A DNA stretch of 64,000 bases, from NCBI RefSeq assembly GCF_000732725.1, contig NZ_JPNB01000003.1:62001-126000 (forward strand), given 5' to 3'. Numbering within the stretch: position 1 is the first letter of the stretch; the number at the start of each line of letters is the position of its first letter. The notes under the pieces were generated by a model that did not search any database, was not told the DNA's origin, and saw only the letters and a program-made list of their open reading frames with translations. The stretch is from Kineothrix alysoides. GTDB lineage: Bacteria > Bacillota > Clostridia > Lachnospirales > Lachnospiraceae. The translations under genes and the position numbers were made by a program. Of the stretch, positions 1 through 64,000 are shown piece by piece.

Positions 1-408
1 GGAAGCTACAAAGGATCCACCATCTTCTGGTCTCCATTCACGACTCGGCGTCCAGACATCATCACGATTATAGATTCCGTGTCCACTACAGCAATCCCAA
101 TCTGGTACAGGCGCAGGATGCTCTGGAAGTTCCTGTATATTATTAAAAAATACTGTTTCCCTCGGTGCTGTCTCACCCATCTGCATAGGTAAAAATACCG
201 GCATGAGCTCATTTCGTAAAAAGTCCTGATCATAACAACGATCAAGAAATCCCCCATAAGTGGTAAGAAGGGGATAACCATGCAGTGTGTATAATATAAT
301 ATTTTTTTCATATCCATAGCCTGTAATGAAAGAAGATATATTCTCTGCATCCGCTTGAATACAAAATTCTTCTCCACACACATTACCAATTAAGCATTTT
401 TGATTCAT
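1..408 (-). CDS. Hypothetical protein, N-terminal part, cut by the left window edge
   Basis: An ATG at 408 follows GAGGA (spacing about 8) and opens a frame that stays free of stops for 136 codons to base 1, so the C-terminus lies outside the window. The protein begins MNQKCLIGNVCGEEFCIQAD and later has an acidic, Pro-rich stretch (ELPEHPAPVPDWDCC). No signal peptide or membrane segment is visible. A second open frame on the same strand (389-6) overlaps it but lacks a ribosome site and encodes an unlikely Met/Arg-rich product. It sits 58 bases beyond the stop of the RadC-like gene, in the same direction, so it is probably cargo or a maintenance gene of the same mobile element. I do not recognise the family. 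Confidence 0.6.
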   Translation of the reverse strand, partial: MNQKCLIGNVCGEEFCIQADAENISSFITGYGYEKNIILYTLHGYPLLTTYGGFLDRCYDQDFLRNELMPVFLPMQMGETAPRETVFFNNIQELPEHPAPVPDWDCCSGHGIYNRDDVWTPSREWRPEDGGSFVAS

Positions 409-466
409 CCTGTTTCCTCATTCCGCTCTCTCTTCATTCGATTTTTGGGTTACTTTCCTATTTTTC

Positions 467-1240
467 CTACCTTTCCATGTCATCTTCCTCCACTTCTTCT
501 ATTTCATTTACTTCTTGCCATGATTTAAAATATTCTGATAGCAGTTCCTCCTTTAGTTGATCTACGCCTCGTTCTGCAGCTTGTCCTATAGGAATTTTTT
601 CATATTCCTCTCCCTTTACATAAGCAAAGTCTGTAAAGCTAATGCCTTCATTTTTCATAGAAAAGGCTTTATCATCCCCAACTATGATATGATCATATAC
701 ATGCATTTCAAATGGTCTTAAAATGTTGTGGAACGTATTAGTCAGTCGAATATCACACTGGCTCGGCCTACAGGAGCCTCCTGGATGATTGTGTGCCAGA
801 ATAATTCCTACGGCATCCAGTTGCAAAGCGCGCTTTACTACTTCCCTTGGATGTACATAGGCAATATCTACGGTTCCCTGCGATATTTTCTCACAAGACA
901 ACACTCGCATACCCGATCCCAAAAAGATACAAAGCATAGCTTCTCTTTCTCTATAAAATGATAATTGTGATGAGCAGTAAGCCGACGCTTTTGTAATAGA
1001 ATCCATTACTTCTATATCTTCTTTTTCATTCTCCCTAAAATATTGGTATAGATTAATAAAATCCTTTAGTTGTACGATTTTCTCATATTCTTTATCACTG
1101 ATTTTTATCACGGCCGGATGGTCGATAATATGCAGGATATCATTCTCCTTTGCATAATCACTTAAGACCGATTTTTTAATTCCAGTCAGCCTGTGTAAGC
1201 CTTCCAGAAATTGATCCTGATTCCCTTTTATGATTTCCAC
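467..1240 (-). CDS. RadC-like JAB domain protein
   Basis: This 257-residue protein has a C-terminal JAB/MPN (RadC-type) metalloprotease-like fold. The zinc-binding JAMM signature is seen directly as LAHNHPGGS with H150 and H152, S156, and D163 in QCDIRLT. The N-terminal 80 residues are helical and unassigned. GTG at 1240 is the start because GGAGG lies about 7 bases upstream. RadC-like proteins are common cargo on plasmids, ICEs and anti-phage islands; their biochemical role is unsettled, so DNA repair should not be assumed. It lies 16 bases after the small gene at 1257-1454 and is probably cotranscribed with it and the methylase-helicase. Confidence 0.85.
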   Translation of the reverse strand: MEIIKGNQDQFLEGLHRLTGIKKSVLSDYAKENDILHIIDHPAVIKISDKEYEKIVQLKDFINLYQYFRENEKEDIEVMDSITKASAYCSSQLSFYREREAMLCIFLGSGMRVLSCEKISQGTVDIAYVHPREVVKRALQLDAVGIILAHNHPGGSCRPSQCDIRLTNTFHNILRPFEMHVYDHIIVGDDKAFSMKNEGISFTDFAYVKGEEYEKIPIGQAAERGVDQLKEELLSEYFKSWQEVNEIEEVEEDDMER

Positions 1241-1256
1241 GCAATCCCCTCCGCCT

Positions 1257-1454
1257 CTAAGTTAACAATTCAGAAATAGTTTCCAACTTAGCCTTTGTAT
1301 CCTCAGCAAGATTCATAGAAGGATATGCTTCTAATAACTGCTGTATAGAATGTTCCTCGATAAAAAGCCTTAGCTGTTGTTCCTCTCCTTTTGGCAGTTC
1401 CAATAGTTCCAATAATTGTCTACATAGCATTTGCCCTTTTTCTTTATCGTTCAT
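1257..1454 (-). CDS. Small hypothetical protein (65 aa)
   Basis: ATG at 1454 follows a perfect AGGAGG with a 4-5 base gap, starting 8 bases past the stop of the giant methylase-helicase gene. The product is a charged, Leu-rich, mostly helical 65-residue protein (starts MNDKEKGQMLCRQLLELLEL) without membrane segments or metal motifs. Its tight fit between two element genes suggests an accessory partner of the methylase-helicase or RadC-like protein. The family is not recognised. Confidence 0.7.
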   Translation of the reverse strand: MNDKEKGQMLCRQLLELLELPKGEEQQLRLFIEEHSIQQLLEAYPSMNLAEDTKAKLETISELLT

Positions 1455-1462
1455 CTTACCTC

Positions 1463-4400
1463 CTATTGTTCCATATCATTTTCCTGTTCATAAGTTTCAA
1501 TTAAGGCTGGTTCAAAACCTTGATCTTTGATATTTGTAAACCACTGTGCCATAAATTCCTTCAAACTTGTTATTTGCTCCGAAGAAGCATTTGATGTTTC
1601 ATAAAAAATCCCCACATCGTCTTGAAGATACGAAGTGGGGTAAATAGATTGTGTTTCTTTATCAATAATAAAAGTAATTTCCGGATCACGCATAGCGCTG
1701 TCGTTCTGTCTATAATAGTGAGCAATACTGTATTCGTTCCCACCAATATTCTCTATCACCAGATCCTCAAATCCATCTGATTCCAGTTTCATATAGTAAG
1801 CGGTTTCGTCGAGAATAGGACCGGCAAAAACATTTAACCTCTTATAAAGCTTCTGTTCCAACGTATGAGATGTCTGATCCGTACCCTGTGGTTCCTCTGA
1901 TCCATCTGCGGATATTACATCCTCGCCCTCATCCTTAAATTCTAATGCAAGGTCAAGTTGAACCTTTCTCTTTTGCAGTTCCAGAAGACGTTCTTCATCA
2001 GGAAACGGCTTGCCACTTTCTGATTTTGCTGTTTCAAGCTGCTGTTTCAAGTTGATGAGATCTTGTTTATCATTTTCTATATTCACAACCATGCGTTCCG
2101 CAATATTCACAATACGGGTAATATTACCTAACTCAGACTCTCCATACTCCGTACTGTAAATTCCTTGCCCACAAAGCTGAATCGAAACGCCTCCTCCTAT
2201 TTGTCTGAAAAGCCGGAGTGTAAAGCCTGCATAGGTTCCTACGATAAGAATATCCCCTATGTTCTTTCCCAGCTTACGAGTATATACCATGAAGTGTTCT
2301 GCCGCTTTTGTCCGTTCCTCATACTTCCTGCCATCAATGATCATTTGAAAATCGTTTGGTTTATTCGCTTTATATGTCCGTATATCCATTTCTTTTTTGC
2401 TAATATTTTTCTCTTCCCAGGCGATCCTTTCTGGATAATAATGACCAATCATTTTTTGAAGTTCATTCTGTTGGCTCTGCCATGAGGATTTCAGTACAGT
2501 CAGCCGGTTGATTTCGTTATCTGTTTCCATTTTCTCCTTTACTCTTGGATCAGAGGTTGCAAGCGCTTTAAATTCTGCATATTGCAACACCGTCTCATCC
2601 AAATCCTCACAAGTACGAAGCGCAGAACGACCAGTCATGATCTGGCTGATATACCGTTGCTTCTGCTCTAAAATCTGCCACAAATAACTGTCAAAGGTAT
2701 TTTCCGTAATATAGTTAAAAATGGAGATTTCCTCACTATTATTGCCTTGTCGCAAGATGCGTCCATTACGCTGTGTTAAATCGGATGGCCTCCATGGTAC
2801 ATCAAGATGATGCAGGGCAATAAGCTTTTCCTGCACATTCATTCCTGTTCCCATCTTTTCCGTACTGCCCATCAATATGCGGACTTCTCCTTTCTTTACC
2901 TTTTCAAAAAGCTGTTCTCGCTGTATATCCGTCTTTGCATCATGAATAAATGCAATTTCTTTCTCTTTTACACCTTCCGCAAGCAATGCTTCTTTTGTAG
3001 CCTCATAGAAGTTAAAACTCCCATCATATTTGGGCGTTCCCTGATCGCAGAAAATAAGCTGTGTCAGCCCTTTTTCTGCGGTTTCATGGTAAATCTCTGC
3101 TACATTTTTTGCACACAAATTTAGTTTGGTACCCGGATCATCTAAAATCTCTGGTGAAATAGCCCTGGGATCAATAGACAAAAGACGGGCTTCATGAGTT
3201 AACTTTAAAAAGTTATCTTCGGTACTATCTACCACTCCATTACGAATAGCTTCCGCACGCTCAGCTAACTCCATAACAATCCGTTTCTGATCTGGCGTAC
3301 AGGCAGATTTGATCACTTGCGGGCCACCCGTTTTCAACAGCGGAGTAGGCAAATCTAACATATCCGCTGTTTTGATATCAGCAATCATAGAAAACATACT
3401 CATCAGTTCCGGAAGATTATGGAACTGTGCAAAACGGTTCTTCATTTGATATCCATTACCTTCCGGCCTAATTTCCAAGGAAGAAGTAATCTTTCCGAAA
3501 GTTCCCGCCCATGCGTCAAACATCAAAAGATCACGCCTCTCTAATTCATTTGGCTGTAAGGTCTTTTGGAGTACATACATTTCTGTCATGGAGTTGGATA
3601 CCGGGGTGCCCGTCAGATAAATGACACCTTTCCCATTTCCAATCTCATTAATATACTGGCACTTCTGGTGCATATCCATAGCACGTTGGCTGCTCTGCCC
3701 ACTGATTCCTGCTACATTTCTCATTTTTGTATAAGAAAAATTATTCTTGTAAGCATGGGCCTCGTCCACAACTAAAGCATCCACTCCTAATTCTTCAAAA
3801 TTGATGACGTCATCCTTTTTTTCTGCATGAAACAACCGGTCAAACCTAAATTGCAAATTCTTTCTAAAAATCTGCATCTGCTTTAAAGACCAGTCTTTCC
3901 CATCACGAAACTTCTGTTCATCGATTGCCGCCGTAATCGCATCCAGCTCTTTCTGCATGGCTGCAAACTGCCGTTCTCTGGATACCCCAATCAATTCAAA
4001 GCTTGAATGGGCCATAATAATACATTCATAATCCCCTGTAGCAATCCGGCTGACAAAACGACGGCGATGATGCTTCTCAAAATCTTTTTTCCCTGCTACT
4101 AAGATATTTGCATTCGGGTAAAGTTCCATGTATGCATCCGACCATTGACCGACCAGGTGATTCGGAACAGTAATTAATGGCTTTGTTACTTTTCCCAACC
4201 GCTTCATTTCATGAGCAAGGACAATGGCCGCATAAGTTTTTCCCGCACCGACCTCATGTGCCATGAGCAGATTTCCTTTCCCATATAAGCCATGTGCCAC
4301 CACATCAAGTTGATGGGAACGTAAATGGATATCTTCCGATAAATCAGGCAGTACAAGATCCGATCCATCATACTCACGGGGACGGATATTATTGAACCTA

Positions 4401-7400
4401 TCATTATATAACTGAGTCATCCTTGCTCCACGTTCTGCATCAGCAAAGAGCCATCGTTCAAACTCTGCCTTAATCTGTGCCTGTTTCTCCCGCGCAAGAA
4501 TCGTTTCTTTTTTATTCAGTACATACTTTACTTTATCTTCCCCACACTCATCTACATACTCCACTCGGTCTCTTACTTCCACGAAGCGAAGATTTAAGGA
4601 TGTTTCCAATATTTCATAGGCATTCATCCGTTCCGTTCCATAAATCTGATTGATCGTGACAGATTCTTTCTCACCGCCCTTATTTACAATAAAATAGCTG
4701 CCACCATATTGGGAAAATTCCAATGCCGTAGCATGCCTTCCGAACTTATTTCCTGCCTGTGTTTTAAAAATCTCATGCATAAAGTCCTGATAAACTTCCA
4801 CAGGTATCCACGGTGTTCCTAAGGAAAAACTAATTTCCTGAGGAGTCAACGGCAACGGCTGTACCGCTTTCAACGCTTCCACATTCCGGGTAAAACGCTC
4901 CGGTTCTTCCTCCGCCTTTAAAATTGCTTCTGCCAACTTATCCTTTACATAACCGCTTAAATATTCTCCAGCAGTCTGCCACCCTCTATATGGATTTCCC
5001 ATATATTCTGATGGATCCTGGTAGATTTTATCTCCTAACTCCTCGATAATCTCATCCTGCGTTGCTTTACGGTGATCCGGTTTACGATATAGCCATGCCA
5101 TATAGTCAAGATCAAGCCTGCCCTTTATATTCAAAGATACCTTCAACGCTTCTTCTGCCGAAAATACTACACTCGGCATAATCTTAGGCCGTATCGTTGC
5201 CTTATAAAACATGGCCGTTTTATCATATATTCCTTTTTCATCCTTACGCTCTTTTTCGATGGAACGTAAAAGCGGCGCATTGGCATCTCTTGAAAAAGCA
5301 ATCACATTAGCATATGAGTTGATATAACCATAACTCTTTACAAAACGGTCATATACCATATTCAGATTATCAATATGAGTCCGCAATTCAGCTTCGTATT
5401 CTGCGGTAGGCAAACCGGCATTTTGTTCATTCTGAAAGGCAATCAGACTGCGAACTACTTGCGCAAGTTCTACAAGTCCTTTGATGCGCTCTGCCTTCTT
5501 TCCAGTAATATTCTGCTGATACATACGAGAATGTTCCCGGTAATACAGTTTTTCATCAACCACTGTATAAGAAAAATTACGCACATAAGGATCTGCCGGT
5601 ATCGATTTTATTTGTATAATGTCATTCTCTTCTGAAAATCCCTCTATCCGTTCCGGCTCCTGATATTCACCATCCAGATAACTTATCACCTGTTCTAATC
5701 GTTCATTTAAATCATCATCCGGCAGAGGATGGCAGGCGGTACTTTTTTCATTCCCGTACATACTCTCATCAAACACCATTTTTCCTAATACCATCTCCGG
5801 GTGATCGACGAAATAACTATTTAAGGGAATGCCATCCGTATTTTGCTCTACAGACAACCACGGACTATTTTCTTCGTTCGGCACAATTTCCCTTTCCCGC
5901 TTTTTCAAAAAAAGAATGTCGGTAGTAGCCTCAGTTCCCGCTACTTGCTTGAATGCATTATTAGGCAACCGTATAGCTCCAATCAATTCTGCTCTTTGGG
6001 CAAGATACTTTCTGATAGTCGGGTTCGCCTTGTCCAACGTATACATTGAAGTAATGATTGCCACGATACCACCCGGACGAGTCTTATCCAGCGATTTTGC
6101 TAAAAAGTAATCATGGATACGAAAATTATGACGATTATACTTTGAATCATCTACTTTAATGGAGTTGAATGGAATGTTACCGATTACCACATCGAAAAAC
6201 TGCTCTGGATAATTGACATTTTCAAAACCTTTGACCTGTATGTCTGCATCAGGATAAAGCTGCCTCGCAATATTGCCGGAAATTGGTTCAATCTCTACAC
6301 CATACAGCTTAGAGTCCGCCATACTTTTCGGTAGGACAGAAAAAAAATTGCCTGTTGCCATCGCAGGATCTAAGATATTTCCGCCTTTGAAACCAAACGA
6401 TTTTAGTGCATGATAAATATGCCGAATAACACTCTGTTCTGTGTAATAAGCTGTTAGTGTACTTTCCTGTGCTGCCTGAAATTCTTCCTCCGTCAATAAA
6501 CTTTTTATTTCCTCATATTGTTTTTCCCATCCGCTTTTCCCCGGTGTCAGTGCATTAGCCAGGCCTCCCCATCCTACAAATTTAGCAAGGATAATCTGTT
6601 CCCCAGCCGTTGCCATACGCCCCTGCTCATGCAATTCTTTTAAAAGACGAATGGCTTCTATGTTATTCTGACATTTCGTTTTTGGACCGCCCTCATAAAG
6701 ATGGTGTTCCTCAGAAAAGCGATAATTAAACCCATTTACAGTACGACTGCGCTGCTCCTGCGGCAATACATCCTCCACTACTACAGTCTCACTCTTTTTC
6801 TCAAAAAAAGGCTTTCGATGCATTCGAATACCATCTTCTGTCAACATGGAATCGCTGTCTGCATCATTTACATCCTCATAGGAATCCTGTTGGCCGAATA
6901 ACTCAAAAAATCCCAGTTGATCACCCGAAGCCTCCTCCTGTGCAAACCATTTGTCCCATTTCCTCATCCTTTCCTTTTGAATTTCCGATGCTCCTGTATC
7001 TCCCGAAGCATTACTCATCTCATGGATTTCATCAGGAATTGCAAATTCATCAAGTACATTTTCTTCCTGTTCTGCCTCTTCAGGAGAAATCCCATACAAT
7101 TTATCCGTGTCAGTTTCCTCTAATATATCCGACTGTTCAGACATTTCTGGTTTTGAGGTTTTTATCGGAACAGGAAAAAAATCGCCCGAAGACGGTGTTA
7201 ATCCATCTTTGGGCGACTGCAGGTTTTGCGACGTAGATATTATCTGATTTTCAGTACCACTTCTTTCATTACTATCTCCTCTGCTTGCTTGGTTATCATA
7301 TTCATGTGACTTGCTCTCTGTAATGTGTCCTCGATATCCGGTATCGGCTGAACGATCAGAAGTCTTTGAATCAGTTCCTCTTTCTCCTGCTCTGCTTCCT

Positions 7401-8383
7401 CGTCCACTTTTAGAATTATTTCGTTGATCATTCCCTGTGCCACCAGTTCCGACAGACGATGGGGGTTCATTTCCATCATGTAATCTTTCCATCGTTTGCC
7501 GAATCTCCCCACCGGCATTTTGTCGGTCTGGGGATTTTCTGAAATCTGTATTTCGGGGTGCATCATCCCGTCCGTTCCCTGTCTGTAGTTGAATTTCATC
7601 AAGGGTTCTGTCCTCATAAACTTTGCTCCTTTCACTTTTGATCGCTTGAATTTCTTGAAAAATTTCTTTTAATATAGGTCGTGCAATAGATACCGTATAA
7701 TTTCCTAATGCCATGAAAAGTTCAAGAGTATTATAATTTTCTATATTCTCAAAACTATCTTCCTCAAATATTTCCAAGGAAAGACCACATTTGGAAAATA
7801 CCGTATAAGCAACACTTTCCACAATCAGTTGCATAAATTCTGCTTTTACTGCCTGTTCCGGAACACCATAAAGGGGACTTCTTTCGTCTCGTACTTTTAA
7901 GTTTTCCAGATATGGCGGAAGCCACTGTCTTACTCGCTTGTCTGCCAACTTGTAAAGACAGGCTTCTATATTGTAGGCAGGGACCCCGTACTTTTCATGG
8001 AAACGAAGCATAATATTAAGGCGATACTGTTCTTCCAATTCCCATAAGTATTTTTGTAGATTCCGGTATGACTGAACGCTCCCATTCGTATCCATAAAAT
8101 CAAACAGATATTTCATACTGGCATTCGGATTTACCATATCAATAACAGCAACGCTCTTAGCATCTTTATTGATATATCGTCCAATCCGTTTGTCATGCCA
8201 TTCATCAAAGGTTCCTAGCTGTGTCGCATTAGGTCTTTGTGCATATATCAACACTGCATTGTCAAAAGAACGTTTATAAAACCGTGCGGCACAAGACAAC
8301 AGACCTTTCCATTCCTGTGGTGTCTTGGTGTATTCCTGTACCGATTGATGATACAAGTCCGCAAGGTATGTCACTTTAGCCAA
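1463..8383 (-). CDS. Giant N6-adenine DNA methylase / SNF2-type helicase fusion
   Basis: Roughly 2300 residues. The N-terminal 250 residues (AARFYKRSFDNAVLIYAQRP) resemble the ArdC-type N-domain found in such proteins. A disordered Gly/Ser/Asp-rich linker follows. The methylase part has DPAMATGNFF (near residue 675, AdoMet motif) and NIPF (near 735, catalytic motif IV). The helicase part has HEVGAGKT (Walker A, near 1380), VVDEAHAYKN (Walker B, near 1540), LTGTPVSNS (motif III) and QRNGRILRQGN (motif VI, near 1875). This architecture is typical of ICEs and large plasmids of Clostridia; a role in protecting or processing transferred DNA is proposed but unproven. The start is TTG 8383, since AGGAG lies 7 bases before it. 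An in-frame TTG at 8416 has no ribosome site. It overlaps the 3' end of parB by 8 bases, implying translational coupling. Confidence 0.88.
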   Translation of the reverse strand: MAKVTYLADLYHQSVQEYTKTPQEWKGLLSCAARFYKRSFDNAVLIYAQRPNATQLGTFDEWHDKRIGRYINKDAKSVAVIDMVNPNASMKYLFDFMDTNGSVQSYRNLQKYLWELEEQYRLNIMLRFHEKYGVPAYNIEACLYKLADKRVRQWLPPYLENLKVRDERSPLYGVPEQAVKAEFMQLIVESVAYTVFSKCGLSLEIFEEDSFENIENYNTLELFMALGNYTVSIARPILKEIFQEIQAIKSERSKVYEDRTLDEIQLQTGNGRDDAPRNTDFRKSPDRQNAGGEIRQTMERLHDGNEPPSSVGTGGTGNDQRNNSKSGRGSRAGERGTDSKTSDRSADTGYRGHITESKSHEYDNQASRGDSNERSGTENQIISTSQNLQSPKDGLTPSSGDFFPVPIKTSKPEMSEQSDILEETDTDKLYGISPEEAEQEENVLDEFAIPDEIHEMSNASGDTGASEIQKERMRKWDKWFAQEEASGDQLGFFELFGQQDSYEDVNDADSDSMLTEDGIRMHRKPFFEKKSETVVVEDVLPQEQRSRTVNGFNYRFSEEHHLYEGGPKTKCQNNIEAIRLLKELHEQGRMATAGEQIILAKFVGWGGLANALTPGKSGWEKQYEEIKSLLTEEEFQAAQESTLTAYYTEQSVIRHIYHALKSFGFKGGNILDPAMATGNFFSVLPKSMADSKLYGVEIEPISGNIARQLYPDADIQVKGFENVNYPEQFFDVVIGNIPFNSIKVDDSKYNRHNFRIHDYFLAKSLDKTRPGGIVAIITSMYTLDKANPTIRKYLAQRAELIGAIRLPNNAFKQVAGTEATTDILFLKKREREIVPNEENSPWLSVEQNTDGIPLNSYFVDHPEMVLGKMVFDESMYGNEKSTACHPLPDDDLNERLEQVISYLDGEYQEPERIEGFSEENDIIQIKSIPADPYVRNFSYTVVDEKLYYREHSRMYQQNITGKKAERIKGLVELAQVVRSLIAFQNEQNAGLPTAEYEAELRTHIDNLNMVYDRFVKSYGYINSYANVIAFSRDANAPLLRSIEKERKDEKGIYDKTAMFYKATIRPKIMPSVVFSAEEALKVSLNIKGRLDLDYMAWLYRKPDHRKATQDEIIEELGDKIYQDPSEYMGNPYRGWQTAGEYLSGYVKDKLAEAILKAEEEPERFTRNVEALKAVQPLPLTPQEISFSLGTPWIPVEVYQDFMHEIFKTQAGNKFGRHATALEFSQYGGSYFIVNKGGEKESVTINQIYGTERMNAYEILETSLNLRFVEVRDRVEYVDECGEDKVKYVLNKKETILAREKQAQIKAEFERWLFADAERGARMTQLYNDRFNNIRPREYDGSDLVLPDLSEDIHLRSHQLDVVAHGLYGKGNLLMAHEVGAGKTYAAIVLAHEMKRLGKVTKPLITVPNHLVGQWSDAYMELYPNANILVAGKKDFEKHHRRRFVSRIATGDYECIIMAHSSFELIGVSRERQFAAMQKELDAITAAIDEQKFRDGKDWSLKQMQIFRKNLQFRFDRLFHAEKKDDVINFEELGVDALVVDEAHAYKNNFSYTKMRNVAGISGQSSQRAMDMHQKCQYINEIGNGKGVIYLTGTPVSNSMTEMYVLQKTLQPNELERRDLLMFDAWAGTFGKITSSLEIRPEGNGYQMKNRFAQFHNLPELMSMFSMIADIKTADMLDLPTPLLKTGGPQVIKSACTPDQKRIVMELAERAEAIRNGVVDSTEDNFLKLTHEARLLSIDPRAISPEILDDPGTKLNLCAKNVAEIYHETAEKGLTQLIFCDQGTPKYDGSFNFYEATKEALLAEGVKEKEIAFIHDAKTDIQREQLFEKVKKGEVRILMGSTEKMGTGMNVQEKLIALHHLDVPWRPSDLTQRNGRILRQGNNSEEISIFNYITENTFDSYLWQILEQKQRYISQIMTGRSALRTCEDLDETVLQYAEFKALATSDPRVKEKMETDNEINRLTVLKSSWQSQQNELQKMIGHYYPERIAWEEKNISKKEMDIRTYKANKPNDFQMIIDGRKYEERTKAAEHFMVYTRKLGKNIGDILIVGTYAGFTLRLFRQIGGGVSIQLCGQGIYSTEYGESELGNITRIVNIAERMVVNIENDKQDLINLKQQLETAKSESGKPFPDEERLLELQKRKVQLDLALEFKDEGEDVISADGSEEPQGTDQTSHTLEQKLYKRLNVFAGPILDETAYYMKLESDGFEDLVIENIGGNEYSIAHYYRQNDSAMRDPEITFIIDKETQSIYPTSYLQDDVGIFYETSNASSEQITSLKEFMAQWFTNIKDQGFEPALIETYEQENDMEQ

Positions 8384-9431
8384 CTTTTGACTCCTGTTCC
8401 GTACTTCTTTCTGCAAAGTACAAATCCAATGCTTTCTCTATCGTCTCCTCGATTTCCTTCCTGCTCTGTTTCTCCGTAAAATATTTGGTAATAACTGTTC
8501 CTTTAATCTGAATAGGCTTTGCTTTATTGCTGTTCGGTTTTCTTGCTCTTTCTCCACTAACAATCTGACGAATGAGCTCATCGGTTAAAGATCCACTTTT
8601 TGCGTAGCTGTGCAGAAGTGCTGACTTTTTCGTATCCATCGTAAAGCCTTCTTTTTCTATCATTTCTGCTATCAGAAATTGCTGCGCTTCTTTCACAAAA
8701 GAAATGTCATAAGCGGCTTCAAAACCTAATCTTTTCGTATCCAGGTAGTCAAGAAGTGAGGGGATAAGTGTTGCAATACGCAAGTATCTGACAATCTTAT
8801 CTCTGCTAAGGCCATATTCATCCCCTACTTTTTCATCTGACCGCAACTTCGTTGGGTTTTCCAACAAAGTCGGGTTTTCCTTGATTTCATGCGGGTTCAT
8901 AAGGTCTTCAATTTCCTTTAATAAGTCATTTCTTCTACCTTGGCTCTTTATCGCATCATAATGCTGTTTTAAACAAAATGCTCTTTCCGAATAACTTAAA
9001 TCTGCAAAAGAACGCTGACGCAAATTCGTTTCTGTTACAATCAATACCGCATCTTCATAAGACAGGTTTTCCTTAATAATAACCGGACCTTTCGTATGCC
9101 CTGCCAATTTTGCCGCATTTTCCCGATTATGGCCGCTCAGTATCGTAAGCTTCTCCTCATGTTTCCAAAGGATCAATGGCTCCAAAATGCCGAACTCCCG
9201 AATACTATTTATCATATCCTGCAACCTCTGACCGGTATATAACTTAAATTTGTGTCCGGGAAATGATTCCATTCTATCAAACTCCATTTCTACAAGTTCT
9301 CCAGCTCTTGGCTCTGTTACGACCTTTGGGATTTCTTCCTTTTTCTCAAACTCAAAAATATCATCCATATGACTGAGCGTATTATTAAGCACTGAATTGC
9401 GTGTCGGCACTTTCGGTATCTTGGCTGCCAT
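8376..9431 (-). CDS. parB: ParB/Spo0J-family partition protein
   Basis: 351 residues. The ParB N-domain includes the arginine-containing segment LSGHNRENAAKLAG (the place of the usual GERRxxA CTPase motif) and DAVLIVTETNLRQR. A helix-turn-helix follows around VGDEYGLSRDKIVRYLRI. It would bind a centromere-like site and work with ParA to segregate or stabilise the element. ATG 9431 follows AAGGAG with a 10-base gap and lies inside the 3' end of parA (47-base overlap). The downstream giant gene starts inside its last codons. No clear parS was found; the inverted repeats upstream of parA are candidates. Confidence 0.88.
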   Translation of the reverse strand: MAAKIPKVPTRNSVLNNTLSHMDDIFEFEKKEEIPKVVTEPRAGELVEMEFDRMESFPGHKFKLYTGQRLQDMINSIREFGILEPLILWKHEEKLTILSGHNRENAAKLAGHTKGPVIIKENLSYEDAVLIVTETNLRQRSFADLSYSERAFCLKQHYDAIKSQGRRNDLLKEIEDLMNPHEIKENPTLLENPTKLRSDEKVGDEYGLSRDKIVRYLRIATLIPSLLDYLDTKRLGFEAAYDISFVKEAQQFLIAEMIEKEGFTMDTKKSALLHSYAKSGSLTDELIRQIVSGERARKPNSNKAKPIQIKGTVITKYFTEKQSRKEIEETIEKALDLYFAERSTEQESKVG

Positions 9432-10209
9432 CCTTTATCAACTCCTTCACTAATTTATAATATGCTTTGGATGCGGCGTTTTCCGGTTCATATTCACAGA
9501 TCGTCATGCCTGCATCTGTAGCATCCGGTACTCTGGTGGAACGGGGAATACAGTTAGTGAATATCCTTACTTTTTCCCCTAATGCTTGCTGTAACTGCGC
9601 TTTCACACGCTTGGATACCCTTGTCCGCTCACTATCCATAGTGATCAGTATCCCTATGACTTCCAGTTTCGCATTAACATTACTTTTAATTTTATGAAAT
9701 GCCCGCAGGAACTCCCCCATGCCCTCCACCGCGAGCGGTTCTGACTGTACTGGAATAATCAATCCATCGCAGCATATCATTACATTTATCATAGGTGTTC
9801 CCATTTTGGGCATACAGTCTATAAGAATATAATCATAATCCTCCCGAATGGTATCTACAAATTCCTTTAACTTGTATTCCGCAAATGTAGTATCACTCAT
9901 CAACTTTTCAAAGCTATCCAGTTTATTGTTAGATGGTATCAAGTCAACACCGGAATCTGTGGTAATAACATAATCTTCTCTTGCTGGTATTTCTTCCTCC
10001 ATAACAATACATTTTAAGATCTCATAAATGCTTACTGACAGCTTCTCCGGCTCTGTCACTCCGCTAACAATTGTTGAATGCCTCTGCCCGTCAAAATCAA
10101 TCAACGCCACCTTGTAGCCTTCCTTTGACAGCAAATGAGACAGGGTTATGGCGGTCGTAGTTTTACCCACTCCGCCTTTTCTGTTTACAATACCCCAAAC
10201 CTTTCCCAT
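9385..10209 (-). CDS. parA: ParA-family partition ATPase
   Basis: 274 residues with the deviant Walker A RKGGVGKTTT at residues 10-19, the switch segment ALIDFDGQRHST, and Walker B YILIDCMPKMGTPM. These are the hallmarks of MinD/ParA ATPases that move DNA cargo over the nucleoid. No extra N-terminal DNA-binding domain is present, so this is a small (type Ib/Soj-like) ParA. ATG 10209 has AAGGA about 10-11 bases upstream. It is the first full-length gene of the parA-parB-methylase run and is preceded by a 400-base structured leader, which suggests control of the whole run by attenuation or autoregulation. Confidence 0.9.
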   Translation of the reverse strand: MGKVWGIVNRKGGVGKTTTAITLSHLLSKEGYKVALIDFDGQRHSTIVSGVTEPEKLSVSIYEILKCIVMEEEIPAREDYVITTDSGVDLIPSNNKLDSFEKLMSDTTFAEYKLKEFVDTIREDYDYILIDCMPKMGTPMINVMICCDGLIIPVQSEPLAVEGMGEFLRAFHKIKSNVNAKLEVIGILITMDSERTRVSKRVKAQLQQALGEKVRIFTNCIPRSTRVPDATDAGMTICEYEPENAASKAYYKLVKELIKDGSQDTESADTQFSA

Positions 10210-10243
10210 GCACTTACTTTCCTTTCTTCTGTTGAATCTGATT

Positions 10244-10285
10244 CTATTGGTTATATTTGATTGGATAAAAAATAGGGTTAAGCAT
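10244..10285 (-). CDS. Possible 13-residue leader peptide before parA
   Basis: AGGAGG at 10294-10289 is followed after only three bases by ATG. The frame reads MLNPIFYPIKYNQ and stops at 10244, 35 bases before parA. The start codon lies in the 3' arm of a perfect 9-bp inverted repeat (GGTTAAGCA / TGCTTAACC), so folding would hide it. That is what a translation-attenuation leader looks like, but expression is not shown and the short spacing is suboptimal. Confidence 0.35.
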   Translation of the reverse strand: MLNPIFYPIKYNQ

Positions 10286-10335
10286 TTACCTCCTGTTCTG
10301 GTAAGTAACCAAATCAGCTCTAGTTTTGCTTAACC
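10276..10335. promoter_or_regulatory. Nested inverted repeat over the second leader start
   Basis: Perfect 9-bp arms GGTTAAGCA (10276-10284) and TGCTTAACC (10327-10335) enclose an inner TTACC/GGTAA pair. On the parA (minus) strand the hairpin would sequester the AGGAGG site and start codon of the small ORF at 10285. Confidence 0.5.
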
Positions 10336-10366
10336 TTTGTCTACCTTTTTCCGGGCGAAAAAAGAT

Positions 10367-10437
10367 GAGACTAAAAAGCTTTGCAAAAAGCAGTCATGCT
10401 GCTACCGGAATATCCGGTCAAAAGCTAATTTAGTCCC
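10367..10437. promoter_or_regulatory. Three-stem palindromic structure in the parA leader
   Basis: An outer stem pairs GACTAAAAAGCTTT with AAAGCTAATTTAGTC. Inside it are two perfect hairpins, AGCAG-TCATG-CTGCT (10389-10403) and ACCGGA-ATA-TCCGGT (10404-10418). The element lies between two tiny ORFs upstream of parA. It may be an attenuator, a ParB-binding centromere, or a replication/transfer origin; the sequence alone does not decide. Confidence 0.5.
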
Positions 10438-10445
10438 ACCTAAAT

Positions 10446-10481
10446 TTACAATATAATCTCACGTAGCGTAATCCTTTCCAC
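10446..10481 (-). CDS. Possible 11-residue leader peptide with a consensus ribosome site
   Basis: AAGGAGG followed by GTTGTCC and a GTG start at 10481 gives the frame MERITLREIIL, stopping at 10446 just before the three-stem structure. The ribosome site is as strong as any in the window, which is hard to explain unless this short frame is translated. Position and size fit a leader peptide controlling parA-parB. Confidence 0.4.
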   Translation of the reverse strand: MERITLREIIL

Positions 10482-10635
10482 GGACAACCCTCCTTGTGTT
10501 ACATAATTGCTACATGATGTGATTTAGTTCAAAAAATGATATTAAACAGGCCTGTCCTAATCAAAACTCCAAACAAAATCAGTGTTTTTTTAATAGGACT
10601 GAATCAGCGGAACCCCTTTACTTACGGGCTTCTTG

Positions 10636-12282
10636 CTAACGTAACCTTATTATAACTCCCTCCCCCCATTCCATCATAAGCGCCGCCGAACCGGTCACAA
10701 ATGGCGTGGCAAAAGACGTACCGGTCACCAGTTCTGTCCCCCCCATCCCATTGCTGATCGATATGTCCACGCCGGGAGCTACGAGATCGGGCTTTACCCA
10801 TTCGCTGGCAATTCTGGTTTCCAACCGGTTTTCCAGAAGAAATCCTCTGCCCGAAAAGTCAGCATAGGAATCGTAGATGCTGTTGTAAGCGCCTACCGTG
10901 ATTACCTTGTGCGCTGTAGAGGGTATGGTGAAGGTTACCTCCGGCGTGGGGGCATAGAACCTCGTTCCGCTGTTAAGGACTACGCTGCTTGGCAGATAGA
11001 AATAGTAATTCCCCGTTACAATTTTTACCGGCTGCAGCAGAAATGTCCACACACCCGAATTGATATAGGTCTGTCGCGGAATAAAGTCGAAATATATCTC
11101 CTGATCGATACTGTACGGAGACGGCTCCCCTATATAAATGAGGACATCCGTCTGCTCCATCGTAAGCCTTATCGTTCCAGGCCGTCTGGTATCCACAAGC
11201 TGCCTCTCTCCCCCCGGTGAAATGAGGGTTACCAGAAAAATATCCGCATACTCCTTCCAAAGCTGCACGCTGACTGATCTCTCATAGGACGCTATCGCCA
11301 GCTCTACTCTTGTCTCTCCCGATACGACACCTGCCGCATGACCTCCTGCAGCCCCTTCATTACCGCTTCCCACACAGATAACATTTCTCCCTATCTCAGA
11401 AACATTATCTATGAAACGTTCCAGCAGGGAAGTCCCGTCGTGCGCCCCGTATGTATTACCAAAGCTCAGATTAATGGACATCGGCTTGGCAAGCGCAACT
11501 GCCTTCTGTACCACATAGGTCAGCGCCCGCATAAGCTCCGTGGTCCTCGGAAAGGAAGGCTGCCTGGACATCCCCAGCTTCACAATGATCAATTCGCTTT
11601 CCGGCGCTACACCCACATATCTTCCGCTAGACGAAAGTCCGTTACCCGCAGCAATCGCTGCCACCGCCGTTCCATGCCCCGTCACGTCGAGGCTTGGCAC
11701 CATGCGGAACCTCTCCTCCGGATTGCTTTCCTCCAAAGCAGCATTTATCTGCATATTATTAAATTCTACCCCAATCAGAAAACCCTCCGGGGGGGCAAAG
11801 CCCCTGCTCTCATCCGGTTGTAAATTCTGATCCCATAAATACGAGATACGGCTCGTTCCGTTCTGCCGCCTGAAATCCATTCTTTCATAGTCGATACCCG
11901 AATCTATTATTGCAACAAGCGTCTCGCGGCCGGTCAGAAAAGGCTCCCTTATGGTAACCGGCAATATGCAGGACGCCTCTTTTCCCTGCTGCAGGTCGAA
12001 AAAAAGACTCTTAGGCATTTCCACATATTCTATTTCCTCCAGCTCTACCAACGAAGCTATCAGGCTTTGCGGGATTGTAATAATTGCATAACCGGCAATC
12101 AGTTCCTCCACGCCAATAATGGGGCTGTTTAACCGACTCAAATCGCCGTTATATTTCACGATCAATTCCCACACGCTCGACTCAGGATCATATCCAACAT
12201 CCAAGACCAGAGACTTTTCCCGCTCCTCTCTGGAAGCATTCAGCGCCAGGTTCAAAAGATTTTCTAATTTTTGAGAATCCAT
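10636..12282 (-). CDS. S8 (subtilisin-family) peptidase, C-terminus truncated by the mobile element
   Basis: 548 residues with all catalytic residues visible: Asp127 in AIIDSGID, His203 in TGHGTAVA and Ser near 522 in GTSFATP. The large insert between His and Ser is typical of Clostridia intracellular/CspA-type S8 peptidases. There is no signal peptide. Relatives usually continue past ALMMEWG with a further helical segment of roughly 30-40 residues; here the frame switches to EGVIIRLR and stops in element-derived sequence. The protein has therefore lost its last helices and may be inactive or unstable. ATG 12282 follows AAGGA at 5 bases. The missing end may lie on the far side of the element. 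Confidence 0.85.
   Translation of the reverse strand: MDSQKLENLLNLALNASREEREKSLVLDVGYDPESSVWELIVKYNGDLSRLNSPIIGVEELIAGYAIITIPQSLIASLVELEEIEYVEMPKSLFFDLQQGKEASCILPVTIREPFLTGRETLVAIIDSGIDYERMDFRRQNGTSRISYLWDQNLQPDESRGFAPPEGFLIGVEFNNMQINAALEESNPEERFRMVPSLDVTGHGTAVAAIAAGNGLSSSGRYVGVAPESELIIVKLGMSRQPSFPRTTELMRALTYVVQKAVALAKPMSINLSFGNTYGAHDGTSLLERFIDNVSEIGRNVICVGSGNEGAAGGHAAGVVSGETRVELAIASYERSVSVQLWKEYADIFLVTLISPGGERQLVDTRRPGTIRLTMEQTDVLIYIGEPSPYSIDQEIYFDFIPRQTYINSGVWTFLLQPVKIVTGNYYFYLPSSVVLNSGTRFYAPTPEVTFTIPSTAHKVITVGAYNSIYDSYADFSGRGFLLENRLETRIASEWVKPDLVAPGVDISISNGMGGTELVTGTSFATPFVTGSAALMMEWGEGVIIRLR
10655..10668. other. Probable element/chromosome junction
   Basis: The S8 peptidase homology ends at the Trp-Gly codons near 10665. 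From there leftwards the sequence is AT-rich, noncoding and leads into the parA leader. The exact core is unknown because the other junction is outside the window. Confidence 0.5.
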
Positions 12283-12484
12283 ACATATCCTTCAAAATTT
12301 CTATCACTCTTATTGTATGCTTTATCCCTTGACAGTTTTCACGCAATTCCATATTTTTATTATCTGAACGCACGTCTTAGAAATAGGAAAGTTATTGTAA
12401 TCCCTGTGATTATGAACCTGAAAGAACTTAGGTTTACTTTTGCGCATATAAATTTAAAGAAATTAGCGAGAATGAAAGAAAAAT

Positions 12485-12510
12485 GGGTCTAGGATGTAAA
12501 TCTTAGACCC
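12485..12510 (-). terminator. Rho-independent terminator of the sugar dehydrogenase gene
   Basis: Perfect 7-bp arms GGGTCTA / TAGACCC with a 12-base loop. On the minus strand the stem is followed by ATTTTTCTTTC. It sits 35 bases after the stop of the gene ending at 12545. Confidence 0.75.
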
Positions 12511-12544
12511 GCTTTGTCTGCCATATGAGAAAAATTGTGTTATA

Positions 12545-13621
12545 TTATTGCACTAACCGGAGAATTCTATCATCCACGGGACCCGGAAGCCCCCTGCCAT
12601 CCAAATTGCTGGTAGTAAGGTAAATAGAACCATCCTCCGCCTGATATGCTTCTCTTAATCGTCCGTAACGGCCCTGCAATAAGCGTTCCACATTAACCAC
12701 TTGTGTCCCGGATTCGTCGAAAGTGATTGCCAGCAGCGCACTCCCCTTGAGTGTCGAAACAAGCAGCTGACCCATTCGGGGACCAGAGGTTATATAGGCC
12801 ATTCCAGCAGGTGCCCATGTATTATTCCCACTTTGTATGACAGGCTTAATAAAATCATATCCTTGCATTTCCTCATCACCTGTAACGAAAGGCCAGCCAT
12901 AGTTGCCGCCCGGTTGTATGGCATTAATTTCATCATGTGCTGTTTCTCCATGCTCTGAGGCATATAATACCCCTCTGCTATTCCATGCCAAGCCCTGAGG
13001 ATTTCTAAATCCCAGAGCGTAAACCGGTGAATCCTGAAAAGGGTTATCAGGCGGAATACTTCCGTCTGTTCCAATCCGCAGGATCTTGCCTGCCAGACTG
13101 TTTACATCCTGTGCAAGATAACGTTCACCGGCATCTCCGACAGTTATATACAGGTAACCATCGGGGCCAATTTTTATCCTTCCGCCGTTATGGAACTGCC
13201 CTGCCGGGATTTGGTCTAAAATAATTTCTTCCTCGGATGCTGTATTATCTTGAATACGCATACGTACCACACGGCTGTAAAGCCCTCCGTTTTCCTCATA
13301 GGTATACATAAGATAAATATATCCGTTTGAAAGAAAATCCCTGTCCAAAGCAAGTCCCATAAGCCCGCCTTCTCCGATACTGACAAAAGGAGAGTCGAAT
13401 GTATACACCGGCACCGGATTTAATATCCCGTTTTCTATGACACGCAGATTTCCGCTGCGCTCCGTAAAAAACGGCCTGCCGTCTTCACTGATGTCTACTG
13501 CCCAAGGTATATGGAGGTCTTCTGCCATAGTCTGAATCTGGAATGAAGAATTCCGAGTGTTAAGTACACCTAACTGGTTATAATCCTCTTCGCTCAATAT
13601 GATAAATCTTCCGCTAATCAT
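12545..13621 (-). CDS. Glucose/sorbosone dehydrogenase-type (PQQ-like) aldose dehydrogenase
   Basis: About 358 residues forming the six-bladed beta-propeller of the GSDH family (soluble aldose sugar dehydrogenases such as E. coli YliI). Visible family motifs are EGGLMGLALD, FHNGGRIKIGPDGYLYIT (active-site His), LGFRNPQGLAW and ASEHGETAHDEIN. Family members oxidise aldoses with PQQ; no PQQ synthesis genes are nearby, so cofactor and activity are uncertain. No signal peptide is seen. ATG 13621 is chosen because AAGGA lies 7 bases before it; the frame is open up to a TTG at 13759 with no ribosome site. Transcription ends at the hairpin at 12485-12510. Confidence 0.8.
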   Translation of the reverse strand: MISGRFIILSEEDYNQLGVLNTRNSSFQIQTMAEDLHIPWAVDISEDGRPFFTERSGNLRVIENGILNPVPVYTFDSPFVSIGEGGLMGLALDRDFLSNGYIYLMYTYEENGGLYSRVVRMRIQDNTASEEEIILDQIPAGQFHNGGRIKIGPDGYLYITVGDAGERYLAQDVNSLAGKILRIGTDGSIPPDNPFQDSPVYALGFRNPQGLAWNSRGVLYASEHGETAHDEINAIQPGGNYGWPFVTGDEEMQGYDFIKPVIQSGNNTWAPAGMAYITSGPRMGQLLVSTLKGSALLAITFDESGTQVVNVERLLQGRYGRLREAYQAEDGSIYLTTSNLDGRGLPGPVDDRILRLVQ

Positions 13622-13797
13622 GGCTTCTTCCTTAACACGCTTTACCGGCATTTCCTGCCGTGTCCTTCCTAGTACTATATGCTGGAAAACAGAATTATGT
13701 GCGCGGTATGCTCTATACGAATTGCTTCCGATTGCTCTACCTGAGAAAGGCGGGAACAACCACAGACTATCTTTTATGACCAGATACTAATTCCGGA

Positions 13798-15432
13798 TTA
13801 TTTTACTTCAAACCAGTCGAAGTCCGCATATTTTCCAAATCCGGTCAAGTCCTGACAGCAAATGCCGCACATTGCTCCCGTAAACCAGCCTTCCTCGCAC
13901 GCCTCATCGGATAAGAATCCGGCCTTTATCTCAGGCCCTATCTCCCGCTCATCCTCACCTTCCGGCTCAAAATAAAATTGAACCCTTGTCCCTTCTAACT
14001 TCGCCCTCAGGGTCAGTGCCTTTCCTTTCTCTATGGGAATATAGTCAGTCAAATATTCATACTTTTTATTTTCCGCCTTCAATAAAGTAATACACTTCCC
14101 TGCATCTTCATCCCATGAAATGTGAAGATAAAGATAATTATCCGTATCGTATAGGAGAATCAGCCCCGCCATCTGCTTGAATACTTCCGGTTCGAATTCT
14201 ACTTTTGTACTGATTTGCATCTGATAACTTGTCAGACGTCTGGCAATGAGGCTCTGAGAAAATTTTGACGACAGTCCGCAGCGTCCATACATGCGCAGAT
14301 AACCCATTCTCTCTCTTAAGGAAATATAATAATTATCCATCGGTATCCTTAAAGACTGATAGTCCCTATGCAGAGCATTGCTCTCGAAATCATCCCTTAT
14401 AAGCTGTGATTTCGCCGGATATTCCGGCAAATCAGGCATCTCCACATATGTTTGCGGCGTATTGCCTCCACAATCCAGCATCAGCCAGTCATCCTCCGTC
14501 CATCGCATCTTCTGAATTGCTGTCTCCCGCCCCAGCATGTATCTTCGGCCATCGGGACAACTTTTCGCATCGGAAGCATTTCGTTCTTCAGAGGGCCTGC
14601 CGCAGAGATGCACCGCATACCACTCTCCGCCCTGAGTCTCCACTAAATCGCAATGACCGGCCTTTTGTATCGGTATCTCTTCCCGATGTCTGGAGGTCAA
14701 TATGGAATAAGCCTCCCTTTCATTGTCTCTCTCCATGAAATCTGCCTGGAACATTTCATAAGGTCCCCATATGTCGTGAGAGCGCTGTATCGTCTGTCCG
14801 TGCATTTCTCCGGTTCCCGAATCCGCGCTGAACAAATAATACCAGCCGTTTCTTTTGAATATGTGGGGGCCTTCCAAATAAATGTTATCTCCTTTGTAAA
14901 TATCCCTTACCGGACCGACCAGTTTCTGAGACTTATCGTCGTATTCCTGTAGGATCAAACGTCCCGAATACTTCGCGGGAACTCTATGATCGGTCACCAT
15001 GCTTACCATGTATTTTCTCCCGTCATCATCGTGAAATAAAGACGGATCAAAACCGAAATTATTCAGAGCTATCGGCTCGGACCAAGGTCCGTGTATATCT
15101 TTTGTCGTTACCAGATAGTTCATCGTATCTTGCATATTGCAATAAAACGCTTTTACTACCGTATATACCAGGTAGAAAGTTCCCTCACAGTACGTCAGGC
15201 ATGGTGCCCATATTCCCTGCGAAGCACCTACTCCCCGCAAGTCCAGTTGGGATATTCTGTTAAGGGGATATTCCATCAGCTCCCAATGAACCAAGTCTCG
15301 CGAATGATGTAACCTGACTCCCGGCCACCATTCAAAGGTGGAGGTCGCCAAATAATAATCCTCCCCTACCCGCACAATTGACGGATCGGGATGAAATCCC
15401 CTAAGAATCGGATTTTCTATTATTTTTCCCAT
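13798..15432 (-). CDS. Glycoside hydrolase family 43 (beta-xylosidase / arabinofuranosidase-like)
   Basis: 544 residues. The N-terminal five-bladed propeller shows the GH43 catalytic acids: base Asp in FHPDPSIV, the pKa-modulating Asp in FGFDPSLF, and the acid Glu in YLEGPHIFK. The C-terminal 200 residues form the beta-sandwich seen in GH43 xylosidases. There is no signal peptide, so it would act in the cytoplasm on imported oligosaccharides. ATG 15432 follows AAAGGA with a 7-base gap; an upstream TTG at 15450 is less likely. It is divergent from the TetR/ABC operon. Substrate (xylo- or arabino-oligosaccharides) cannot be fixed from sequence alone. Confidence 0.88.
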   Translation of the reverse strand: MGKIIENPILRGFHPDPSIVRVGEDYYLATSTFEWWPGVRLHHSRDLVHWELMEYPLNRISQLDLRGVGASQGIWAPCLTYCEGTFYLVYTVVKAFYCNMQDTMNYLVTTKDIHGPWSEPIALNNFGFDPSLFHDDDGRKYMVSMVTDHRVPAKYSGRLILQEYDDKSQKLVGPVRDIYKGDNIYLEGPHIFKRNGWYYLFSADSGTGEMHGQTIQRSHDIWGPYEMFQADFMERDNEREAYSILTSRHREEIPIQKAGHCDLVETQGGEWYAVHLCGRPSEERNASDAKSCPDGRRYMLGRETAIQKMRWTEDDWLMLDCGGNTPQTYVEMPDLPEYPAKSQLIRDDFESNALHRDYQSLRIPMDNYYISLRERMGYLRMYGRCGLSSKFSQSLIARRLTSYQMQISTKVEFEPEVFKQMAGLILLYDTDNYLYLHISWDEDAGKCITLLKAENKKYEYLTDYIPIEKGKALTLRAKLEGTRVQFYFEPEGEDEREIGPEIKAGFLSDEACEEGWFTGAMCGICCQDLTGFGKYADFDWFEVK

Positions 15433-15566
15433 ACTTTTTCCTTTCCACAAGCTATTCTTATATATTATAGATAGGCTATTTCAGTGGAGTTGTCAAGAAT
15501 CAGTGCTCCTTATTTCCAGTTGTAAAAATAATTCAGACTCTATATATCAAACTCTGCATATCATGC

Positions 15567-15595
15567 TTGACAGAAATAAGGAAAAATGATAACTT
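15567..15595 (+). promoter_or_regulatory. Sigma-A promoter of the TetR-ABC operon
   Basis: TTGACA, a 17-bp spacer, then TAACTT preceded by an extended -10 TG. It lies immediately upstream of the palindromic operator. Confidence 0.65.
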
Positions 15596-15597
15596 AT

Positions 15598-15622
15598 AAA
15601 TAAACCGTTAGTCGGTTTATTT
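15598..15622. promoter_or_regulatory. TetR operator palindrome
   Basis: Perfect 10-bp arms AAATAAACCG / CGGTTTATTT around TTAGT. The ACCG...CGGT core resembles known TetR-family operators. Its position just after the -10 box implies autorepression by the gene at 15641. Confidence 0.8.
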
Positions 15623-15640
15623 ATTGGAAAGAGGATAATT

Positions 15641-16252
15641 ATGGCAAGAACAAAAATTAATTTTGATAATAAAAAGCAAGAAATCATTACTTCTATTTGG
15701 AATATTTTATTAAAATATGGTTATGAACAAATGACAATCTCTGTAATCATAAAAGAATTATCTATCTCGAGAGGTGCCTTTTATCATTATTTTCAATCCA
15801 AGGAGGAATGCGTCGATGCAGCAATTGAAGATTATGTTAACCGTTCCGTATCTATCTTGAATAATATGGATAACCACTCAGAATGTGCAGTCATCAGATT
15901 ACAAGAGGCAATTAGAAACGGTATTGAGTTGTTTCACAGCAATATCGAAGAGGAGCAAGTTATAAACAGACCCGAAAATGCAGTCTTTCACCAAAAACTG
16001 ATGATTGCTTTTACAAAATGTATGGCACAATTTTATTCTTCCATTATACAGGATGGGATAAAAACCAATGAGTTTGAAACCCCATATCCTCTTGAAGTTG
16101 CAGAAATGCTCCTGACATTATCTAATTTCTATTTAGATAGTACTCTTTTTCAATGGAAAGAAGAAAGCATGAAAAAAAAGATTGATGCATTAGAGGAATT
16201 AGCGAACAAATCATTAGGAACTAAAAAGCACATCGCTTTTTTTCAATTTTAA
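15641..16252 (+). CDS. TetR/AcrR-family repressor of the adjacent ABC transporter
   Basis: 203 residues. The N-terminal HTH is clear (MTISVIIKELSISRGAFYHY, about residues 31-50) followed by the FQSKEEC helix-4 segment. The C-terminal ligand domain is variable. AGAGGA precedes the ATG. The 25-bp palindrome 18 bases upstream of the start codon and overlapping the transcription start is the likely operator. The ABC ATPase and permease genes follow at 15 and 3 bases, so this is a one-operon, ligand-induced exporter or peptide-sensing system. The inducer is unknown. Confidence 0.88.
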   Translation: MARTKINFDNKKQEIITSIWNILLKYGYEQMTISVIIKELSISRGAFYHYFQSKEECVDAAIEDYVNRSVSILNNMDNHSECAVIRLQEAIRNGIELFHSNIEEEQVINRPENAVFHQKLMIAFTKCMAQFYSSIIQDGIKTNEFETPYPLEVAEMLLTLSNFYLDSTLFQWKEESMKKKIDALEELANKSLGTKKHIAFFQF

Positions 16253-16267
16253 TACAGGAGTGAAACA

Positions 16268-16969
16268 ATGTCTGAAATATTGAAAACAGTTAATATCAGT
16301 AAAAAGTTCAATTCATTTGAAACAGCGCTTAAAGAAGTATCTTTGACTTTTAAGTCCGGTATGTTTCATGTTATTTTAGGACAAAGTGGTTCCGGAAAAT
16401 CTACCTTGATAAATATTATGTCCAGTCTGCTAAAACCAACAAGCGGAAAAATATTTTATGGGGAAGAAGAAATAACAAATCTGTCCAAGAAAGAGCGGTT
16501 AATCTTACGTCACGAAAAGTTCAGTAATATCTTTCAAGAATATTTCCTTTTATCCGAATTAACGGTAAAAGAAAATATCGAATTAGGAAAATCTGCTCAA
16601 GATAAGAATATCTCATATGAAGAAATTATGCAGCATTTAGACATTGTCCACTTGGATAAACGCTTTCCGTATGAATTATCAGGCGGGCAACGCCAGAGGG
16701 CAGCCATTGCAAGGGCGATCATTAAAAATCCGGATGTTCTTTTTTGTGACGAAGCCACAGGAGCATTAGACGAGGAAAACAGCAAAAAAATTGTCTCCTA
16801 TCTAAAAGAAATCAATAAAAAATATGGGACAACGATTATATTTTCAACACATAATATTAAAATTTCAAAAATGGCTGACCGTATTATAACGATGAAAGAT
16901 GGGGCAGTAATCAGCGATATACAAAATCGTACTCCTACATTAGTTCAAGATATCGATTGGGGGATTTAA
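16268..16969 (+). CDS. ABC transporter ATP-binding protein (MacB/FtsE-type)
   Basis: 233 residues with Walker A GQSGSGKST (about 38-46), Q-loop region NIFQEYFLL, signature LSGGQRQRAAIARAI, Walker B VLFCDEATGALD and the H-loop STHN. This is the MacB/LolD/BceA class, which pairs with FtsX-like permeases. AGGAG lies 7 bases before the ATG. It energises the 567-residue permease encoded directly downstream. Such pairs export antimicrobial peptides or lipids, or extract them from the membrane; the substrate here is not determined. Confidence 0.92.
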   Translation: MSEILKTVNISKKFNSFETALKEVSLTFKSGMFHVILGQSGSGKSTLINIMSSLLKPTSGKIFYGEEEITNLSKKERLILRHEKFSNIFQEYFLLSELTVKENIELGKSAQDKNISYEEIMQHLDIVHLDKRFPYELSGGQRQRAAIARAIIKNPDVLFCDEATGALDEENSKKIVSYLKEINKKYGTTIIFSTHNIKISKMADRIITMKDGAVISDIQNRTPTLVQDIDWGI

Positions 16970-16972
16970 TTG

Positions 16973-18673
16973 ATGAAATATTTTTCTAAATATTTTTGTA
17001 AAAGCCTGCTATCCATGAAGCCCAATATTATCATTCTCTTCTCTCTCAGTATGTTATCATCCTTTATGTATTTTTTTGTTCAGATTTCTATTGATGGAAA
17101 CATCAAATTGCTCGATGGCAAGACAATATTAAATAATACAGATAAAGAACTTCTTATTTCCCTACAATCAAATCAGACATTAGCACTTTCTTTTTTGCTC
17201 ATATTTTCCTTAATTACAGGTCTTATCTATTTTATGTTTTATAAAAAACACTCCGCTTCACATCAGAAGGATTATGGCTGTTTTATTGCACATGGATATT
17301 CTGCTGATAAAATGGCCGGAATTGTGTTGCTGATAAGCATTGCTTTTATTGCTGCCGCATATATTTGCGGCCTGTTTTTAGGATGGATTTCTTCGGATAT
17401 CATGTTAAACCTTTACAAGGAGATATATTCTTTAGAATACTTAAGAAAAGGATTAGCTATGCAAAATGGCCTTATCGCTTTGATATGTACGCTCTTGCCT
17501 GCGCTATCCTCCATACCGATTATTATCAGAACAATTGACAAGGATGCCATAAACCTATTGAATGAAAATAATAATAAAGTAAATTTACGCGTAGGAAGAT
17601 TTACCCGAAACTTGACAGAAAAATTAGGGTATTCCTTTCGTTTGGCATTACGTAAGCCATTTCAACTGCTTATGTCTACAATAGCCGTTGCACTTTTTAC
17701 AATACTCTTTACTATGAGCTTCTCTTTGAATTTAAGCAGCCAATATCTTTTTCATGTAATGTCTGAAGGAAGAAATTATAAATATGATATAACCTTTCCT
17801 ACCCGACAAACCGGGCAGAAAGGCAACCGGGATCATGTCTATTATTTATCGGAACCTATAAACATCAACCTGGACAAAAAAAGAATAGAAGGATCTATTA
17901 TGGGAATAGAACCAGATAATCGCTTTTTATCGTTAAATAATATGAAAAAGGAAGTGATAACGGATATTCCAGAAAATAATGTTGTCATAAGCCAGGCGCT
18001 TGCAAGCTTATACAGCATACAGCAGGGAACAGGTATTTCCATTACCTTGAATAATAAAACTATCTCCATGTCCGTCTTTGATATTGCAGAAAATGCAGAT
18101 AATTTCACAATATATACATCAAAAAATACTTTAGAGGTGTTATTAAATATTCAAGATGGCTCATTTAACGGCCTATATACAAACGTTCTTTCAGATGTTC
18201 CTGATACAGCCCATATACAAAGTATTTATGAGCGGGAAAAGCAGCTCGAAGAAAATAATGTTTCAAACCGTATAAGCGCTGTAATATGCCAAATATTAGC
18301 CTGTATCATCGGGTGTCTGCTTTTGTACCTTACAATACTTCTGAAGTTCCAGGAAGATACAAAAAGCATTTTTATTTTGGATATGATGGGATATACCTCC
18401 AAACAAATCAATCAAATGTTTATAAGCGTGTACCGGCCGGCATTAAATATTGCGTTTCTTCTATTGCTTATACCAAGTATTGAGATTTGTAAAACAATAC
18501 ACAAGGCTTTGTCTTTGGCAACAAATGATTATATTCCCTTTCAAAGCAATGTGTTTATTTCTTTGATAATTTTGATTTTACTGAATTTACTTTATTCCAT
18601 CATCAAATACTTATTTGATTTTAAAATCAGCCATATTCAAAAAAGCGGTGATTCTGTAAAATACTTGAATTAA
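16973..18673 (+). CDS. FtsX-like ABC permease
   Basis: 566 residues with about eight hydrophobic segments: one near residue 20-40, three between 65 and 190, one near 230-250, and three in the last 130 residues. A large extracytoplasmic region lies between residues 255 and 435. This layout is close to the BceB/YtrF-like class of FtsX permeases. ATG 16973 is preferred over the TTG at 16970 because GGGGGA lies 8 bases upstream. It overlaps nothing but starts 3 bases after the ATPase stop, so the two are translationally linked. No two-component partner is adjacent; TetR control replaces it. Confidence 0.85.
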   Translation: MKYFSKYFCKSLLSMKPNIIILFSLSMLSSFMYFFVQISIDGNIKLLDGKTILNNTDKELLISLQSNQTLALSFLLIFSLITGLIYFMFYKKHSASHQKDYGCFIAHGYSADKMAGIVLLISIAFIAAAYICGLFLGWISSDIMLNLYKEIYSLEYLRKGLAMQNGLIALICTLLPALSSIPIIIRTIDKDAINLLNENNNKVNLRVGRFTRNLTEKLGYSFRLALRKPFQLLMSTIAVALFTILFTMSFSLNLSSQYLFHVMSEGRNYKYDITFPTRQTGQKGNRDHVYYLSEPININLDKKRIEGSIMGIEPDNRFLSLNNMKKEVITDIPENNVVISQALASLYSIQQGTGISITLNNKTISMSVFDIAENADNFTIYTSKNTLEVLLNIQDGSFNGLYTNVLSDVPDTAHIQSIYEREKQLEENNVSNRISAVICQILACIIGCLLLYLTILLKFQEDTKSIFILDMMGYTSKQINQMFISVYRPALNIAFLLLLIPSIEICKTIHKALSLATNDYIPFQSNVFISLIILILLNLLYSIIKYLFDFKISHIQKSGDSVKYLN

Positions 18674-18742
18674 AACCCTCCTCTGCTGCGCCTTAAGGGC
18701 AAACAAAGAACTTTAATCGTCATATGACAAATAAAATAAAAT

Positions 18743-19543
18743 TTACATGCTGTGTCTCCAATCCTCCAGCAATAGCGCGAGCAATTCCTTCAATTCCTCC
18801 TGCTGATTTTCGTCCAAGGCTGAGAATATATCCTTATTTCCCAGCCCGCAATGATGATTCTCCACATGAGCTTTGCCCGTTTCCGTCAGCCTTACCTGCG
18901 TCTTTCTCTTATCCTCTTCATCCCTTATACGTTCTACCAAGCCTTTACTCTCCATCTTGGACAAAATTTCACTCATCGAGCCGGGTTGTACGCGAAGCAT
19001 TTCCTGAAGTTCTTTCTGGCTCAGCTCACTTCTCTCAGAAAGGATATGCAAGATTCTTCCTTGTCCGCTCTGTCTGCCTGCACGGTGATACAGAATGTGT
19101 CCGCAGACTCTCAGCATTCCTAATAAATCCTCAGGGTTATCATATTCCTCTCTTCCACGATGGTTCCGTTTACGGCATCTGCCATGCTCATGCTTTGACT
19201 CATCTCCTTGAAATCCGCCCCGGCCGCATCCATGCCCGCCATGTCCATGCTCTGATTTTCCTTCAAATCCTCGGCTGCATCCATGCTGGCCATGCTCATG
19301 CATTCCTCTTTCATTCTCGCGCTCGTCGCATGTTGCTTGCTCCTGTCCTCTTCCTTTGGTCTCTTCATAATGTCCTTGTCTTTCATTCCGGCCTTCATGA
19401 TCCGAAACGTTTCTTGATATCCCGACATCTAAGTCAATTCCTTCCGCTCGAAGGCTTTCAAGATACCTTCTGCCTTTTCCGCAGCGTAAATCATCTATTG
19501 AGCATTGTCTCGAACATTGATTACAATTCGTTATGTTTGTCAT
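18743..19543 (-). CDS. MarR-family regulator with Cys-motif head and His/Gly-rich insert
   Basis: 266 residues from ATG 19543 (AAGGA about 8 bases upstream). Residues 1-30 hold clustered cysteines (CNQCSRQC and a further C in DDLRCGKGRRY). Residues 45-130 are rich in His, Gly, Cys, Glu and Arg (for example HGHGGHGCGRG). The C-terminal 130 residues are a MarR winged helix (LSQKELQEMLRVQPGSMSEI, then the wing DEEDKRKTQVRLTETG). The MarR part should bind the AGGTACCT sites in its own promoter. The Cys/His-rich head suggests metal or redox sensing; this is inference. It is divergent from nothing and ends near the ABC permease 3' end, so it is probably monocistronic. Confidence 0.8.
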   Translation of the reverse strand: MTNITNCNQCSRQCSIDDLRCGKGRRYLESLRAEGIDLDVGISRNVSDHEGRNERQGHYEETKGRGQEQATCDERENERGMHEHGQHGCSRGFEGKSEHGHGGHGCGRGGFQGDESKHEHGRCRKRNHRGREEYDNPEDLLGMLRVCGHILYHRAGRQSGQGRILHILSERSELSQKELQEMLRVQPGSMSEILSKMESKGLVERIRDEEDKRKTQVRLTETGKAHVENHHCGLGNKDIFSALDENQQEELKELLALLLEDWRHSM

Positions 19544-19570
19544 AATATATTCCTTCTTTCTTTTAAATTT

Positions 19571-19624
19571 AATTAGGTACCTTAACAATATAATATTTTC
19601 TTTACATTGTCAAGGCACCTAATT
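19571..19624 (-). promoter_or_regulatory. MarR promoter flanked by two operator arms
   Basis: A 19-bp inverted repeat with two mismatches (AATTAGGTACCTTAACAAT at 19571-19589; its complement-like copy at 19606-19624). Each arm contains the near-palindrome AGGTACCT/AGGTGCCT. The right arm overlaps a -35 TTGACA and the left one lies just after the -10 TATTGT (17-bp spacer), fitting autorepression. Confidence 0.75.
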
Positions 19625-19689
19625 ATTTTTTTATTAATTACATATCACTACCCTATTCTATTCTCCTGCACTTTATACCTTACACTCAA

Positions 19690-20121
19690 TCACCTTGCCG
19701 CATATGCCTGTTCAAGTGCATTTTCAACGGCCTTTTTAAGAACAATACTGGAATTTGTCGCTCCCGATACCTCATCAACATCTATTCTTTGTTCTTCAAC
19801 GATTTTATCTACTACCACCTCTGCAGATTCTCCGCTCTCATTTTTATGCTCTAATATGTTGATATTCTCGATCTTTCCGGCGTGCACGGTAACTTCTACC
19901 TTTGCATATATAAAATTGACATTACATTCTCCTATATAAACTCCGTCCGCAGCCTCCGAAACATCTATCTCTCCAAAAGCAATACTTTTAACCGCCTGTT
20001 TGTAATCCGAGACATTTTTCAGATAAACTGCAAGACAAGCAAAAGCAAGAAACACAACAAATACTATAGTATAAATAACAATCTTTTTCCCGGATACTTT
20101 CCTTTTATTCCTTTTATTCAT
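19690..20121 (-). CDS. Membrane-anchored FMN-binding domain protein
   Basis: About 143 residues. A basic N-terminus and one membrane segment (IVIYTIVFVVFLAFACLAVY) precede an extracytoplasmic FMN-binding domain ending in VSGATNSSIVLKKAVENAL. The SGAT-type motif is where ApbE attaches FMN covalently to Thr in related domains. A role in extracytosolic flavin electron transfer is likely from the family. It follows the iron-sulfur flavoprotein gene (82-base gap) and the TetR gene. A paralogue lies at 22357-22752. The ATG at 20121 is used; a TTG four codons upstream has better ribosome-site spacing and is possible. Confidence 0.8.
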   Translation of the reverse strand: MNKRNKRKVSGKKIVIYTIVFVVFLAFACLAVYLKNVSDYKQAVKSIAFGEIDVSEAADGVYIGECNVNFIYAKVEVTVHAGKIENINILEHKNESGESAEVVVDKIVEEQRIDVDEVSGATNSSIVLKKAVENALEQAYAAR

Positions 20122-20202
20122 TTTACTAACCAACCTTTCCTTCGATGTGCTGCCCTTTGACAGCAGACACAAAACCGTGAGCAAAAACTTTTCCGTTTCT
20201 TT

Positions 20203-20778
20203 TCAAACTATACATCTATCAATCTTTCTAACCAACGCTTCCGATAACTCTTTTCCTTTTCTTTTGGCGGCATTCGTACATACAACCCTACCCGCACAAC
20301 TCATTCCGGCAGCCTTGAAAAATTCATCCATGCTGCGAATTGCATATCTGCTTTGACCGCATATCCACGAAAAAGGAAATGGTGCATTGCACGCCGTCAA
20401 AACTACATACTTCTTTCCCGGCAAACGCGGCTTGGGAAAAGTATTGGTTTCCTCTATTGCCGTTCCCAATAAACGGTCAAACATATTTTTTACACAAGCA
20501 GGCACATTTGCCCAGTATATTGGAGCGGCGAGAATAACCATATCACATTCTTTCATCAAAGATGCAATTTCCTGCAGGCCATCCTTCTGAATACAAACTC
20601 CCGTCCGAATACAAGCCCGGCAACCTTTGCAAAAACCTAACTGCTTTTCATATAGATTTATCCTGCTTATTTCATACTCTGCCCCTTCTGATGAGCGAAT
20701 CGCGCAGTCGAGCATGCTCCCTGTTATTCCGTTTGTATGCGGCCCTCCTAAAATGGCAAGTATCTTTTTACTTTTCAT
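20203..20778 (-). CDS. Iron-sulfur flavoprotein (NADPH-dependent FMN reductase-like, flavodoxin fold)
   Basis: 192 residues from ATG 20778 (GGGGG 7 bases upstream). The flavodoxin-fold start ILAILGGPHTNGITGSMLD binds FMN phosphate. A compact cysteine cluster C-x2-C-x2-C-x5-C (CKGCRACIRTGVC) matches the motif that holds a 4Fe-4S cluster in archaeal and clostridial iron-sulfur flavoproteins. AAPIYWANVPACVKNMFDR is typical of the family. It would pass electrons between ferredoxin or NAD(P)H and FMN. The start lies 11 bases inside the TetR gene, and an FMN-binding membrane protein follows, so the operon looks like a regulated flavin electron-transfer unit. Confidence 0.85.
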   Translation of the reverse strand: MKSKKILAILGGPHTNGITGSMLDCAIRSSEGAEYEISRINLYEKQLGFCKGCRACIRTGVCIQKDGLQEIASLMKECDMVILAAPIYWANVPACVKNMFDRLLGTAIEETNTFPKPRLPGKKYVVLTACNAPFPFSWICGQSRYAIRSMDEFFKAAGMSCAGRVVCTNAAKRKGKELSEALVRKIDRCIV

Positions 20779-21418
20779 ACGTTTTCCCCCTAATCGTGAT
20801 AGAATGATACAGCGTATCAAAACCATACTCCAGAAACTCTTCTTTGGACATTTCCATTCCTTTTTCAATATAATGTTCCTTGTTTGCCGCCGTCTGAACC
20901 AAACCGGACAGCATCCCCCAAAATACAAATATTGTAGGCAAAATCTTTATGTCGGCATATATTTCCCCTCTCGCGATCCCATCGCACAAAAACTGCCTTA
21001 TCTTTTCGTTGATTTCCTCTCCTACACGATATGTCTCCCGCTCCTCCGACAAATAGCTTCCACTTTCAAAATCAATATTAATCTTATCCAGCGCCATTTT
21101 AAAATAAAAAGGAAATTCCTCCTGATATTGCACTAAACCATGGCAAATATAGTCATACCTGGTCCTCGTCGTTTCCTGCCTCTCCAAAGCGGCCGCAATA
21201 TAAGCATACAGCTTCTTCATACTCTCCAGCACCAGCAATCGGACAATCTCTTCCTTATTTTCAAAATACACATACAAAGTAGCCTTACTATACCCCGCCG
21301 CCTTCGCTATATCGTCCATAGACGTCGCTTCTATACCATTTTTCATAAAAAGTTCCTGAGCTGCGGAAGCAATATTTTCACGGTGTACACTCTTCGGTTC
21401 TTTTTTTCTTCGTCCCAT
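20768..21418 (-). CDS. TetR/AcrR-family regulator
   Basis: 216 residues from ATG 21418, preceded by GAGG about 7 bases upstream. The HTH is TSMDDIAKAAGYSKATLYVY followed by FENKEEIVRLL. The C-terminal ligand-binding half is unassigned. It is first in an operon with an iron-sulfur flavoprotein (overlapping stop/start) and an FMN-binding protein. A consensus promoter with an AATTAAAC / GTTTAATT palindrome lies just upstream, indicating autoregulation. A second, divergent TetR gene starts 334 bases away. Confidence 0.88.
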   Translation of the reverse strand: MGRRKKEPKSVHRENIASAAQELFMKNGIEATSMDDIAKAAGYSKATLYVYFENKEEIVRLLVLESMKKLYAYIAAALERQETTRTRYDYICHGLVQYQEEFPFYFKMALDKINIDFESGSYLSEERETYRVGEEINEKIRQFLCDGIARGEIYADIKILPTIFVFWGMLSGLVQTAANKEHYIEKGMEMSKEEFLEYGFDTLYHSITIRGKTYEK

Positions 21419-21437
21419 GATCGACCTCATTTCATTT

Positions 21438-21484
21438 AATTAAACTTACGGTTTAATTATAGTATTGTATTTTATTTTTGTCAA
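21438..21484 (-). promoter_or_regulatory. Consensus promoter and operator of the TetR-flavoprotein operon
   Basis: On the minus strand TTGACA (21484-21479), a 17-bp spacer and TATAAT (21461-21456) form a perfect sigma-A promoter. A palindrome with 8-bp arms AATTAAAC / GTTTAATT (21438-21458) overlaps the -10 and start point, as expected for TetR repression. Confidence 0.85.
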
Positions 21485-21592
21485 TTTGTATTTTAATACG
21501 AAAAAAGGATGTTTCTTTCTGATACCTGCTGATAAATCATTCTCGTATCTTAATCTAACAATTAATGACCCTTAGAAATGTAGTAATATATT

Positions 21593-21682
21593 GATTATTA
21601 TAGGTAGATTGATTATTTGAAGTTCATTGATTATCAGAAGTGCATTGATTATCCGAAGTGCATTGATTATCCGAAGTGCATT
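21593..21682 (+). repeat. Five tandem 18-bp repeats ending at a -35 box
   Basis: Units of GATTATCCGAAGTGCATT start at 21593 (degenerate), 21611, 21629, 21647 and 21665. The last two are identical, and divergence increases away from the promoter. The array ends where the -35 TTGACA of the next TetR gene begins. Confidence 0.85.
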
Positions 21683-21709
21683 GACATAATGCGATTATCG
21701 ACATATAAT
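21681..21709 (+). promoter_or_regulatory. Perfect consensus promoter for the second TetR operon
   Basis: TTGACA (21681-21686), a 17-bp spacer and TATAAT (21704-21709). Transcription would start near 21716, which rules out upstream ATGs and supports the start at 21752. Confidence 0.85.
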
Positions 21710-21724
21710 TATATCGTAAATAAA

Positions 21725-21739
21725 ATTAACACTGTTAAT
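21725..21739. promoter_or_regulatory. Palindromic operator ATTAACA-C-TGTTAAT
   Basis: A perfect 7-bp inverted repeat around one base, in the 5' leader 12 bases before the TetR start codon. It is well placed for autorepression by the TetR protein encoded next. Confidence 0.7.
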
Positions 21740-21751
21740 CGAGGTAGTTAT

Positions 21752-22360
21752 ATGGGTATCAAAGAACGGCGTGATATTGAAAAAGCAGAAATGAAAAAGA
21801 AAATAAAAGATGCCGCTATTGAACTTATTGAACAAGAGGGATATGAAAAATTGTCAATAAGAAAGATAGCTGCTAAAATTGAGTATTCTCCGACCACAAT
21901 TTACCTTTACTACAAAGACAAAGCAGAGATTATTACAGATATGTCCTCCGATCTTTATCATAAAATTGAGAGCAATACTGCCGCTATCATGAGTGATGAC
22001 TCCATGCTTTCCATAGATCAACGAGTGCATAGCCTCTTGAACGGCTTTGTTACGAGCCTTTGCGATGAGCCGGAAATGGCAAAAGCTATTATGTATAGTG
22101 AAACAAATGTCATATTTGCTAATGAAAATAAAAATAATAAGCCTTCTAATTCGGGAATAGATATGCTTGATAATTTCCTTGCTGACGGAATAGCCCAAAA
22201 AGTTCTGAAGCCAAATGCAATAAATACTTCATGGATGATAATTAGTGCATTACTCGGCTTCGCTATGTGTGCAATAGAAAATCAATTATATAAACTGGAG
22301 GATTTCGATCGGCTTGTGAATGATTTCGTAGAAGTCCTAATGGGGGGAATCAGACAATGA
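21752..22360 (+). CDS. TetR/AcrR-family regulator
   Basis: 202 residues from ATG 21752 (GAGG 7 bases upstream; downstream of the predicted transcription start). The frame is open further upstream through the tandem repeats, but that part would not be transcribed. HTH: LSIRKIAAKIEYSPTTIYLY, then YKDKAEIITDM. The C-terminal half resembles the TetR_C domains of many Clostridia regulators. The stop overlaps the ATG of an FMN-binding protein gene (ATGA), so the two are translationally coupled. The divergent TetR-flavoprotein operon has the same theme. Confidence 0.88.
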   Translation: MGIKERRDIEKAEMKKKIKDAAIELIEQEGYEKLSIRKIAAKIEYSPTTIYLYYKDKAEIITDMSSDLYHKIESNTAAIMSDDSMLSIDQRVHSLLNGFVTSLCDEPEMAKAIMYSETNVIFANENKNNKPSNSGIDMLDNFLADGIAQKVLKPNAINTSWMIISALLGFAMCAIENQLYKLEDFDRLVNDFVEVLMGGIRQ

Positions 22361-22752
22361 CTACATCAAAAAGTATAATAGCAAAGACTCTCAAAATAAT
22401 AGCAATCATATTTACTATTCTATTGTGTATTATTATTGTCTTATTGCTGACACAAAAGCCAAAAGACTTAGAAATCTTAAATGTTGATGTGTCTGCGATC
22501 AAAGATGGCATTTATGTTGGAAATGCCGACAATGGATTAGTAAAGGCTGCCGTATCGGTAGAAATTAGTAACGGGATGATTCTAAATATATCCATATTAG
22601 AACATGATAATTTATTAGGTAAGCCCGCCGAAAAAATTATTGACAGTATTGTTGAACAGCAATCATTGGACGTAGATGCTATCACTTCTGCAACATATAG
22701 CAGCGACACTATACGAAAAGCTGTAGAAAATGCTTTGCGGCAGGGAGAATAA
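22357..22752 (+). CDS. Membrane-anchored FMN-binding domain protein (paralogue)
   Basis: 131 residues: a cytoplasmic basic start, a membrane helix (IIAIIFTILLCIIIVLLL), and an FMN-binding domain with KDGIYVGNA and ITSATYSSDTIRKAVENAL. It is clearly homologous to the protein at 19690-20121 over the whole domain (shared LEH, KAVENAL). The flavinylation motif reads TSATY rather than SGATN, so covalent FMN attachment is less certain. It is controlled with the upstream TetR gene. The IS110 element lies about 150 bases downstream. Confidence 0.8.
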   Translation: MTTSKSIIAKTLKIIAIIFTILLCIIIVLLLTQKPKDLEILNVDVSAIKDGIYVGNADNGLVKAAVSVEISNGMILNISILEHDNLLGKPAEKIIDSIVEQQSLDVDAITSATYSSDTIRKAVENALRQGE

Positions 22753-22787
22753 GAAATTATCTACAAACAGATAAACGGCTTGCCTTC

Positions 22788-22811
22788 ATAATTCGAAGTA
22801 CTTTGAATTAT
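22788..22811. terminator. Palindromic stem after the FMN-binding gene
   Basis: ATAATTC / GAATTAT arms around AAGTACTT form a near-perfect 24-base palindrome 35 bases after the stop. No T-run follows, so it may be a protein site rather than a terminator. Confidence 0.35.
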
Positions 22812-22956
22812 CAACATTTGACATATGAGGTGACAAACTATAAATAGTCAAGGGGTTTTTAAAAAAAATCTTTAGTGATAAAAAAGGATATAGCAAACAA
22901 GTCATCTGAAAACACCGTATTTCAGATGGGATAATGATGTTCTTATGATACAGCTG

Positions 22957-24132
22957 CTATTGGAGCTTCTGAGCGTTAAAGTCTACCCCTTGCCTCTCCA
23001 ATGCATGGATGACTCTAACAAGTTTCTTTGCCACATGAGTGATAGCAACCCTGTAGGGCTTGCCTTCTCCCCGTTTTTTCGCATAGTAGGCGGCGAATGT
23101 CATATCAAAGTGGATTAAAGGAAGGCAGCAATTGATGAGGACATACCGGAGCCCCGGCGAGCCATGTTTTACCATCCCTCCTCCGTGTGATTCTGTTCCG
23201 GAATCGTTTACACCTGGTTCGATCCCTGCAAATGCGAGCATCTGGGCTGGTGTTGAAAAGTTCGATATATCTCCATATTCCGAATAGATAACGGCGGCAG
23301 ATATAGTCCCGATGCCAGGAACAGACATATAGTGAGGATGTACTTCCTCGATCAGCTTGTTGATTTCTGTTTCAAGCGTGTCAATCTCTTTTACGAGAGA
23401 CTGGTACAGGGTGAGCAGGCTGTTCCGTTCCACATCAAAAATAGAGTTGTTTACACCGACCGTATTGGCGGCAAGCTCCTTTAACCGAAGGAACTGTTGG
23501 GGAGAAAAATTACCCCTTGATAAAGAGCGGAGCTTCTCATAGGATGCGGAATTCATTCTTGCCATCTTTTCGGCGGAACCGTAGTTTTCAAGCAGATACA
23601 GAGCGGTCTTAGAGAAACGCTCATGAAAGAAGGGCTTGAATTCGGGGAAGGTGTGATCCAGCACATTGGTAATCTTTACAAGATAAAAAGAACGCTGTCG
23701 AACTAGTCTGTCACGCAAACGAGTTAATGACTTTAAGGAATAAGCGTGGTAAAATCCTTTTGAGTGGGGTTTGTACTCGACAGTCATTAACCACCGGGCT
23801 ATTGATTCGCAGTCAACAGAGTCGGTCTTGGTTCGCCTTAGAGATGTGGATTTCTTGTATTCCTTGATGAGAACTGGATTAATTTCCATGAAGCTGTGGT
23901 TGGCATTTTCAAGGAAGAGTTCAAGATTGAGGGCATAGTGGGCTGTTGATTCAAACCCTATCTTTATGTCCTGAGGATTGGAGAGAGAATGAAAAATAGT
24001 GAGTAGCTGTTCAAAGCCTGCCTTATCATTTTTAATAGAAAACTTTGAAACAACCTTTTGATCCGTTGCTGAAATAATACAGCAATCATGTTTGTACTTG
24101 GAAATATCAATTCCAATAAAGTACATCGACAT
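22957..24132 (-). CDS. IS110-family transposase (RNA-guided recombinase)
   Basis: 391 residues. The N-terminal DEDD (RuvC-like) domain shows Asp in YFIGIDISKYKHD, Glu in GFESTAHY and the KTDSVDCESIARW segment. The C-terminal Tnp domain shows SVPGIGTISAAVIYSEYGD and the Ser-containing HGSPGLRYVL region where the serine nucleophile lies in this family. The length is normal, with no frameshift. ATG 24132 is set by AGGAGG 9 bases upstream. Family knowledge: these enzymes use a bridge RNA encoded in the element's end to pair donor and target DNA. The element sits between the FMN-binding gene and the DUF6544-like gene. Confidence 0.92.
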   Translation of the reverse strand: MSMYFIGIDISKYKHDCCIISATDQKVVSKFSIKNDKAGFEQLLTIFHSLSNPQDIKIGFESTAHYALNLELFLENANHSFMEINPVLIKEYKKSTSLRRTKTDSVDCESIARWLMTVEYKPHSKGFYHAYSLKSLTRLRDRLVRQRSFYLVKITNVLDHTFPEFKPFFHERFSKTALYLLENYGSAEKMARMNSASYEKLRSLSRGNFSPQQFLRLKELAANTVGVNNSIFDVERNSLLTLYQSLVKEIDTLETEINKLIEEVHPHYMSVPGIGTISAAVIYSEYGDISNFSTPAQMLAFAGIEPGVNDSGTESHGGGMVKHGSPGLRYVLINCCLPLIHFDMTFAAYYAKKRGEGKPYRVAITHVAKKLVRVIHALERQGVDFNAQKLQ

Positions 24133-24159
24133 AGAGTTATACCTCCTGATATGTATTTT

Positions 24160-24317
24160 GGCACTGTTGTCTTCCACAGAGAATCCGGCTGTGTAATCAC
24201 GTAAATAGAAACGTCAGGCGTTAACAAACTGATCAACAGTAATAGACGAAAAGCTGTGGTCTGAGTCACCTCGGAACAGTCAAAGCTGTAAATATATAGG
24301 TACAGATCCACAGTGCC
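24160..24317 (-). ncRNA. Candidate IS110 bridge RNA
   Basis: The region lies upstream of the transposase, where IS110-group bridge RNAs are encoded. It is bounded by GGCACTGT (24160-24167) and ACAGTGCC (24310-24317), which pair perfectly. It contains further small stems such as CACAG-loop-CTGTG at 24175-24193. The length of 158 bases is similar to the known ~177-nt RNA of IS621. Loop assignments were not attempted. Confidence 0.5.
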
Positions 24318-24416
24318 TTATCAAATATATCAGAGATGGATTAAAATGCCCAGAGAATCTGGGAGAAAGGAAAAATCCAATTACCATCTGAGATAATTGG
24401 ATTATACGTGTAATAT

Positions 24417-25274
24417 ATGATTTGGATTGTAATAGTTTGGATTGCGCTGGCAATCACAGTGATTTACCTGGCAATACCCGGCGGAAGACTTCGGAAACAG
24501 TATCTGGCAGATGTAAAAGGTTCTTTGGCTGAAACCAATAGGCAGGAAAGCACACAAAGTATATTTACGGAAGATTATGTTGCCAAGCTGCCTGCTTTGC
24601 TCCGTCAGCATATCATCAATGGAGGATACATCGGAAAACCTATTATGAATAACATGCTAATATATTTCCGCAACACAAAGTTTCGTATCTCAGCGGACAA
24701 AAAACCAATTAAGATTAAATTCATGCAGGTCAATTTTGTAAACAGGCCTGACAGGCATGCTTTCTTGACAGGACGAATTGCCGGAATTCCATTGCAGGCT
24801 AAAGACAGTATGTTGGACGGATTCGGTTCTATGACCGGTGTCCTTGCCAAGCAGTTTCAGCTCTTCCGTTCTACCGGCGCAGAAATGGATCAGGGGCAAT
24901 TGATAACGGCACTGGCAGATGCAGTATATATGCCGTCCTTATTTTTACAGGAGTATGTTTCATGGGCCGACATTGACGACCACACTATCGAAGGTAAGAT
25001 TTCATGGAAGGGCATTTCCGCCAAGGGAAGATTTTCTTTTGATACCAATGGCAACATTAGTCGTTTTGATACCAACGATCGATATATGGATGAAAATGGA
25101 AAAGGCAGTTCACTGGTACCGTGGCATGTAATCTATTCTGATTATAAAGAACAGAACGGTTACTTTCAGCCGGGAAGTGTCAGCGTAAATTGGATGCTCC
25201 CGGATGGTGACAACACCTATTTTGTGAGCGACCACATTGAGGTTCAATACTCAATAGATGAAACAATTTTATAG
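24417..25274 (+). CDS. DUF6544/DUF6920-like membrane-anchored protein
   Basis: 285 residues. One N-terminal membrane helix (MIWIVIVWIALAITVIYLAI) is followed by an all-beta-looking soluble domain. Motifs seen are LPALLRQHI near 60, MYMPSL-like AVYMPSLFLQEYVSWADIDD, GRFSFDTNGNISRFD and PWHVIYSDYKEQNGYFQPGS. This pattern recalls the DUF6544/DUF6920 proteins of unknown function; the assignment is from memory and moderate. No ribosome site is visible before ATG 24417, and the IS110 element ends only some tens of bases upstream. The gene may therefore have lost its own promoter and leader, or be read from the element. Confidence 0.6.
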   Translation: MIWIVIVWIALAITVIYLAIPGGRLRKQYLADVKGSLAETNRQESTQSIFTEDYVAKLPALLRQHIINGGYIGKPIMNNMLIYFRNTKFRISADKKPIKIKFMQVNFVNRPDRHAFLTGRIAGIPLQAKDSMLDGFGSMTGVLAKQFQLFRSTGAEMDQGQLITALADAVYMPSLFLQEYVSWADIDDHTIEGKISWKGISAKGRFSFDTNGNISRFDTNDRYMDENGKGSSLVPWHVIYSDYKEQNGYFQPGSVSVNWMLPDGDNTYFVSDHIEVQYSIDETIL

Positions 25275-25316
25275 CTTAATTATTTGGTATTCTTATCAAC
25301 AGCCTTTATTGAATAC

Positions 25317-25345
25317 TTGTGAAATACATCAAGTCATGTTACAAT
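25317..25345 (+). promoter_or_regulatory. Promoter of the tRNA gene
   Basis: TTGTGA, a 17-bp spacer and TACAAT end 10 bases before the tRNA 5' end. Confidence 0.6.
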
Positions 25346-25355
25346 TTTATATTAT

Positions 25356-25428
25356 GGAGGCATAGCTCAGCCGGGAGAGCACTTGCTCGACAAGCAAGGG
25401 GTCGCTGGTTCAAGTCCAGTTGTCTCCA
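25356..25428 (+). tRNA. tRNA-Val (anticodon GAC)
   Basis: A full cloverleaf can be drawn. The acceptor GGAGGCA pairs with TGTCTCC, the D-stem is GCTC/GAGC, the anticodon stem is CTTGC/GCAAG around TCGACAA, and the T-arm is GCTGG-TTCAAGT-CCAGT. The discriminator is A; CCA is not encoded. The anticodon GAC reads GUC/GUU. Position 33 reads C instead of the nearly universal U, which is odd for an elongator tRNA. A T-run follows directly as terminator. Confidence 0.85.
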
Positions 25429-25439
25429 TTATTTTTTTA

Positions 25440-25790
25440 CTTTCCTATTGCTCACATAATATCACATCACTTCTTCAATTAACTCTTTATCCGATACTCC
25501 TTCCTGTTTCCTACTGCATTATAATTGGCCCGGAAGCAGAATGTTACTCTTTTCTTATTATCCAAACATATTTTTTCAACCACTTTACACACTAAAAATT
25601 ATGAAGAAATAATGTAACGAGTTATTATGAAATTATTTTTCGGTATGTATTAATTGTACCGACTGATTCATCTTCTGTCCGGCATTGGTTTTGTGGGCTT
25701 TGGAAATGCAATTGTCCATAAGGCAGCCAAAGAGCGCTGCCTTACCAATTCAAATTCACAATATGTTTATACATAAGCAGAAAAAGCACA
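25440..25790. other. Intergenic stretch with one stem-loop, no supported gene
   Basis: About 350 bases, AT-rich at the left. A perfect 8-bp hairpin AAGGCAGC / GCTGCCTT at 25720-25743 lies about 50 bases past the GtrA-like stop and may end that transcript, though no T-run follows. A short coding-like patch on the plus strand (25654-25770) has no ribosome site. Nothing else was recognised. Confidence 0.5.
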
Positions 25791-26396
25791 TCACTGTTTC
25801 TTAAAAATAATCTTCATAATCGGGAAGAATACCCAGAAGGATATAATGCTGTTGACGAACATCGTCACGATATCTGCCAGTGTCATTCCAAAAGAGGTTC
25901 CGAACATCTGCATCAGCAGATTGTATACCGGAGTCTTATAAAGTCCCTGCAATGCCGCCGCTCCGATAGAAATGAGTACCCACGACACGAAGTACCAAAA
26001 TGCCGCCTTTCTTACACTGGAGTTGGACTGGAAGGTCACATTCCTCTGCAAAAAAAAGTTAATGACCTGGGCGATGAGCAAAGTGATTTCTACCGCAAGG
26101 AAGTAAGCCAGTCCTCCGCCGCCGCCCGCCGCGATAGCTCCTACCGCATAGTCGAATACATAATAAATGCTTCCATCCAGATTAGTCCCAACGGGAATTA
26201 CTTGAAAGGCCGTGTTCACCAGAGCCGTAAATCCGAAAATGAACTTGATGAGGGGCATTAGCACCATTTGCAGCACCGTTACTCCGTTACTGATGAGAAA
26301 GAAAATTAAAAATTCCATGATATTCGGATGCTTCTTCCTCCAGCTCTTCCATATACTTACTATTTTATTATCCTTTTTTATCGTGTCCAAAACCAT
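25791..26396 (-). CDS. GtrA-family membrane protein
   Basis: 201 residues with four hydrophobic segments (about 28-55, 80-118, 135-153 and 170-195). The characteristic loop NFFLQRNVTF is present after the second helix pair. GtrA proteins are small flippase-like membrane proteins thought to move undecaprenyl-linked sugars or act with glycosyltransferases. A Gly-rich turn (AAGGGGGLAYF) is unusual. It starts 9 bases after the stop of the cytosolic GH3 gene, so the two are cotranscribed. A link between beta-glucoside hydrolysis and lipid-linked glycan transport is possible but not shown. Confidence 0.75.
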   Translation of the reverse strand: MVLDTIKKDNKIVSIWKSWRKKHPNIMEFLIFFLISNGVTVLQMVLMPLIKFIFGFTALVNTAFQVIPVGTNLDGSIYYVFDYAVGAIAAGGGGGLAYFLAVEITLLIAQVINFFLQRNVTFQSNSSVRKAAFWYFVSWVLISIGAAALQGLYKTPVYNLLMQMFGTSFGMTLADIVTMFVNSIISFWVFFPIMKIIFKKQ

Positions 26397-26405
26397 CCTC
26401 CTGCC

Positions 26406-28832
26406 CTATTTCGTATTTCTCTGAGCTCCTCGGCTTCTGAAAAAGCCTCCCACGAATCCCTTAAATCCTGCAAAAAAGTGACCGTTTACCATCCGGACAA
26501 GCTGCCTTGCCATCTCCATCGTAATGATACCGTTAGTCATCTTAGCAATTCCGCGGAAGGGCATATTATAAATGAACAGCACATTCAAGTTGGGAATTCC
26601 CTTTTTCTCGCTGCGCTCCTTGAGTCCCGTCAGCACCTTATAAGCTAATCTGGCCAAACCATTTCGCGCATAGTACATCTGGCATAGGGCATCATTTACA
26701 TCCAGGATACCGTCCTCATTCCAGCGCCCATCGGGTATATCATGCCCCAAAAGTGCGGCGAATTCTCTATCGCTTACTGCTTGTATCCTGCCGCTTTCAT
26801 AGGGTATCATAGCTTCTTTATCATACCAGCATTTTGCCGCCTCACCTAAGATATGCAAACTGCCTCTAAGCCTTATATCCGCACTGGAGGCTCCGATAAA
26901 GATATGGTATTCACCCTCTTCCACCTCCCATCGGTTATTTCCCGTATTGAAATAGCGGAAAGCTTTATCATCCAACGGAATAACCACCCGCTTTGACTCT
27001 CCTGCCTTTAAAAATACTTTAGAAAAACCCTTAAGCTCCTTTACCGGACGGTAAATCTCTGAATTCTTCGCACCGATATAAAGCTGCGCTACTTCCGCGC
27101 CGTCCGTATCTCCGGTATTCGTCAGAATAAAGCTCACTTCCTTTTCTGCAACGCCTAACTCGGAATAGGCAAAGGAAGTATAGCTTAGTCCATATCCAAA
27201 AGGAAACTGCACAGAAACCTCTGCCTTATCGTAATATCGATAGCCGATGTAAAGTCCCTCTCTATATTCCGCACTGTATTCTTTTCCCGGGAAATAATGG
27301 TAGGCCGGGGTATCTTCGCACCTGAGAGGAATAGTCTCTGCCAGCTTCCCGCTGGGACATACCTGACCGGTAATCACCTGAAGCATTGCCCCCGCTCCCG
27401 CCTGTCCCCCCAGATAACCGTGCAGTGCCGCCTTACATTTGTCCATCCAGGGCATTTCGATAGCGGAACCTGCGGAGATTACCGCTGCGATATTGGGATT
27501 TACCTTTGCCACCTCTGCAAGTAAGGAAACCTGACTTTCCGGGATCCTCATATGGGTTCTGTCCAGTCCTTCAGTCTCGCTGATTTCATCCAATCCAAGA
27601 TAAAATAAAACGACCTGCGCTTTCTTCGCCAACTCCAGTGCAGCCCTGCGCATATCGGCATCCTCCCTGCCTCCCCGCGCATAGCCTCTTTCAACGCCAA
27701 CGACAGTAAGTTCATAGTCCTTTAGAACATCTATCGTATTCTCCAGCTTCGTGCAGTTAACGATGGACGATCCCGCACCTTGATAGCGGGGAGTCTTTGC
27801 AAAATCTCCGATTATCGCCACTTTTGTGTCCTTCGAAACAGGGAGCAGATTTTCTTCATTTTTCAGCAGCACGATACTTTCCGCCGCAGCTCTCCTCGCC
27901 GCATTATGGTGCTCCTCTATTTGTATATCCTTACTTTTATGCGCTTTCATGACCGGATGTATTTCATAAATGACCTTTAAAAGCTCTTCCACTCTCCGGT
28001 CTAATATCTCTTCCTTCAGAATTCCTTTGCGCACGGCTTCTGCCAGCTCTCTGTCGCTGTCTCCGCCCGTGGTAGGCATTTCCAAATGGTTTCCGGCCTT
28101 AACGGATTCTACATGGTCGTTGGAACCGCCCCAGTCCGTCACCACAAAGCCTTCAAACCCCCATTCATCCCTGAGGATTTCCTGGAGAAGCTTCTCATTT
28201 TCACTGGCATATACTCCGTTAATGCGGTTGTAGGAGGTCATCATGCTCTTAGGCCTCGCTTCCTTTACCACGATTTCAAATGCCGTCAGATAGATTTCCC
28301 GCAGAGTCCTCTCATCGACGATGGAGTCGCTGGACATCCTTCTCAGCTCCTGACTGTTCACCGCATAGTGCTTCGGACAGGCAGAAATCCCTTTACTTTG
28401 AAGTCCTCTTACTTCTGCTGCTGCCATTTTTCCGCACAAATAGGGATCTTCGCTGTAATATTCGAAGTTACGTCCGCAAAGAGGGCTTCTTTTTATGTTC
28501 ATTCCGGGGCCCAGGATTACACCCACACCCTGCACAAGCGCTTCCTCTCCGATACAAGAACCCACCAGCTCTCCTATCTCGGGGTCCCAGCTATTTGCCA
28601 CGGTTGCCGCAGTTGGAAAACAGGTGGCGGGCAAGCTCGCATTCAGTCCCAGATGGTCTCCCGCTCCTACCTGCCTGCGTACCCCGTGAGGTCCGTCCGA
28701 CATTATAATGGTCGGAAGGTTCAGCCGCTCTATGGTCTTGGTTTCCCACATATCCTTTCCAGATAATAAGGATGCCTTTTCCTCCAGCGTCATCTTATTT
28801 ATCAATTCTTTATAATCTATCATGTATTCCAC
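26406..28832 (-). CDS. GH3 beta-glucosidase-type enzyme, cytosolic, with C-terminal extension
   Basis: 808 residues in the usual GH3 order. The (beta/alpha)8 domain carries the nucleophile Asp233 in VVTDWGGSNDH and substrate-binding KHYAVNS. An alpha/beta sandwich (VVLFYLGLDEISETEGLDR) follows, then an Fn3-like domain (FPFGYGLSYTSFAYSEL). A further 110 residues (LLGHDIPDG through a hydrophobic RGIAKMTNGIITMEM segment) are shared with the enzyme at 31066 and are unassigned. No signal peptide. Likely substrate: short beta-glucosides or gluco-oligosaccharides. GTG 28832 is used; ATG 28823 is an alternative. It heads an operon with the GtrA-like gene. Confidence 0.9.
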   Translation of the reverse strand: MEYMIDYKELINKMTLEEKASLLSGKDMWETKTIERLNLPTIIMSDGPHGVRRQVGAGDHLGLNASLPATCFPTAATVANSWDPEIGELVGSCIGEEALVQGVGVILGPGMNIKRSPLCGRNFEYYSEDPYLCGKMAAAEVRGLQSKGISACPKHYAVNSQELRRMSSDSIVDERTLREIYLTAFEIVVKEARPKSMMTSYNRINGVYASENEKLLQEILRDEWGFEGFVVTDWGGSNDHVESVKAGNHLEMPTTGGDSDRELAEAVRKGILKEEILDRRVEELLKVIYEIHPVMKAHKSKDIQIEEHHNAARRAAAESIVLLKNEENLLPVSKDTKVAIIGDFAKTPRYQGAGSSIVNCTKLENTIDVLKDYELTVVGVERGYARGGREDADMRRAALELAKKAQVVLFYLGLDEISETEGLDRTHMRIPESQVSLLAEVAKVNPNIAAVISAGSAIEMPWMDKCKAALHGYLGGQAGAGAMLQVITGQVCPSGKLAETIPLRCEDTPAYHYFPGKEYSAEYREGLYIGYRYYDKAEVSVQFPFGYGLSYTSFAYSELGVAEKEVSFILTNTGDTDGAEVAQLYIGAKNSEIYRPVKELKGFSKVFLKAGESKRVVIPLDDKAFRYFNTGNNRWEVEEGEYHIFIGASSADIRLRGSLHILGEAAKCWYDKEAMIPYESGRIQAVSDREFAALLGHDIPDGRWNEDGILDVNDALCQMYYARNGLARLAYKVLTGLKERSEKKGIPNLNVLFIYNMPFRGIAKMTNGIITMEMARQLVRMVNGHFFAGFKGFVGGFFRSRGAQRNTK

Positions 28833-28969
28833 ACGCCTTTCTTCTTCCCTGCATATGATAGCTTTTTACTTATCCACACTTTGTTCACTATGTTCATCAT
28901 ATCACAGCTTTCCGGCATTTTTTATTCCTTGCGCAAAATGCGTCATCTGTTTCACAAAATGTATTTTAT

Positions 28970-30715
28970 TTACTCTACTTTCTTGAATTTATTCACTTCA
29001 CCGCTTAACGTATTTACTGTTTCCAGATTGCGGGCAGCCTCGTCGCTTATTGTGGTAATTGAACTAAATAAAATATTAGTATCCTCGTTCGACTGTACCA
29101 CCGCCTTCACACTTTCCTCTACGGCAATAGTAATTCCGCTTAAGCCTTCTGCCATATGAGATGCTGTTTCCCGCAGTTCCTGCGACTTATCCTCAAATCC
29201 TGAAAGCATTTCATTTATCGCTCTTGTATCCTCCTTATAGCCCCCTGTAATGGCTGCAAACTCAGCATAATCTTCTAAGATTATCTCCGTAATATAGGAC
29301 ATAATCTCATCAGAGTTATAAGCAAGCTCCTTTACGGAATCTACTACAATCGTATTCGTTGTTTGGATGTCACCGGCAATGTTCCTGGTATTCTCTGCCA
29401 GCTTTCTTATTTCCTCCGCTACAATAGCAAAGCCTTTTCCCGCATTGCCTGCTCTGGCCGCTTCTATGGAGGCATTTAAAGCAAGAAGATTGGTCTGGGA
29501 AGAAATTCCCAGAATCGCCTCCGTAAGCTCATTTATTTTCTCTACGGAGCGGCTTTTTTCAATAGAGGCTTCCATCCTTCCGCCTATTTGTTTCAATATA
29601 TCTTTCGTCCTCTCCTTGCTTTCTTCCGCCTGCGCACTGACCGCTTGTGCCCGGGTTACAATGTTTCCAACCTGGAGAGAACCGGATCGGGCAGACTCTT
29701 CCATGGTATTAGATGCCTGCAGAACATTCTGTGCCGCGCCGTCCATGTTTTGCAGGGTTGCGCTTATTTCCTCCATGCTTGCCGACATTTCGTTCAACGC
29801 ACCCGAAATATCAGAAGCAGAATCCTTACATTCTAATATGTGGTTATTTATTATCTGAGTGGTGCCCTGAATGGTATGGGAACCGGATTTAATAGATAAC
29901 ATAGCCCGCTGCAAAGCATCCAGGAAGCTATTAATTCCCTTTACAATCTGCCCGATTTCATCCTTGCTGCTGCAGCCTATCCGTACCGTCAGGTCTCCCT
30001 CTCCGGCTTCCAGCTTCTCAATAATGCTGTTCAAATCATCCTTCGTCGTTTTCAACGGTCTGATTATAGTCTTCATACAAATAAAAAAGGCTGCTCCTGC
30101 GGATAATATGAACAAACTCGCCATAACCCATATGATTACTGTGGATCTGGTCACTCTCGAATGTATCAGTTCGGTTTCATGTTCGATACTTAAATCCAGT
30201 ACCTTCTGAAATCCCTTTTCGGCATCCGTCATATTGGCGAATAATTTTTCTAATATTTCATATTCTACTTCAACCGATGCCCTGTCCTCGTTTTCTATAT
30301 ATCCGGCAATGACAGACACTTGCTGTAAATAGGAGTCCATCGCTTTGTAATAAGGCTCATATGCCTCCATCAATGCCGTATTCATGGCTTTATCGGAAAA
30401 CTCCTCACAAATGGCGGCAATATCGCTTACAACATCTCCGCTTCGCTGCGCCGATTCCTGAATTTCCTGTGCTGCTTCCTTTCCACTGCCTTCAGCGTTA
30501 GCTAACAAATAAGATTTGATGGACAAATTGATTCCATCCATTCCCTTCACCAGATTTACCTGATTATATTCCAGACTGAGAAACGAGTCCGAAATTAAAT
30601 CTGAGGACAACCGGACTTGTGAATTGGTAACTCCGCTTAAAGCAGTATTCACCACAAACAATCCTGTGAGAAACACTAGAATAAATAAGATACGAGATAC
30701 TATGGATTTGCGCAT
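28970..30715 (-). CDS. Methyl-accepting chemotaxis protein
   Basis: 581 residues. Membrane helix 1 (about 9-29), a four-helix-bundle type extracellular sensor (30-188), helix 2 (about 190-213), HAMP (about 214-268) and a long signalling hairpin. The conserved tip reads [20 protein letters not shown] with [18 protein letters not shown] after it. It senses a ligand outside the cell or through a binding protein and signals to CheA. It lies inside the GH3 cluster, and its promoter carries two LytTR-type boxes at 21-bp spacing. That suggests chemotaxis toward the locus's sugar is induced together with the enzymes. Confidence 0.92.
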
Positions 30716-30795
30716 GACTTCCCCCTTGAAATGTTTTTTATATATTTTCAGCGATTTTATCTTATCATATATCTTATTTTGACGTATTTTTATGT

Positions 30796-30826
30796 CATAA
30801 ACTGTTGGTTTTAAAGCATAAACTGT
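30796..30826 (-). promoter_or_regulatory. Paired LytTR-type boxes upstream of the chemoreceptor
   Basis: Two identical boxes, ACAGTTTATG on the minus strand, at 30826-30817 and 30805-30796, with starts exactly 21 bp apart. Each fits the LytTR consensus [TA][AC][CA]GTTN[AG][TG]. A -10-like TATGAT lies about 26 bases downstream of the second box. Confidence 0.75.
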
Positions 30827-31018
30827 ACTTTAAACATTTACTCCCGTTATGAAATGTGAGTGTATTCTAAACAGTCTGCTTTCCTGGCTTTCTTATGTAT
30901 TCCGCGATGCCCGCATGCCAGAATAATAGATGCTATCCGCAATCAATACCCATCGTATTCTAAAATCCGTTTCCAGACATCAATAGCTTTTTTCTTCTAA
31001 TTCTATCCCATATATTAA

Positions 31019-31048
31019 TTTCGGCAAGTCTATACAGACCTGCCGAAA
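31019..31048 (-). terminator. Stem-loop after the second cytosolic GH3 gene
   Basis: TTTCGGCA / TGCCGAAA with an inner GTCT/AGAC pair, 18 bases past the stop at 31066. The T-run is weak. The rest of 30830-31018 shows no gene. Confidence 0.6.
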
Positions 31049-31065
31049 TTATACCAATTATTTCC

Positions 31066-33513
31066 TTACTTCATTCTATTCGCTTTTTTCACAACTTTTC
31101 TTTGTTTGAAAAATCCGGAAATCACCTGTCTGAGTCCTCCAAAAAAATGCCCGTTGATAATCCTCATGATTCCGTCTACCATATAACTGCTGACCATTCC
31201 GCCTGTCATCTTTCCGATTCCTCTGAAGGTCATGTTATAAATAAACAAGATATTCAAATCCGGTTTTCCTTTTTCCAAGCTCTTATCCAGCATCCTTGTC
31301 AATATCTTATAGACCAGCCTTGCCGGCGCGCTTTTCGCATAGTATAACTGACAGATTGCGTCATTTGCTTCCAGCGTCCTACTCCAGCTTCCGTCCGGAA
31401 TTTCATGCCCCAACAGCTCTTTCCACTCCTTGTCCGTTACAGATAAAATATCTCCATTCGCATAACTTGGCAGTTTTGCCATATCGTACGGAGACGGCGC
31501 ATTTGTACCTTCTATGACCACACTTCCCGCTAAACGAATATCCGCTACGGAGGCGCCTACCATAATCTCATACTCGCCGCCTTCAACCTCAAAACGGTTT
31601 GTTTTTACATTAAAATATCGGAATGCCTTATCATCCAAGGGAATCGTGACCTTTTTGCTCTCGCCGGCCTTCAAAAATATTTTTTTAAAGCCCTTTAATT
31701 CTTTTGCAGAGCGGTACACAGCAGGCGCCTTGGCGCTTACATATATTTGTGCTATCTCTGCACCATCCATTTTTCCTGCATTAGTGATTGTGAATGTCAC
31801 CGTCGCCGGATTTTCCATATCTTTTTTATGGTTCTCAATTTGCAGATTGGAATAGGTAAAGGTGGTATAACTAATTCCGTATCCGAATGGGAATAACACC
31901 TCATTACCCACCGTTTCAAAATACCGGTAGCCCACAAATAAGCCTTCTCTGTATTCCGCATTCCTCTGCCTTGATGGGAAATAGGGAGCAGACGGCGTAT
32001 CCTCATATGTAAGCGGATAAGTCTCTGAAAGCTTCCCTGACGGATTCACTTCCCCCATAATTGCTTTCAGCATAGCTGACGCTCCTGCCTGACCACACAG
32101 ATATCCATGGATTAACGCCTTGCACTTTGAAAGCCAGGGCATCTCCACTGAAGAACCGGCAGACATAACCACCACTATATTTTTGTTTACTTTTTCAATT
32201 GCATCTAATAGAGAAATCTGATTCTCCGGCATCTTCATATGGGGGCGTTCAAGCCCCTCTGCTTCTGAAATCTCATTCAGTCCCAGATACAAAAGAACAA
32301 CATCCGCCTTCTTTGCAAGCTCCACTGCCTTATTTTGCAGCTCAGCATTTTCCGGTCCGACCCTGGTGTATCCCTGCTCAAACCCAACTACTTTTAACTC
32401 GAAGCACGTGGTCATTTCCTTTGCGGAATCCAACTTTGTGGGATTCACCACAGATGAACCTGCTCCCTGATACCGTGGTGTCCTTGCAAAATCCCCGATA
32501 AGGGCCACGGCAGTCCCCTTCTTAAGCGGCAGAATAGTATCTTCATTTTTCAACAGAACAATGCTTTCTTCACTGGCTTTTTCTGCCATCTGATGATGTG
32601 CTTCCACATCAAAGGCTTTTCCTGAAGCCTTCTCTACCGCCGCTCCTGCGGAAAAAATAACATCTAAAAGCTCATCTAATCGCTTATCGATTAGTCTCTC
32701 ACCGATTTTTCCATCCTTTACCGCCTGAATCAGCTCTTCATCACTGTCACCGCCTGTGGTAGGCATCTCCAGATGGGCGCCGGCCCTTACACCCTCCACA
32801 TGGTCATTGCTTCCCCCCCAGTCCGAAACCACAAATCCGTCAAAGCCCCATTCATCCCGCAGAATGTCCTGCAGCAGATGCTTATTCTCATTGGCATAGA
32901 CTCCGTTTATACGGTTATATGACGACATGATACTCTTTGGCTTTGATTCCTTGACCGCGATTTCAAAAGCGGTTAAATAAATCTCCCGCAAAGTCCTCTC
33001 GTCCATGACTGAATCACTTGCCATGCGCCTCATCTCCTGCGAATTTGCCGCAAAGTGCTTCGGACAGGCAGACACACCGTTTTCCTGAATTCCCCTGATA
33101 TAACCGGCCGCCATCTTTCCTGCAAGATACGGATCCTCAGAAAAATACTCAAAATTGCGGCCGCACAGCGGGTTTCTTTTAATATTCAGGCCAGGTCCCA
33201 AAATAACGCCTACACCCTGACTGGCTGCTTCCTCGCCCAGGCAGTGCCCGATTTCTTCACCAAGGGACGGATTCCAGCTATTTGCAATCGCCGCTGCCGT
33301 CGGAAAACAAGTAGCGGGAACGGAACCATGTATACCCAATTGATCCCCCCTGCCTTCTTGTTTTCTGACTCCATGCGGTCCGTCCGCCAACATGATGCTC
33401 TTTATTCCAACACGCTCTACGCTTCTGGTCAGCCAAAAATCCTTGCCGGAGAACATATAGCATTTTTCTTCCAGAGACATCTGTGAAATAATCTCATTAT
33501 ATTTCAATTCCAT
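31066..33513 (-). CDS. GH3 beta-glucosidase-type enzyme, cytosolic, paralogue
   Basis: 815 residues from ATG 33513 (AAGGG about 9 bases upstream; GTG 33531 is an alternative). It is a close paralogue of the 26406 enzyme along its whole length. The nucleophile Asp lies in GFVVSDWGGSNDH, with CPKHFAANSQE and an Fn3-like FPFGYGISYTTFTYSNL. The same unassigned 110-residue C-terminal extension is present, ending with a hydrophobic-basic tail (GFFKQRKVVKKANRMK). It lacks a signal peptide. It lies after a terminator-like hairpin at the end of the membrane GH3 gene, so it may be expressed partly by read-through of the upstream operon. Confidence 0.9.
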   Translation of the reverse strand: MELKYNEIISQMSLEEKCYMFSGKDFWLTRSVERVGIKSIMLADGPHGVRKQEGRGDQLGIHGSVPATCFPTAAAIANSWNPSLGEEIGHCLGEEAASQGVGVILGPGLNIKRNPLCGRNFEYFSEDPYLAGKMAAGYIRGIQENGVSACPKHFAANSQEMRRMASDSVMDERTLREIYLTAFEIAVKESKPKSIMSSYNRINGVYANENKHLLQDILRDEWGFDGFVVSDWGGSNDHVEGVRAGAHLEMPTTGGDSDEELIQAVKDGKIGERLIDKRLDELLDVIFSAGAAVEKASGKAFDVEAHHQMAEKASEESIVLLKNEDTILPLKKGTAVALIGDFARTPRYQGAGSSVVNPTKLDSAKEMTTCFELKVVGFEQGYTRVGPENAELQNKAVELAKKADVVLLYLGLNEISEAEGLERPHMKMPENQISLLDAIEKVNKNIVVVMSAGSSVEMPWLSKCKALIHGYLCGQAGASAMLKAIMGEVNPSGKLSETYPLTYEDTPSAPYFPSRQRNAEYREGLFVGYRYFETVGNEVLFPFGYGISYTTFTYSNLQIENHKKDMENPATVTFTITNAGKMDGAEIAQIYVSAKAPAVYRSAKELKGFKKIFLKAGESKKVTIPLDDKAFRYFNVKTNRFEVEGGEYEIMVGASVADIRLAGSVVIEGTNAPSPYDMAKLPSYANGDILSVTDKEWKELLGHEIPDGSWSRTLEANDAICQLYYAKSAPARLVYKILTRMLDKSLEKGKPDLNILFIYNMTFRGIGKMTGGMVSSYMVDGIMRIINGHFFGGLRQVISGFFKQRKVVKKANRMK

Positions 33514-33537
33514 TGTTTTTTTCCCTTCCACAGCGAA

Positions 33538-33569
33538 AAAGAGCCGCCACCTTTTGGCGGCAGCTCTTT
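33538..33569 (-). terminator. Terminator between membrane GH3 and cytosolic GH3 genes
   Basis: On the minus strand AAAGAGC and CCGCC arms pair with GGCGG and GCTCTTT, then TTTTC follows. It begins 7 bases after the stop at 33576. Confidence 0.8.
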
Positions 33570-33575
33570 AATCTT

Positions 33576-36500
33576 TTATAACACTTTGTTTATAACATTA
33601 CGTTTTTTCGTGCTTCTCCCACTTTTTACGGAACGGATTGCAAACACGCCCCAAAGGATTAAAGCTGCAATAATGGCAATGTCCGCGAATATCATCACCA
33701 GCATCCATATTGGCAACAGATAGCCATCTGATTGAATACTCATGGCATTGCTGTTGACGACCGAATACAAAATATTCTTTGTCGCTTGCCGAAGAAGCGT
33801 AATCTGTGTTGCATCATCAGTCATAGCAAATGTCTTGGCATCCTGTGTTAAGAACAGGTCGCCGCCGGCACGAATCATCTCGTCCACGTGTGTATAGGTA
33901 TTTAAGCTATAGTCCGTAATGACCGAGCCATGGAAGCCCCATTCATCACGAAGCACCTGCGTAAGCAGTGCATAGCTGCCGCCAGCCCATTTCATCCCCA
34001 CACGGTTGAAGGAAGTCATCATGCCTGTTGCCCCGCCTTCTTTCACTGCAATCTCAAAAGGCTGCAGATAAATCTCCCTCATTGCCTGTTCATTCGCCCA
34101 TACGAGAATACCGTTATATTCACGATCCGTCTCCTGGTCATTGATTGCAAAATGCTTCACGTAACAGTAGACGCCCTTTTTCTCTGCTCCCCGAACCACA
34201 CCTGCGGCGAATTTGCCGGACAGCAGGCCGTCCTCACTGTAGTATTCCCAGTTTCTTCCTGCAAAAGGAGAACGGTGGATATTCACGGCCGGTGCATACC
34301 AACCGGAATAAGGCAATCCATCACCTTTTTCATTGCCTGCAAGACCTTCTTCACCTACCAGCTCACCCATTCTCTCTGCCAGCGCAGCATTCCAGGTGGA
34401 ACCCATTACACATTCTGCCTGATAAGCACAAGTCCCGTATACGACTGATTCTGATAAAAAGCTCGTAAACCCGCTGGGACCATCTGCGTCTATCGTGAGC
34501 GGTTTGTCGACCACCCCGTCAATGCCATTTACTTCATTGGTGCGGAAAGCGCCGAAACCGACCAGATTCTTCATCTCCTCAATGGATATTTCATTCAGCA
34601 GCGTTTCCCAGCGCGGGTCATCGAAGGACACCTCTCCTACATAATTTCCGTCCTCGGCATAAAGCATATCCCTCAGAGACAGCCCGTTATTTACCGGTGT
34701 GGCAGAGGGCGCATCGCCCATTACTTCCCATGGCTTTCCTTCATCAGGTTCTGTGTATTTACGCTTGATGGATTCATCCAGCGCTTCCTTTAAGTCATCC
34801 GTCAGGGTTCTCTCACTGTCATCCAGATAAGCTGTGGGAACCGTACCTGCAAAATCTTTACGGGATACATAGGATGCATAGGTGTTTGTACCGAAAATAC
34901 CGGCGCTCACGTCATCAAATGCATTTACAACTTCTGCTTCCTCACCGTCCGCATCCATATCAGTGGGCATCTGCACACTGTCATTCAGGGTATATACTGC
35001 ATTTGCCTTCGCCGTATGTGAATCGCTTCCTACGATGATATTATAATCCCCTGCTTCCAGTTCATAGCCGCTGAAACCATTTTCATTGGTGTCTGCATAG
35101 TCATATGACTTCATATTCTTCACATCAAGAGTAAGCGTAAGCGTCTCTTCTTCTCCCGGAGCAAGAAGTCCTGTTTTGGCAAAATCACCTAAAACAGCAT
35201 GTGCCTTTTCGATTGCAGGCCCTTCATAATCATAAGGTGCGCTGTAATACAACTCTACAACATCTTTTCCGGCATAATTCCCGGTATTTTTAACCGTCAC
35301 GGATACCTCCAGCGTATCCTCTTCCGTAATAGCGCTTCCATCCGCTTCCGCAAAGGAAACATTCCAATCAAACGTAGTATAGGAAAGACCATATCCGAAC
35401 GGATAGACTACGCTGTCTTCATACCATGTGGACTGCGGGTTCGCTTTCGTCTCCTCATATCCGCGGGTCTCATAATAACGATATCCTACATAAATACCTT
35501 CTTCATAGTTTACAAAAGCATAATCCGTTTTGTCGCCGTCATAAAGATAACGGTTGCCGAATTCACTTCCATAAACGCCGGTATTATACCAGGTCGGGTC
35601 CATTGTAAAATCTGCAGCCCAGGTATCTACCGTATGGCCGGAGGGACTGATCTGGTTCCCTTCCGTATCTATTCCCGTCAAAATCTGTCCCAAAGCCATA
35701 ACGCCCGTTGCCCCCGGAAAGCCCATCCAGAGAATGGAATCGATTCCTTCATCAGCCTTCAATTCCGGTATTTCCATAGTGGTGCCCACGTTCAAAACAA
35801 CGATAACATTAGAAAAATTTTCCTTTACATGTTCCAAAAGAGCTTTTTCATTTGCGTCCAATTCCAGATAATGGCTGTCTGCAGAAGAAGCCCCCGAAAC
35901 GGCACCGCCGCCAAAGCTGTCTGCCATTGTTCTGGGAAGGTCAAAGCCTTCTCCGCCAATTCTGGAAAAAACAACGATTGCCGCATCCTGATAATCTGCA
36001 TAGCTGCCCGTCACATCAGAGGTATAGGAATCAATCGGCGTTTCCCCGGTTCCGAAACCGGGCAACCGCTGTCCTGATGTCATGGCAGGATTTCCCGGTC
36101 TTCCGCTGCCGGATTTGCCGGAATCCTCATAAAAACCCTTAAGCGTTTCATTATAGGAGATTCCCGCTGCATCCAGGCTTTCATATAACGTCTTCTGCAC
36201 TGCTGAACTACTGTTGCTGGCTGAACCGGAACCGGAATAAACAATATTCACTGAGTTCTTGCCAAATACACTGACACGTGCGCCATCGACGGACAAGGGA
36301 AGCACATCATTTTCATTTTTGAGAAGAACGATTCCCTCTTTTTCCACCTCGACCACAAAATCATTGGCTGCATTTAATACTTCTTCCTTACTGGAATACT
36401 GTCTGTCATACCACTCAGCTCTGTTATCCTCTACCACATTGGCGCGTTCTCCGCCAAAAACAAGGCTTAATGAATTTGTAACAATGGGCACGCTTAATAA

Positions 36501-36590
36501 AACAGCCGTTACCGTAATTTCCAGAACAAGTACGATAGCTGTCACAATAAACCAGATTTTTGTTTTTTTATGAGTCCAAATAAAACCCAT
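33576..36590 (-). CDS. Membrane-anchored GH3 enzyme with reversed domain order
   Basis: 1004 residues. A membrane helix lies at about 12-37 and a second near 955-980. The usual C-terminal GH3 sandwich comes first (GIVLLKNENDVLPL near 85), then Fn3 (YPFGYGLSYTTFDW near 395), then the catalytic barrel (IDADGPSGF, YVKHFAINDQE, nucleophile Asp in SVITDYSLNTYTH near 892). Such swapped GH3s are known from Butyrivibrio fibrisolvens and Ruminococcus albus beta-glucosidases. The catalytic parts should face outside. It is cotranscribed with the CBM-like lipoprotein and the second swapped GH3 upstream. Confidence 0.9.
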   Translation of the reverse strand: MGFIWTHKKTKIWFIVTAIVLVLEITVTAVLLSVPIVTNSLSLVFGGERANVVEDNRAEWYDRQYSSKEEVLNAANDFVVEVEKEGIVLLKNENDVLPLSVDGARVSVFGKNSVNIVYSGSGSASNSSSAVQKTLYESLDAAGISYNETLKGFYEDSGKSGSGRPGNPAMTSGQRLPGFGTGETPIDSYTSDVTGSYADYQDAAIVVFSRIGGEGFDLPRTMADSFGGGAVSGASSADSHYLELDANEKALLEHVKENFSNVIVVLNVGTTMEIPELKADEGIDSILWMGFPGATGVMALGQILTGIDTEGNQISPSGHTVDTWAADFTMDPTWYNTGVYGSEFGNRYLYDGDKTDYAFVNYEEGIYVGYRYYETRGYEETKANPQSTWYEDSVVYPFGYGLSYTTFDWNVSFAEADGSAITEEDTLEVSVTVKNTGNYAGKDVVELYYSAPYDYEGPAIEKAHAVLGDFAKTGLLAPGEEETLTLTLDVKNMKSYDYADTNENGFSGYELEAGDYNIIVGSDSHTAKANAVYTLNDSVQMPTDMDADGEEAEVVNAFDDVSAGIFGTNTYASYVSRKDFAGTVPTAYLDDSERTLTDDLKEALDESIKRKYTEPDEGKPWEVMGDAPSATPVNNGLSLRDMLYAEDGNYVGEVSFDDPRWETLLNEISIEEMKNLVGFGAFRTNEVNGIDGVVDKPLTIDADGPSGFTSFLSESVVYGTCAYQAECVMGSTWNAALAERMGELVGEEGLAGNEKGDGLPYSGWYAPAVNIHRSPFAGRNWEYYSEDGLLSGKFAAGVVRGAEKKGVYCYVKHFAINDQETDREYNGILVWANEQAMREIYLQPFEIAVKEGGATGMMTSFNRVGMKWAGGSYALLTQVLRDEWGFHGSVITDYSLNTYTHVDEMIRAGGDLFLTQDAKTFAMTDDATQITLLRQATKNILYSVVNSNAMSIQSDGYLLPIWMLVMIFADIAIIAALILWGVFAIRSVKSGRSTKKRNVINKVL

Positions 36591-36718
36591 AATTATCTCC
36601 TTTTCTGCCGCGGCTTCTTATTTCCGGCCCGCGAACACAATTTTTATGGTATTACTCGTAACTATTCAACAGGTCTGCGCATTTACTGCGCTGACCGTAA
36701 AGATACGTAGAACAGTAA

Positions 36719-36760
36719 GTGAAAATCCCATCACCGAAGGTGACTTTAATGGATTTTCAC
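36719..36760 (-). terminator. Stem-loop after the CBM-like lipoprotein gene
   Basis: GTGAAAATCC / GGATTTTCAC arms enclose an inner CACC-GAA-GGTG hairpin. A smaller AAAGCAA-type hairpin lies between it and the stop at 36779. No T-run follows on the minus strand, so partial termination or mRNA protection is likely. Confidence 0.6.
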
Positions 36761-36778
36761 AAAGCAATCTTTGCTTTT

Positions 36779-37417
36779 TTACTCAATGTTTTCTACAACA
36801 TCTTCCATGGAAAGCTCTGAGCCTGCCGTAATCTTCAGACAGTCAATGGAAGGCGCACTTGGCATATTGCTGCGGTAGGTATTCTCACCGGCAACAAAAA
36901 CAATTTCGTTCTCGCCTGCTTTCAACTGGATCTCTCCAAGATTCTTTGTTTTGAAATTTTCTTGATCGCTTGCATCCATACCGTTATCCGTTGTAAACTC
37001 CTCATACTGAACTGCTTCACCATTTACGGTAACTACGAAGCTTGTAGGATTCCACGTACAGTTTCCTAATGTATTCGAGCCAAGTACTGCTTTCAACGTA
37101 GCTGTCGTATCCGCATCTGATGTGATCACAAAGGTAATCGGACTTTTTGTGCCAAGCTCTCCTACATAAAAGCCATTGCTTGCATTGGCATTTTCTTTTG
37201 CAAGACCGATGCCTGTCGGGGAACCGGATACTCCAAGCCCCTCCAATCCTTCCAATACAGTGTATTCTGCTTCAAAAATAAATTCTGTTCCGTCCGCTTT
37301 CTTCACTTCATCCGTAGTTTGGCTTCCGGCTTCTGTACCGCCACCGCCGCCTCCGCAGGCAGTCATCAATACCATTGCTGCCGCCATAAGCAAAGCTGTT
37401 ATTACTCTCTTTTTCAT
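36779..37417 (-). CDS. Lipoprotein with CBM6/CBM35-like carbohydrate-binding domain
   Basis: 212 residues. A signal peptide with lipobox (MTAC, Cys21) is followed by a Gly run and acidic linker. Then comes a beta-sandwich of about 140 residues with the CBM6/35 pattern: FEAEYTVLEG at its start, GFYVGELG, FVVTVNGEAV, and QLKAGENEIVFVAG with SIDCLKI at the end. It probably holds a glycan at the cell surface beside the two surface GH3 enzymes encoded on either side. It has no catalytic residues. The assignment to CBM6/35 is by pattern, not by search. Confidence 0.75.
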   Translation of the reverse strand: MKKRVITALLMAAAMVLMTACGGGGGGTEAGSQTTDEVKKADGTEFIFEAEYTVLEGLEGLGVSGSPTGIGLAKENANASNGFYVGELGTKSPITFVITSDADTTATLKAVLGSNTLGNCTWNPTSFVVTVNGEAVQYEEFTTDNGMDASDQENFKTKNLGEIQLKAGENEIVFVAGENTYRSNMPSAPSIDCLKITAGSELSMEDVVENIE

Positions 37418-37442
37418 TACATCGCTCCTTTTGATTTAGCGA

Positions 37443-37482
37443 AACAGATGCACCTGCCTACCGCGCTGCATCTGCATCTGTT
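37443..37482 (-). terminator. Stem-loop between GH3 lipoprotein and CBM lipoprotein genes
   Basis: Perfect 10-bp arms AACAGATGCA / TGCATCTGTT with a 20-base loop. No strong T-run; it probably tunes relative expression of the two genes. Confidence 0.55.
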
Positions 37483-37516
37483 CCGATTTATTTTTCTTAT
37501 TATTTATTCCATATGA

Positions 37517-40500
37517 TTATTCAGCAACTATAAGCGGAAGCTCAATAGAAGCCGGTTCATAACCCGTCGCTTCTGCCGTAATCTTAATCGTGTAGTCGCC
37601 TGCTGCAGACGGTGTTCCGCCGATAATACCGGTTGCCGCATCAAAGGTCATGCCCTCCGGCAATCCTTCTACCGCATAAGCAATATCAGAATATGCATAG
37701 TAGGTATTTAAAACAGCAGTATTCAACGCATCTGAAGTATATGCTTCACCAACCTTGGCATCTGCCAGCGTTATAGCAACATCTTCACCATCAACTTCAA
37801 CGGTATCTGTATAAATTACCTTCGTGCCCTTGGGAAGCTGTATCGCATTACTGTTTGCAACCATGTACAAAATCTGCTTGGCAGCATCCTGCATACAGTG
37901 GATTGTAATATTCTGTTCATCTTTATCCATAGCAAGGATCTCTTCTACATCCAGATATGTGCCGCCTTCAATGCCATAAACCTTGGCATCTAACATCATA
38001 TTAGCGCCTGCTTTAATCAACTGATATGCATTACAAGCATTGTATATTACGATATCCGTCACAACAGCACCATTGAATCCCCACTCGTCTCGAGTAATCT
38101 GGTTCATAACACCATAGCTTGCAGCACACCACGTCTTGCCGATTCTGGTAAAGGATCCCATTGCGAAAGTAGCTTCGCCTTCTTCTACTGCTTTTTGATA
38201 CCCTTTCAGGTAAACTTCTCTGGCTGTCTGCTCTGTCATCCATGCGGACAGACCATCCATTGCCGTACCGGTTGATATAGGTCCAAAACGATATGTCATA
38301 GCACCGCCGCCGTCATTATGGAATGCAAAATGCTTCAGAGTAATATAGCATCCCTTTGTTTTTGCACCCTGAGATACGTTAGCAGCCAGACTTCCTGTCA
38401 GGAAAGGATCTTCAGAATAATACTCTGATACTCGGCTGTCAAAAGGGGAACGATGAATGTTCATACCCGGTGCATACCACCCGGTATAGCTGTATACGAT
38501 TCCGCCCGATACCGTGCTGTTACCCCACAAGCCCTGCTCGCCGATTATTTCTCCCATCTGATAAAGAAGGTCTTCATTAAAGGTAGATGCAATCATAGGT
38601 TCCGATCCAAAGTAGTTGAACCTGTCATTTGTATCGGTGTAGTTACCTGTCCATCCCTTAGGGCCATCCGTATCACGTGAATATGGTTTACCGATATACG
38701 GTACGCCGACGGAATTGAATCCGCCTACATTGACCAAATCTGCTAATTCCTGTAACGTCAGTTGTTCAACCAATTCCTGATATCTTGCATCGTCTGCGTC
38801 TGCGCCGGTCAGATCGGACAAAACGATGGAATATTTATCTGCTGTACGGTTTGCAGCATCTGTCTCATAAACGGGTGTGCCGATTGCCGCCGCATCATAA
38901 TGAGCGTTGTATGCCGCATCATCATAGTCCCATGTAGCATATTCCTCTTCAGAGATTTCTTTTACAGCCTCAAATCCATCCGGCATTGTTCCTTTAAAAT
39001 TGCTGCGGGATAAAGCTGTATATCCTTCGCTTGCAAAACCTTCTGTTACATCGTCCAGAGCATTGGTGATTTCCGCACCTGTAACCGCTTCATTGCACAA
39101 TTCCTTCTGCGCAACAGTGTAATTAAAGCTGGCGTCATTGGCGCTCATACCATAGTGAGCATTGCCTGCAACCTTAACATTGTAAGTACCTGCATCCAAA
39201 ACGTATGTCTTATCTGTCACATCATCGTATGAAGCCATATCGGAAACATCAATAGAAACCTGTACGACCTCGCTTGCGCCCGGTTCAAGGATACCTGTCT
39301 TTGCATAATCTCCGAGAACAACATATGATTTTTCGATTACCGTATCATTACCTGTTTCCTCTGTGCCGTAAGGAGCCGTATAATATAACTGGACAACTTC
39401 CTTACCTGCGGCATCGCCGGTATTGGTTACTTTGACGTCAAATGACAGAGTATCCGCTTTGGTCACCGCAGAATCTGCTGCTGCAGAAGGAGTAACTTCC
39501 CATGTAAAGTCAGTATAGGAAAGACCATAACCGAAGGGATAGTTTACATTCGTATTCCACCATGCATCCTCCGTGCCTGCTTTGTTTTCTTCATAGCTTC
39601 TGGTTTCATAATATCTGTAACCCACATAAATGCCTTCTTCATAACCTACGGACCATGTATTTACCGGTTCGCCGTTTACACTGTACTGGGTATAACCGGT
39701 CATTGTGCCGTTGCCGTCTTCACCCTTTGCAGTTTCACTGGTTCTGGTGTTGAAAATCTTGTAAGACGGACTCTGCGTGAAATCCACCGCCCAAGTATCA
39801 ACCGTTCTGCCGGAAGGATTCACTTCACCGGCAATAACTCTCCCCAGCGCCTCAAATCCGTTGTCGCCGGGCTCGCCGATATTCAGAATCGCATCAACTG
39901 CATCATTTTTTTGAATTTGTGCGATTTCAATCGGAGTACAGCTATTTACCAGTACAATAACTTTATCAAAATTTGCAGCTGCATAATCGATCAGATCATA
40001 CTGCTCATCATCAAGCTGCAGGGAATGAATTCTACCGTCCTTTGCAATCTCACCGGTACCGCGGGAAATGACAACGATAGCCGCATCGCCGTACTCTCCC
40101 AGGGATGCTTTCCATTCATTAGTCCCGGAAGCTTTTGCAAAATCATCTGCAACCAGAATATCGGAAGTCTTCTTGGGAACATTCCCTTTGTCATCTGCCT
40201 CCGCTCCTTCTATATCCTCTGATGCCCACTGAGCATAGAGGTCAAGGACTGTTTTGTTCAGGGCAAACCCTGCATCTTCCATGCCGGAGATCACGGTAGC
40301 CTGCGCAATAGCTGCTCCGCCGGAAGCATCAACGACGTTATGGCTGGCACCTGCATTCGGATTGACTGCCGCGTAACCAAGCATCGTGACTTTTGCGCCG
40401 CTTGCAAGCGGAAGTGCATCACCTTCATTCTTGAAAAGGATCATACCCTCTTCAGAAATCTTCACATTTAAATCAAGTCCCGCCTGTAATGCTTCTGCCT

Positions 40501-40696
40501 TACTTGCATATGCAGACTCATACAGAACAGGCGTTTCCGATGACTCTGTCTGCGTTTCTTCTGAACTCGCAGATGTTTTTGGGGGTTCGGTTGCGCTTTC
40601 AGTCTGTCCCGCATTGTTTCCGCAGGCTGTAAGACCAAGTACAAGAGCTCCGGATAACATCAGAGCCATTAATTTTTTTAACTTTTTCTCAATCAT
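37517..40696 (-). CDS. GH3 lipoprotein with reversed domain order and C-terminal Ig-like domain
   Basis: 1059 residues. Lipobox LTAC (Cys25) is followed by a Thr/Ser/Glu-rich linker. Then come the GH3 sandwich (EGMILFKNEGDALPLASG), Fn3 (YPFGYGLSYTDFTWEV), and the catalytic barrel with DTDGPKGW, TLKHFAFHN and the likely nucleophile Asp in AVVTDIVIYN near 880. The usual Trp after the nucleophile is Ile here. The last 90 residues are a putative Ig (He_PIG-like) domain (LPEGMTFDAATGIIGGTPS). ATG 40696 follows AGGAGG. It heads the surface operon, with LytTR-type boxes about 90-115 bases upstream. Confidence 0.9.
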   Translation of the reverse strand: MIEKKLKKLMALMLSGALVLGLTACGNNAGQTESATEPPKTSASSEETQTESSETPVLYESAYASKAEALQAGLDLNVKISEEGMILFKNEGDALPLASGAKVTMLGYAAVNPNAGASHNVVDASGGAAIAQATVISGMEDAGFALNKTVLDLYAQWASEDIEGAEADDKGNVPKKTSDILVADDFAKASGTNEWKASLGEYGDAAIVVISRGTGEIAKDGRIHSLQLDDEQYDLIDYAAANFDKVIVLVNSCTPIEIAQIQKNDAVDAILNIGEPGDNGFEALGRVIAGEVNPSGRTVDTWAVDFTQSPSYKIFNTRTSETAKGEDGNGTMTGYTQYSVNGEPVNTWSVGYEEGIYVGYRYYETRSYEENKAGTEDAWWNTNVNYPFGYGLSYTDFTWEVTPSAAADSAVTKADTLSFDVKVTNTGDAAGKEVVQLYYTAPYGTEETGNDTVIEKSYVVLGDYAKTGILEPGASEVVQVSIDVSDMASYDDVTDKTYVLDAGTYNVKVAGNAHYGMSANDASFNYTVAQKELCNEAVTGAEITNALDDVTEGFASEGYTALSRSNFKGTMPDGFEAVKEISEEEYATWDYDDAAYNAHYDAAAIGTPVYETDAANRTADKYSIVLSDLTGADADDARYQELVEQLTLQELADLVNVGGFNSVGVPYIGKPYSRDTDGPKGWTGNYTDTNDRFNYFGSEPMIASTFNEDLLYQMGEIIGEQGLWGNSTVSGGIVYSYTGWYAPGMNIHRSPFDSRVSEYYSEDPFLTGSLAANVSQGAKTKGCYITLKHFAFHNDGGGAMTYRFGPISTGTAMDGLSAWMTEQTAREVYLKGYQKAVEEGEATFAMGSFTRIGKTWCAASYGVMNQITRDEWGFNGAVVTDIVIYNACNAYQLIKAGANMMLDAKVYGIEGGTYLDVEEILAMDKDEQNITIHCMQDAAKQILYMVANSNAIQLPKGTKVIYTDTVEVDGEDVAITLADAKVGEAYTSDALNTAVLNTYYAYSDIAYAVEGLPEGMTFDAATGIIGGTPSAAGDYTIKITAEATGYEPASIELPLIVAE

Positions 40697-40781
40697 TTTT
40701 TCCCTCCTTTTTTCTCGCCTATATTTAAATCACTTAGACAATTAAAATATATCACAATTTTTCTTTTTTTGACTTGGTTTA

Positions 40782-40812
40782 CACAAACTGTCCTCTTTTT
40801 TTCATAAACTGT
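40782..40812 (-). promoter_or_regulatory. Paired LytTR-type boxes upstream of the surface GH3 operon
   Basis: ACAGTTTATG (40812-40803) and ACAGTTTGTG (40791-40782) on the minus strand, 21 bp apart. Both match the LytTR consensus without mismatch in the core nine bases. A -10-like TATATT lies about 30 bases downstream. Confidence 0.78.
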
Positions 40813-40913
40813 TTTTAGATATGTATATTTAACAAATTTGAAGATGCATTTTTGTACAGATTCATCAATCTTATTCTTCTTTTGTTAAAAGGTATCAATA
40901 TTGTTAATTTAAA

Positions 40914-41146
40914 TCATTTATCCTCTATATTGATACGTACCGCACCGCCATATTTCTTTTTCTCAAACCGCACAATCAGAAAGTCCTTTTGGGAGAAAAC
41001 AGCCATGTGAATCAGCCTTTTTTCCTTATCGGGAACCTTTTTTTACACTCGATGGCGTTGTCCAAAGTATTTCCAAAAATTGTACAGATATCCCTGATAT
41101 TTGCGGCTTTCGCACTGATTATCAGTCCATCACTAAAAGTCAAATG
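40914..41146 (-). pseudogene. Remnant of a GHKL sensor kinase C-terminus
   Basis: Minus-strand translation gives IRDICTIFGNTLDNAIEC, then after a frameshift EKRLIHMAVFSQKDFLIVRF and KKYGGAVRIN before a stop at 40914. These segments match the neighbouring kinase (ICTLFGNSLDNAIEC, KRLIHVEVVSKKDFIVLRF, KKYGGWVTIN). About 35 residues between the RFE and KKYGG segments are missing. It is therefore a decayed partial copy of the kinase gene beside it. Confidence 0.8.
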
Positions 41147-41206
41147 AAAACCATTCAGAAAAAAATAAGGGCAAGCGATAAATTACCATACTCCATGAAA
41201 CAGTTT

Positions 41207-41250
41207 AGAACCGCTGCAAGCCAAATATTTCAAGGCTTTACAACGGTTCT
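41207..41250 (-). terminator. Long hairpin after the sensor kinase gene
   Basis: AGAACCG / CGGTTCT arms extend through CTGCAAGCC / GGCTTTACAA with G-U pairs, 30 bases past the kinase stop. No T-run, so it may be a processed 3' end or a dispersed repeat. Confidence 0.5.
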
Positions 41251-41279
41251 GAACTTTCTCAACTGTCAAAGATGGGATT

Positions 41280-42593
41280 TTATTCTTTTGGCGATGGGAT
41301 CACAACATTAAGCTCGAACCAGTTTCCTTTTTTGTTTATCGTTACCCATCCGCCATATTTTTTTGCTGTATATTTGATACTCTTTATTCCATATCCGTGA
41401 AAATCCTTGTTCAACTTCGTAGTGGCCGGAAGATTGTCCTCGATTTCAAGGTCTCCTTCAAAATAGTTTTCAAAACGGAGCACGATAAAATCCTTTTTCG
41501 AAACCACCTCCACATGAATGAGCCGTTTCTCTTGTTCCTCAATCTGAATCTCGCATTCAATAGCGTTGTCCAACGAATTACCAAATAACGTACAAATATC
41601 CATCACATGCATGAAGTTCAAGAGCTTACCATCTACCACGCAGGTCAATTCAATATTATGTTTCTGGCAGGTAATGCTTTTTCCCGTAAGAATCGTATCC
41701 ACTACAGAGTTTCCTGTTTTATTCTGTGCCTCATACATCTTGATTTCGCTTTCCATTTCATCCAGGAAAGCCAACCGCTTTGCCGAATCCTCTTCTGCCC
41801 GCAGAACCGCTATCTGATGCTTTAAATCGTGATATTTACGATTGACAATATCAATACTCTCTCCCGATTTACGATACAAAGTGTATTGACTCTGCAAAAT
41901 ATTACGCATAGCATCCAAGTCGTATTTTGCCTGCATCTCTCTTCTCAAAATGTGATATGCGTATAAAATAGTGAGACCGCTTAAATCAACCAAGGTACGA
42001 ATATTAAAAATCTCCCTCGTAATCTGGCTGCTGAAAGGTGTATTAGCATAAACAAAGCTCAAATTGCTCACGAAAAAAACTGTTGCGCCAATCGCAATGA
42101 CGAAGATCAATTCCTTTACAGTTGTTTTTTCCTGAGAAAGATACATGTGCTTTCTTTCCAAAAAGAAAATCCCTGCATATACCATTGTATAAGTTGCTGC
42201 CAAAACGGCCACGCCTAACCATAAACTTAAGTTTTCCGTGCTTTCCACTGCATAATAATACAACTGCCATTCCAAGGAAGCCGCAAACTCCGCCAAAATA
42301 AAAGCTCTTATACAATAGTATCCTGCGTTAATCCAGGTTATCTCACAAGAAAAATAAAAGTAAAGAAGCATCAGACCAATCGCAAGAAACATGCCCAAAA
42401 GCCAAAAATTTTCAGAAAAATGACCTGCCAGCTCCTGAACTAAACATTGTACAATCAGCGTTGCGCCCATAAGAATTCCCATAAAAATGCCGCTATATCT
42501 CTTCTTCAGCATGAGAATATATATGCTGCACGCCGCCCACTCTGCTATTCCAGTGTACAATCTCGGAATCTCCGTAAGGGTTACATGATCCAT
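41280..42593 (-). CDS. GHKL-type sensor histidine kinase (AgrC-like)
   Basis: 437 residues. Six to seven hydrophobic segments fill residues 10-215. A coiled linker follows, then the phosphoacceptor region YHDLKHQIAVLR (His in HDLKHQ). The GHKL ATPase has the N-box FGNSLDNAIE, a short G1-like region, and HGYGIKSIKYTAKKYGG. This is the AgrC/ComD/CitA-like class that pairs with LytTR regulators, normally sensing a peptide or small molecule. Its ATG overlaps the regulator stop (TAATG). No peptide-maturation gene (AgrB-like) is nearby. A broken partial copy lies downstream. Confidence 0.9.
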   Translation of the reverse strand: MDHVTLTEIPRLYTGIAEWAACSIYILMLKKRYSGIFMGILMGATLIVQCLVQELAGHFSENFWLLGMFLAIGLMLLYFYFSCEITWINAGYYCIRAFILAEFAASLEWQLYYYAVESTENLSLWLGVAVLAATYTMVYAGIFFLERKHMYLSQEKTTVKELIFVIAIGATVFFVSNLSFVYANTPFSSQITREIFNIRTLVDLSGLTILYAYHILRREMQAKYDLDAMRNILQSQYTLYRKSGESIDIVNRKYHDLKHQIAVLRAEEDSAKRLAFLDEMESEIKMYEAQNKTGNSVVDTILTGKSITCQKHNIELTCVVDGKLLNFMHVMDICTLFGNSLDNAIECEIQIEEQEKRLIHVEVVSKKDFIVLRFENYFEGDLEIEDNLPATTKLNKDFHGYGIKSIKYTAKKYGGWVTINKKGNWFELNVVIPSPKE

Positions 42594-43300
42594 TACATCG
42601 CTCCTCCCAAATAATTCGTCAATTCCTCCATAAATTCTTTTTTCCTTCCCCTGCTGATAGCTATGCTTTCACCGTTAATAATTACACAATCATTCTGTAC
42701 GCTGTCAACATAAGCCAAGTTCAAGAGACAGCCCTTATTACAACGAAAGAAATCCGAGTCCTTTAATCGCTCTTCCGCCTCTTTCATTGTGGCAAAGGTA
42801 ACATATTCCTCCGAGCGGGTATGGAAAATTAACCGGTGTCCCTGACTTTCAATGTAACATATATCAGAAACATAAAGTTTAACTGTCCCCCCCTTTACTC
42901 CTACCGCAATAAAATTCTTTACCTTTTTGTTAATACGCCCGATAGCCTTATCCAGACTTTGAGAAAATGAAAAATAAGACACCGGTTTTAAAACATAATC
43001 CGTAGCATTTACCGTATATCCGTTAATGGCATATTGAGCCATATTTGTTATAAAAATAATAATTACCTCAGGATCACTTTTACGGATAACGGAGGCTGCC
43101 GTCATCCCGTCCATGAATCTCATTTCTATATCAAGAAGAATGATATCGTATTCCGCCTTGTAATTCTCAACAATCTCATCCCCATCCGAAAAGGTTACGA
43201 CACACAACTCCTGACTTCGCTCTCTCTGATACTGCATTAAATATTCTTTTAACTGTTCAATACTTATTGAATCATCATCTACAACAGCAATACGAATCAT
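42593..43300 (-). CDS. LytTR-family response regulator
   Basis: 235 residues from ATG 43300 (AAGGAG, 7-base gap). The receiver domain has Asp8-Asp10 (VVDDDS), phosphoacceptor Asp57 in ILLDIEM, and Lys in YVLKPVSYFS. The LytTR DNA-binding domain occupies about 125-235 (YIESQGHRLIFHT, FFRCNKGCLLNLAYVDSV). Family members bind pairs of 9-bp direct repeats about two helical turns apart. Exactly such pairs occur upstream of this gene, of the surface GH3 operon and of the chemoreceptor. It is translationally coupled to the kinase gene. Confidence 0.92.
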   Translation of the reverse strand: MIRIAVVDDDSISIEQLKEYLMQYQRERSQELCVVTFSDGDEIVENYKAEYDIILLDIEMRFMDGMTAASVIRKSDPEVIIIFITNMAQYAINGYTVNATDYVLKPVSYFSFSQSLDKAIGRINKKVKNFIAVGVKGGTVKLYVSDICYIESQGHRLIFHTRSEEYVTFATMKEAEERLKDSDFFRCNKGCLLNLAYVDSVQNDCVIINGESIAISRGRKKEFMEELTNYLGGAM

Positions 43301-43368
43301 AGGATTTCTCCTTCCTTTATTTATCAATATTATACAATAAGCTTATAATTTTTCCTATAATAAAAAAT

Positions 43369-43404
43369 ATAGGCATTGCCGGTCAATTTCCCCGCAACAC
43401 CTAT
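43369..43404 (-). terminator. Attenuator-like hairpin in the regulator leader
   Basis: ATAGGCATTGCCGG pairs imperfectly with CCCCGCAACACCTAT. On the minus strand the stem is followed by TATTTTTTATT. It lies between the LytTR boxes and the regulator start, so a short leader transcript of about 100-150 bases would end here. Confidence 0.55.
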
Positions 43405-43535
43405 TCTCCATATACTTTTTAATTATTAAAACAATGCCATTACTTGCCTGACACATTACAACAACCAATGCTGTATAACATCTTTTGTACTGTAAACAAA
43501 CTACCATATAATCCTAACCTATACACTAAGCATTT

Positions 43536-43566
43536 CACAAACTGCATCTTTTATTACACAAACGGG
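43536..43566 (-). promoter_or_regulatory. Paired LytTR-type boxes upstream of the two-component operon
   Basis: CCCGTTTGTG (43566-43557) and GCAGTTTGTG (43545-43536) on the minus strand, again 21 bp apart. Each has one mismatch to the LytTR consensus at the first base. A -10-like TATATG lies about 25 bases downstream. This indicates autoregulation. Confidence 0.65.
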
Positions 43567-43599
43567 AAAAAATTTACCAAAAAAATTATTTAGAAAGCA

Positions 43600-43937
43600 T
43601 TTGAGCTCCTTTTTCCAAGTGGGATGTATTACCTTGTATCCGGCCAATTCCCATTAGACAATCAGGAATATAGCGGGGAGAATCCATTTGGAACAATTAC
43701 TTCTTTGCCTATAAATCTGACTGCTTTAAAGCTTTGTACCTTAAAACTAATTTTTTCCCCATAAAAACCTCCATAAAAAGACCCGCTTCCCGTGCCGCTT
43801 GCGACCCATTGCAGAAATCATGCGTTGCAATTTTCAGATACATCCCGCAGTGCTTATAGCTATACCTTGTCCGCAAGCGGACAAAGTATGTTTATGCACA
43901 CTCGCTCTGCTCGGCGCAGTATAATATTGTTAAAATA
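43600..43937. other. Intergenic region with a hairpin and decayed coding traces
   Basis: A perfect stem TTGTCCGC-AA-GCGGACAA lies at 43867-43884. Minus-strand traces FIGKEVIVPNGFSPLYS and DCLMGIGRIQGNTSHLEKG occur in different frames around 43620-43740, suggesting a broken gene. No intact gene other than the tiny frame at 43709-43762 is supported. Confidence 0.45.
43709..43762 (-). CDS. Possible 17-residue peptide with a ribosome site
   Basis: TGGAGG followed by TTTTT and ATG at 43762 opens MGKKLVLRYKALKQSDL, a basic peptide. The downstream sequence continues coding-like in another frame, so this may be the start of a frameshifted gene rather than a functional peptide. Confidence 0.3.
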   Translation of the reverse strand: MGKKLVLRYKALKQSDL

Positions 43938-46370
43938 TTATACAATAATCCGATGCCTTTTCCCGTCATCCTGAAGCATGACTCTATTCCCCTGAATTGA
44001 TCTGTCATCCACGGTAATTGCTTCCGTTATCAGTATTCCCTTGCTTCTGCTTTCAACACTAATCTCATAGGAAGAACTCCCGTATTTGTATTCAATGGAA
44101 AAGTCACCGAAGCTTGCCGGCGTTGCCGGATCAATGATCAGCTCATTTCCCTCTTTGCGAATACCCAGAAACCAATTTAATAATCCTTGGTACATCCAGC
44201 CTGCGGAACCGGTATACCAGCTCCAGCCGCCTCTTCCCGTATAAGGCGGACTTAAGGATATATCCGCCGTCATTACATACGGCTCCTTTTCATACTTAAG
44301 CACATCTTTCCTGTTTTGCGTAATGTGAATCGGATTCAATATGGTAAACAAGGTCTCCGCCATGCTGTAATCATGCAGCATCGATGTGGCAATTGCCAGC
44401 CAGACCGCCGCATGAGTATACTGACCTCCGTTTTCACGTATGCCGGGGATATAATTTTTAATATAACCCGGATTTTTGTTCGTCTTATTAAAGGGAGGGG
44501 CAAGAAGTAAGGAAAGGGCATCCTCTTCCCTTACCAGATAACGCCAGGCCGACTGCATTGCCGCCTCTGTCCGTTCCTTTCCCGCTCCCTTCGATATTAC
44601 GCTCCACGACTGGCTGATGGAATCTATCCTGCACTCATCGTTTTCCTTCGATCCGAGCTTTGAGCCATCGTCATAAAAAGCCCGAAGGTACCACTCCCCA
44701 TCCCATGCATTCTCTTCAATGCTTTGAAGCAGGGCTTCCCGCTTCTTCTCCAATTCCCGGCCATAGGCCCCATCACCTTCCTGATGGCACAGAGGAATAA
44801 AATCGCTAAGCACAGTATACAAAAACCAGGCCAGCCAGACGCTTTCTCCTTTTTCCTGCATCCCCACCTCATTCATACCGTCATTCCAGTCACCTCCTCC
44901 CATAAGAGGAAGTCCGTGTTCTCCGAAACGAGTTCTATCGATGGCTTTTTTGCAATGCTCATAGACACTTTCTATGCGCTCGGAAATCTCCGGTACAAAC
45001 ATGATCTCCTGTTGTTCATCTCTAAGTGCCGGGCCCTTAATATAAGATACTGACTCCTTTAGGATTGACGAGTCTCCGGTACCTCGGATATAGGCAACCG
45101 TGCAATAAGGCAACCACAGCAAATCATCGGTTATTCTCGTCCTTACCCCGATTCCCATCGGAGGATGCCACCAATGCTGCACATCCCCTTCTTCAAACTG
45201 CCGGCTGCAGGCAATCAGAATTTGCCTGCGTAATATGCCCGGATCTGCAATGAGAAGTGAAAGGGAATCCTGAAGCTGATCCCGGTATCCATATGCTCCT
45301 CCGCACTGATAAAAGCCTGCCCTTGCCTGAATACGGCAAGACACCGTCTGATAGAGCAGCCAGCCGTTAACAAGGATATCCACCGCCCTATCCTTCGTCT
45401 TTACCTGAACCGTCCCTAATAATCCATCCCAGTGGGCTTTCACCCTGTCAAACTCTTTTTCAGCGGCAGCACACGCTCGATACTTATCTTTCATTTTATA
45501 TATCTCGTTAAGACTTTTACTCTGTCCCAGTCCGAATAGTACCTCCTTGCACTCCTGCGGCTGCATTACAACGGATATCTGAATCGCTCCACAGGGGTCA
45601 AAGCATACACCCGTATTGCAGGATAACTTTACTTCCGCTCCCCGCGGAGCTCGGATGCTGCTCCCGTGCCCCAGAAACTCCTGTCTGTCTCCGGTATAGC
45701 CGACTACTGTTTCACTGGAAAACAGGTAGGAATAAATGTTTTGAAAGTTCATGGCATAAATGTTCTTTGCGTATAAGCATTCATTCTCATTATCATAGGA
45801 GGTCAGAATGTAGGGGCTGGTATGCTCCCTCACCGTCCCCATGACCCATTCCACATAATAGGTCAAGCTCAGGTATTTCACTTTATCCGAACGGTTCGTG
45901 AGCTTGAGATTCCAAAGCTTCAACGACTCATCCAAAGGGGTAAAAACCGTCAGTTCCTGACCGATAAGCGCCTCCTCATGAAGGAATCTGCTGTATCCGA
46001 AACCATGCCTTACCCGGTATATACCCCGGTCGGACCTTCCAAGGGACATAGGTGTCATTACCTCACCGGTCATTTCATCCAGAATATAGATTGCTTCAGA
46101 GGCTCTGTCACTTACGGGATCGTTGGACCAGGGCGTAATCTTATTTTCCCTGCTGTTGATACTCCAGGTGAAGCCGGCCCCCGACTCAGATATTTGGAAT
46201 CCAAAGCTCTCATTCGAAATAACATTAATCCAGGGAACCGGCGGTCTGTTATTACCCTCCAGCAGAATTTCATATTCTCTGCCTTCATTGGCAAACCCCC
46301 CGAATCCATTAAAAAACTCGTGATTTTGCGTTTCTTCTTCCTGTGCCGTCTGTGCATATGCTTTGTCCAA
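43938..46370 (-). CDS. GH94 phosphorylase part of a split cyclic beta-1,2-glucan synthase
   Basis: 810 residues corresponding to the C-terminal GH94 part of NdvB/Cgs-type synthases. It shows the N-terminal supersandwich (FNGFGGFANEGREYEI, PWINVISNESFGFQISESG, NSRENKITPWSNDPVSDRA), then the (alpha/alpha)6 barrel with GAYGYRDQLQDS, HWWHPPMGIGVRTRITDD and the general-acid Asp in GGGDWNDGMN near 493. In the known enzymes this domain controls glucan chain length by phosphorolysis. TTG 46370 is the start: TAAGGAGG lies 8 bases before it and 20 bases separate it from the upstream stop, in another frame. A separate subunit is thus translated. Confidence 0.85.
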   Translation of the reverse strand: MDKAYAQTAQEEETQNHEFFNGFGGFANEGREYEILLEGNNRPPVPWINVISNESFGFQISESGAGFTWSINSRENKITPWSNDPVSDRASEAIYILDEMTGEVMTPMSLGRSDRGIYRVRHGFGYSRFLHEEALIGQELTVFTPLDESLKLWNLKLTNRSDKVKYLSLTYYVEWVMGTVREHTSPYILTSYDNENECLYAKNIYAMNFQNIYSYLFSSETVVGYTGDRQEFLGHGSSIRAPRGAEVKLSCNTGVCFDPCGAIQISVVMQPQECKEVLFGLGQSKSLNEIYKMKDKYRACAAAEKEFDRVKAHWDGLLGTVQVKTKDRAVDILVNGWLLYQTVSCRIQARAGFYQCGGAYGYRDQLQDSLSLLIADPGILRRQILIACSRQFEEGDVQHWWHPPMGIGVRTRITDDLLWLPYCTVAYIRGTGDSSILKESVSYIKGPALRDEQQEIMFVPEISERIESVYEHCKKAIDRTRFGEHGLPLMGGGDWNDGMNEVGMQEKGESVWLAWFLYTVLSDFIPLCHQEGDGAYGRELEKKREALLQSIEENAWDGEWYLRAFYDDGSKLGSKENDECRIDSISQSWSVISKGAGKERTEAAMQSAWRYLVREEDALSLLLAPPFNKTNKNPGYIKNYIPGIRENGGQYTHAAVWLAIATSMLHDYSMAETLFTILNPIHITQNRKDVLKYEKEPYVMTADISLSPPYTGRGGWSWYTGSAGWMYQGLLNWFLGIRKEGNELIIDPATPASFGDFSIEYKYGSSSYEISVESRSKGILITEAITVDDRSIQGNRVMLQDDGKRHRIIV

Positions 46371-46390
46371 AGCCTCTTCCTCCTTAACGC

Positions 46391-49300
46391 CTAATATTCT
46401 TCGAGCAACTCATACAGATTCTCTTTACCATTGGTAAAATAAATCCCGGTTCTCTCCGGAAATACAACCTGTGCTACCGTATACAGCAAGTCGATTTCCG
46501 CCGGTTTCATCTCATACGTATGCAGGGTGAAAAAGCTTGGCTTCTCGCTTCCCGAATCATAAATTCGAAGAGAGCTGGTCATATCGTTTATTAATTCATC
46601 CACTTCCTGAAGATAACCATGCTTGGAATCAATCAGGATAACCAGGTCTACCATAACGTGGTTGGTTCTAAGATATTCGTAAGCCTTTAATACATCCTTC
46701 ACAATCCTTTCCGCTTCCATAGACCGGACCATTAGAAGCAGAATAGGATTATCGCCGGATATGCCGAATTTCCATAAGGAACTCTGATTCAAAAAGTTTC
46801 GTCTTATATTTTCATTCGGCCCTCTGTAAATACTTGCGGGATAGAAAATCGGACTGATCAGATCCTGAAAAGCATTCAGCTGGTTTCTGGTAATCTCCAG
46901 ATACTTTAACTCCAGATTCTTTTGAAGCCTAAATTTTTCCAAAATATCATCGATCCTATAACTTACATTCAATTCCCCTGCTATTTTTATTGCTTCCTCC
47001 TTACTGCCGCATACTCCGGTAATGAAAGAAATACAGACAGATTCCCCTGCTCCTATGCTAAGCTGCGCCCGCAGGCTCATAATCGGATCATTACAAAAAC
47101 CTGAATTATTGAAAAAAGCGACGCTGTTCACCACGCAGTCAGGATTCTCCAGCGTATTGTTTCTTCCAATAAATCGTTTTCTGTCATTTTCATATTCTAT
47201 TTTCTTACACAGTGCCGTTCCCGTTCTTATCATATGCATCACGTAAGAACTATCATTTTTCTTCTTCCTCCGCCTTTTGGCAAGAAATATCTCCTGCTCT
47301 TCCAGATATTCACTTTCCAGAAAGAGCTTGTTAAATGCGGGATGGCTTAATTCCGCCAAATGAGTATCATCCACCACTTCCAAATAGCTGGTCACTTCCA
47401 GTTGTTTTTCTTCATTCCCGTGATTGGTAAATGTAATCTTACGTATCTCAAGATTACGATCCGCATCCAGACTGACGATCATGTCTGATGAAATATCTCC
47501 GTCCTTGCGCTTAAATTCCACCTGATGAGGACAAAAAACTACCTGATAGCTCTCCGGTTCCGTTCTTGTAGGGTGATAGGCAGCGCTCCAAAGCTTCCCC
47601 TGCTTCATGTCCTTAATATAAATATAATTACCTGTATTCTCATAAATATCCGGTCGAAAACGGTAAAGCATCCGGTCCTCATATTTACTGAAGCCGTCTC
47701 CATCCGATGTTATCATCAGTGAATACTTACCGTTTGACAAATAATTTACAACCGGTGCATTCACGCCTGCACTTCCTATCGTTCTGCTGCTGTATATACT
47801 TTCTTTAAAAAGAGACTTCCCGATTTTTATTGTATATCCCTGTCTGGCAATGGAAATCAAATAGGACTGACGCTTCTCTTCCAGTAATACTTCCGAGGCC
47901 TTTATTATCATCTCCGCATGGAACCGCTCTCTAAGGATACCCTCATTCAGATAATTATTGATTGCAGCCAGATTCATCCCTTGATGATGTGCCATATAGG
48001 ATTTTACAATACAGTAAGGCGTCATCTCCATGGAATTCGGCACATCGAAATCAACGGACTCATAGAAACCGTAAACGCCGAAGGCACCTAATTCTTTCAG
48101 CCTCCTTAAATTACTCATGCATTCCTCTTGTGCAATATCCAGAGCCAGCATTGTCGCATATGGGGTGGCCACCATGGAATTCTTACGGACCGGCTGAAGC
48201 CTTATCTTTGGAACACCAAAGGCTTTGTACTGATAGTTAGAGTTTAGGTCAAAACGATAATACTGGGATTCCGATATCCCCCATGGTATCCGGGCCTCCT
48301 TCGCATACTTCATCTGCTGGAGTACCGCTGCCCTGGAAGTTTGCGCGTAGACAGAGCCTTCATATTCTTTGAATACGAGATTAGGCATCAGATATTCGAA
48401 CATCGTGCCGCTCCAGGATACGAAGCATGGAATACCTCCTACGATAGTCAGAGGCCTTCCCAATTTATACCAATGCTTTAACGGCACTTTTCCCAGGGAT
48501 ATTGCAAGAAGGCTTGTGAGTGCCGATTCCGATGCCATCAGATCATAGCATCCATCATCCAGCATGTTCGAGGATACATGATATCCGATATGGAATAACA
48601 TTCTCTTTTCATTAAATAAGAAGTGGAAATCTGCCTCTTCCAAAAAGCCGTCTATTTTATCGCATATCACTTTGATACGCCTGATCATGCCGTTTGCGAA
48701 TTCATTGCCCTCCGCTGCGATAAGACGAAGCGTAGGATAAGAAGAAAAGTTCTCTTCCTTCAGTCCTAAATCAGACGCTTCATTAATAATGCTGTCAATG
48801 AGATTCATCAATTGCCTGGTCTGGCGATAGTGCGCAGATGGCCTAAGCTCTCTGATACTTAAGTTTTCGCGAATCTCCGCAATATCTTCTATTAACTCAC
48901 CTATTTTTGTATACTCAGGCTTAAGCCCGTTTCCGGCAGGATTGCCTGTCCTCATCTGCATTTCTTCGTTGCTGTTCTTAAGCAGGGACCTGAGTTCATA
49001 TATAAAATTATCCGGAAATACAGGCTTGTCAATCTGCTCCAAAAGTCCATTTTTCAGAGCGACCAGATGCCCTAGAAAGTTACCGCTGTCTACGGTCGAT
49101 ATATAGGCAGGAGCCAGCACCTCTAATGTCTTGATATGATACCAGTTGTAGAGATGTCCCTTATATTTCAACATTTTCTGAACCGTTTCCATTAGCTTTT
49201 CCACGGCTTCAACCGTAGCGCTAAAAGTTTCAAACCCGAAATCTCTGGCGGACAGAATTGCCAGAAACTGAAGTCCGATATTAGTCGGGGATGTTTTATC

Positions 49301-52300
49301 GCTTATTTTTCTAACTACCGAAGTCTGGTAATTATCCGGACAAAGCCAGTTATTTTCCTTTGTAGAAAATTCCTTGAAAAACTGCCAGGTTCTGCGTGCG
49401 GTTTCTAAAAGCAGCTCGACATCCTGCGCTTTGTCCCTCGCAGGAAGAGTCTTCTCCGGCTGACTGATCCGGTATGCGATTTCAAATGCAAGGCTCCAAT
49501 CAGCAATTACAATTGCTGCCAGAATGATTCCTGCCGGGTTCAAATATCCCATAAATAAAATTATTGCAAGCAGGAACGCCGGAAGAAAGGAGCTCCACAT
49601 AGTAAGGAAGTATCCTTTTCGAGTATTGACAATGGAAGCATCCACTGCTTCCGCCGTATTCCAGCGCAGCAGATTCTTTTTACTTATAAAGATCCGATAC
49701 AATGTTCTGACGATAGCATCCGATGCTACGTAAGCGCGGTAAGGGGTAATGGTAAACTCCAAAAATGCCCTTTTAAGCATCGTGGCAATTTCTTTAAAGA
49801 AGCTCTTATAAACAAGCACAAGTTTCGGCCGTAACAGCTTCTGAACAAGCACTGAAAACAACAAAAGTACCAGAGCAAATATATCATTAAAGAAAACAAG
49901 GGGTAACCAAAGATAATATGCGTTTGGCACCCATGCCAGATTCAACAGTACAAGCAACGTCTTACTTAAGGGAACCAGACTTCTTCTCAGGTTGTCAAAG
50001 ACTTTCCACTTTGACAATGCCTGCAAATTCTTCCCGTCCTTCGTCCTCTTCATGAACAGCCAAGGCAGCAACTGCCAGTCCCCGCGCAGCCACCGGTGTT
50101 CCCTTTGGGTAAAGGATAAAACGCTGCCGGGAAAAGTATCCATAATCTTGGCCGTGCTGGAAAAAGCTGTCCGCGCATAGCAGCTCTCAAAAAGGTCATG
50201 ACTGAGAATCCGGTTTTCCGGCACCTTATTTTGAAGCACCTTCTGGAAAGCCTTAATATCATAGATGCCTTTTCCTATATAGATTCCTTCGTCCCAAATA
50301 TCCTGATAGATATCCGATATCACACTCCCATAATGAGCGAGGCCCGATTCTCCTCCGAAGATTTTCGTAAACCTGCTGCCGTTCTTATCCACAATATGAT
50401 TTCTTACGGAAGGCTGGATGATGACATAGCCCTCTTTCACCTTTTGCCCCGCCAAATCCAGAATTGGTTTATTCAGAGGATGATCGATGAGCCCTACCAG
50501 TCTCGAAGCATTATCATGAATCAGGTTTGTATCTGCATCCAATGTAATGACATACCGGAAGGTAGTAAGAAGCTTTTCATCGCAGTAAATAGCGGAAAAA
50601 GAGGTATTCTCTCTTTCCATCCCATTTAAAAGACTGTTGAATTCTTCCAGCTTCCCTCTCTTACGCTCCCATCCCATATAACAATTCTCCGCCTTATTCC
50701 ATTTGCGGCGGCGCAGGAACAGCGAAAAACGCTGATGCTCTGACGGATATAGCTCATTCAGTTCATTCATACGCGAGACAAGAGCACTTTCAATCACCCC
50801 ATCCTTTGGCGTAGACTGGTCCGGGGAATCCTCGAAATCAAGCATCAATGCAAAATAAAGATTGGACTGCCTGTTTGCCAGATAATGTTTTTGAAGACGG
50901 TCCATATACTGAAGCCCTTGTTCCTTAGATGAAACGATAACCGGCATGACCACAAAGGTTCTCGCTTCCTCCGGTATTTCCTCATGATAATCCAGATAAG
51001 GGAGCTTCTTAGCCTTGATACTTCTTGTAAATATAAAATTTGTAATCTCTATGGAAATGCCCATCAGAAGCGGCATTGACGCCAAAAGGATAATTGCATT
51101 GCGGCTGGTATTCTGCAGCCCGCCAAGGGTCCGGAACGTATAGAGCAGGAAGACACTCAGCCCCGGAATTATGAGAAAAAGTGCAAGAAAATAAAGAAGG
51201 CCTTTTATATTCATCCTTTTCTTAATACTTTCCGGAGCAGGCTTTCCTAATGCCTTTGCCTTCAAAACCGGATAACCGTTTCCCAAAAGATAGGCCCCTA
51301 CATGATGAGAACAATGCAGGTCATCCCTTCCCTCTGCGGCCAGTTCCAAACAGTTCTTCGCTACCTCCTCTTCTCTCAGCCGGTGACGAAGCGCCAATTT
51401 AACGATGACCTCACGGTACATGCCCTTGGCTTGTGCTTCCATCTTTGCATAGACACCATCCGGATCCTGTGACAAAATTTGCTCCAGGCAGGAATGTTCC
51501 TCAAAGAACTTTTCTTCATCCATTTCATTGATGTCTCGCAGGCTGACGATTAAAGTTCTGATATTTGTCTCAAGAAACGATTCAATCTTTCCTTCTTCCA
51601 GAAAGATTCCTGAGGCCTTCACCTGTCTTTCCATGGAAGTAAAATGATATTCCAGATATCTTTGAATGGATGCCTCATCGAAAGACATGTTCTTCAGCAA
51701 GTATATTACATGGGCATGAAACGAGTAATTCAGCTTTAAACTATCCTTTATTTTGCAAAGCAGTGCAGATATACTGACCGGTCCTTGCTTATTTGCGAGC
51801 TTATCCCAAAGAAAGTCTTCCGCTTTTGATTTTACATCGATAATATCAAGAATTTCATCCGAGATATCGAGGATTTCTTCAAGAATGCAAAAACCGAGCA
51901 TCTCCGGTAAGACCCATATTTCCTTATCCGTCAGCAACACCTTTTGCTGATAAGCCTTAAGCATCAGGCTAATATTTTCTTCACTTAAATGCCCGCCGGA
52001 AAGAGCTACCATCTTTTTTGCTACAACATAAACACGGGGAAAGTTACAGTTTTCCTTTCCCTTCAGAACCGGTAATACGGCATAGCTCGTTCCTGAGGTG
52101 CGCACTTTTTTAATCTCCCGGTACAACATCTGGAAATTGTCAAAGAGCCAGCGCGCTGCCGGAATCAGGGAAATCATATCACCCGATACGGCAGAGATGT
52201 TATCTCTGATTATATTTAGTTTTATATATGCAGCCTGATTATAGTCGCTAAGAACAAAGCTATATCTGGTCAGCTTGACCTGACTATGGCTTTCTGCCAG

Positions 52301-52510
52301 AATAAGCATCTGCTTTTCCCACTCACTCGGACCGGATTTCTCTTCCTCTTTTAGGGAATTTACCGGGAAATGTACTTTCTTCCCCCAATATTTGAGCCGA
52401 TAATATAACATTAATAGAACAAAACCAAATAATGCAATCACCAGCAATAAAACGACCAGCATAAACGGTGAATTTATATAAAAAATAATTCCTTTGAATA
52501 AATCCTGCAA
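46391..52510 (-). CDS. Cyclic beta-1,2-glucan synthase, GT84 and cyclisation part
   Basis: 2039 residues from TTG 52510 (AAGGAGG, 8-base gap); the frame is open to 52687 but without a ribosome site. A membrane helix lies near 12-35, and more in residues 450-520 and 855-980. The GT84 glycosyltransferase shows TLDADTNLIHDNASR near 655 and REHRWLRGDWQLLPW near 805. The glycoamylase-like (GH189-type) domain follows, with SPTNIGLQFLAILSARDFGF near 1075, FVSWSGTMFEYLMPNL and KSYMAHHQGMNLAAINNYL near 1505. A GH94-type sandwich fills the last 480 residues. It should polymerise UDP-glucose into beta-1,2-glucan and cyclise it. The remaining GH94 part is the next gene. Confidence 0.85.
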   Translation of the reverse strand: MQDLFKGIIFYINSPFMLVVLLLVIALFGFVLLMLYYRLKYWGKKVHFPVNSLKEEEKSGPSEWEKQMLILAESHSQVKLTRYSFVLSDYNQAAYIKLNIIRDNISAVSGDMISLIPAARWLFDNFQMLYREIKKVRTSGTSYAVLPVLKGKENCNFPRVYVVAKKMVALSGGHLSEENISLMLKAYQQKVLLTDKEIWVLPEMLGFCILEEILDISDEILDIIDVKSKAEDFLWDKLANKQGPVSISALLCKIKDSLKLNYSFHAHVIYLLKNMSFDEASIQRYLEYHFTSMERQVKASGIFLEEGKIESFLETNIRTLIVSLRDINEMDEEKFFEEHSCLEQILSQDPDGVYAKMEAQAKGMYREVIVKLALRHRLREEEVAKNCLELAAEGRDDLHCSHHVGAYLLGNGYPVLKAKALGKPAPESIKKRMNIKGLLYFLALFLIIPGLSVFLLYTFRTLGGLQNTSRNAIILLASMPLLMGISIEITNFIFTRSIKAKKLPYLDYHEEIPEEARTFVVMPVIVSSKEQGLQYMDRLQKHYLANRQSNLYFALMLDFEDSPDQSTPKDGVIESALVSRMNELNELYPSEHQRFSLFLRRRKWNKAENCYMGWERKRGKLEEFNSLLNGMERENTSFSAIYCDEKLLTTFRYVITLDADTNLIHDNASRLVGLIDHPLNKPILDLAGQKVKEGYVIIQPSVRNHIVDKNGSRFTKIFGGESGLAHYGSVISDIYQDIWDEGIYIGKGIYDIKAFQKVLQNKVPENRILSHDLFESCYARTAFSSTAKIMDTFPGSVLSFTQREHRWLRGDWQLLPWLFMKRTKDGKNLQALSKWKVFDNLRRSLVPLSKTLLVLLNLAWVPNAYYLWLPLVFFNDIFALVLLLFSVLVQKLLRPKLVLVYKSFFKEIATMLKRAFLEFTITPYRAYVASDAIVRTLYRIFISKKNLLRWNTAEAVDASIVNTRKGYFLTMWSSFLPAFLLAIILFMGYLNPAGIILAAIVIADWSLAFEIAYRISQPEKTLPARDKAQDVELLLETARRTWQFFKEFSTKENNWLCPDNYQTSVVRKISDKTSPTNIGLQFLAILSARDFGFETFSATVEAVEKLMETVQKMLKYKGHLYNWYHIKTLEVLAPAYISTVDSGNFLGHLVALKNGLLEQIDKPVFPDNFIYELRSLLKNSNEEMQMRTGNPAGNGLKPEYTKIGELIEDIAEIRENLSIRELRPSAHYRQTRQLMNLIDSIINEASDLGLKEENFSSYPTLRLIAAEGNEFANGMIRRIKVICDKIDGFLEEADFHFLFNEKRMLFHIGYHVSSNMLDDGCYDLMASESALTSLLAISLGKVPLKHWYKLGRPLTIVGGIPCFVSWSGTMFEYLMPNLVFKEYEGSVYAQTSRAAVLQQMKYAKEARIPWGISESQYYRFDLNSNYQYKAFGVPKIRLQPVRKNSMVATPYATMLALDIAQEECMSNLRRLKELGAFGVYGFYESVDFDVPNSMEMTPYCIVKSYMAHHQGMNLAAINNYLNEGILRERFHAEMIIKASEVLLEEKRQSYLISIARQGYTIKIGKSLFKESIYSSRTIGSAGVNAPVVNYLSNGKYSLMITSDGDGFSKYEDRMLYRFRPDIYENTGNYIYIKDMKQGKLWSAAYHPTRTEPESYQVVFCPHQVEFKRKDGDISSDMIVSLDADRNLEIRKITFTNHGNEEKQLEVTSYLEVVDDTHLAELSHPAFNKLFLESEYLEEQEIFLAKRRRKKKNDSSYVMHMIRTGTALCKKIEYENDRKRFIGRNNTLENPDCVVNSVAFFNNSGFCNDPIMSLRAQLSIGAGESVCISFITGVCGSKEEAIKIAGELNVSYRIDDILEKFRLQKNLELKYLEITRNQLNAFQDLISPIFYPASIYRGPNENIRRNFLNQSSLWKFGISGDNPILLLMVRSMEAERIVKDVLKAYEYLRTNHVMVDLVILIDSKHGYLQEVDELINDMTSSLRIYDSGSEKPSFFTLHTYEMKPAEIDLLYTVAQVVFPERTGIYFTNGKENLYELLEEY

Positions 52511-52583
52511 TTGAAGTTCCTCCTTATTTAAGAAATCCTTCAAACATAATGACATCTCTTCACAGACAACCTGCTTATTTTTC

Positions 52584-52666
52584 AAGAACCAAAATGTGCT
52601 TCGCATCCTATTGCAGCCAGGCACTCCGGCAACATAGCTTTTGCTTGGGAGCGCGTAGCTGCGCAT
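52584..52666 (-). repeat. Dispersed repeat, copy A
   Basis: On the minus strand it contains GATGCGCAGCTACGCGC, then AAAAGCTAT, GGATGCGAAGCACATTTTGG and TTCTTGAA. It parallels copy B block for block over about 80 bases. Confidence 0.55.
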
Positions 52667-52685
52667 CGTTTGCCCTGAGGGCGGC

Positions 52686-52704
52686 ACGAGTGTTTTTCAC
52701 TCGT
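52686..52704. terminator. Hairpin upstream of the glucan synthase
   Basis: ACGAGTG-TTTTT-CACTCGT, perfect 7-bp stem. No T-run on either side; role unclear. Confidence 0.35.
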
Positions 52705-52908
52705 ATTTATATCATAGGAAGACAGTACTTTCACACGTTAAAACAACAAGGTTTTTTCTACGATATAAAAATAGCACAATACTGTATTATTGCACTTTTT
52801 ATCTTTTTTATTAATTACCTGCCAAATTTATATTATTTATACAGACCCCTTCCCGTTTTTCCATAAATCAGCAAAAGGGGAAACGGTTAACTTTTTTGTT
52901 CTTGGACA

Positions 52909-52989
52909 AAACAAAAGTGTGCTTCATACACTCTCATCGCCAAGGGCTTCAGCAGCACAGCTTTTATTCCGCGCGCGTAGCTGCGCATC
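52909..52989 (-). repeat. Dispersed repeat, copy B
   Basis: On the minus strand it contains GATGCGCAGCTACGCGCGCG, AAAAGCTGT, GTGTATGAAGCACACTTTTG and TTTTGTCC. A frame across it reads MRSYARGIKAVLLKPLAMRV; copy A reads MRSYALPSKSYVAGVPG in the same register. Between the copies (52710-52900) no gene is supported. Confidence 0.55.
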
Positions 52990-53026
52990 CATCTTTATGT
53001 AATAGGCGTATTTTCCTGTTACATAA

Positions 53027-53062
53027 AAAGAGCCTGCCTCCTTGAATAGAGACAGGCTCTTT
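53027..53062 (-). terminator. Rho-independent terminator of the large surface protein gene
   Basis: Perfect 10-bp arms AAAGAGCCTG / CAGGCTCTTT with TTTTTA following on the minus strand, 8 bases after the stop at 53070. Confidence 0.88.
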
Positions 53063-53069
53063 CTGTTTT

Positions 53070-56000
53070 TTAACGGCCGATTCCCCGTATCCCATCGGCA
53101 TTGAAATAATACTCCACGCTGTCAACGGTCTGCGTTCCGGTGAGTGGCTTTCCGTCTTTGTAATACAACCACTGTCCGGCATCGTTCAATGCCCAGCCCT
53201 GAGCGGTGGAAGGATCGATGGTCAGCTTGATGTAGCGATGCAGCATAATCGAAACCTCGGCACGTGTGGCATGATCTTTGGGATTAAACTTATTTCCGTT
53301 GCCGCTCATCATGATACCTGCCTGCTGCATAGCCGTTACCGCGGTTTTGTACATGCTTCCGATACTGGAAGCATCCGCATAATTGACCGCATCACGGGTC
53401 ACAGGAAGGGTATAGCCGGTGGCTTTGGCGTAGTTTTGCAGAATCAGGGATATTTCCTCACGGGTAATTGCTCTGTCAGGTGCGAACTGCTGATTACCGA
53501 TACCCTGAATGATACCGTTCTTGTATGCCCATTCGATATAAGGGTGAAAATCACTGTCTGCCTTCACATCCGTGAAAGTATTCGTGGCGTAAAGCTTTGT
53601 ATCTACGCCAGCCAATCTGCCCAGAGCTGTTACAAGCATTCCGCGTGTCATGGCGGTATCCGGGAAAAAGGTCATATCAAAGGTGCCGGTAATAAGCCCT
53701 CTTCCTGCCACATAGTCAATAGAATCCTTCGCCCAATGACTGCCGGTATCGACAAACTTCTGTAACGGAGCCGTGTAGCCAACACCATAAACTGAGAGGT
53801 GTCCGGTTGGAATAAGTACCGCTCCTGCGTTAGCATCATAGGCTGACCCCTCAATCCGGGTGACTTTCCCCGTTGCATCCATATATACGCCATAGAGGCA
53901 GCCCACAGCTTCATTTTTACCAGGCTTATAAGGGATGGCAATCGTTACGATTCCGCCGTTAAAAGTTGAAATTGCGGTTGCCTTGCCATCCTTGGGGTAG
54001 CTGACCGTGATGTCGTACAGAGGTCGTGTACCTGCCATGGCCTTTGAGGAAGAGGAAAACTTCGTCTTGGGGGCAATCGTAATGCTGATGCTGCCATTAC
54101 TCTGTTTCATGACTTCCGTCAGCGCCTTTTGGTCAAGATTCATCCTTATGAAAGAACCATTAATCTCAAAGCTGCTTACACCGGCGCTCACAAGACTGTT
54201 CAGGGAGCTGCTGGTCAGCATGACTGACAACGCGGTTGCTCCCCTGGGTATTGTTACATTGAGTTCCACAGAGATACCATTTGCTGCTTTTCCCTGCCTT
54301 TTCGCTTCTTCCTGTGCCTTGGCAATGGCATCCGTAACGGATTTATCCGGAATGGCCGCACTGGCTGTACCGCTTACTCCGGCTGTTGTCACTACGGAAG
54401 CCGAGGCTGTAACAGGCTGGTTAGGTTTCTTCCCTGATGATGTGACGGTGTTTTTGGTGGCACTGCCATCAGAAGAGGAATTGCCGCCGGAAGATGGGCT
54501 GTTGCCGGAAGAAGAATCGTCACCGCTGCTGCCTTCATTCCCGGATTGCTTTGTAAAGGTCACCGAAAGCACCTCGCTGTCCGCCATACCCGTTTTCACC
54601 GCAATCGCCTTTACAGTCATTGTTTGAACGAGGCGGAAAGATGCCGTGTAAAGAGTGCTGCCTATTGTCGGCATGCTGCCGTCCGTGGTGTAATAAATCT
54701 CCGCATCCTCCGTTTGGCTGAAAAGTGTTATGCTTTGGCTGCCGGCAAATGTGCCGCCGTTTGGCGATGCCGCAGGCGTTTTCACTCTGAATACAGGCAA
54801 AGCGGCACTATTGCTGACAGCGGCGCTGGCATTATAGCCCGGTCTTGCCGCCATGCGCTTGTAGCCGGTGACGGTTTCTCCGGGCATACAGCCTGTTTTG
54901 GTATACGTACTGCTCCAACTCGTACCGTCAAAGCTGTATTCTGCTCCGGCCGTCTCGGGAATGGTCACTGTGTAACTCGTATCGTTTATGCCCTCATAAA
55001 TCAATGTAAATATATCCGGTGCTGTCTGATTCTTATTTGCAGTGTTGATGCTCAGGCTGTTGGTTGAAGATACGCTATGGGTATCCGTTTCTGCAAGACG
55101 AATGGACAGGGTCACATTTTCCGAATGATTTGAGGTATAGGTACGTGCACTGCTGAAACTGCTGCCGTTAAAGCTGTATTCTGCGCCCGGGACTTCCGTA
55201 ATCGTAATGGTTTTAGGGAAGTCGCCTTCGCTGACAACATAGTTAAGCGCCGGGACAGGGCGGTCGTTCAGCCTGGCAAAGCTGATCAAGCCTGTATCGC
55301 CCGCCTCGCCCGCCTTTTGGATTGCCGTTTCCCTGACACGGACATAGAAGGTATGGCTGGAAAGAGGTGCAATACCGGTAAACACATTGTTGTCCTGCCA
55401 TATGCCGCTGTCCAATTTATATTCCGCACCGGTAATGGCGTTTATCGTATAGGTAAAGGTACTGCCGTTACCGGTATAACTGCCTGTCACAACAGGCGCT
55501 GTACTGCCGTCCGCCTTTTCTACAACTGCGGTAGCGGCAGAGGTTATATTTCCTTCACAGTTGGCAGACGTCACCGCGACGGTAATGGTTTTGCCTATGT
55601 CGCCGGAGGAAAGGATATAGCTCTCGCTGTTCGCTCCGGCAATCGCGCCCCCGTTTCTCTTCCACTGATAGGACAGCTCGCCCAAATCAGGAATTGCCGG
55701 GGTTGTATTCAGCCCTGTTGTGCCCGCAAGCAGCAGTGCACCGTATTTAGGGGTTCCACCGACGGTCACCGTTCCTGACAATGTTGCTTTGTGTGTTTTT
55801 ACAATGAACGGCAGACTGGCAGGCGACGGTTCTTTGGTCGTGGTACCCTTGAGTCGCATGTAAAAGGTATATTCCGTATCTGGATCGAGGCTGTCAAACG
55901 TATTGCTGGTTTGCCAGGTGCCGCCGTCCTCCAAATATTCCATGCCTAATACGGGATTTAATGTGATTGTATCTGCCGTTTTGTTATAAAGAGCCGGCGC

Positions 56001-59000
56001 GGCCGGAGCCGCTTGCTGTTGCTTTGCTACCGGGCCTGATCCTGTGGAGGTTATAGTTCCTTCACAGTTTGCAGTTGTCACGGCTACCGTAATCGTTTCT
56101 CCGATATCGGCAGCATCCAGCGTATAGAGCGCATTATTTGCGCCTGTGATATCCGTACCGCTGCGTTTCCATTGATAAGAAAGTACACCCAGATTTGAAG
56201 CTCCTATTTCCGGCACAGATGTCAAAGCAGACGTATTCACAGAAAGTTCTTCACCGTATTTCGGTGTCCCGGCGATTGTTACCGTTCCGGATAAAGCGGC
56301 TTTATTTGTGATGACTGTCAGCCCTTCGCTGATTGGAGATTCCGCATGGGTTACTGTTTCCGGATACTGCGCATAGAACGTGTAGCTCGTGTTAGGCGAA
56401 AGACCTGTAAAAGAAGGACTGTTCTGCCAAGTTCCCTCTGTACCCAGGCGATATCTGGCATCCGTACCCCCACTCGTCATAGTTTGCAAGGTTACGCTGG
56501 ATACCGTTTTCTCCACCAGTATCGGTTTACCCGGAACTGGTGAAAGGTATTTTACCGTAATAAGCTGATTAACTGTTTTGCCATTTACCGTGATGGTAAC
56601 GGTGGAAGTACCCCCGGAAAGAGTATCTCCGTTTGCCGGATTAGTGATGATTCCCTTTGCCCCGAAATCAGCGAGGGCTACATCCTCCGTGTTGCCGTCA
56701 CTTTTCATCAAAGTTACCACGAGGCCATTGAGATTAAGAATATCCCCTTCCTTGTAGGTGAGTATGGCGGGAGAAGTCTTGATTGCTATAGAACTCACCG
56801 GTGACGGATTGACAGTCAGCGTAAAGTTCAGGGTCCCTTTCTTACCGGAAGGATGAGAAGCCTCCAATGTAACAGGATAGGTTCCTACAGTAAGCCCTTC
56901 GGCTATGTCCAGTTTTTTCGTCGTATCATTCCATGTTATTTTGGCATTACCTGCCTTGACAGGCACACCGATAGGCTCAGTGCCCGTAATAGTATACATA
57001 CCGGTTGAGGTAGCAGCGTACCCTTCTTCTAAAGTCATGCTGGTGGGCCCGGTAATCGTCGGCACCGTCGCTTCACTCAAGACTGTTATTTTTGCCCTAT
57101 CGGAATATGCCCAGATGCTGCCTCCCTTAATGCTGACCTTGCAGAAATAGTAATGGTCCCCTGCTGCCAGAGACGCCGGAAGCGTAAAGCTGGCGTTGGT
57201 CTCACCGCTAAGCACATCCGGGCTGCCATATCCGTCATTAACCGTATGGTACCACTGATAGCTGAGAGTTTCTTCCGGAGCGGACACAGCTGCCACCGAT
57301 AAGGAGCCGCTGACATAGCCGGCTGCCAGTGTGGTCGCCTTCGGCTGCTTCGCAAAAGCAATACCGTTTCTGAGAACCGGCTGGTAAGCTGCCTTATTGC
57401 CTGCCTCATCCTGAACTACCACATTAAAGTAATAAGTGGTACCGGCGCCCGGCCATGTCGCAGAATAGCTGTCGGTATCTGATGTTCCTCCGTAATTTTG
57501 CAGCGTTCCATTGTTCTCACAGTCCTGTACCGCACTAATATCGTTTGCTGTGGAGCGGTAAACGTAATATTTCAGGCCTGTTTGGCTCGATACACTATCC
57601 GTTGCTTTCGTCCAGCTCACCAGTATCCTTTCAGGAGAGAAAAAGTTTGACGCAACTTGAAGCGTCCCCACTGCTCCCGGAACAGGAGCAGTTGTATCCG
57701 CTACTGCGGACACGTTCACCCTTGCCGCATTGGAACGGGCCGAGGATGTTCCTGCTCTGACCTCACAGAAATAGTAATAGGTTCCCGCCGAAAGAGTTAC
57801 CGGTATGGTAAAGCTGCTGCTATTTGCTCCTGAAATTGCTGTACCGCCGGAATTAGAATCCGTTGTGTTTTGATACCACTGATAGCTTAAGGATCCGGAC
57901 GGCGTTACTTCAGCCACTACCGAAAGCATACCGGAAATGCTGCCCGCGATGGCATTGGTAATAGAAGCAGGATGTTCTGTGATGCTGATAATTGCTGAAG
58001 GTGCCGCCGCGCCAAATACTTGCAGCGAAGGCAGACTCCCTTCCGAAATATTCCATATGGCGGCATCCCAATTCAGAACAGCACTTCCCCATGTTGCCGC
58101 CGTAAGCCACTCTGCACCGGACTTAGGTACTCCGTCCTTATCGTCGGCGCTTCCGCCCGCAACGGCCGAACCATTTACCAGCATAGTGCTGGAAGCATAA
58201 TTATTGGCTGATACTGCCGCACTGTTTTTTTCACCGAATATCCTGCCGGAATTGGCCCCTGAGCCCATGATAGTACCATTCAGTGCCGCACAGCCGCGAA
58301 TGCCGGCACTGCTGCCCATGTTTCCCGCAATCCCGCCGGCTCTATTGCTGCCAGATGCTACCGCAGTAATATTCCCTGTGGCATAACAATTTTCTACGGA
58401 AGTATTCAGTGCTCCGGCAATACCACCGATATACGATTGACCGGAAACATTTACGGTACTGACGCAATTTTTAACAGTCCCGCCTGACGCATAACCGGTA
58501 ATCCCACCTATTCTGAGTCCTCCACTGACAGAAATCATACCGCTGACATAACAGTTCCCGATGGTGCCGCTTGCCAGATTAGCCACAATTCCGCCGGTAA
58601 TATGATTCTCACTAAGCTGGATGGATATTTCCTCAAGCCGTAAATTTTTAACTGTACCATTTACAACAGAACTAAACAAGCCGCAGGAGTATCCGGATTC
58701 TGCCCCCGAAATTTCCAACCCCCTAATCGTTTTTCCATTGCCGTCAAAAGTACCGCTGAAGGAAGGATTATTGCCTATAGCCACCCATCCGTTTCCGCTT
58801 TGATAAGCTGACAGATCGATATCATTGGTTAGCTTGATACTTTTACCTGAAAAGTTATCTACTCCTGATGAGTCCGCATTTGTTAACAGCAGTGCCAGCC
58901 CTGCAAGCTGGTCAGCAGTGCTGATTTCAAATGTTGAGGCACTTGTATTATACCAGCTCGTATCCGGCGTTCCCGCCGCCATAATCCCTCGCAGCATCAT

Positions 59001-59933
59001 TGGCGCTGTAACCGGAAGAGATTGCACCTCGGACAGCATGCCTTTTTCATTTTCCACCGTAAGATATGCGGTGTACTGCTTTTGGGCATCCAATTCTCCG
59101 GTAACAGAGACCGTGATTGCTGATTCTGCGAGGATAGCACCGTTTTCCTTTACTGCTGCCTCATCAGGGGCTTTCACGGTCTGTGCATCAGGTGCATCTG
59201 CTTGTTCCTCGTCGATCAGACAATAATAGGTCCCGTCCTGATCGGATTCGAAGATTAGCTCTGCGCCATCTGACGTAAGCTGCGCCGCAAGCAAAGAAAC
59301 CACAGGCGTAGCTTGTTCGCCCATGTCTGTGGTGAAATTCTCGGATACGATGTTGTCTTCCGGCCTGCCTTCTATTACCGCTATACCATACACGGTATAT
59401 GCCGTGTTACGCATAAGATTCCGGGTATCAATCACTGCCGGCAAGCCCGCAGTTATCTTCACTGATTCAGATACTTTCAGAGTATCCGCGTCCGGTTTAT
59501 TCTTTGCTGTTTCCTGTATGAGATAATATACTGTACCATCCTGATCGGAGGTAAACTCAATCGTTGTGCCGCTGTCTGTAATGGCACTTACACCAATCGT
59601 AAGTACAGGCGAAGCACTGCTGTCTGTACTTGCACTTTCACCAGCGGCAGGTGCCGGCTCCCCACTGCTGTCCGCGCTTGAGCTTCCATCAGCCGCAGGT
59701 GCCGGCTCCCCATTGCTGTCCGCGCTTGGGCTTTCACCAGACAAAGGTGTCAGCCCTCCGCCGCTGTCTGCACTTAGGCTTTCACCAACCGCTGATACCG
59801 GCCCTCCACCGCTGTCCGTGCCTGCGCTTTCCCCTTCCACCGCGAACACGTTCGCGGGAAGGGTATTCAATACCAGCAGAACGGCCATGCAAAGAAAAGC
59901 CACTTTTTTCACCTTTTTAATAACTCGATTCAT
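53070..59933 (-). CDS. Large SLH-domain surface protein with GLUG, Ig-like and cell-wall-binding repeats
   Basis: 2287 residues. Signal peptide 1-31 (cleavage after VFA). Residues 34-113 are five 16-residue acidic repeats. GLUG-type repeats follow at about 390-550 (GGIVANLASGTIGNCYVSG). Then come many Ig/Fn3-like modules with recurring phrases (LSGTVTIAGTPKYGEELSV; SYQWKRSG), and a chitobiase-C-terminal-like module near 1730 (IYYTTDGSMPTIGSTLY). Three SLH domains fill about 2060-2240 (HWAKDSIDYVAGRGLITGTF). One cell-wall-binding repeat ends the protein (WLYYKDGKPL, YYFNADGIRGIGR). It is exported and held on the wall, probably as an adhesin or matrix protein. AGGGGA precedes ATG 59933. Confidence 0.88.
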   Translation of the reverse strand: MNRVIKKVKKVAFLCMAVLLVLNTLPANVFAVEGESAGTDSGGGPVSAVGESLSADSGGGLTPLSGESPSADSNGEPAPAADGSSSADSSGEPAPAAGESASTDSSASPVLTIGVSAITDSGTTIEFTSDQDGTVYYLIQETAKNKPDADTLKVSESVKITAGLPAVIDTRNLMRNTAYTVYGIAVIEGRPEDNIVSENFTTDMGEQATPVVSLLAAQLTSDGAELIFESDQDGTYYCLIDEEQADAPDAQTVKAPDEAAVKENGAILAESAITVSVTGELDAQKQYTAYLTVENEKGMLSEVQSLPVTAPMMLRGIMAAGTPDTSWYNTSASTFEISTADQLAGLALLLTNADSSGVDNFSGKSIKLTNDIDLSAYQSGNGWVAIGNNPSFSGTFDGNGKTIRGLEISGAESGYSCGLFSSVVNGTVKNLRLEEISIQLSENHITGGIVANLASGTIGNCYVSGMISVSGGLRIGGITGYASGGTVKNCVSTVNVSGQSYIGGIAGALNTSVENCYATGNITAVASGSNRAGGIAGNMGSSAGIRGCAALNGTIMGSGANSGRIFGEKNSAAVSANNYASSTMLVNGSAVAGGSADDKDGVPKSGAEWLTAATWGSAVLNWDAAIWNISEGSLPSLQVFGAAAPSAIISITEHPASITNAIAGSISGMLSVVAEVTPSGSLSYQWYQNTTDSNSGGTAISGANSSSFTIPVTLSAGTYYYFCEVRAGTSSARSNAARVNVSAVADTTAPVPGAVGTLQVASNFFSPERILVSWTKATDSVSSQTGLKYYVYRSTANDISAVQDCENNGTLQNYGGTSDTDSYSATWPGAGTTYYFNVVVQDEAGNKAAYQPVLRNGIAFAKQPKATTLAAGYVSGSLSVAAVSAPEETLSYQWYHTVNDGYGSPDVLSGETNASFTLPASLAAGDHYYFCKVSIKGGSIWAYSDRAKITVLSEATVPTITGPTSMTLEEGYAATSTGMYTITGTEPIGVPVKAGNAKITWNDTTKKLDIAEGLTVGTYPVTLEASHPSGKKGTLNFTLTVNPSPVSSIAIKTSPAILTYKEGDILNLNGLVVTLMKSDGNTEDVALADFGAKGIITNPANGDTLSGGTSTVTITVNGKTVNQLITVKYLSPVPGKPILVEKTVSSVTLQTMTSGGTDARYRLGTEGTWQNSPSFTGLSPNTSYTFYAQYPETVTHAESPISEGLTVITNKAALSGTVTIAGTPKYGEELSVNTSALTSVPEIGASNLGVLSYQWKRSGTDITGANNALYTLDAADIGETITVAVTTANCEGTITSTGSGPVAKQQQAAPAAPALYNKTADTITLNPVLGMEYLEDGGTWQTSNTFDSLDPDTEYTFYMRLKGTTTKEPSPASLPFIVKTHKATLSGTVTVGGTPKYGALLLAGTTGLNTTPAIPDLGELSYQWKRNGGAIAGANSESYILSSGDIGKTITVAVTSANCEGNITSAATAVVEKADGSTAPVVTGSYTGNGSTFTYTINAITGAEYKLDSGIWQDNNVFTGIAPLSSHTFYVRVRETAIQKAGEAGDTGLISFARLNDRPVPALNYVVSEGDFPKTITITEVPGAEYSFNGSSFSSARTYTSNHSENVTLSIRLAETDTHSVSSTNSLSINTANKNQTAPDIFTLIYEGINDTSYTVTIPETAGAEYSFDGTSWSSTYTKTGCMPGETVTGYKRMAARPGYNASAAVSNSAALPVFRVKTPAASPNGGTFAGSQSITLFSQTEDAEIYYTTDGSMPTIGSTLYTASFRLVQTMTVKAIAVKTGMADSEVLSVTFTKQSGNEGSSGDDSSSGNSPSSGGNSSSDGSATKNTVTSSGKKPNQPVTASASVVTTAGVSGTASAAIPDKSVTDAIAKAQEEAKRQGKAANGISVELNVTIPRGATALSVMLTSSSLNSLVSAGVSSFEINGSFIRMNLDQKALTEVMKQSNGSISITIAPKTKFSSSSKAMAGTRPLYDITVSYPKDGKATAISTFNGGIVTIAIPYKPGKNEAVGCLYGVYMDATGKVTRIEGSAYDANAGAVLIPTGHLSVYGVGYTAPLQKFVDTGSHWAKDSIDYVAGRGLITGTFDMTFFPDTAMTRGMLVTALGRLAGVDTKLYATNTFTDVKADSDFHPYIEWAYKNGIIQGIGNQQFAPDRAITREEISLILQNYAKATGYTLPVTRDAVNYADASSIGSMYKTAVTAMQQAGIMMSGNGNKFNPKDHATRAEVSIMLHRYIKLTIDPSTAQGWALNDAGQWLYYKDGKPLTGTQTVDSVEYYFNADGIRGIGR
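59595..59834 (-). repeat. Five tandem 48-bp repeats in the surface protein gene
   Basis: The GCTGTCYG motif recurs at 59619, 59667, 59715, 59763 and 59811, giving an exact 48-bp period. The repeats encode 16-residue units of the type GESxSADSGGExxPxA right after the signal peptide. Confidence 0.85.
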
Positions 59934-59984
59934 TTCTTCATCCCCTCTGCTCCCTTCCTGCTCTGCAGGAAAAGACGTCTGCTT

Positions 59985-60509
59985 TTAATACCGCGACGGA
60001 TAATACCCATTGATGCAGATAATATAATTCATTGCCAGATACGGCTGAACATTTGCATGCGGTGCATTTTGTCCTTCATTTCCGGTCGGTGATAATGTTG
60101 TGTTTGCTCCTGCCTTATAAATATTTAATGCTTCGAACGAATTATCTGTCACTTTTGCCATAACGGTATTTGCTCCGGGAACGTTCGTTGATCCGTCTTC
60201 TGTACTTGCCGGGATTGGATGCGAATGTATCGGCAACTGATTCGTCGTAAGTGTAACCGTTTCTGCACCTCCCGTTTGCCCCGTGATATAACTAGATGTT
60301 CCGGCACTCTGTCCTGCCCCCACAATAACCCTTCCCGAAAGATTAGGGAGCATGAATGTAGTTCTGCCGTCACCGCCGTATTTGTTCCCGATAAGGGAAT
60401 AAAGCGCCTGATATTGATTAATGTTTAAAGTCTGCCCTTTGCAAAAAAGCCAGCCTACCGGTTCAAAATCTATCGGCCATGCTAAAATTGTTCCAATAAA
60501 TGCTTCCAT
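59985..60509 (-). CDS. Phage tail collar / microcystin-dependent-protein domain protein
   Basis: 174 residues from ATG 60509 (AAGGAG, 8-base gap; ATG 60515 is too close to it). The start MEAFIGTILAWPIDF, then FCKGQTLNINQYQALYSLIG, KYGGDGRTTFMLPNLSGRV and the end PYLAMNYIICINGYYPSR are the signature of tail-collar (MdpB-like) proteins. HSHP is present in the centre. Such domains cap phage tail fibres but also occur as stand-alone bacterial proteins. No other phage gene is nearby; it lies directly upstream of the surface protein gene (51-base gap), so a surface or extracellular role is more likely. Confidence 0.88.
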   Translation of the reverse strand: MEAFIGTILAWPIDFEPVGWLFCKGQTLNINQYQALYSLIGNKYGGDGRTTFMLPNLSGRVIVGAGQSAGTSSYITGQTGGAETVTLTTNQLPIHSHPIPASTEDGSTNVPGANTVMAKVTDNSFEALNIYKAGANTTLSPTGNEGQNAPHANVQPYLAMNYIICINGYYPSRY

Positions 60510-60597
60510 ATTCATTTCTCCTTTACATAGTTGAAATTTTCAGTTTCAGATTATCCAAATCGCTGAAAACCTGATTTGGACACACTCGTGAAACGGG

Positions 60598-60963
60598 TTA
60601 CCTCTTTTTCTTCCATGCCGTACTCCGGCTGTTCTTCCGGCGGCACATCAGGCTGCAACACAAGCTCTTGACCACCGCAAGATAACTGTTTTTTTCTACC
60701 GCGATATAACCGACGATCCATTCAAGGGGTCTGACCCGGCTTCCTCTCGGAAGGATAGGGATATTACTGCCGTTTTCCGTAATCAGAATATCGCCCTGCG
60801 CCGGTGCACGGGCAAAGCCCCCTATTTCTCCGATTACATTGAAGTTTTTATCCCGGTACTGTTCCGACATTTCTTTTCGGGTTACATATCGGATAACGCA
60901 TCCACTACGCGGCTCTACGAATATTCCGCTCCGTCCTGTTTGCGGAACTATCCGGTAAATCAT
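60598..60963 (-). CDS. Hypothetical protein (121 aa)
   Basis: ATG 60963 follows GGAGG with an 8-base gap. The product starts MIYRIVPQTGRSGIFVEPRS and has a beta-rich central part (NVIGEIGGFARAPAQGDILI) and a Cys-containing basic tail (SLCCSLMCRRKNSRSTAWKKKR). No signal peptide or membrane helix. It lies between a terminator at 61057-61089 and the tail-collar gene and is probably transcribed with the latter. I do not recognise the family. Confidence 0.6.
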   Translation of the reverse strand: MIYRIVPQTGRSGIFVEPRSGCVIRYVTRKEMSEQYRDKNFNVIGEIGGFARAPAQGDILITENGSNIPILPRGSRVRPLEWIVGYIAVEKNSYLAVVKSLCCSLMCRRKNSRSTAWKKKR

Positions 60964-61056
60964 TTCCTTCACCTCCGATCACAAGAATCAGTATACATTC
61001 TGATTTTGCTTCCTGCGGCCAATGGCGAACTTGACATCTCTAATGACGAAATTGGC

Positions 61057-61089
61057 AAAAAAAGCACCCTGCCGAAGAATCCGGCAGGG
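61057..61089 (-). terminator. Rho-independent terminator of the LytTR regulator gene
   Basis: CCCTGCCG / CGGCAGGG stem followed on the minus strand by GTGCTTTTTTTGCC. It separates the regulator at 61153 from the downstream surface genes. Confidence 0.88.
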
Positions 61090-61152
61090 TTTACTGGTAT
61101 GGTATATTTTAAATTTGCCATGCAATGAGCAATCATTTCGTTTTATGCCCAT

Positions 61153-61878
61153 TTACAGCCGCTCTTCCTCCATACGGGAAAACAGGTATGCATAATACTG
61201 CTCTTTTACGTTCTTACAATATTTCCGTGAAATGCTGATCATCACCGGCCCCGTCCGCATATAATTCTCTTTCATTTCCGTTACCTGAAGCAGATTGATC
61301 AGAAAGCTTTGGTGACAGCGGATAAAGAATTGCCCCGGCAGTTCGTTCAGTATTGTCTCCAGCTTGCCATAACACTGCAGGGTATTTCCTGCGGAGAAAT
61401 GAAATAAAAGAAGCTTGTCCCTACTTTCAATATAAAGAATATCGCGACAGTCCACATTATGTACAGAGCCCTTGTATCGAATGCTGATTTTGTACCCGCT
61501 TTCTTTCCGGATTTCACCGAGTGCACGATCTAATACTGTATACAAACGTCCCTGATCGAAAGGCTTTTCCAGATAATTGTAGGCGAATACCTCATATGCC
61601 TGCGAGTAATGTTCCCTGCTGGAGGAAAGAAATATAATCTTGAGGTTCTCCTTTTTGCTGCGTATCTCCTGCGCTGTCTTAATCCCATCCATTTCAGGCA
61701 TGTAAATATCCAGAAATAAAATATCTGCTGAAAAGCTATCCTCCTTTAACTCATCCACCAGCGTTTTTCCACTGGTAAAGGAAGTGATTTCAAATAAAGG
61801 ATCATAGGCATAGAGAGCTCTTGACAATCGCACGATATCTTCCGCCCTATCATCACAAATCGCTATTTGAACCGCCAT
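61153..61878 (-). CDS. LytTR-family response regulator (orphan)
   Basis: 241 residues. Receiver with Asp9-Asp10 (ICDDRAED), phosphoacceptor Asp57 in LFLDIYM, Ser in FLSSSRE and Lys in YLEKPFDQG. LytTR domain about 130-241 (YIESRDKLLLFHF, FFIRCHQSFLINLLQV). An extended -10 TATAAT lies about 45 bases upstream of the ATG. No kinase gene is adjacent, so its partner is elsewhere. It faces the surface-protein genes but is separated from them by a terminator; control of those genes in trans is possible. Confidence 0.9.
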   Translation of the reverse strand: MAVQIAICDDRAEDIVRLSRALYAYDPLFEITSFTSGKTLVDELKEDSFSADILFLDIYMPEMDGIKTAQEIRSKKENLKIIFLSSSREHYSQAYEVFAYNYLEKPFDQGRLYTVLDRALGEIRKESGYKISIRYKGSVHNVDCRDILYIESRDKLLLFHFSAGNTLQCYGKLETILNELPGQFFIRCHQSFLINLLQVTEMKENYMRTGPVMISISRKYCKNVKEQYYAYLFSRMEEERL

Positions 61879-62035
61879 ACCTCCACCCCCCTAATACATA
61901 ACAATTGATATAATTATACCATATTCTTGAATGATTTCCAGATAATTCTTCCATGAAATTCTTCCTTGAGGTCCATTACTATCTGATAAAACAGGAGATT
62001 AAGCAGTTAAATATATTTAACGTAACAAATTTGAA

Positions 62036-62064
62036 TTGACAAATTAATCCAACAAAAGTATTAT
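62036..62064 (+). promoter_or_regulatory. Promoter of the TetR-hydrolase operon
   Basis: TTGACA, 17-bp spacer, TATTAT. The -10 lies inside the operator palindrome. Confidence 0.75.
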
Positions 62065-62087
62065 TGACTTAATATAAAGTCAATAAT
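62060..62087. promoter_or_regulatory. TetR operator palindrome
   Basis: Perfect 11-bp arms ATTATTGACTT / AAGTCAATAAT around AATATA, covering the -10 and start point and ending 16 bases before the ATG. Confidence 0.82.
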
Positions 62088-62103
62088 ATTGGGAGGAATT
62101 AAT

Positions 62104-62808
62104 ATGCCGCGCAATTCGGAAAAAAATGCCCTTGTGCGAGAGGCCAGAAGAAAACAAATACTTGACGCTGCTCTTACTGTCTACATCCGTTTCGGATACC
62201 ACGGAACAGATATGGATACTGTCGCCGAACAGGCACAGCTTGCAAAAGGTTTGCTTTATTATTACTACAAGACAAAAAAAGAACTGTTTGTAGAATTATA
62301 CACATGGATGTACGAAGAATCCTATTCGTTCTCTGCCGCCCTATTAGACAATGTTGAAAGGCGAAATTCAATTGAGCAGCTTATGTACTATACTTACGGC
62401 ATGTTCGGAGTAAACCGGTCCGACCTGCGATTTATGCAGTTTAGTATGCGTGTACCTTTTGATGCCTATGCCATATTCGGGCCTGAAAAGTGGGAAGAGG
62501 GCGCACAGAAATCGGATATGCACAGAAAGGCTCTGACAACTATAATAGAAAAAGGTATGGAACAGGGCTTAATTCCCAAAACAAATCCAGGCAGCGCTGC
62601 CAATAGTTTTTGGTCCGTTTTTGTTGCAAATGTCTTTGAGTATTCGAAATTGATGACCGGAAATGAAGTTCCACATAAAAGTGATATTCAAACTTTTAAA
62701 AATGTCATTCAGTTTTGCTTTCAAGGGCTGGGAGTAGAATATGCCATCTGGAACGCTTGTTTAGAAAAGGTGGTTGCCGAAAATAGTAAAAAGGAGGAAG
62801 CTTTATGA
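62104..62808 (+). CDS. TetR/AcrR-family regulator
   Basis: 234 residues from ATG 62104 (GGAGG, 7-base gap). The HTH reads TDMDTVAEQAQLAKGLLYYY followed by YKTKKELFVEL. The C-terminal half fits TetR ligand domains. It controls itself and the downstream alpha/beta hydrolase through the 28-bp palindrome at the promoter. The stop overlaps the hydrolase ATG (ATGA). The inducer may be the substrate or product of the hydrolase, which is inference. Confidence 0.88.
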   Translation: MPRNSEKNALVREARRKQILDAALTVYIRFGYHGTDMDTVAEQAQLAKGLLYYYYKTKKELFVELYTWMYEESYSFSAALLDNVERRNSIEQLMYYTYGMFGVNRSDLRFMQFSMRVPFDAYAIFGPEKWEEGAQKSDMHRKALTTIIEKGMEQGLIPKTNPGSAANSFWSVFVANVFEYSKLMTGNEVPHKSDIQTFKNVIQFCFQGLGVEYAIWNACLEKVVAENSKKEEAL

Positions 62809-63680
62809 AAATTTATAGAAGTAAGAAAGCAGGAAAGCAAATCCATGATACATACAATGAACTGCTTAACATGTGGAATGTAGATAAAGAAGAACAAGAT
62901 ATAGCCGGTACCTATGGCTCAACCCATATAATTACCTGCGGCGACAAAGGAAAATCTCCGCTCGTACTCTTTCATGGTGTGGGCGATAACTCTGCCCTAA
63001 TGTGGCTTTACAACGCACAGGCTCTTTCACGCCATTTCCATATTATTGCAATCGATACCATTGGGGGGTCGGGCAAAAGCCGGCCAAACGAGAACTACAA
63101 TAAAGAGTTCGACGATGCAAAGTGGATTGATGAAGTATTATCGGAACTCGCACTCGATAAAATATGCATTGCCGGCGTGTCACATGGTGCCTTTCTTGCA
63201 CAATATTACGCCCTGCACAGGCCCGAACGGACCGAAAAAATTCTTTGCATGGCCGGTTCGGTCCCTGTCGGTAATTCCAGCCCCATGAAAACCATGATGA
63301 AAATATTTTTACCGGAGGCGTTATTCCCTACCAAACAAAATACCATTAGACTTTTGAAAAAATTAAGTGGTGAAAACAGTAATGTATTCACCGAAAGTCC
63401 TATCATACTCGAGCATTATCGCGCTTTGTTGAAAGGATTTAATAATATGGCGATGGCTTATCATAAAGTAGAGCCTTTTAGTGATGAGCAAGTTGCGTCT
63501 ATACGCGATAAGACTCTTTATCTTGTAGGCGATGAGGACCCGTTTGCCAAATTGGGCGGAAAAAATGCTTTGATCCGGTATCGGATGAATGCTAAGTTTT
63601 ATCCCGAAGCAGGTCATGGTATTAATCATGAAATTTCAGATAAAATCAATAACGAAATAATCCATTATTTTTCTTCCTAG
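62805..63680 (+). CDS. Alpha/beta hydrolase
   Basis: 291 residues. Oxyanion-hole segment LVLFHGVGDN, nucleophile elbow AGVSHGAF (Ser), acid Asp in VGDEDPFAK, and His in EAGHGINHE complete the catalytic triad of the alpha/beta-hydrolase fold. DTIGGSGKSRP is the usual loop after strand 4. No signal peptide, so it is cytosolic. The closest classes are esterases and lactone/epoxide-type hydrolases; the substrate is not predictable. Translation is coupled to the TetR gene, and AGGAGG lies before the ATG. Confidence 0.88.
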   Translation: MKIYRSKKAGKQIHDTYNELLNMWNVDKEEQDIAGTYGSTHIITCGDKGKSPLVLFHGVGDNSALMWLYNAQALSRHFHIIAIDTIGGSGKSRPNENYNKEFDDAKWIDEVLSELALDKICIAGVSHGAFLAQYYALHRPERTEKILCMAGSVPVGNSSPMKTMMKIFLPEALFPTKQNTIRLLKKLSGENSNVFTESPIILEHYRALLKGFNNMAMAYHKVEPFSDEQVASIRDKTLYLVGDEDPFAKLGGKNALIRYRMNAKFYPEAGHGINHEISDKINNEIIHYFSS

Positions 63681-63712
63681 TTAATGGAAAGCATCGGCGC
63701 AGCTTAATTTAG

Positions 63713-63780
63713 ACATCGTCCTGCAAATAACCCGACAAAGTTCAGACAAGCAATAGGGTAGATTCATTTGAGGACGATGT
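63713..63780. repeat. 10-bp perfect inverted repeat between convergent genes
   Basis: ACATCGTCCT (63713-63722) and AGGACGATGT (63771-63780) with 48 bases between them. It could form a long-range stem at the shared 3' end of the hydrolase and aminopeptidase genes. No T-run follows. Confidence 0.4.
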
Positions 63781-63801
63781 GCCGGTATTCCAATTAATAC
63801 T

Positions 63802-64000
63802 TTACATGGAGTAAAAACAGCTCAGCGCCTTTATCATGGCCTCAACGTCCAGACTTCCTGCCGTCTCGTAAGCAGAGTGCATCGCAAGCTGGGCAAGGCC
63901 GATATCCACCGTGCTGACGGGCACCTGTGCCGCCGAAATATTTCCAAGCGTAGAGCCGCCCGCTATATCGGAGCGGTTCGCATAGGTCTGAAAGGGAACC
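63802..64000 (-). CDS. M18 aminopeptidase, C-terminal fragment cut by the right edge
   Basis: The stop is at 63804-63802. The last 65 residues read NRSDIAGGSTLGNISAAQVP, then VDIGLAQLAMHSAYETAGS and MIKALSCFYSM. The SDI-GGSTLG and MHSAYETAG segments are highly conserved metal- and active-site motifs of M18 (aspartyl/leucyl) metalloaminopeptidases; His in MHSAYE binds zinc. The N-terminal part is outside the window. It is cytosolic in all known cases and faces the hydrolase gene tail to tail. Confidence 0.88.
   Translation of the reverse strand, partial: VPFQTYANRSDIAGGSTLGNISAAQVPVSTVDIGLAQLAMHSAYETAGSLDVEAMIKALSCFYSM

Follow-up and report, generated by a model that had tools for sequence, protein, structure and literature searches.

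A predicted LytTR regulon in Kineothrix alysoides joins GH3 enzymes to a chemoreceptor and probably includes a horizontally acquired operon

Introduction

In the agr system of Staphylococcus aureus, the response regulator AgrA combines a receiver domain with a LytTR domain, as does the regulator studied here, and AgrC is a GHKL kinase, like the kinase of our locus. The HdrRM and BrsRM systems of Streptococcus mutans, known as LytTR Regulatory Systems, pair a LytTR protein with a membrane inhibitor. Operators of both kinds of system have been described: in agr, promoters whose core spacing is suboptimal are directly preceded by a direct-repeat operator (PMC4227749), and for HdrRM and BrsRM, direct repeats about two turns apart by the promoter are reported together with autoregulation, the hdrRM promoter having an extended -10 (PMC6193735). 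Butyrivibrio proteoclasticus B316 is described as having three LytTR response regulators, each having nearby a secreted GH3 that carries a transmembrane helix at its C-terminus (PMC2914790). Going by this description, these regulators probably belong to the same family as the one studied here; the cited passages do not describe their binding sites or promoter architecture, nor any link to a chemoreceptor or the evolution of an operator. In the excerpt on Roseburia PUL Ros-7, a LytTR response regulator (RR), a histidine kinase (HK), MCST and AraC stand together in a polysaccharide locus (PMC5320581), which by description resembles ours in uniting a LytTR regulator, a kinase and a chemotaxis transducer, and differs from it in its enzymes, GH25/GH43/GH51 with no GH3. 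We found no description of the regulon of the GH3-adjacent LytTR/GHKL family in the open-access literature.

Here we analyse a window of 64,000 nt of Kineothrix alysoides (GCF_000732725.1, NZ_JPNB01000003.1 positions 62,001-126,000, forward strand), in which all features named below lie on the minus strand. Scans of the family covered 397 genomes; genomes carry labels in G, G000 being the own genome (4,676,087 bp) and G001 a sister genome, and loci carry labels in L. For a two-component family that adjoins GH3 genes in many Bacillota, we arrive at a concrete candidate operator together with a promoter layout and a list of putative targets.

Results and Discussion

The window encodes a LytTR response regulator at 42593..43327, 244 aa long from a TTG start and 235 aa from the ATG at 43300, whose receiver domain (Response_reg, PF00072; 1.7e-17, 64 bits) and LytTR domain (PF04397; 1.4e-18, 67.3 bits) score above the Pfam cut-offs of 30.2 and 22.6 bits, respectively. 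Its presumed partner at 41280..42593 is a GHKL-type membrane histidine kinase (HATPase_c_5, PF14501; 3.4e-27, 94.8 bits against a cut-off of 22). The regulator reaches 44.7 bits with the NCBIfam AgrA model NF046049, under the equivalog cut-off of 400; it may function like AgrA without being AgrA itself. The locus differs from agr in its putative targets, GH3 enzymes and a chemoreceptor, and from HdrRM and BrsRM both in these targets and in joining a kinase to a receiver-domain regulator. Relatives of the regulator at E<=1e-55 were found in 46 of the 397 family genomes. Pfam domains bore out the gene calls of the original prediction for this DNA, which had named the regulator, the kinase, a GH3 operon and a methyl-accepting chemotaxis protein (MCP).

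Three pairs of direct repeats with a 21-bp period point toward the downstream gene exactly where they had been predicted: at 30796..30826 in the chemoreceptor promoter, at 40782..40812 in the promoter of the GH3a-LP-GH3b-GH3c operon, and at 43536..43566 upstream of the regulator gene, where autoregulation is predicted. Their description as paired ACAGTTTRTG is exact for the first two (0 mismatches to ACAGTTTRTG-N11-ACAGTTTRTG) and only loosely true for the third, since this pair has 3 mismatches (half-sites CCCGTTTGTG / GCAGTTTGTG). Of the three, the putative site of autoregulation is weakest, and it has a counterpart upstream of GH3x-RR-HK in G001. To the three promoters listed originally we add a fourth, which may belong to the regulon: a weak pair with 21-bp spacing and 4 mismatches lies upstream of GH3d (28932..28962), and G001 carries an equally weak pair, also with 4 mismatches, at the matching position.

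In 100 dinucleotide shuffles of the window, the pair pattern occurred on average 0.01 times per shuffle, none containing 3 or more. Allowing <=3 mismatches, the whole genome contains 4 matches, among them the 3 window sites, and the exact core CAGTTT-N15-CAGTTT has 2, both in the window; the reversed pattern gave 1 match in either scan. The fourth match at <=3 mismatches, C2:354956, has a second half (ACAAGTCATG) without the core, appears in neither list of the profiles described next, and was taken as chance. Because the search pattern was derived from the window sites, we tested it with R2, a profile built on 25 sites in other genomes that leaves out the window and G001, alongside R1, whose sites include those of the window. 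At E<=0.1, R2 recovered only the three named sites in the own genome (32.5, 29.3 and 23.4 bits, the last for the pair at 43536..43566, which has 30.7 bits with R1), with the qualification that R2 is not fully independent because a Konateibacter copy of the MCP promoter site is among its sites. With R1, the GH3d pair ranks fourth in the genome at 23.0 bits, followed by a partial match at 14.5 bits; R2 did not recover it at E<=0.1 in the own genome or in G001. A similar density of box pairs across the genome, which the original prediction had named as an argument against itself, was found neither by the pattern scans nor by the two profiles, and the three box pairs are confirmed as real.

The -10-like box predicted 25-30 bases downstream is there, in the form of an extended -10 (TGnTAnnnT) whose TA begins, at each of the four sites in the window, 30-32 nt beyond the second box. 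Across the regulator loci described below, 47 of 53 target-linked sites have an extended -10 at 30-32 nt past the second box; within 27-31 nt it is found at 42 of the 53, against a shuffle mean of 0.45 and a maximum of 2. Nine of 62 sites were left out of these counts (8 without a target gene in reach and 1 before HK). Repeat spacing, a promoter-adjacent site, the extended -10 (in hdrRM) and autoregulation, which is predicted in the window, are features shared with HdrRM and BrsRM as the cited passages describe them. At the sequence level, the regulator fits the operator type of the LytTR class, a direct repeat at about two-turn spacing upstream of the target promoters.

The GH3abc operon begins with GH3a (37517..40696), a circularly permuted GH3 (Pfam order GH3_C, Fn3-like, GH3_N, He_PIG) with a lipoprotein-like signal. 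It continues with LP (36779..37417), a small lipoprotein-like protein of 212 aa with no Pfam match, no NCBIfam match and no convincing PDB match; with GH3b (33576..36590), likewise permuted according to Pfam and with hydrophobic stretches read from the sequence at its N- and C-terminus; and with GH3c (31066..33531), a GH3 of plain order by Pfam, at whose N-terminus no signal was seen. GH3d (26406..28832), a plain-order GH3 by domain search, stands apart from this operon and is followed by a GtrA-like membrane protein (25791..26396) that falls below the Pfam cut-off and recurs in these GH3 loci. For GH3d and GH3b, the best matches in the PDB are beta-glucosidases, and neither GH3a nor GH3d reaches the NCBIfam equivalog cut-offs.

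Together with its operator and the fossil tail of a kinase, the GH3abc operon forms a block of about 10 kb (31051..41100) that probably arrived later, by horizontal transfer from a relative. The block is about 94% identical in nucleotides to genome G011 in three aligned pieces, compared with 83% for the rpoB region, and GH3a by itself is 95.8% identical against 83.2% for that region. The fossil (40890..41100, the lower end near 40890 being approximate) is a decayed remnant of the 3' end of another kinase, one of the G011 type that has been displaced: positions 41100-40960 are 94.4% identical to G011, positions 40958-40700, which run through the GH3a promoter, are 89.7% identical, and about 105 nt are absent between the two G011-matching tail pieces. 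An origin of the fossil as a duplicate of the resident-type kinase was rejected, as it is only 70% identical to the G001 and G006 kinases and 74% to that of Konateibacter, versus 94% to G011. The Konateibacter locus has the order RR-HK-box-MCP-GH3d without the GH3abc block. In G011, the promoter orthologous to that of GH3a has a 20-bp spacing, compared with 21 bp in the window; the operon apparently came with a 20-bp operator, which now has 21 bp like the resident ones. This apparent horizontal arrival with a re-spaced operator goes beyond the original prediction, and the combination of a seemingly acquired operon, a displaced-kinase fossil and an operator changed by one base would make the locus a natural experiment in bringing a transferred operon under the control of an existing circuit.

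Of the 74 listed regulator matches in family genomes, 40 were fetched. The collection of 127 loci was reduced to 122 distinct ones (2.13 Mb) by removing G006, where the script found no regulator match, and the duplicates L128, L129, L150 and L204; a kinase end was located in 121, L095 having none and being uncounted. A GH3 adjoins the regulator/kinase pair in 102 of the 121 loci by a distance rule that ignores strand, and the window, where GH3a follows HK, fits this GH3-associated class. On the coding strand, the first 700 bp beyond HK contain 10 pairs with 20-bp spacing, 32 with 21-bp spacing and none at 19, 22 or 23 bp; the opposite strand has none in this stretch, and the reversed pattern has none there at 20 and 21 bp. 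Pairs at 20 or 21 bp follow HK in 41 of the 121 loci, which include several near-copies and are not phylogenetically independent, whereas 20 shuffles of 120 regions gave none. In the rest of the loci, 3 pairs at 20 bp and 17 at 21 bp compare with 0-3 at other spacings. The remaining 80 of 121 loci have no pair at <=3 mismatches after HK, some of them having 4-mismatch pairs. Lacrimispora is among the loci without a pair whose sites look drifted or different. Of the pairs at 27 bp (2) and 30 bp (6), 7 were discounted because they combine one half-site with a stretch resembling TTTGTG at the extended -10; the eighth, in L124, has no such explanation.

These recurrent pairs after the kinase gene, and those before all six MCPs considered below, support the original proposal that the regulator/kinase pair controls its own genes, the GH3 operon and the chemoreceptor, and suggest a regulon older and wider than the Kineothrix alysoides genome. 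We favour, with a probability of about 0.78, a single regulon read through the 21-bp box pairs, into which the GH3abc operon was acquired and re-spaced. The GHKL kinase would sense an extracellular cue, perhaps a glycan-breakdown product or precursor, and phosphorylate the LytTR regulator. The regulator would then bind a direct repeat of two ACAGTTTRTG half-sites with a period of 21 bp, or two helical turns, directly preceding promoters that have an extended -10 and lack a clear conserved -35. In this way it would activate RR-HK, GH3a-LP-GH3b-GH3c and one of the genome's many chemoreceptors, with GH3d-GtrA as a possible further target. Sharing these controls, glycan-cutting enzymes and a receptor that may report glycan would be made together. 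The core (RR-HK, box-MCP and GH3d) would be old, and the GH3abc operon would have been inserted between HK and MCP from a donor relative that used a related regulator with 20-bp spacing, a one-base spacer change then placing it under the resident regulator.

A bolder version of this history, which we hold only tentatively, takes spacing as a lock between paralogous LytTR regulators, operators of 20 bp and of 21 bp each going with a regulator lineage of their own: selection may have recruited the acquired GH3 operon through the one-base change, leaving the kinase-tail fossil behind, in a regulon that would tie taxis to glycan hydrolysis in both Lachnospiraceae and Paenibacillaceae. It is quite conceivable, if short of an even chance, that the difference between 20 and 21 bp is instead neutral drift, that the regulator tolerates both, and that the change at the GH3a operator has no regulatory meaning. 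L157 (Roseburia inulinivorans) has one pair of each spacing, and the regulator tree needs 5 spacing changes, so that spacing is not fixed for ever; moreover, the direct repeats in the cited part of the LytTR literature mostly have 12-bp gaps, with a minority of 11 or 13 (PMC6193735). Drift fits less well with the lack of pairs at 19, 22 and 23 bp downstream of the kinase, and with the coincidence of the change at the GH3a operator with the regulator difference between G000/G001 and G011/G005. The two spacings also cluster on the regulator tree, the 5 changes comparing with a shuffled mean of 9.8 and 0 of 500 shuffles being as low, though only 42 of the 122 rows carry a spacing label and near-copies inflate the clustering.

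The favoured single regulon also presupposes that the adjacent regulator is the one that reads the boxes. The own genome has 22 LytTR matches, and another LytTR protein could therefore bind them; the boxes might be read mainly by such a protein, or by several with overlapping range, the adjacent pair being a mere neighbour. Strong sites in G355 and G344 adjoin other LytTR/GHKL pairs, so this type of box is not private to the subfamily, and the weak partial matches C2:1438544 (12.9 bits) and C2:1431836 (9.3) lie within about 5 kb of the LytTR match C2:1433249. We nevertheless regard another reader as improbable, given that boxes stand directly after the kinase gene in loci chosen solely by regulator similarity, that their spacing clusters on the tree of the window-type regulator, and that R1 finds no further site above 14.5 bits in the own genome. 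An R2 scan of the 397 genomes gave mostly noise at E<=0.01 (69 genomes, 18 with the regulator), and at E<=5e-4 the regulator was present in 9 of 15 genomes (p about 5e-6). When G000 was removed together with G159 and G185, the known R2 training genomes (others may remain among the 397), the outcome depended on the threshold: 15/66 at 0.01 (p 0.0017), 6/17 at 1e-3 (p 0.006), 6/12 at 5e-4 (p 7e-4), 4/9 at 1e-4 (p 0.01) and 1/4 at 1e-5 (p 0.37). Five of the six genomes without the regulator at 5e-4 were inspected, G379 not among them. In G338, a 20-bp pair lies with the kinase and a GH3 at the end of a contig; in G355 and G344, the other LytTR/GHKL pairs are close by; in G032, the regulator is matched weakly some 7 kb away; and no LytTR regulator was found near the match in G299.

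The chemoreceptor (28970..30715) has MCPsignal (1.3e-28, 100.4 bits) and HAMP (1.6e-7, 31.9 bits) domains above their cut-offs of 34.6 and 25 bits. In the regulator-locus set, each of the 6 MCPs with 48-100% identity, counting that of the window, is preceded by a box pair; the five relatives are from G001, Konateibacter, two Paenibacillus and Fontibacillus (Lachnospiraceae and Paenibacillaceae), and their -10 stands 30 or 31 nt after the pair, that of Fontibacillus lacking the TG. A related sensor region occurs in 6 of the 397 family genomes, where a clear pair precedes the MCP in only 2 (G000 and G185), G049 has a weak 20-bp pair with 5 mismatches, and the other 3 have no pair before the MCP at <=5 mismatches. 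That last observation and the weakness of the GH3d site would suit regulation of GH3 operons alone, with the MCP and GH3d boxes as relics of linkage and no coupling of sensing, hydrolysis and taxis, which we consider unlikely because the MCP pair is exact in the window and kept in five close relatives down to 48% protein identity, because the MCP of Paenibacillus and Fontibacillus lies upstream of the regulator and still has its own pair, and because in G185 the MCP with its pair and the regulators are on separate contigs, although linkage is unreadable in this assembly of about 450 contigs.

The own genome has 46 matches to this MCP at E<=1e-10, itself included, and the predicted link of glycan hydrolysis to one of them makes the question of its ligand testable. 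In the AlphaFold model, the sensor region (residues 1-230) is all helical with a mean pLDDT of 82.4, and it is predicted to form long helices resembling a four-helix bundle. Five CheW-domain matches are present in the own genome, two of them on frames of CheA size.

A probable LytTR regulon of regulator, GH3 and chemoreceptor genes

The original prediction was that a LytTR response regulator (42593-43327) and its GHKL kinase (41280-42593) control themselves, a GH3 operon (GH3abc, 31051-41100) and a chemoreceptor (MCP, 28970-30715), all on the minus strand; judged from sequence, this is very probably right. The three paired ACAGTTTRTG boxes on which it was based are present as placed, before the MCP (30796-30826), GH3a (40782-40812) and the regulator (43536-43566), and two are perfect, but one has three mismatches. 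At up to three mismatches, the box pair matches four times in the 4,676,087-bp genome, three of these being the window sites, and the reversed pattern matches once. As this pattern was derived from the window sites, a profile was also made from 25 sites of other genomes (R2). The genome-wide matrix scan with it agreed with the prediction: R2 finds just the three window sites at E ≤ 0.1, although it is not wholly independent of the window, because it includes the Konateibacter MCP promoter site. With R1, a profile to which the window sites contributed, a fourth pair (28932-28962), upstream of the GH3d gene (26406-28832), ranks next at 23.0 bits, followed only by partial matches of 14.5 bits and less. 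Because this pair is equally weak in G001, a genome of the same family, and R2 recovers it in neither genome at E ≤ 0.1, GH3d is only a possible target.

The promoter layout was assessed at the 53 target-linked sites out of 62. An extended -10 (TGnTAnnnT), with its TA starting 30, 31 or 32 nt past the second box, is found at 47 of the 53; in the 27-31 nt range the count is 42, versus a shuffle mean of 0.45 and a maximum of 2. With spacers of 16-18, 41 of those 42 sites differ from TTGACA at 2 to 5 positions even in their best match and the remaining site at 1, so no clear conserved -35 emerges. Such a layout would be expected of an activator-dependent promoter, and we infer activation itself. 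In the LytTR literature, repeats mostly have 12-bp gaps, with 11 or 13 in a minority, and an extended -10 is described for one autoregulated promoter (PMC6193735); AgrA is described as binding direct repeats that precede promoters whose -35/-10 spacing is non-optimal (PMC4227749).

Conservation of the predicted operator among relatives

Regulator relatives at E ≤ 1e-55 occur in 46 of 397 family genomes. Our locus set combined 40 of the 74 listed regulator matches, earlier fetched loci and 80 named loci (127 in total), leaving 122 after G006, which has no regulator match, and four duplicates were dropped. GH3 adjoins the regulator/kinase pair in 102 of the 121 loci with a located kinase end, and 108 of the 122 fetched stretches hold a GH3 at some position; these loci are not phylogenetically independent. 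Within 700 bp 3' of the kinase, allowing up to three mismatches, the coding strand holds 10 pairs spaced 20 bp and 32 spaced 21 bp; none was found at 19, 22 or 23 bp, or on the opposite strand. The 2 pairs at 27 bp and 6 at 30 bp mostly combine one half-site with the -10 region. A 20- or 21-bp pair follows the kinase in 41 of the 121 loci and in none of 20 shuffles of 120 regions. No pair at this threshold follows it in the other 80, among which some hold a 4-mismatch pair and some look diverged.

The GH3a promoters of the window, G001 and G011 are nearly identical when aligned. G011 and G005 have one base fewer in the spacer, which gives a spacing of 20 bp, and their first box ends in ACG where the others have ATG. 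The spacing change is probably adaptive. On a tree of 122 regulators, spacing changes 5 times versus a shuffled mean of 9.8 (none of 500 as low), with the label known for 42 rows and the clustering inflated by near-copies. Locus L157 has both spacings.

In G006 (L057:4599-8850), the GH3 gene that precedes the regulator in G001 is truncated and just the C-terminal third of the regulator is left, followed by an intact kinase; the sole 21-bp pair, with 5 mismatches, lies at 4507, directly before that GH3 gene. The regulator appears to have been lost naturally here.

The chemoreceptor

Six MCPs, all those in the locus set at 48-100% full-length identity (window, G001, Konateibacter, two Paenibacillus and Fontibacillus), have box pairs spaced 21 bp, followed 30 or 31 nt on by a -10, which in Fontibacillus is without TG. 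A related sensor region is rare in family genomes (6 of 397 at E ≤ 1e-15). Among those six, the pair before the MCP is clear in the source genome and G185 and weak in G049 (20 bp, 5 mismatches), and none was found in G214, G251 and G377. Modelling of the sensor region together with its membrane helices predicts four long helices (mean pLDDT 82.4, five sequences). The 46 genome matches to this MCP at E ≤ 1e-10, itself included, and five CheW-domain matches, two on CheA-sized frames, make chemotaxis plausible in the source genome.

Origin of the GH3 operon

Pfam matches identify the receiver-LytTR regulator, the GHKL kinase and the HAMP-MCP chemoreceptor, and assign GH3a and GH3b to circularly permuted GH3 and GH3c and GH3d to plain GH3. 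Upon inspection, GH3a and a 212-aa protein between GH3a and GH3b (36779-37417) start with lipoprotein-like signals, GH3b has hydrophobic stretches at its ends, and no signal was seen at GH3c or GH3d. The 212-aa protein has no family or structure match; its conservation is 88-90% in G001, G011 and, over a partial alignment, G005.

The stretch 41100-31051 aligns to G011 in three pieces at about 94% nucleotide identity, and GH3a is 95.8% identical to that of G011 and 94.2% to that of G001. In the rpoB region, identity to the window genome is 83.2% for G011 and 92.8% for G001; for the regulator and kinase proteins it is 53% and 48% to G011 and 91% to G001. Between the window kinase and GH3a lies a broken G011-type kinase tail (40890-41100; 94% and 90% nucleotide identity, about 105 nt missing). 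In Konateibacter, the order is regulator, kinase, box, MCP and GH3d, with GH3abc absent between. The simplest reading is that GH3abc came from a G011-like donor with the end of the donor's kinase gene and was inserted between the resident kinase and the MCP promoter, a capture that would have left an unusually clear trace. G005 combines GH3abc, at ordinary divergence, with a regulator of the G011 type, which supports this combination as the older arrangement for the operon. No counterparts of GH3c or of the kinase tail were found on the fetched G001 stretch.

Two gene arrangements differ near the regulator. G001 (L047:16061-19690) has an extra permuted GH3 gene (1029 aa) between box pair and regulator; the window (43327-43566) is without it and retains the pair, which precedes the regulator by 209 bp. 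Konateibacter has two neighbouring regulator copies (L127:7389-8114 and 10001-10720; 78% and 82% identity to the window regulator), with the kinase following the second.

Relation to known systems and neighbouring genes

The 2010 Butyrivibrio genome paper notes three LytTR regulators, each near a secreted GH3 (PMC2914790), and one Roseburia locus lists a LytTR regulator, a kinase and a chemotaxis transducer (PMC5320581). No prior description of this regulon was found in the open-access papers searched. The proposed regulon is new, of a known kind, and well supported.

The genome has 22 LytTR matches, including a second response regulator in the window (61153-61878, about 29% identical to the first); a TetR-type regulator (62089-62808) adjoins it, and a phage tail collar-domain protein (59985-60515) is encoded nearby. 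An 810-aa GH94-family protein and an adjacent 2098-aa protein with GH94 supersandwich and glucoamylase-like domains (43938-52687) look like a beta-glucan synthase/phosphorylase pair, possibly of the beta-1,2-glucan type. A 2287-aa surface protein (53070-59933) has S-layer homology domains and a chitobiase C-terminal-type/Fn3-associated domain, and an IS110-type transposase (22957-24177) lies a few kb beyond the downstream, GH3d-GtrA end of the locus. In G355 and G344, strong ACCGTTTATG pairs with an extended -10 (L292:7818, L292:9265 and L294:3463) lie close to a different LytTR/GHKL pair; the fetched stretches around them gave no GH3 match. Consecutive G355 genes (398 and 393 aa) are each preceded by such a promoter, and the two promoters are near-identical.
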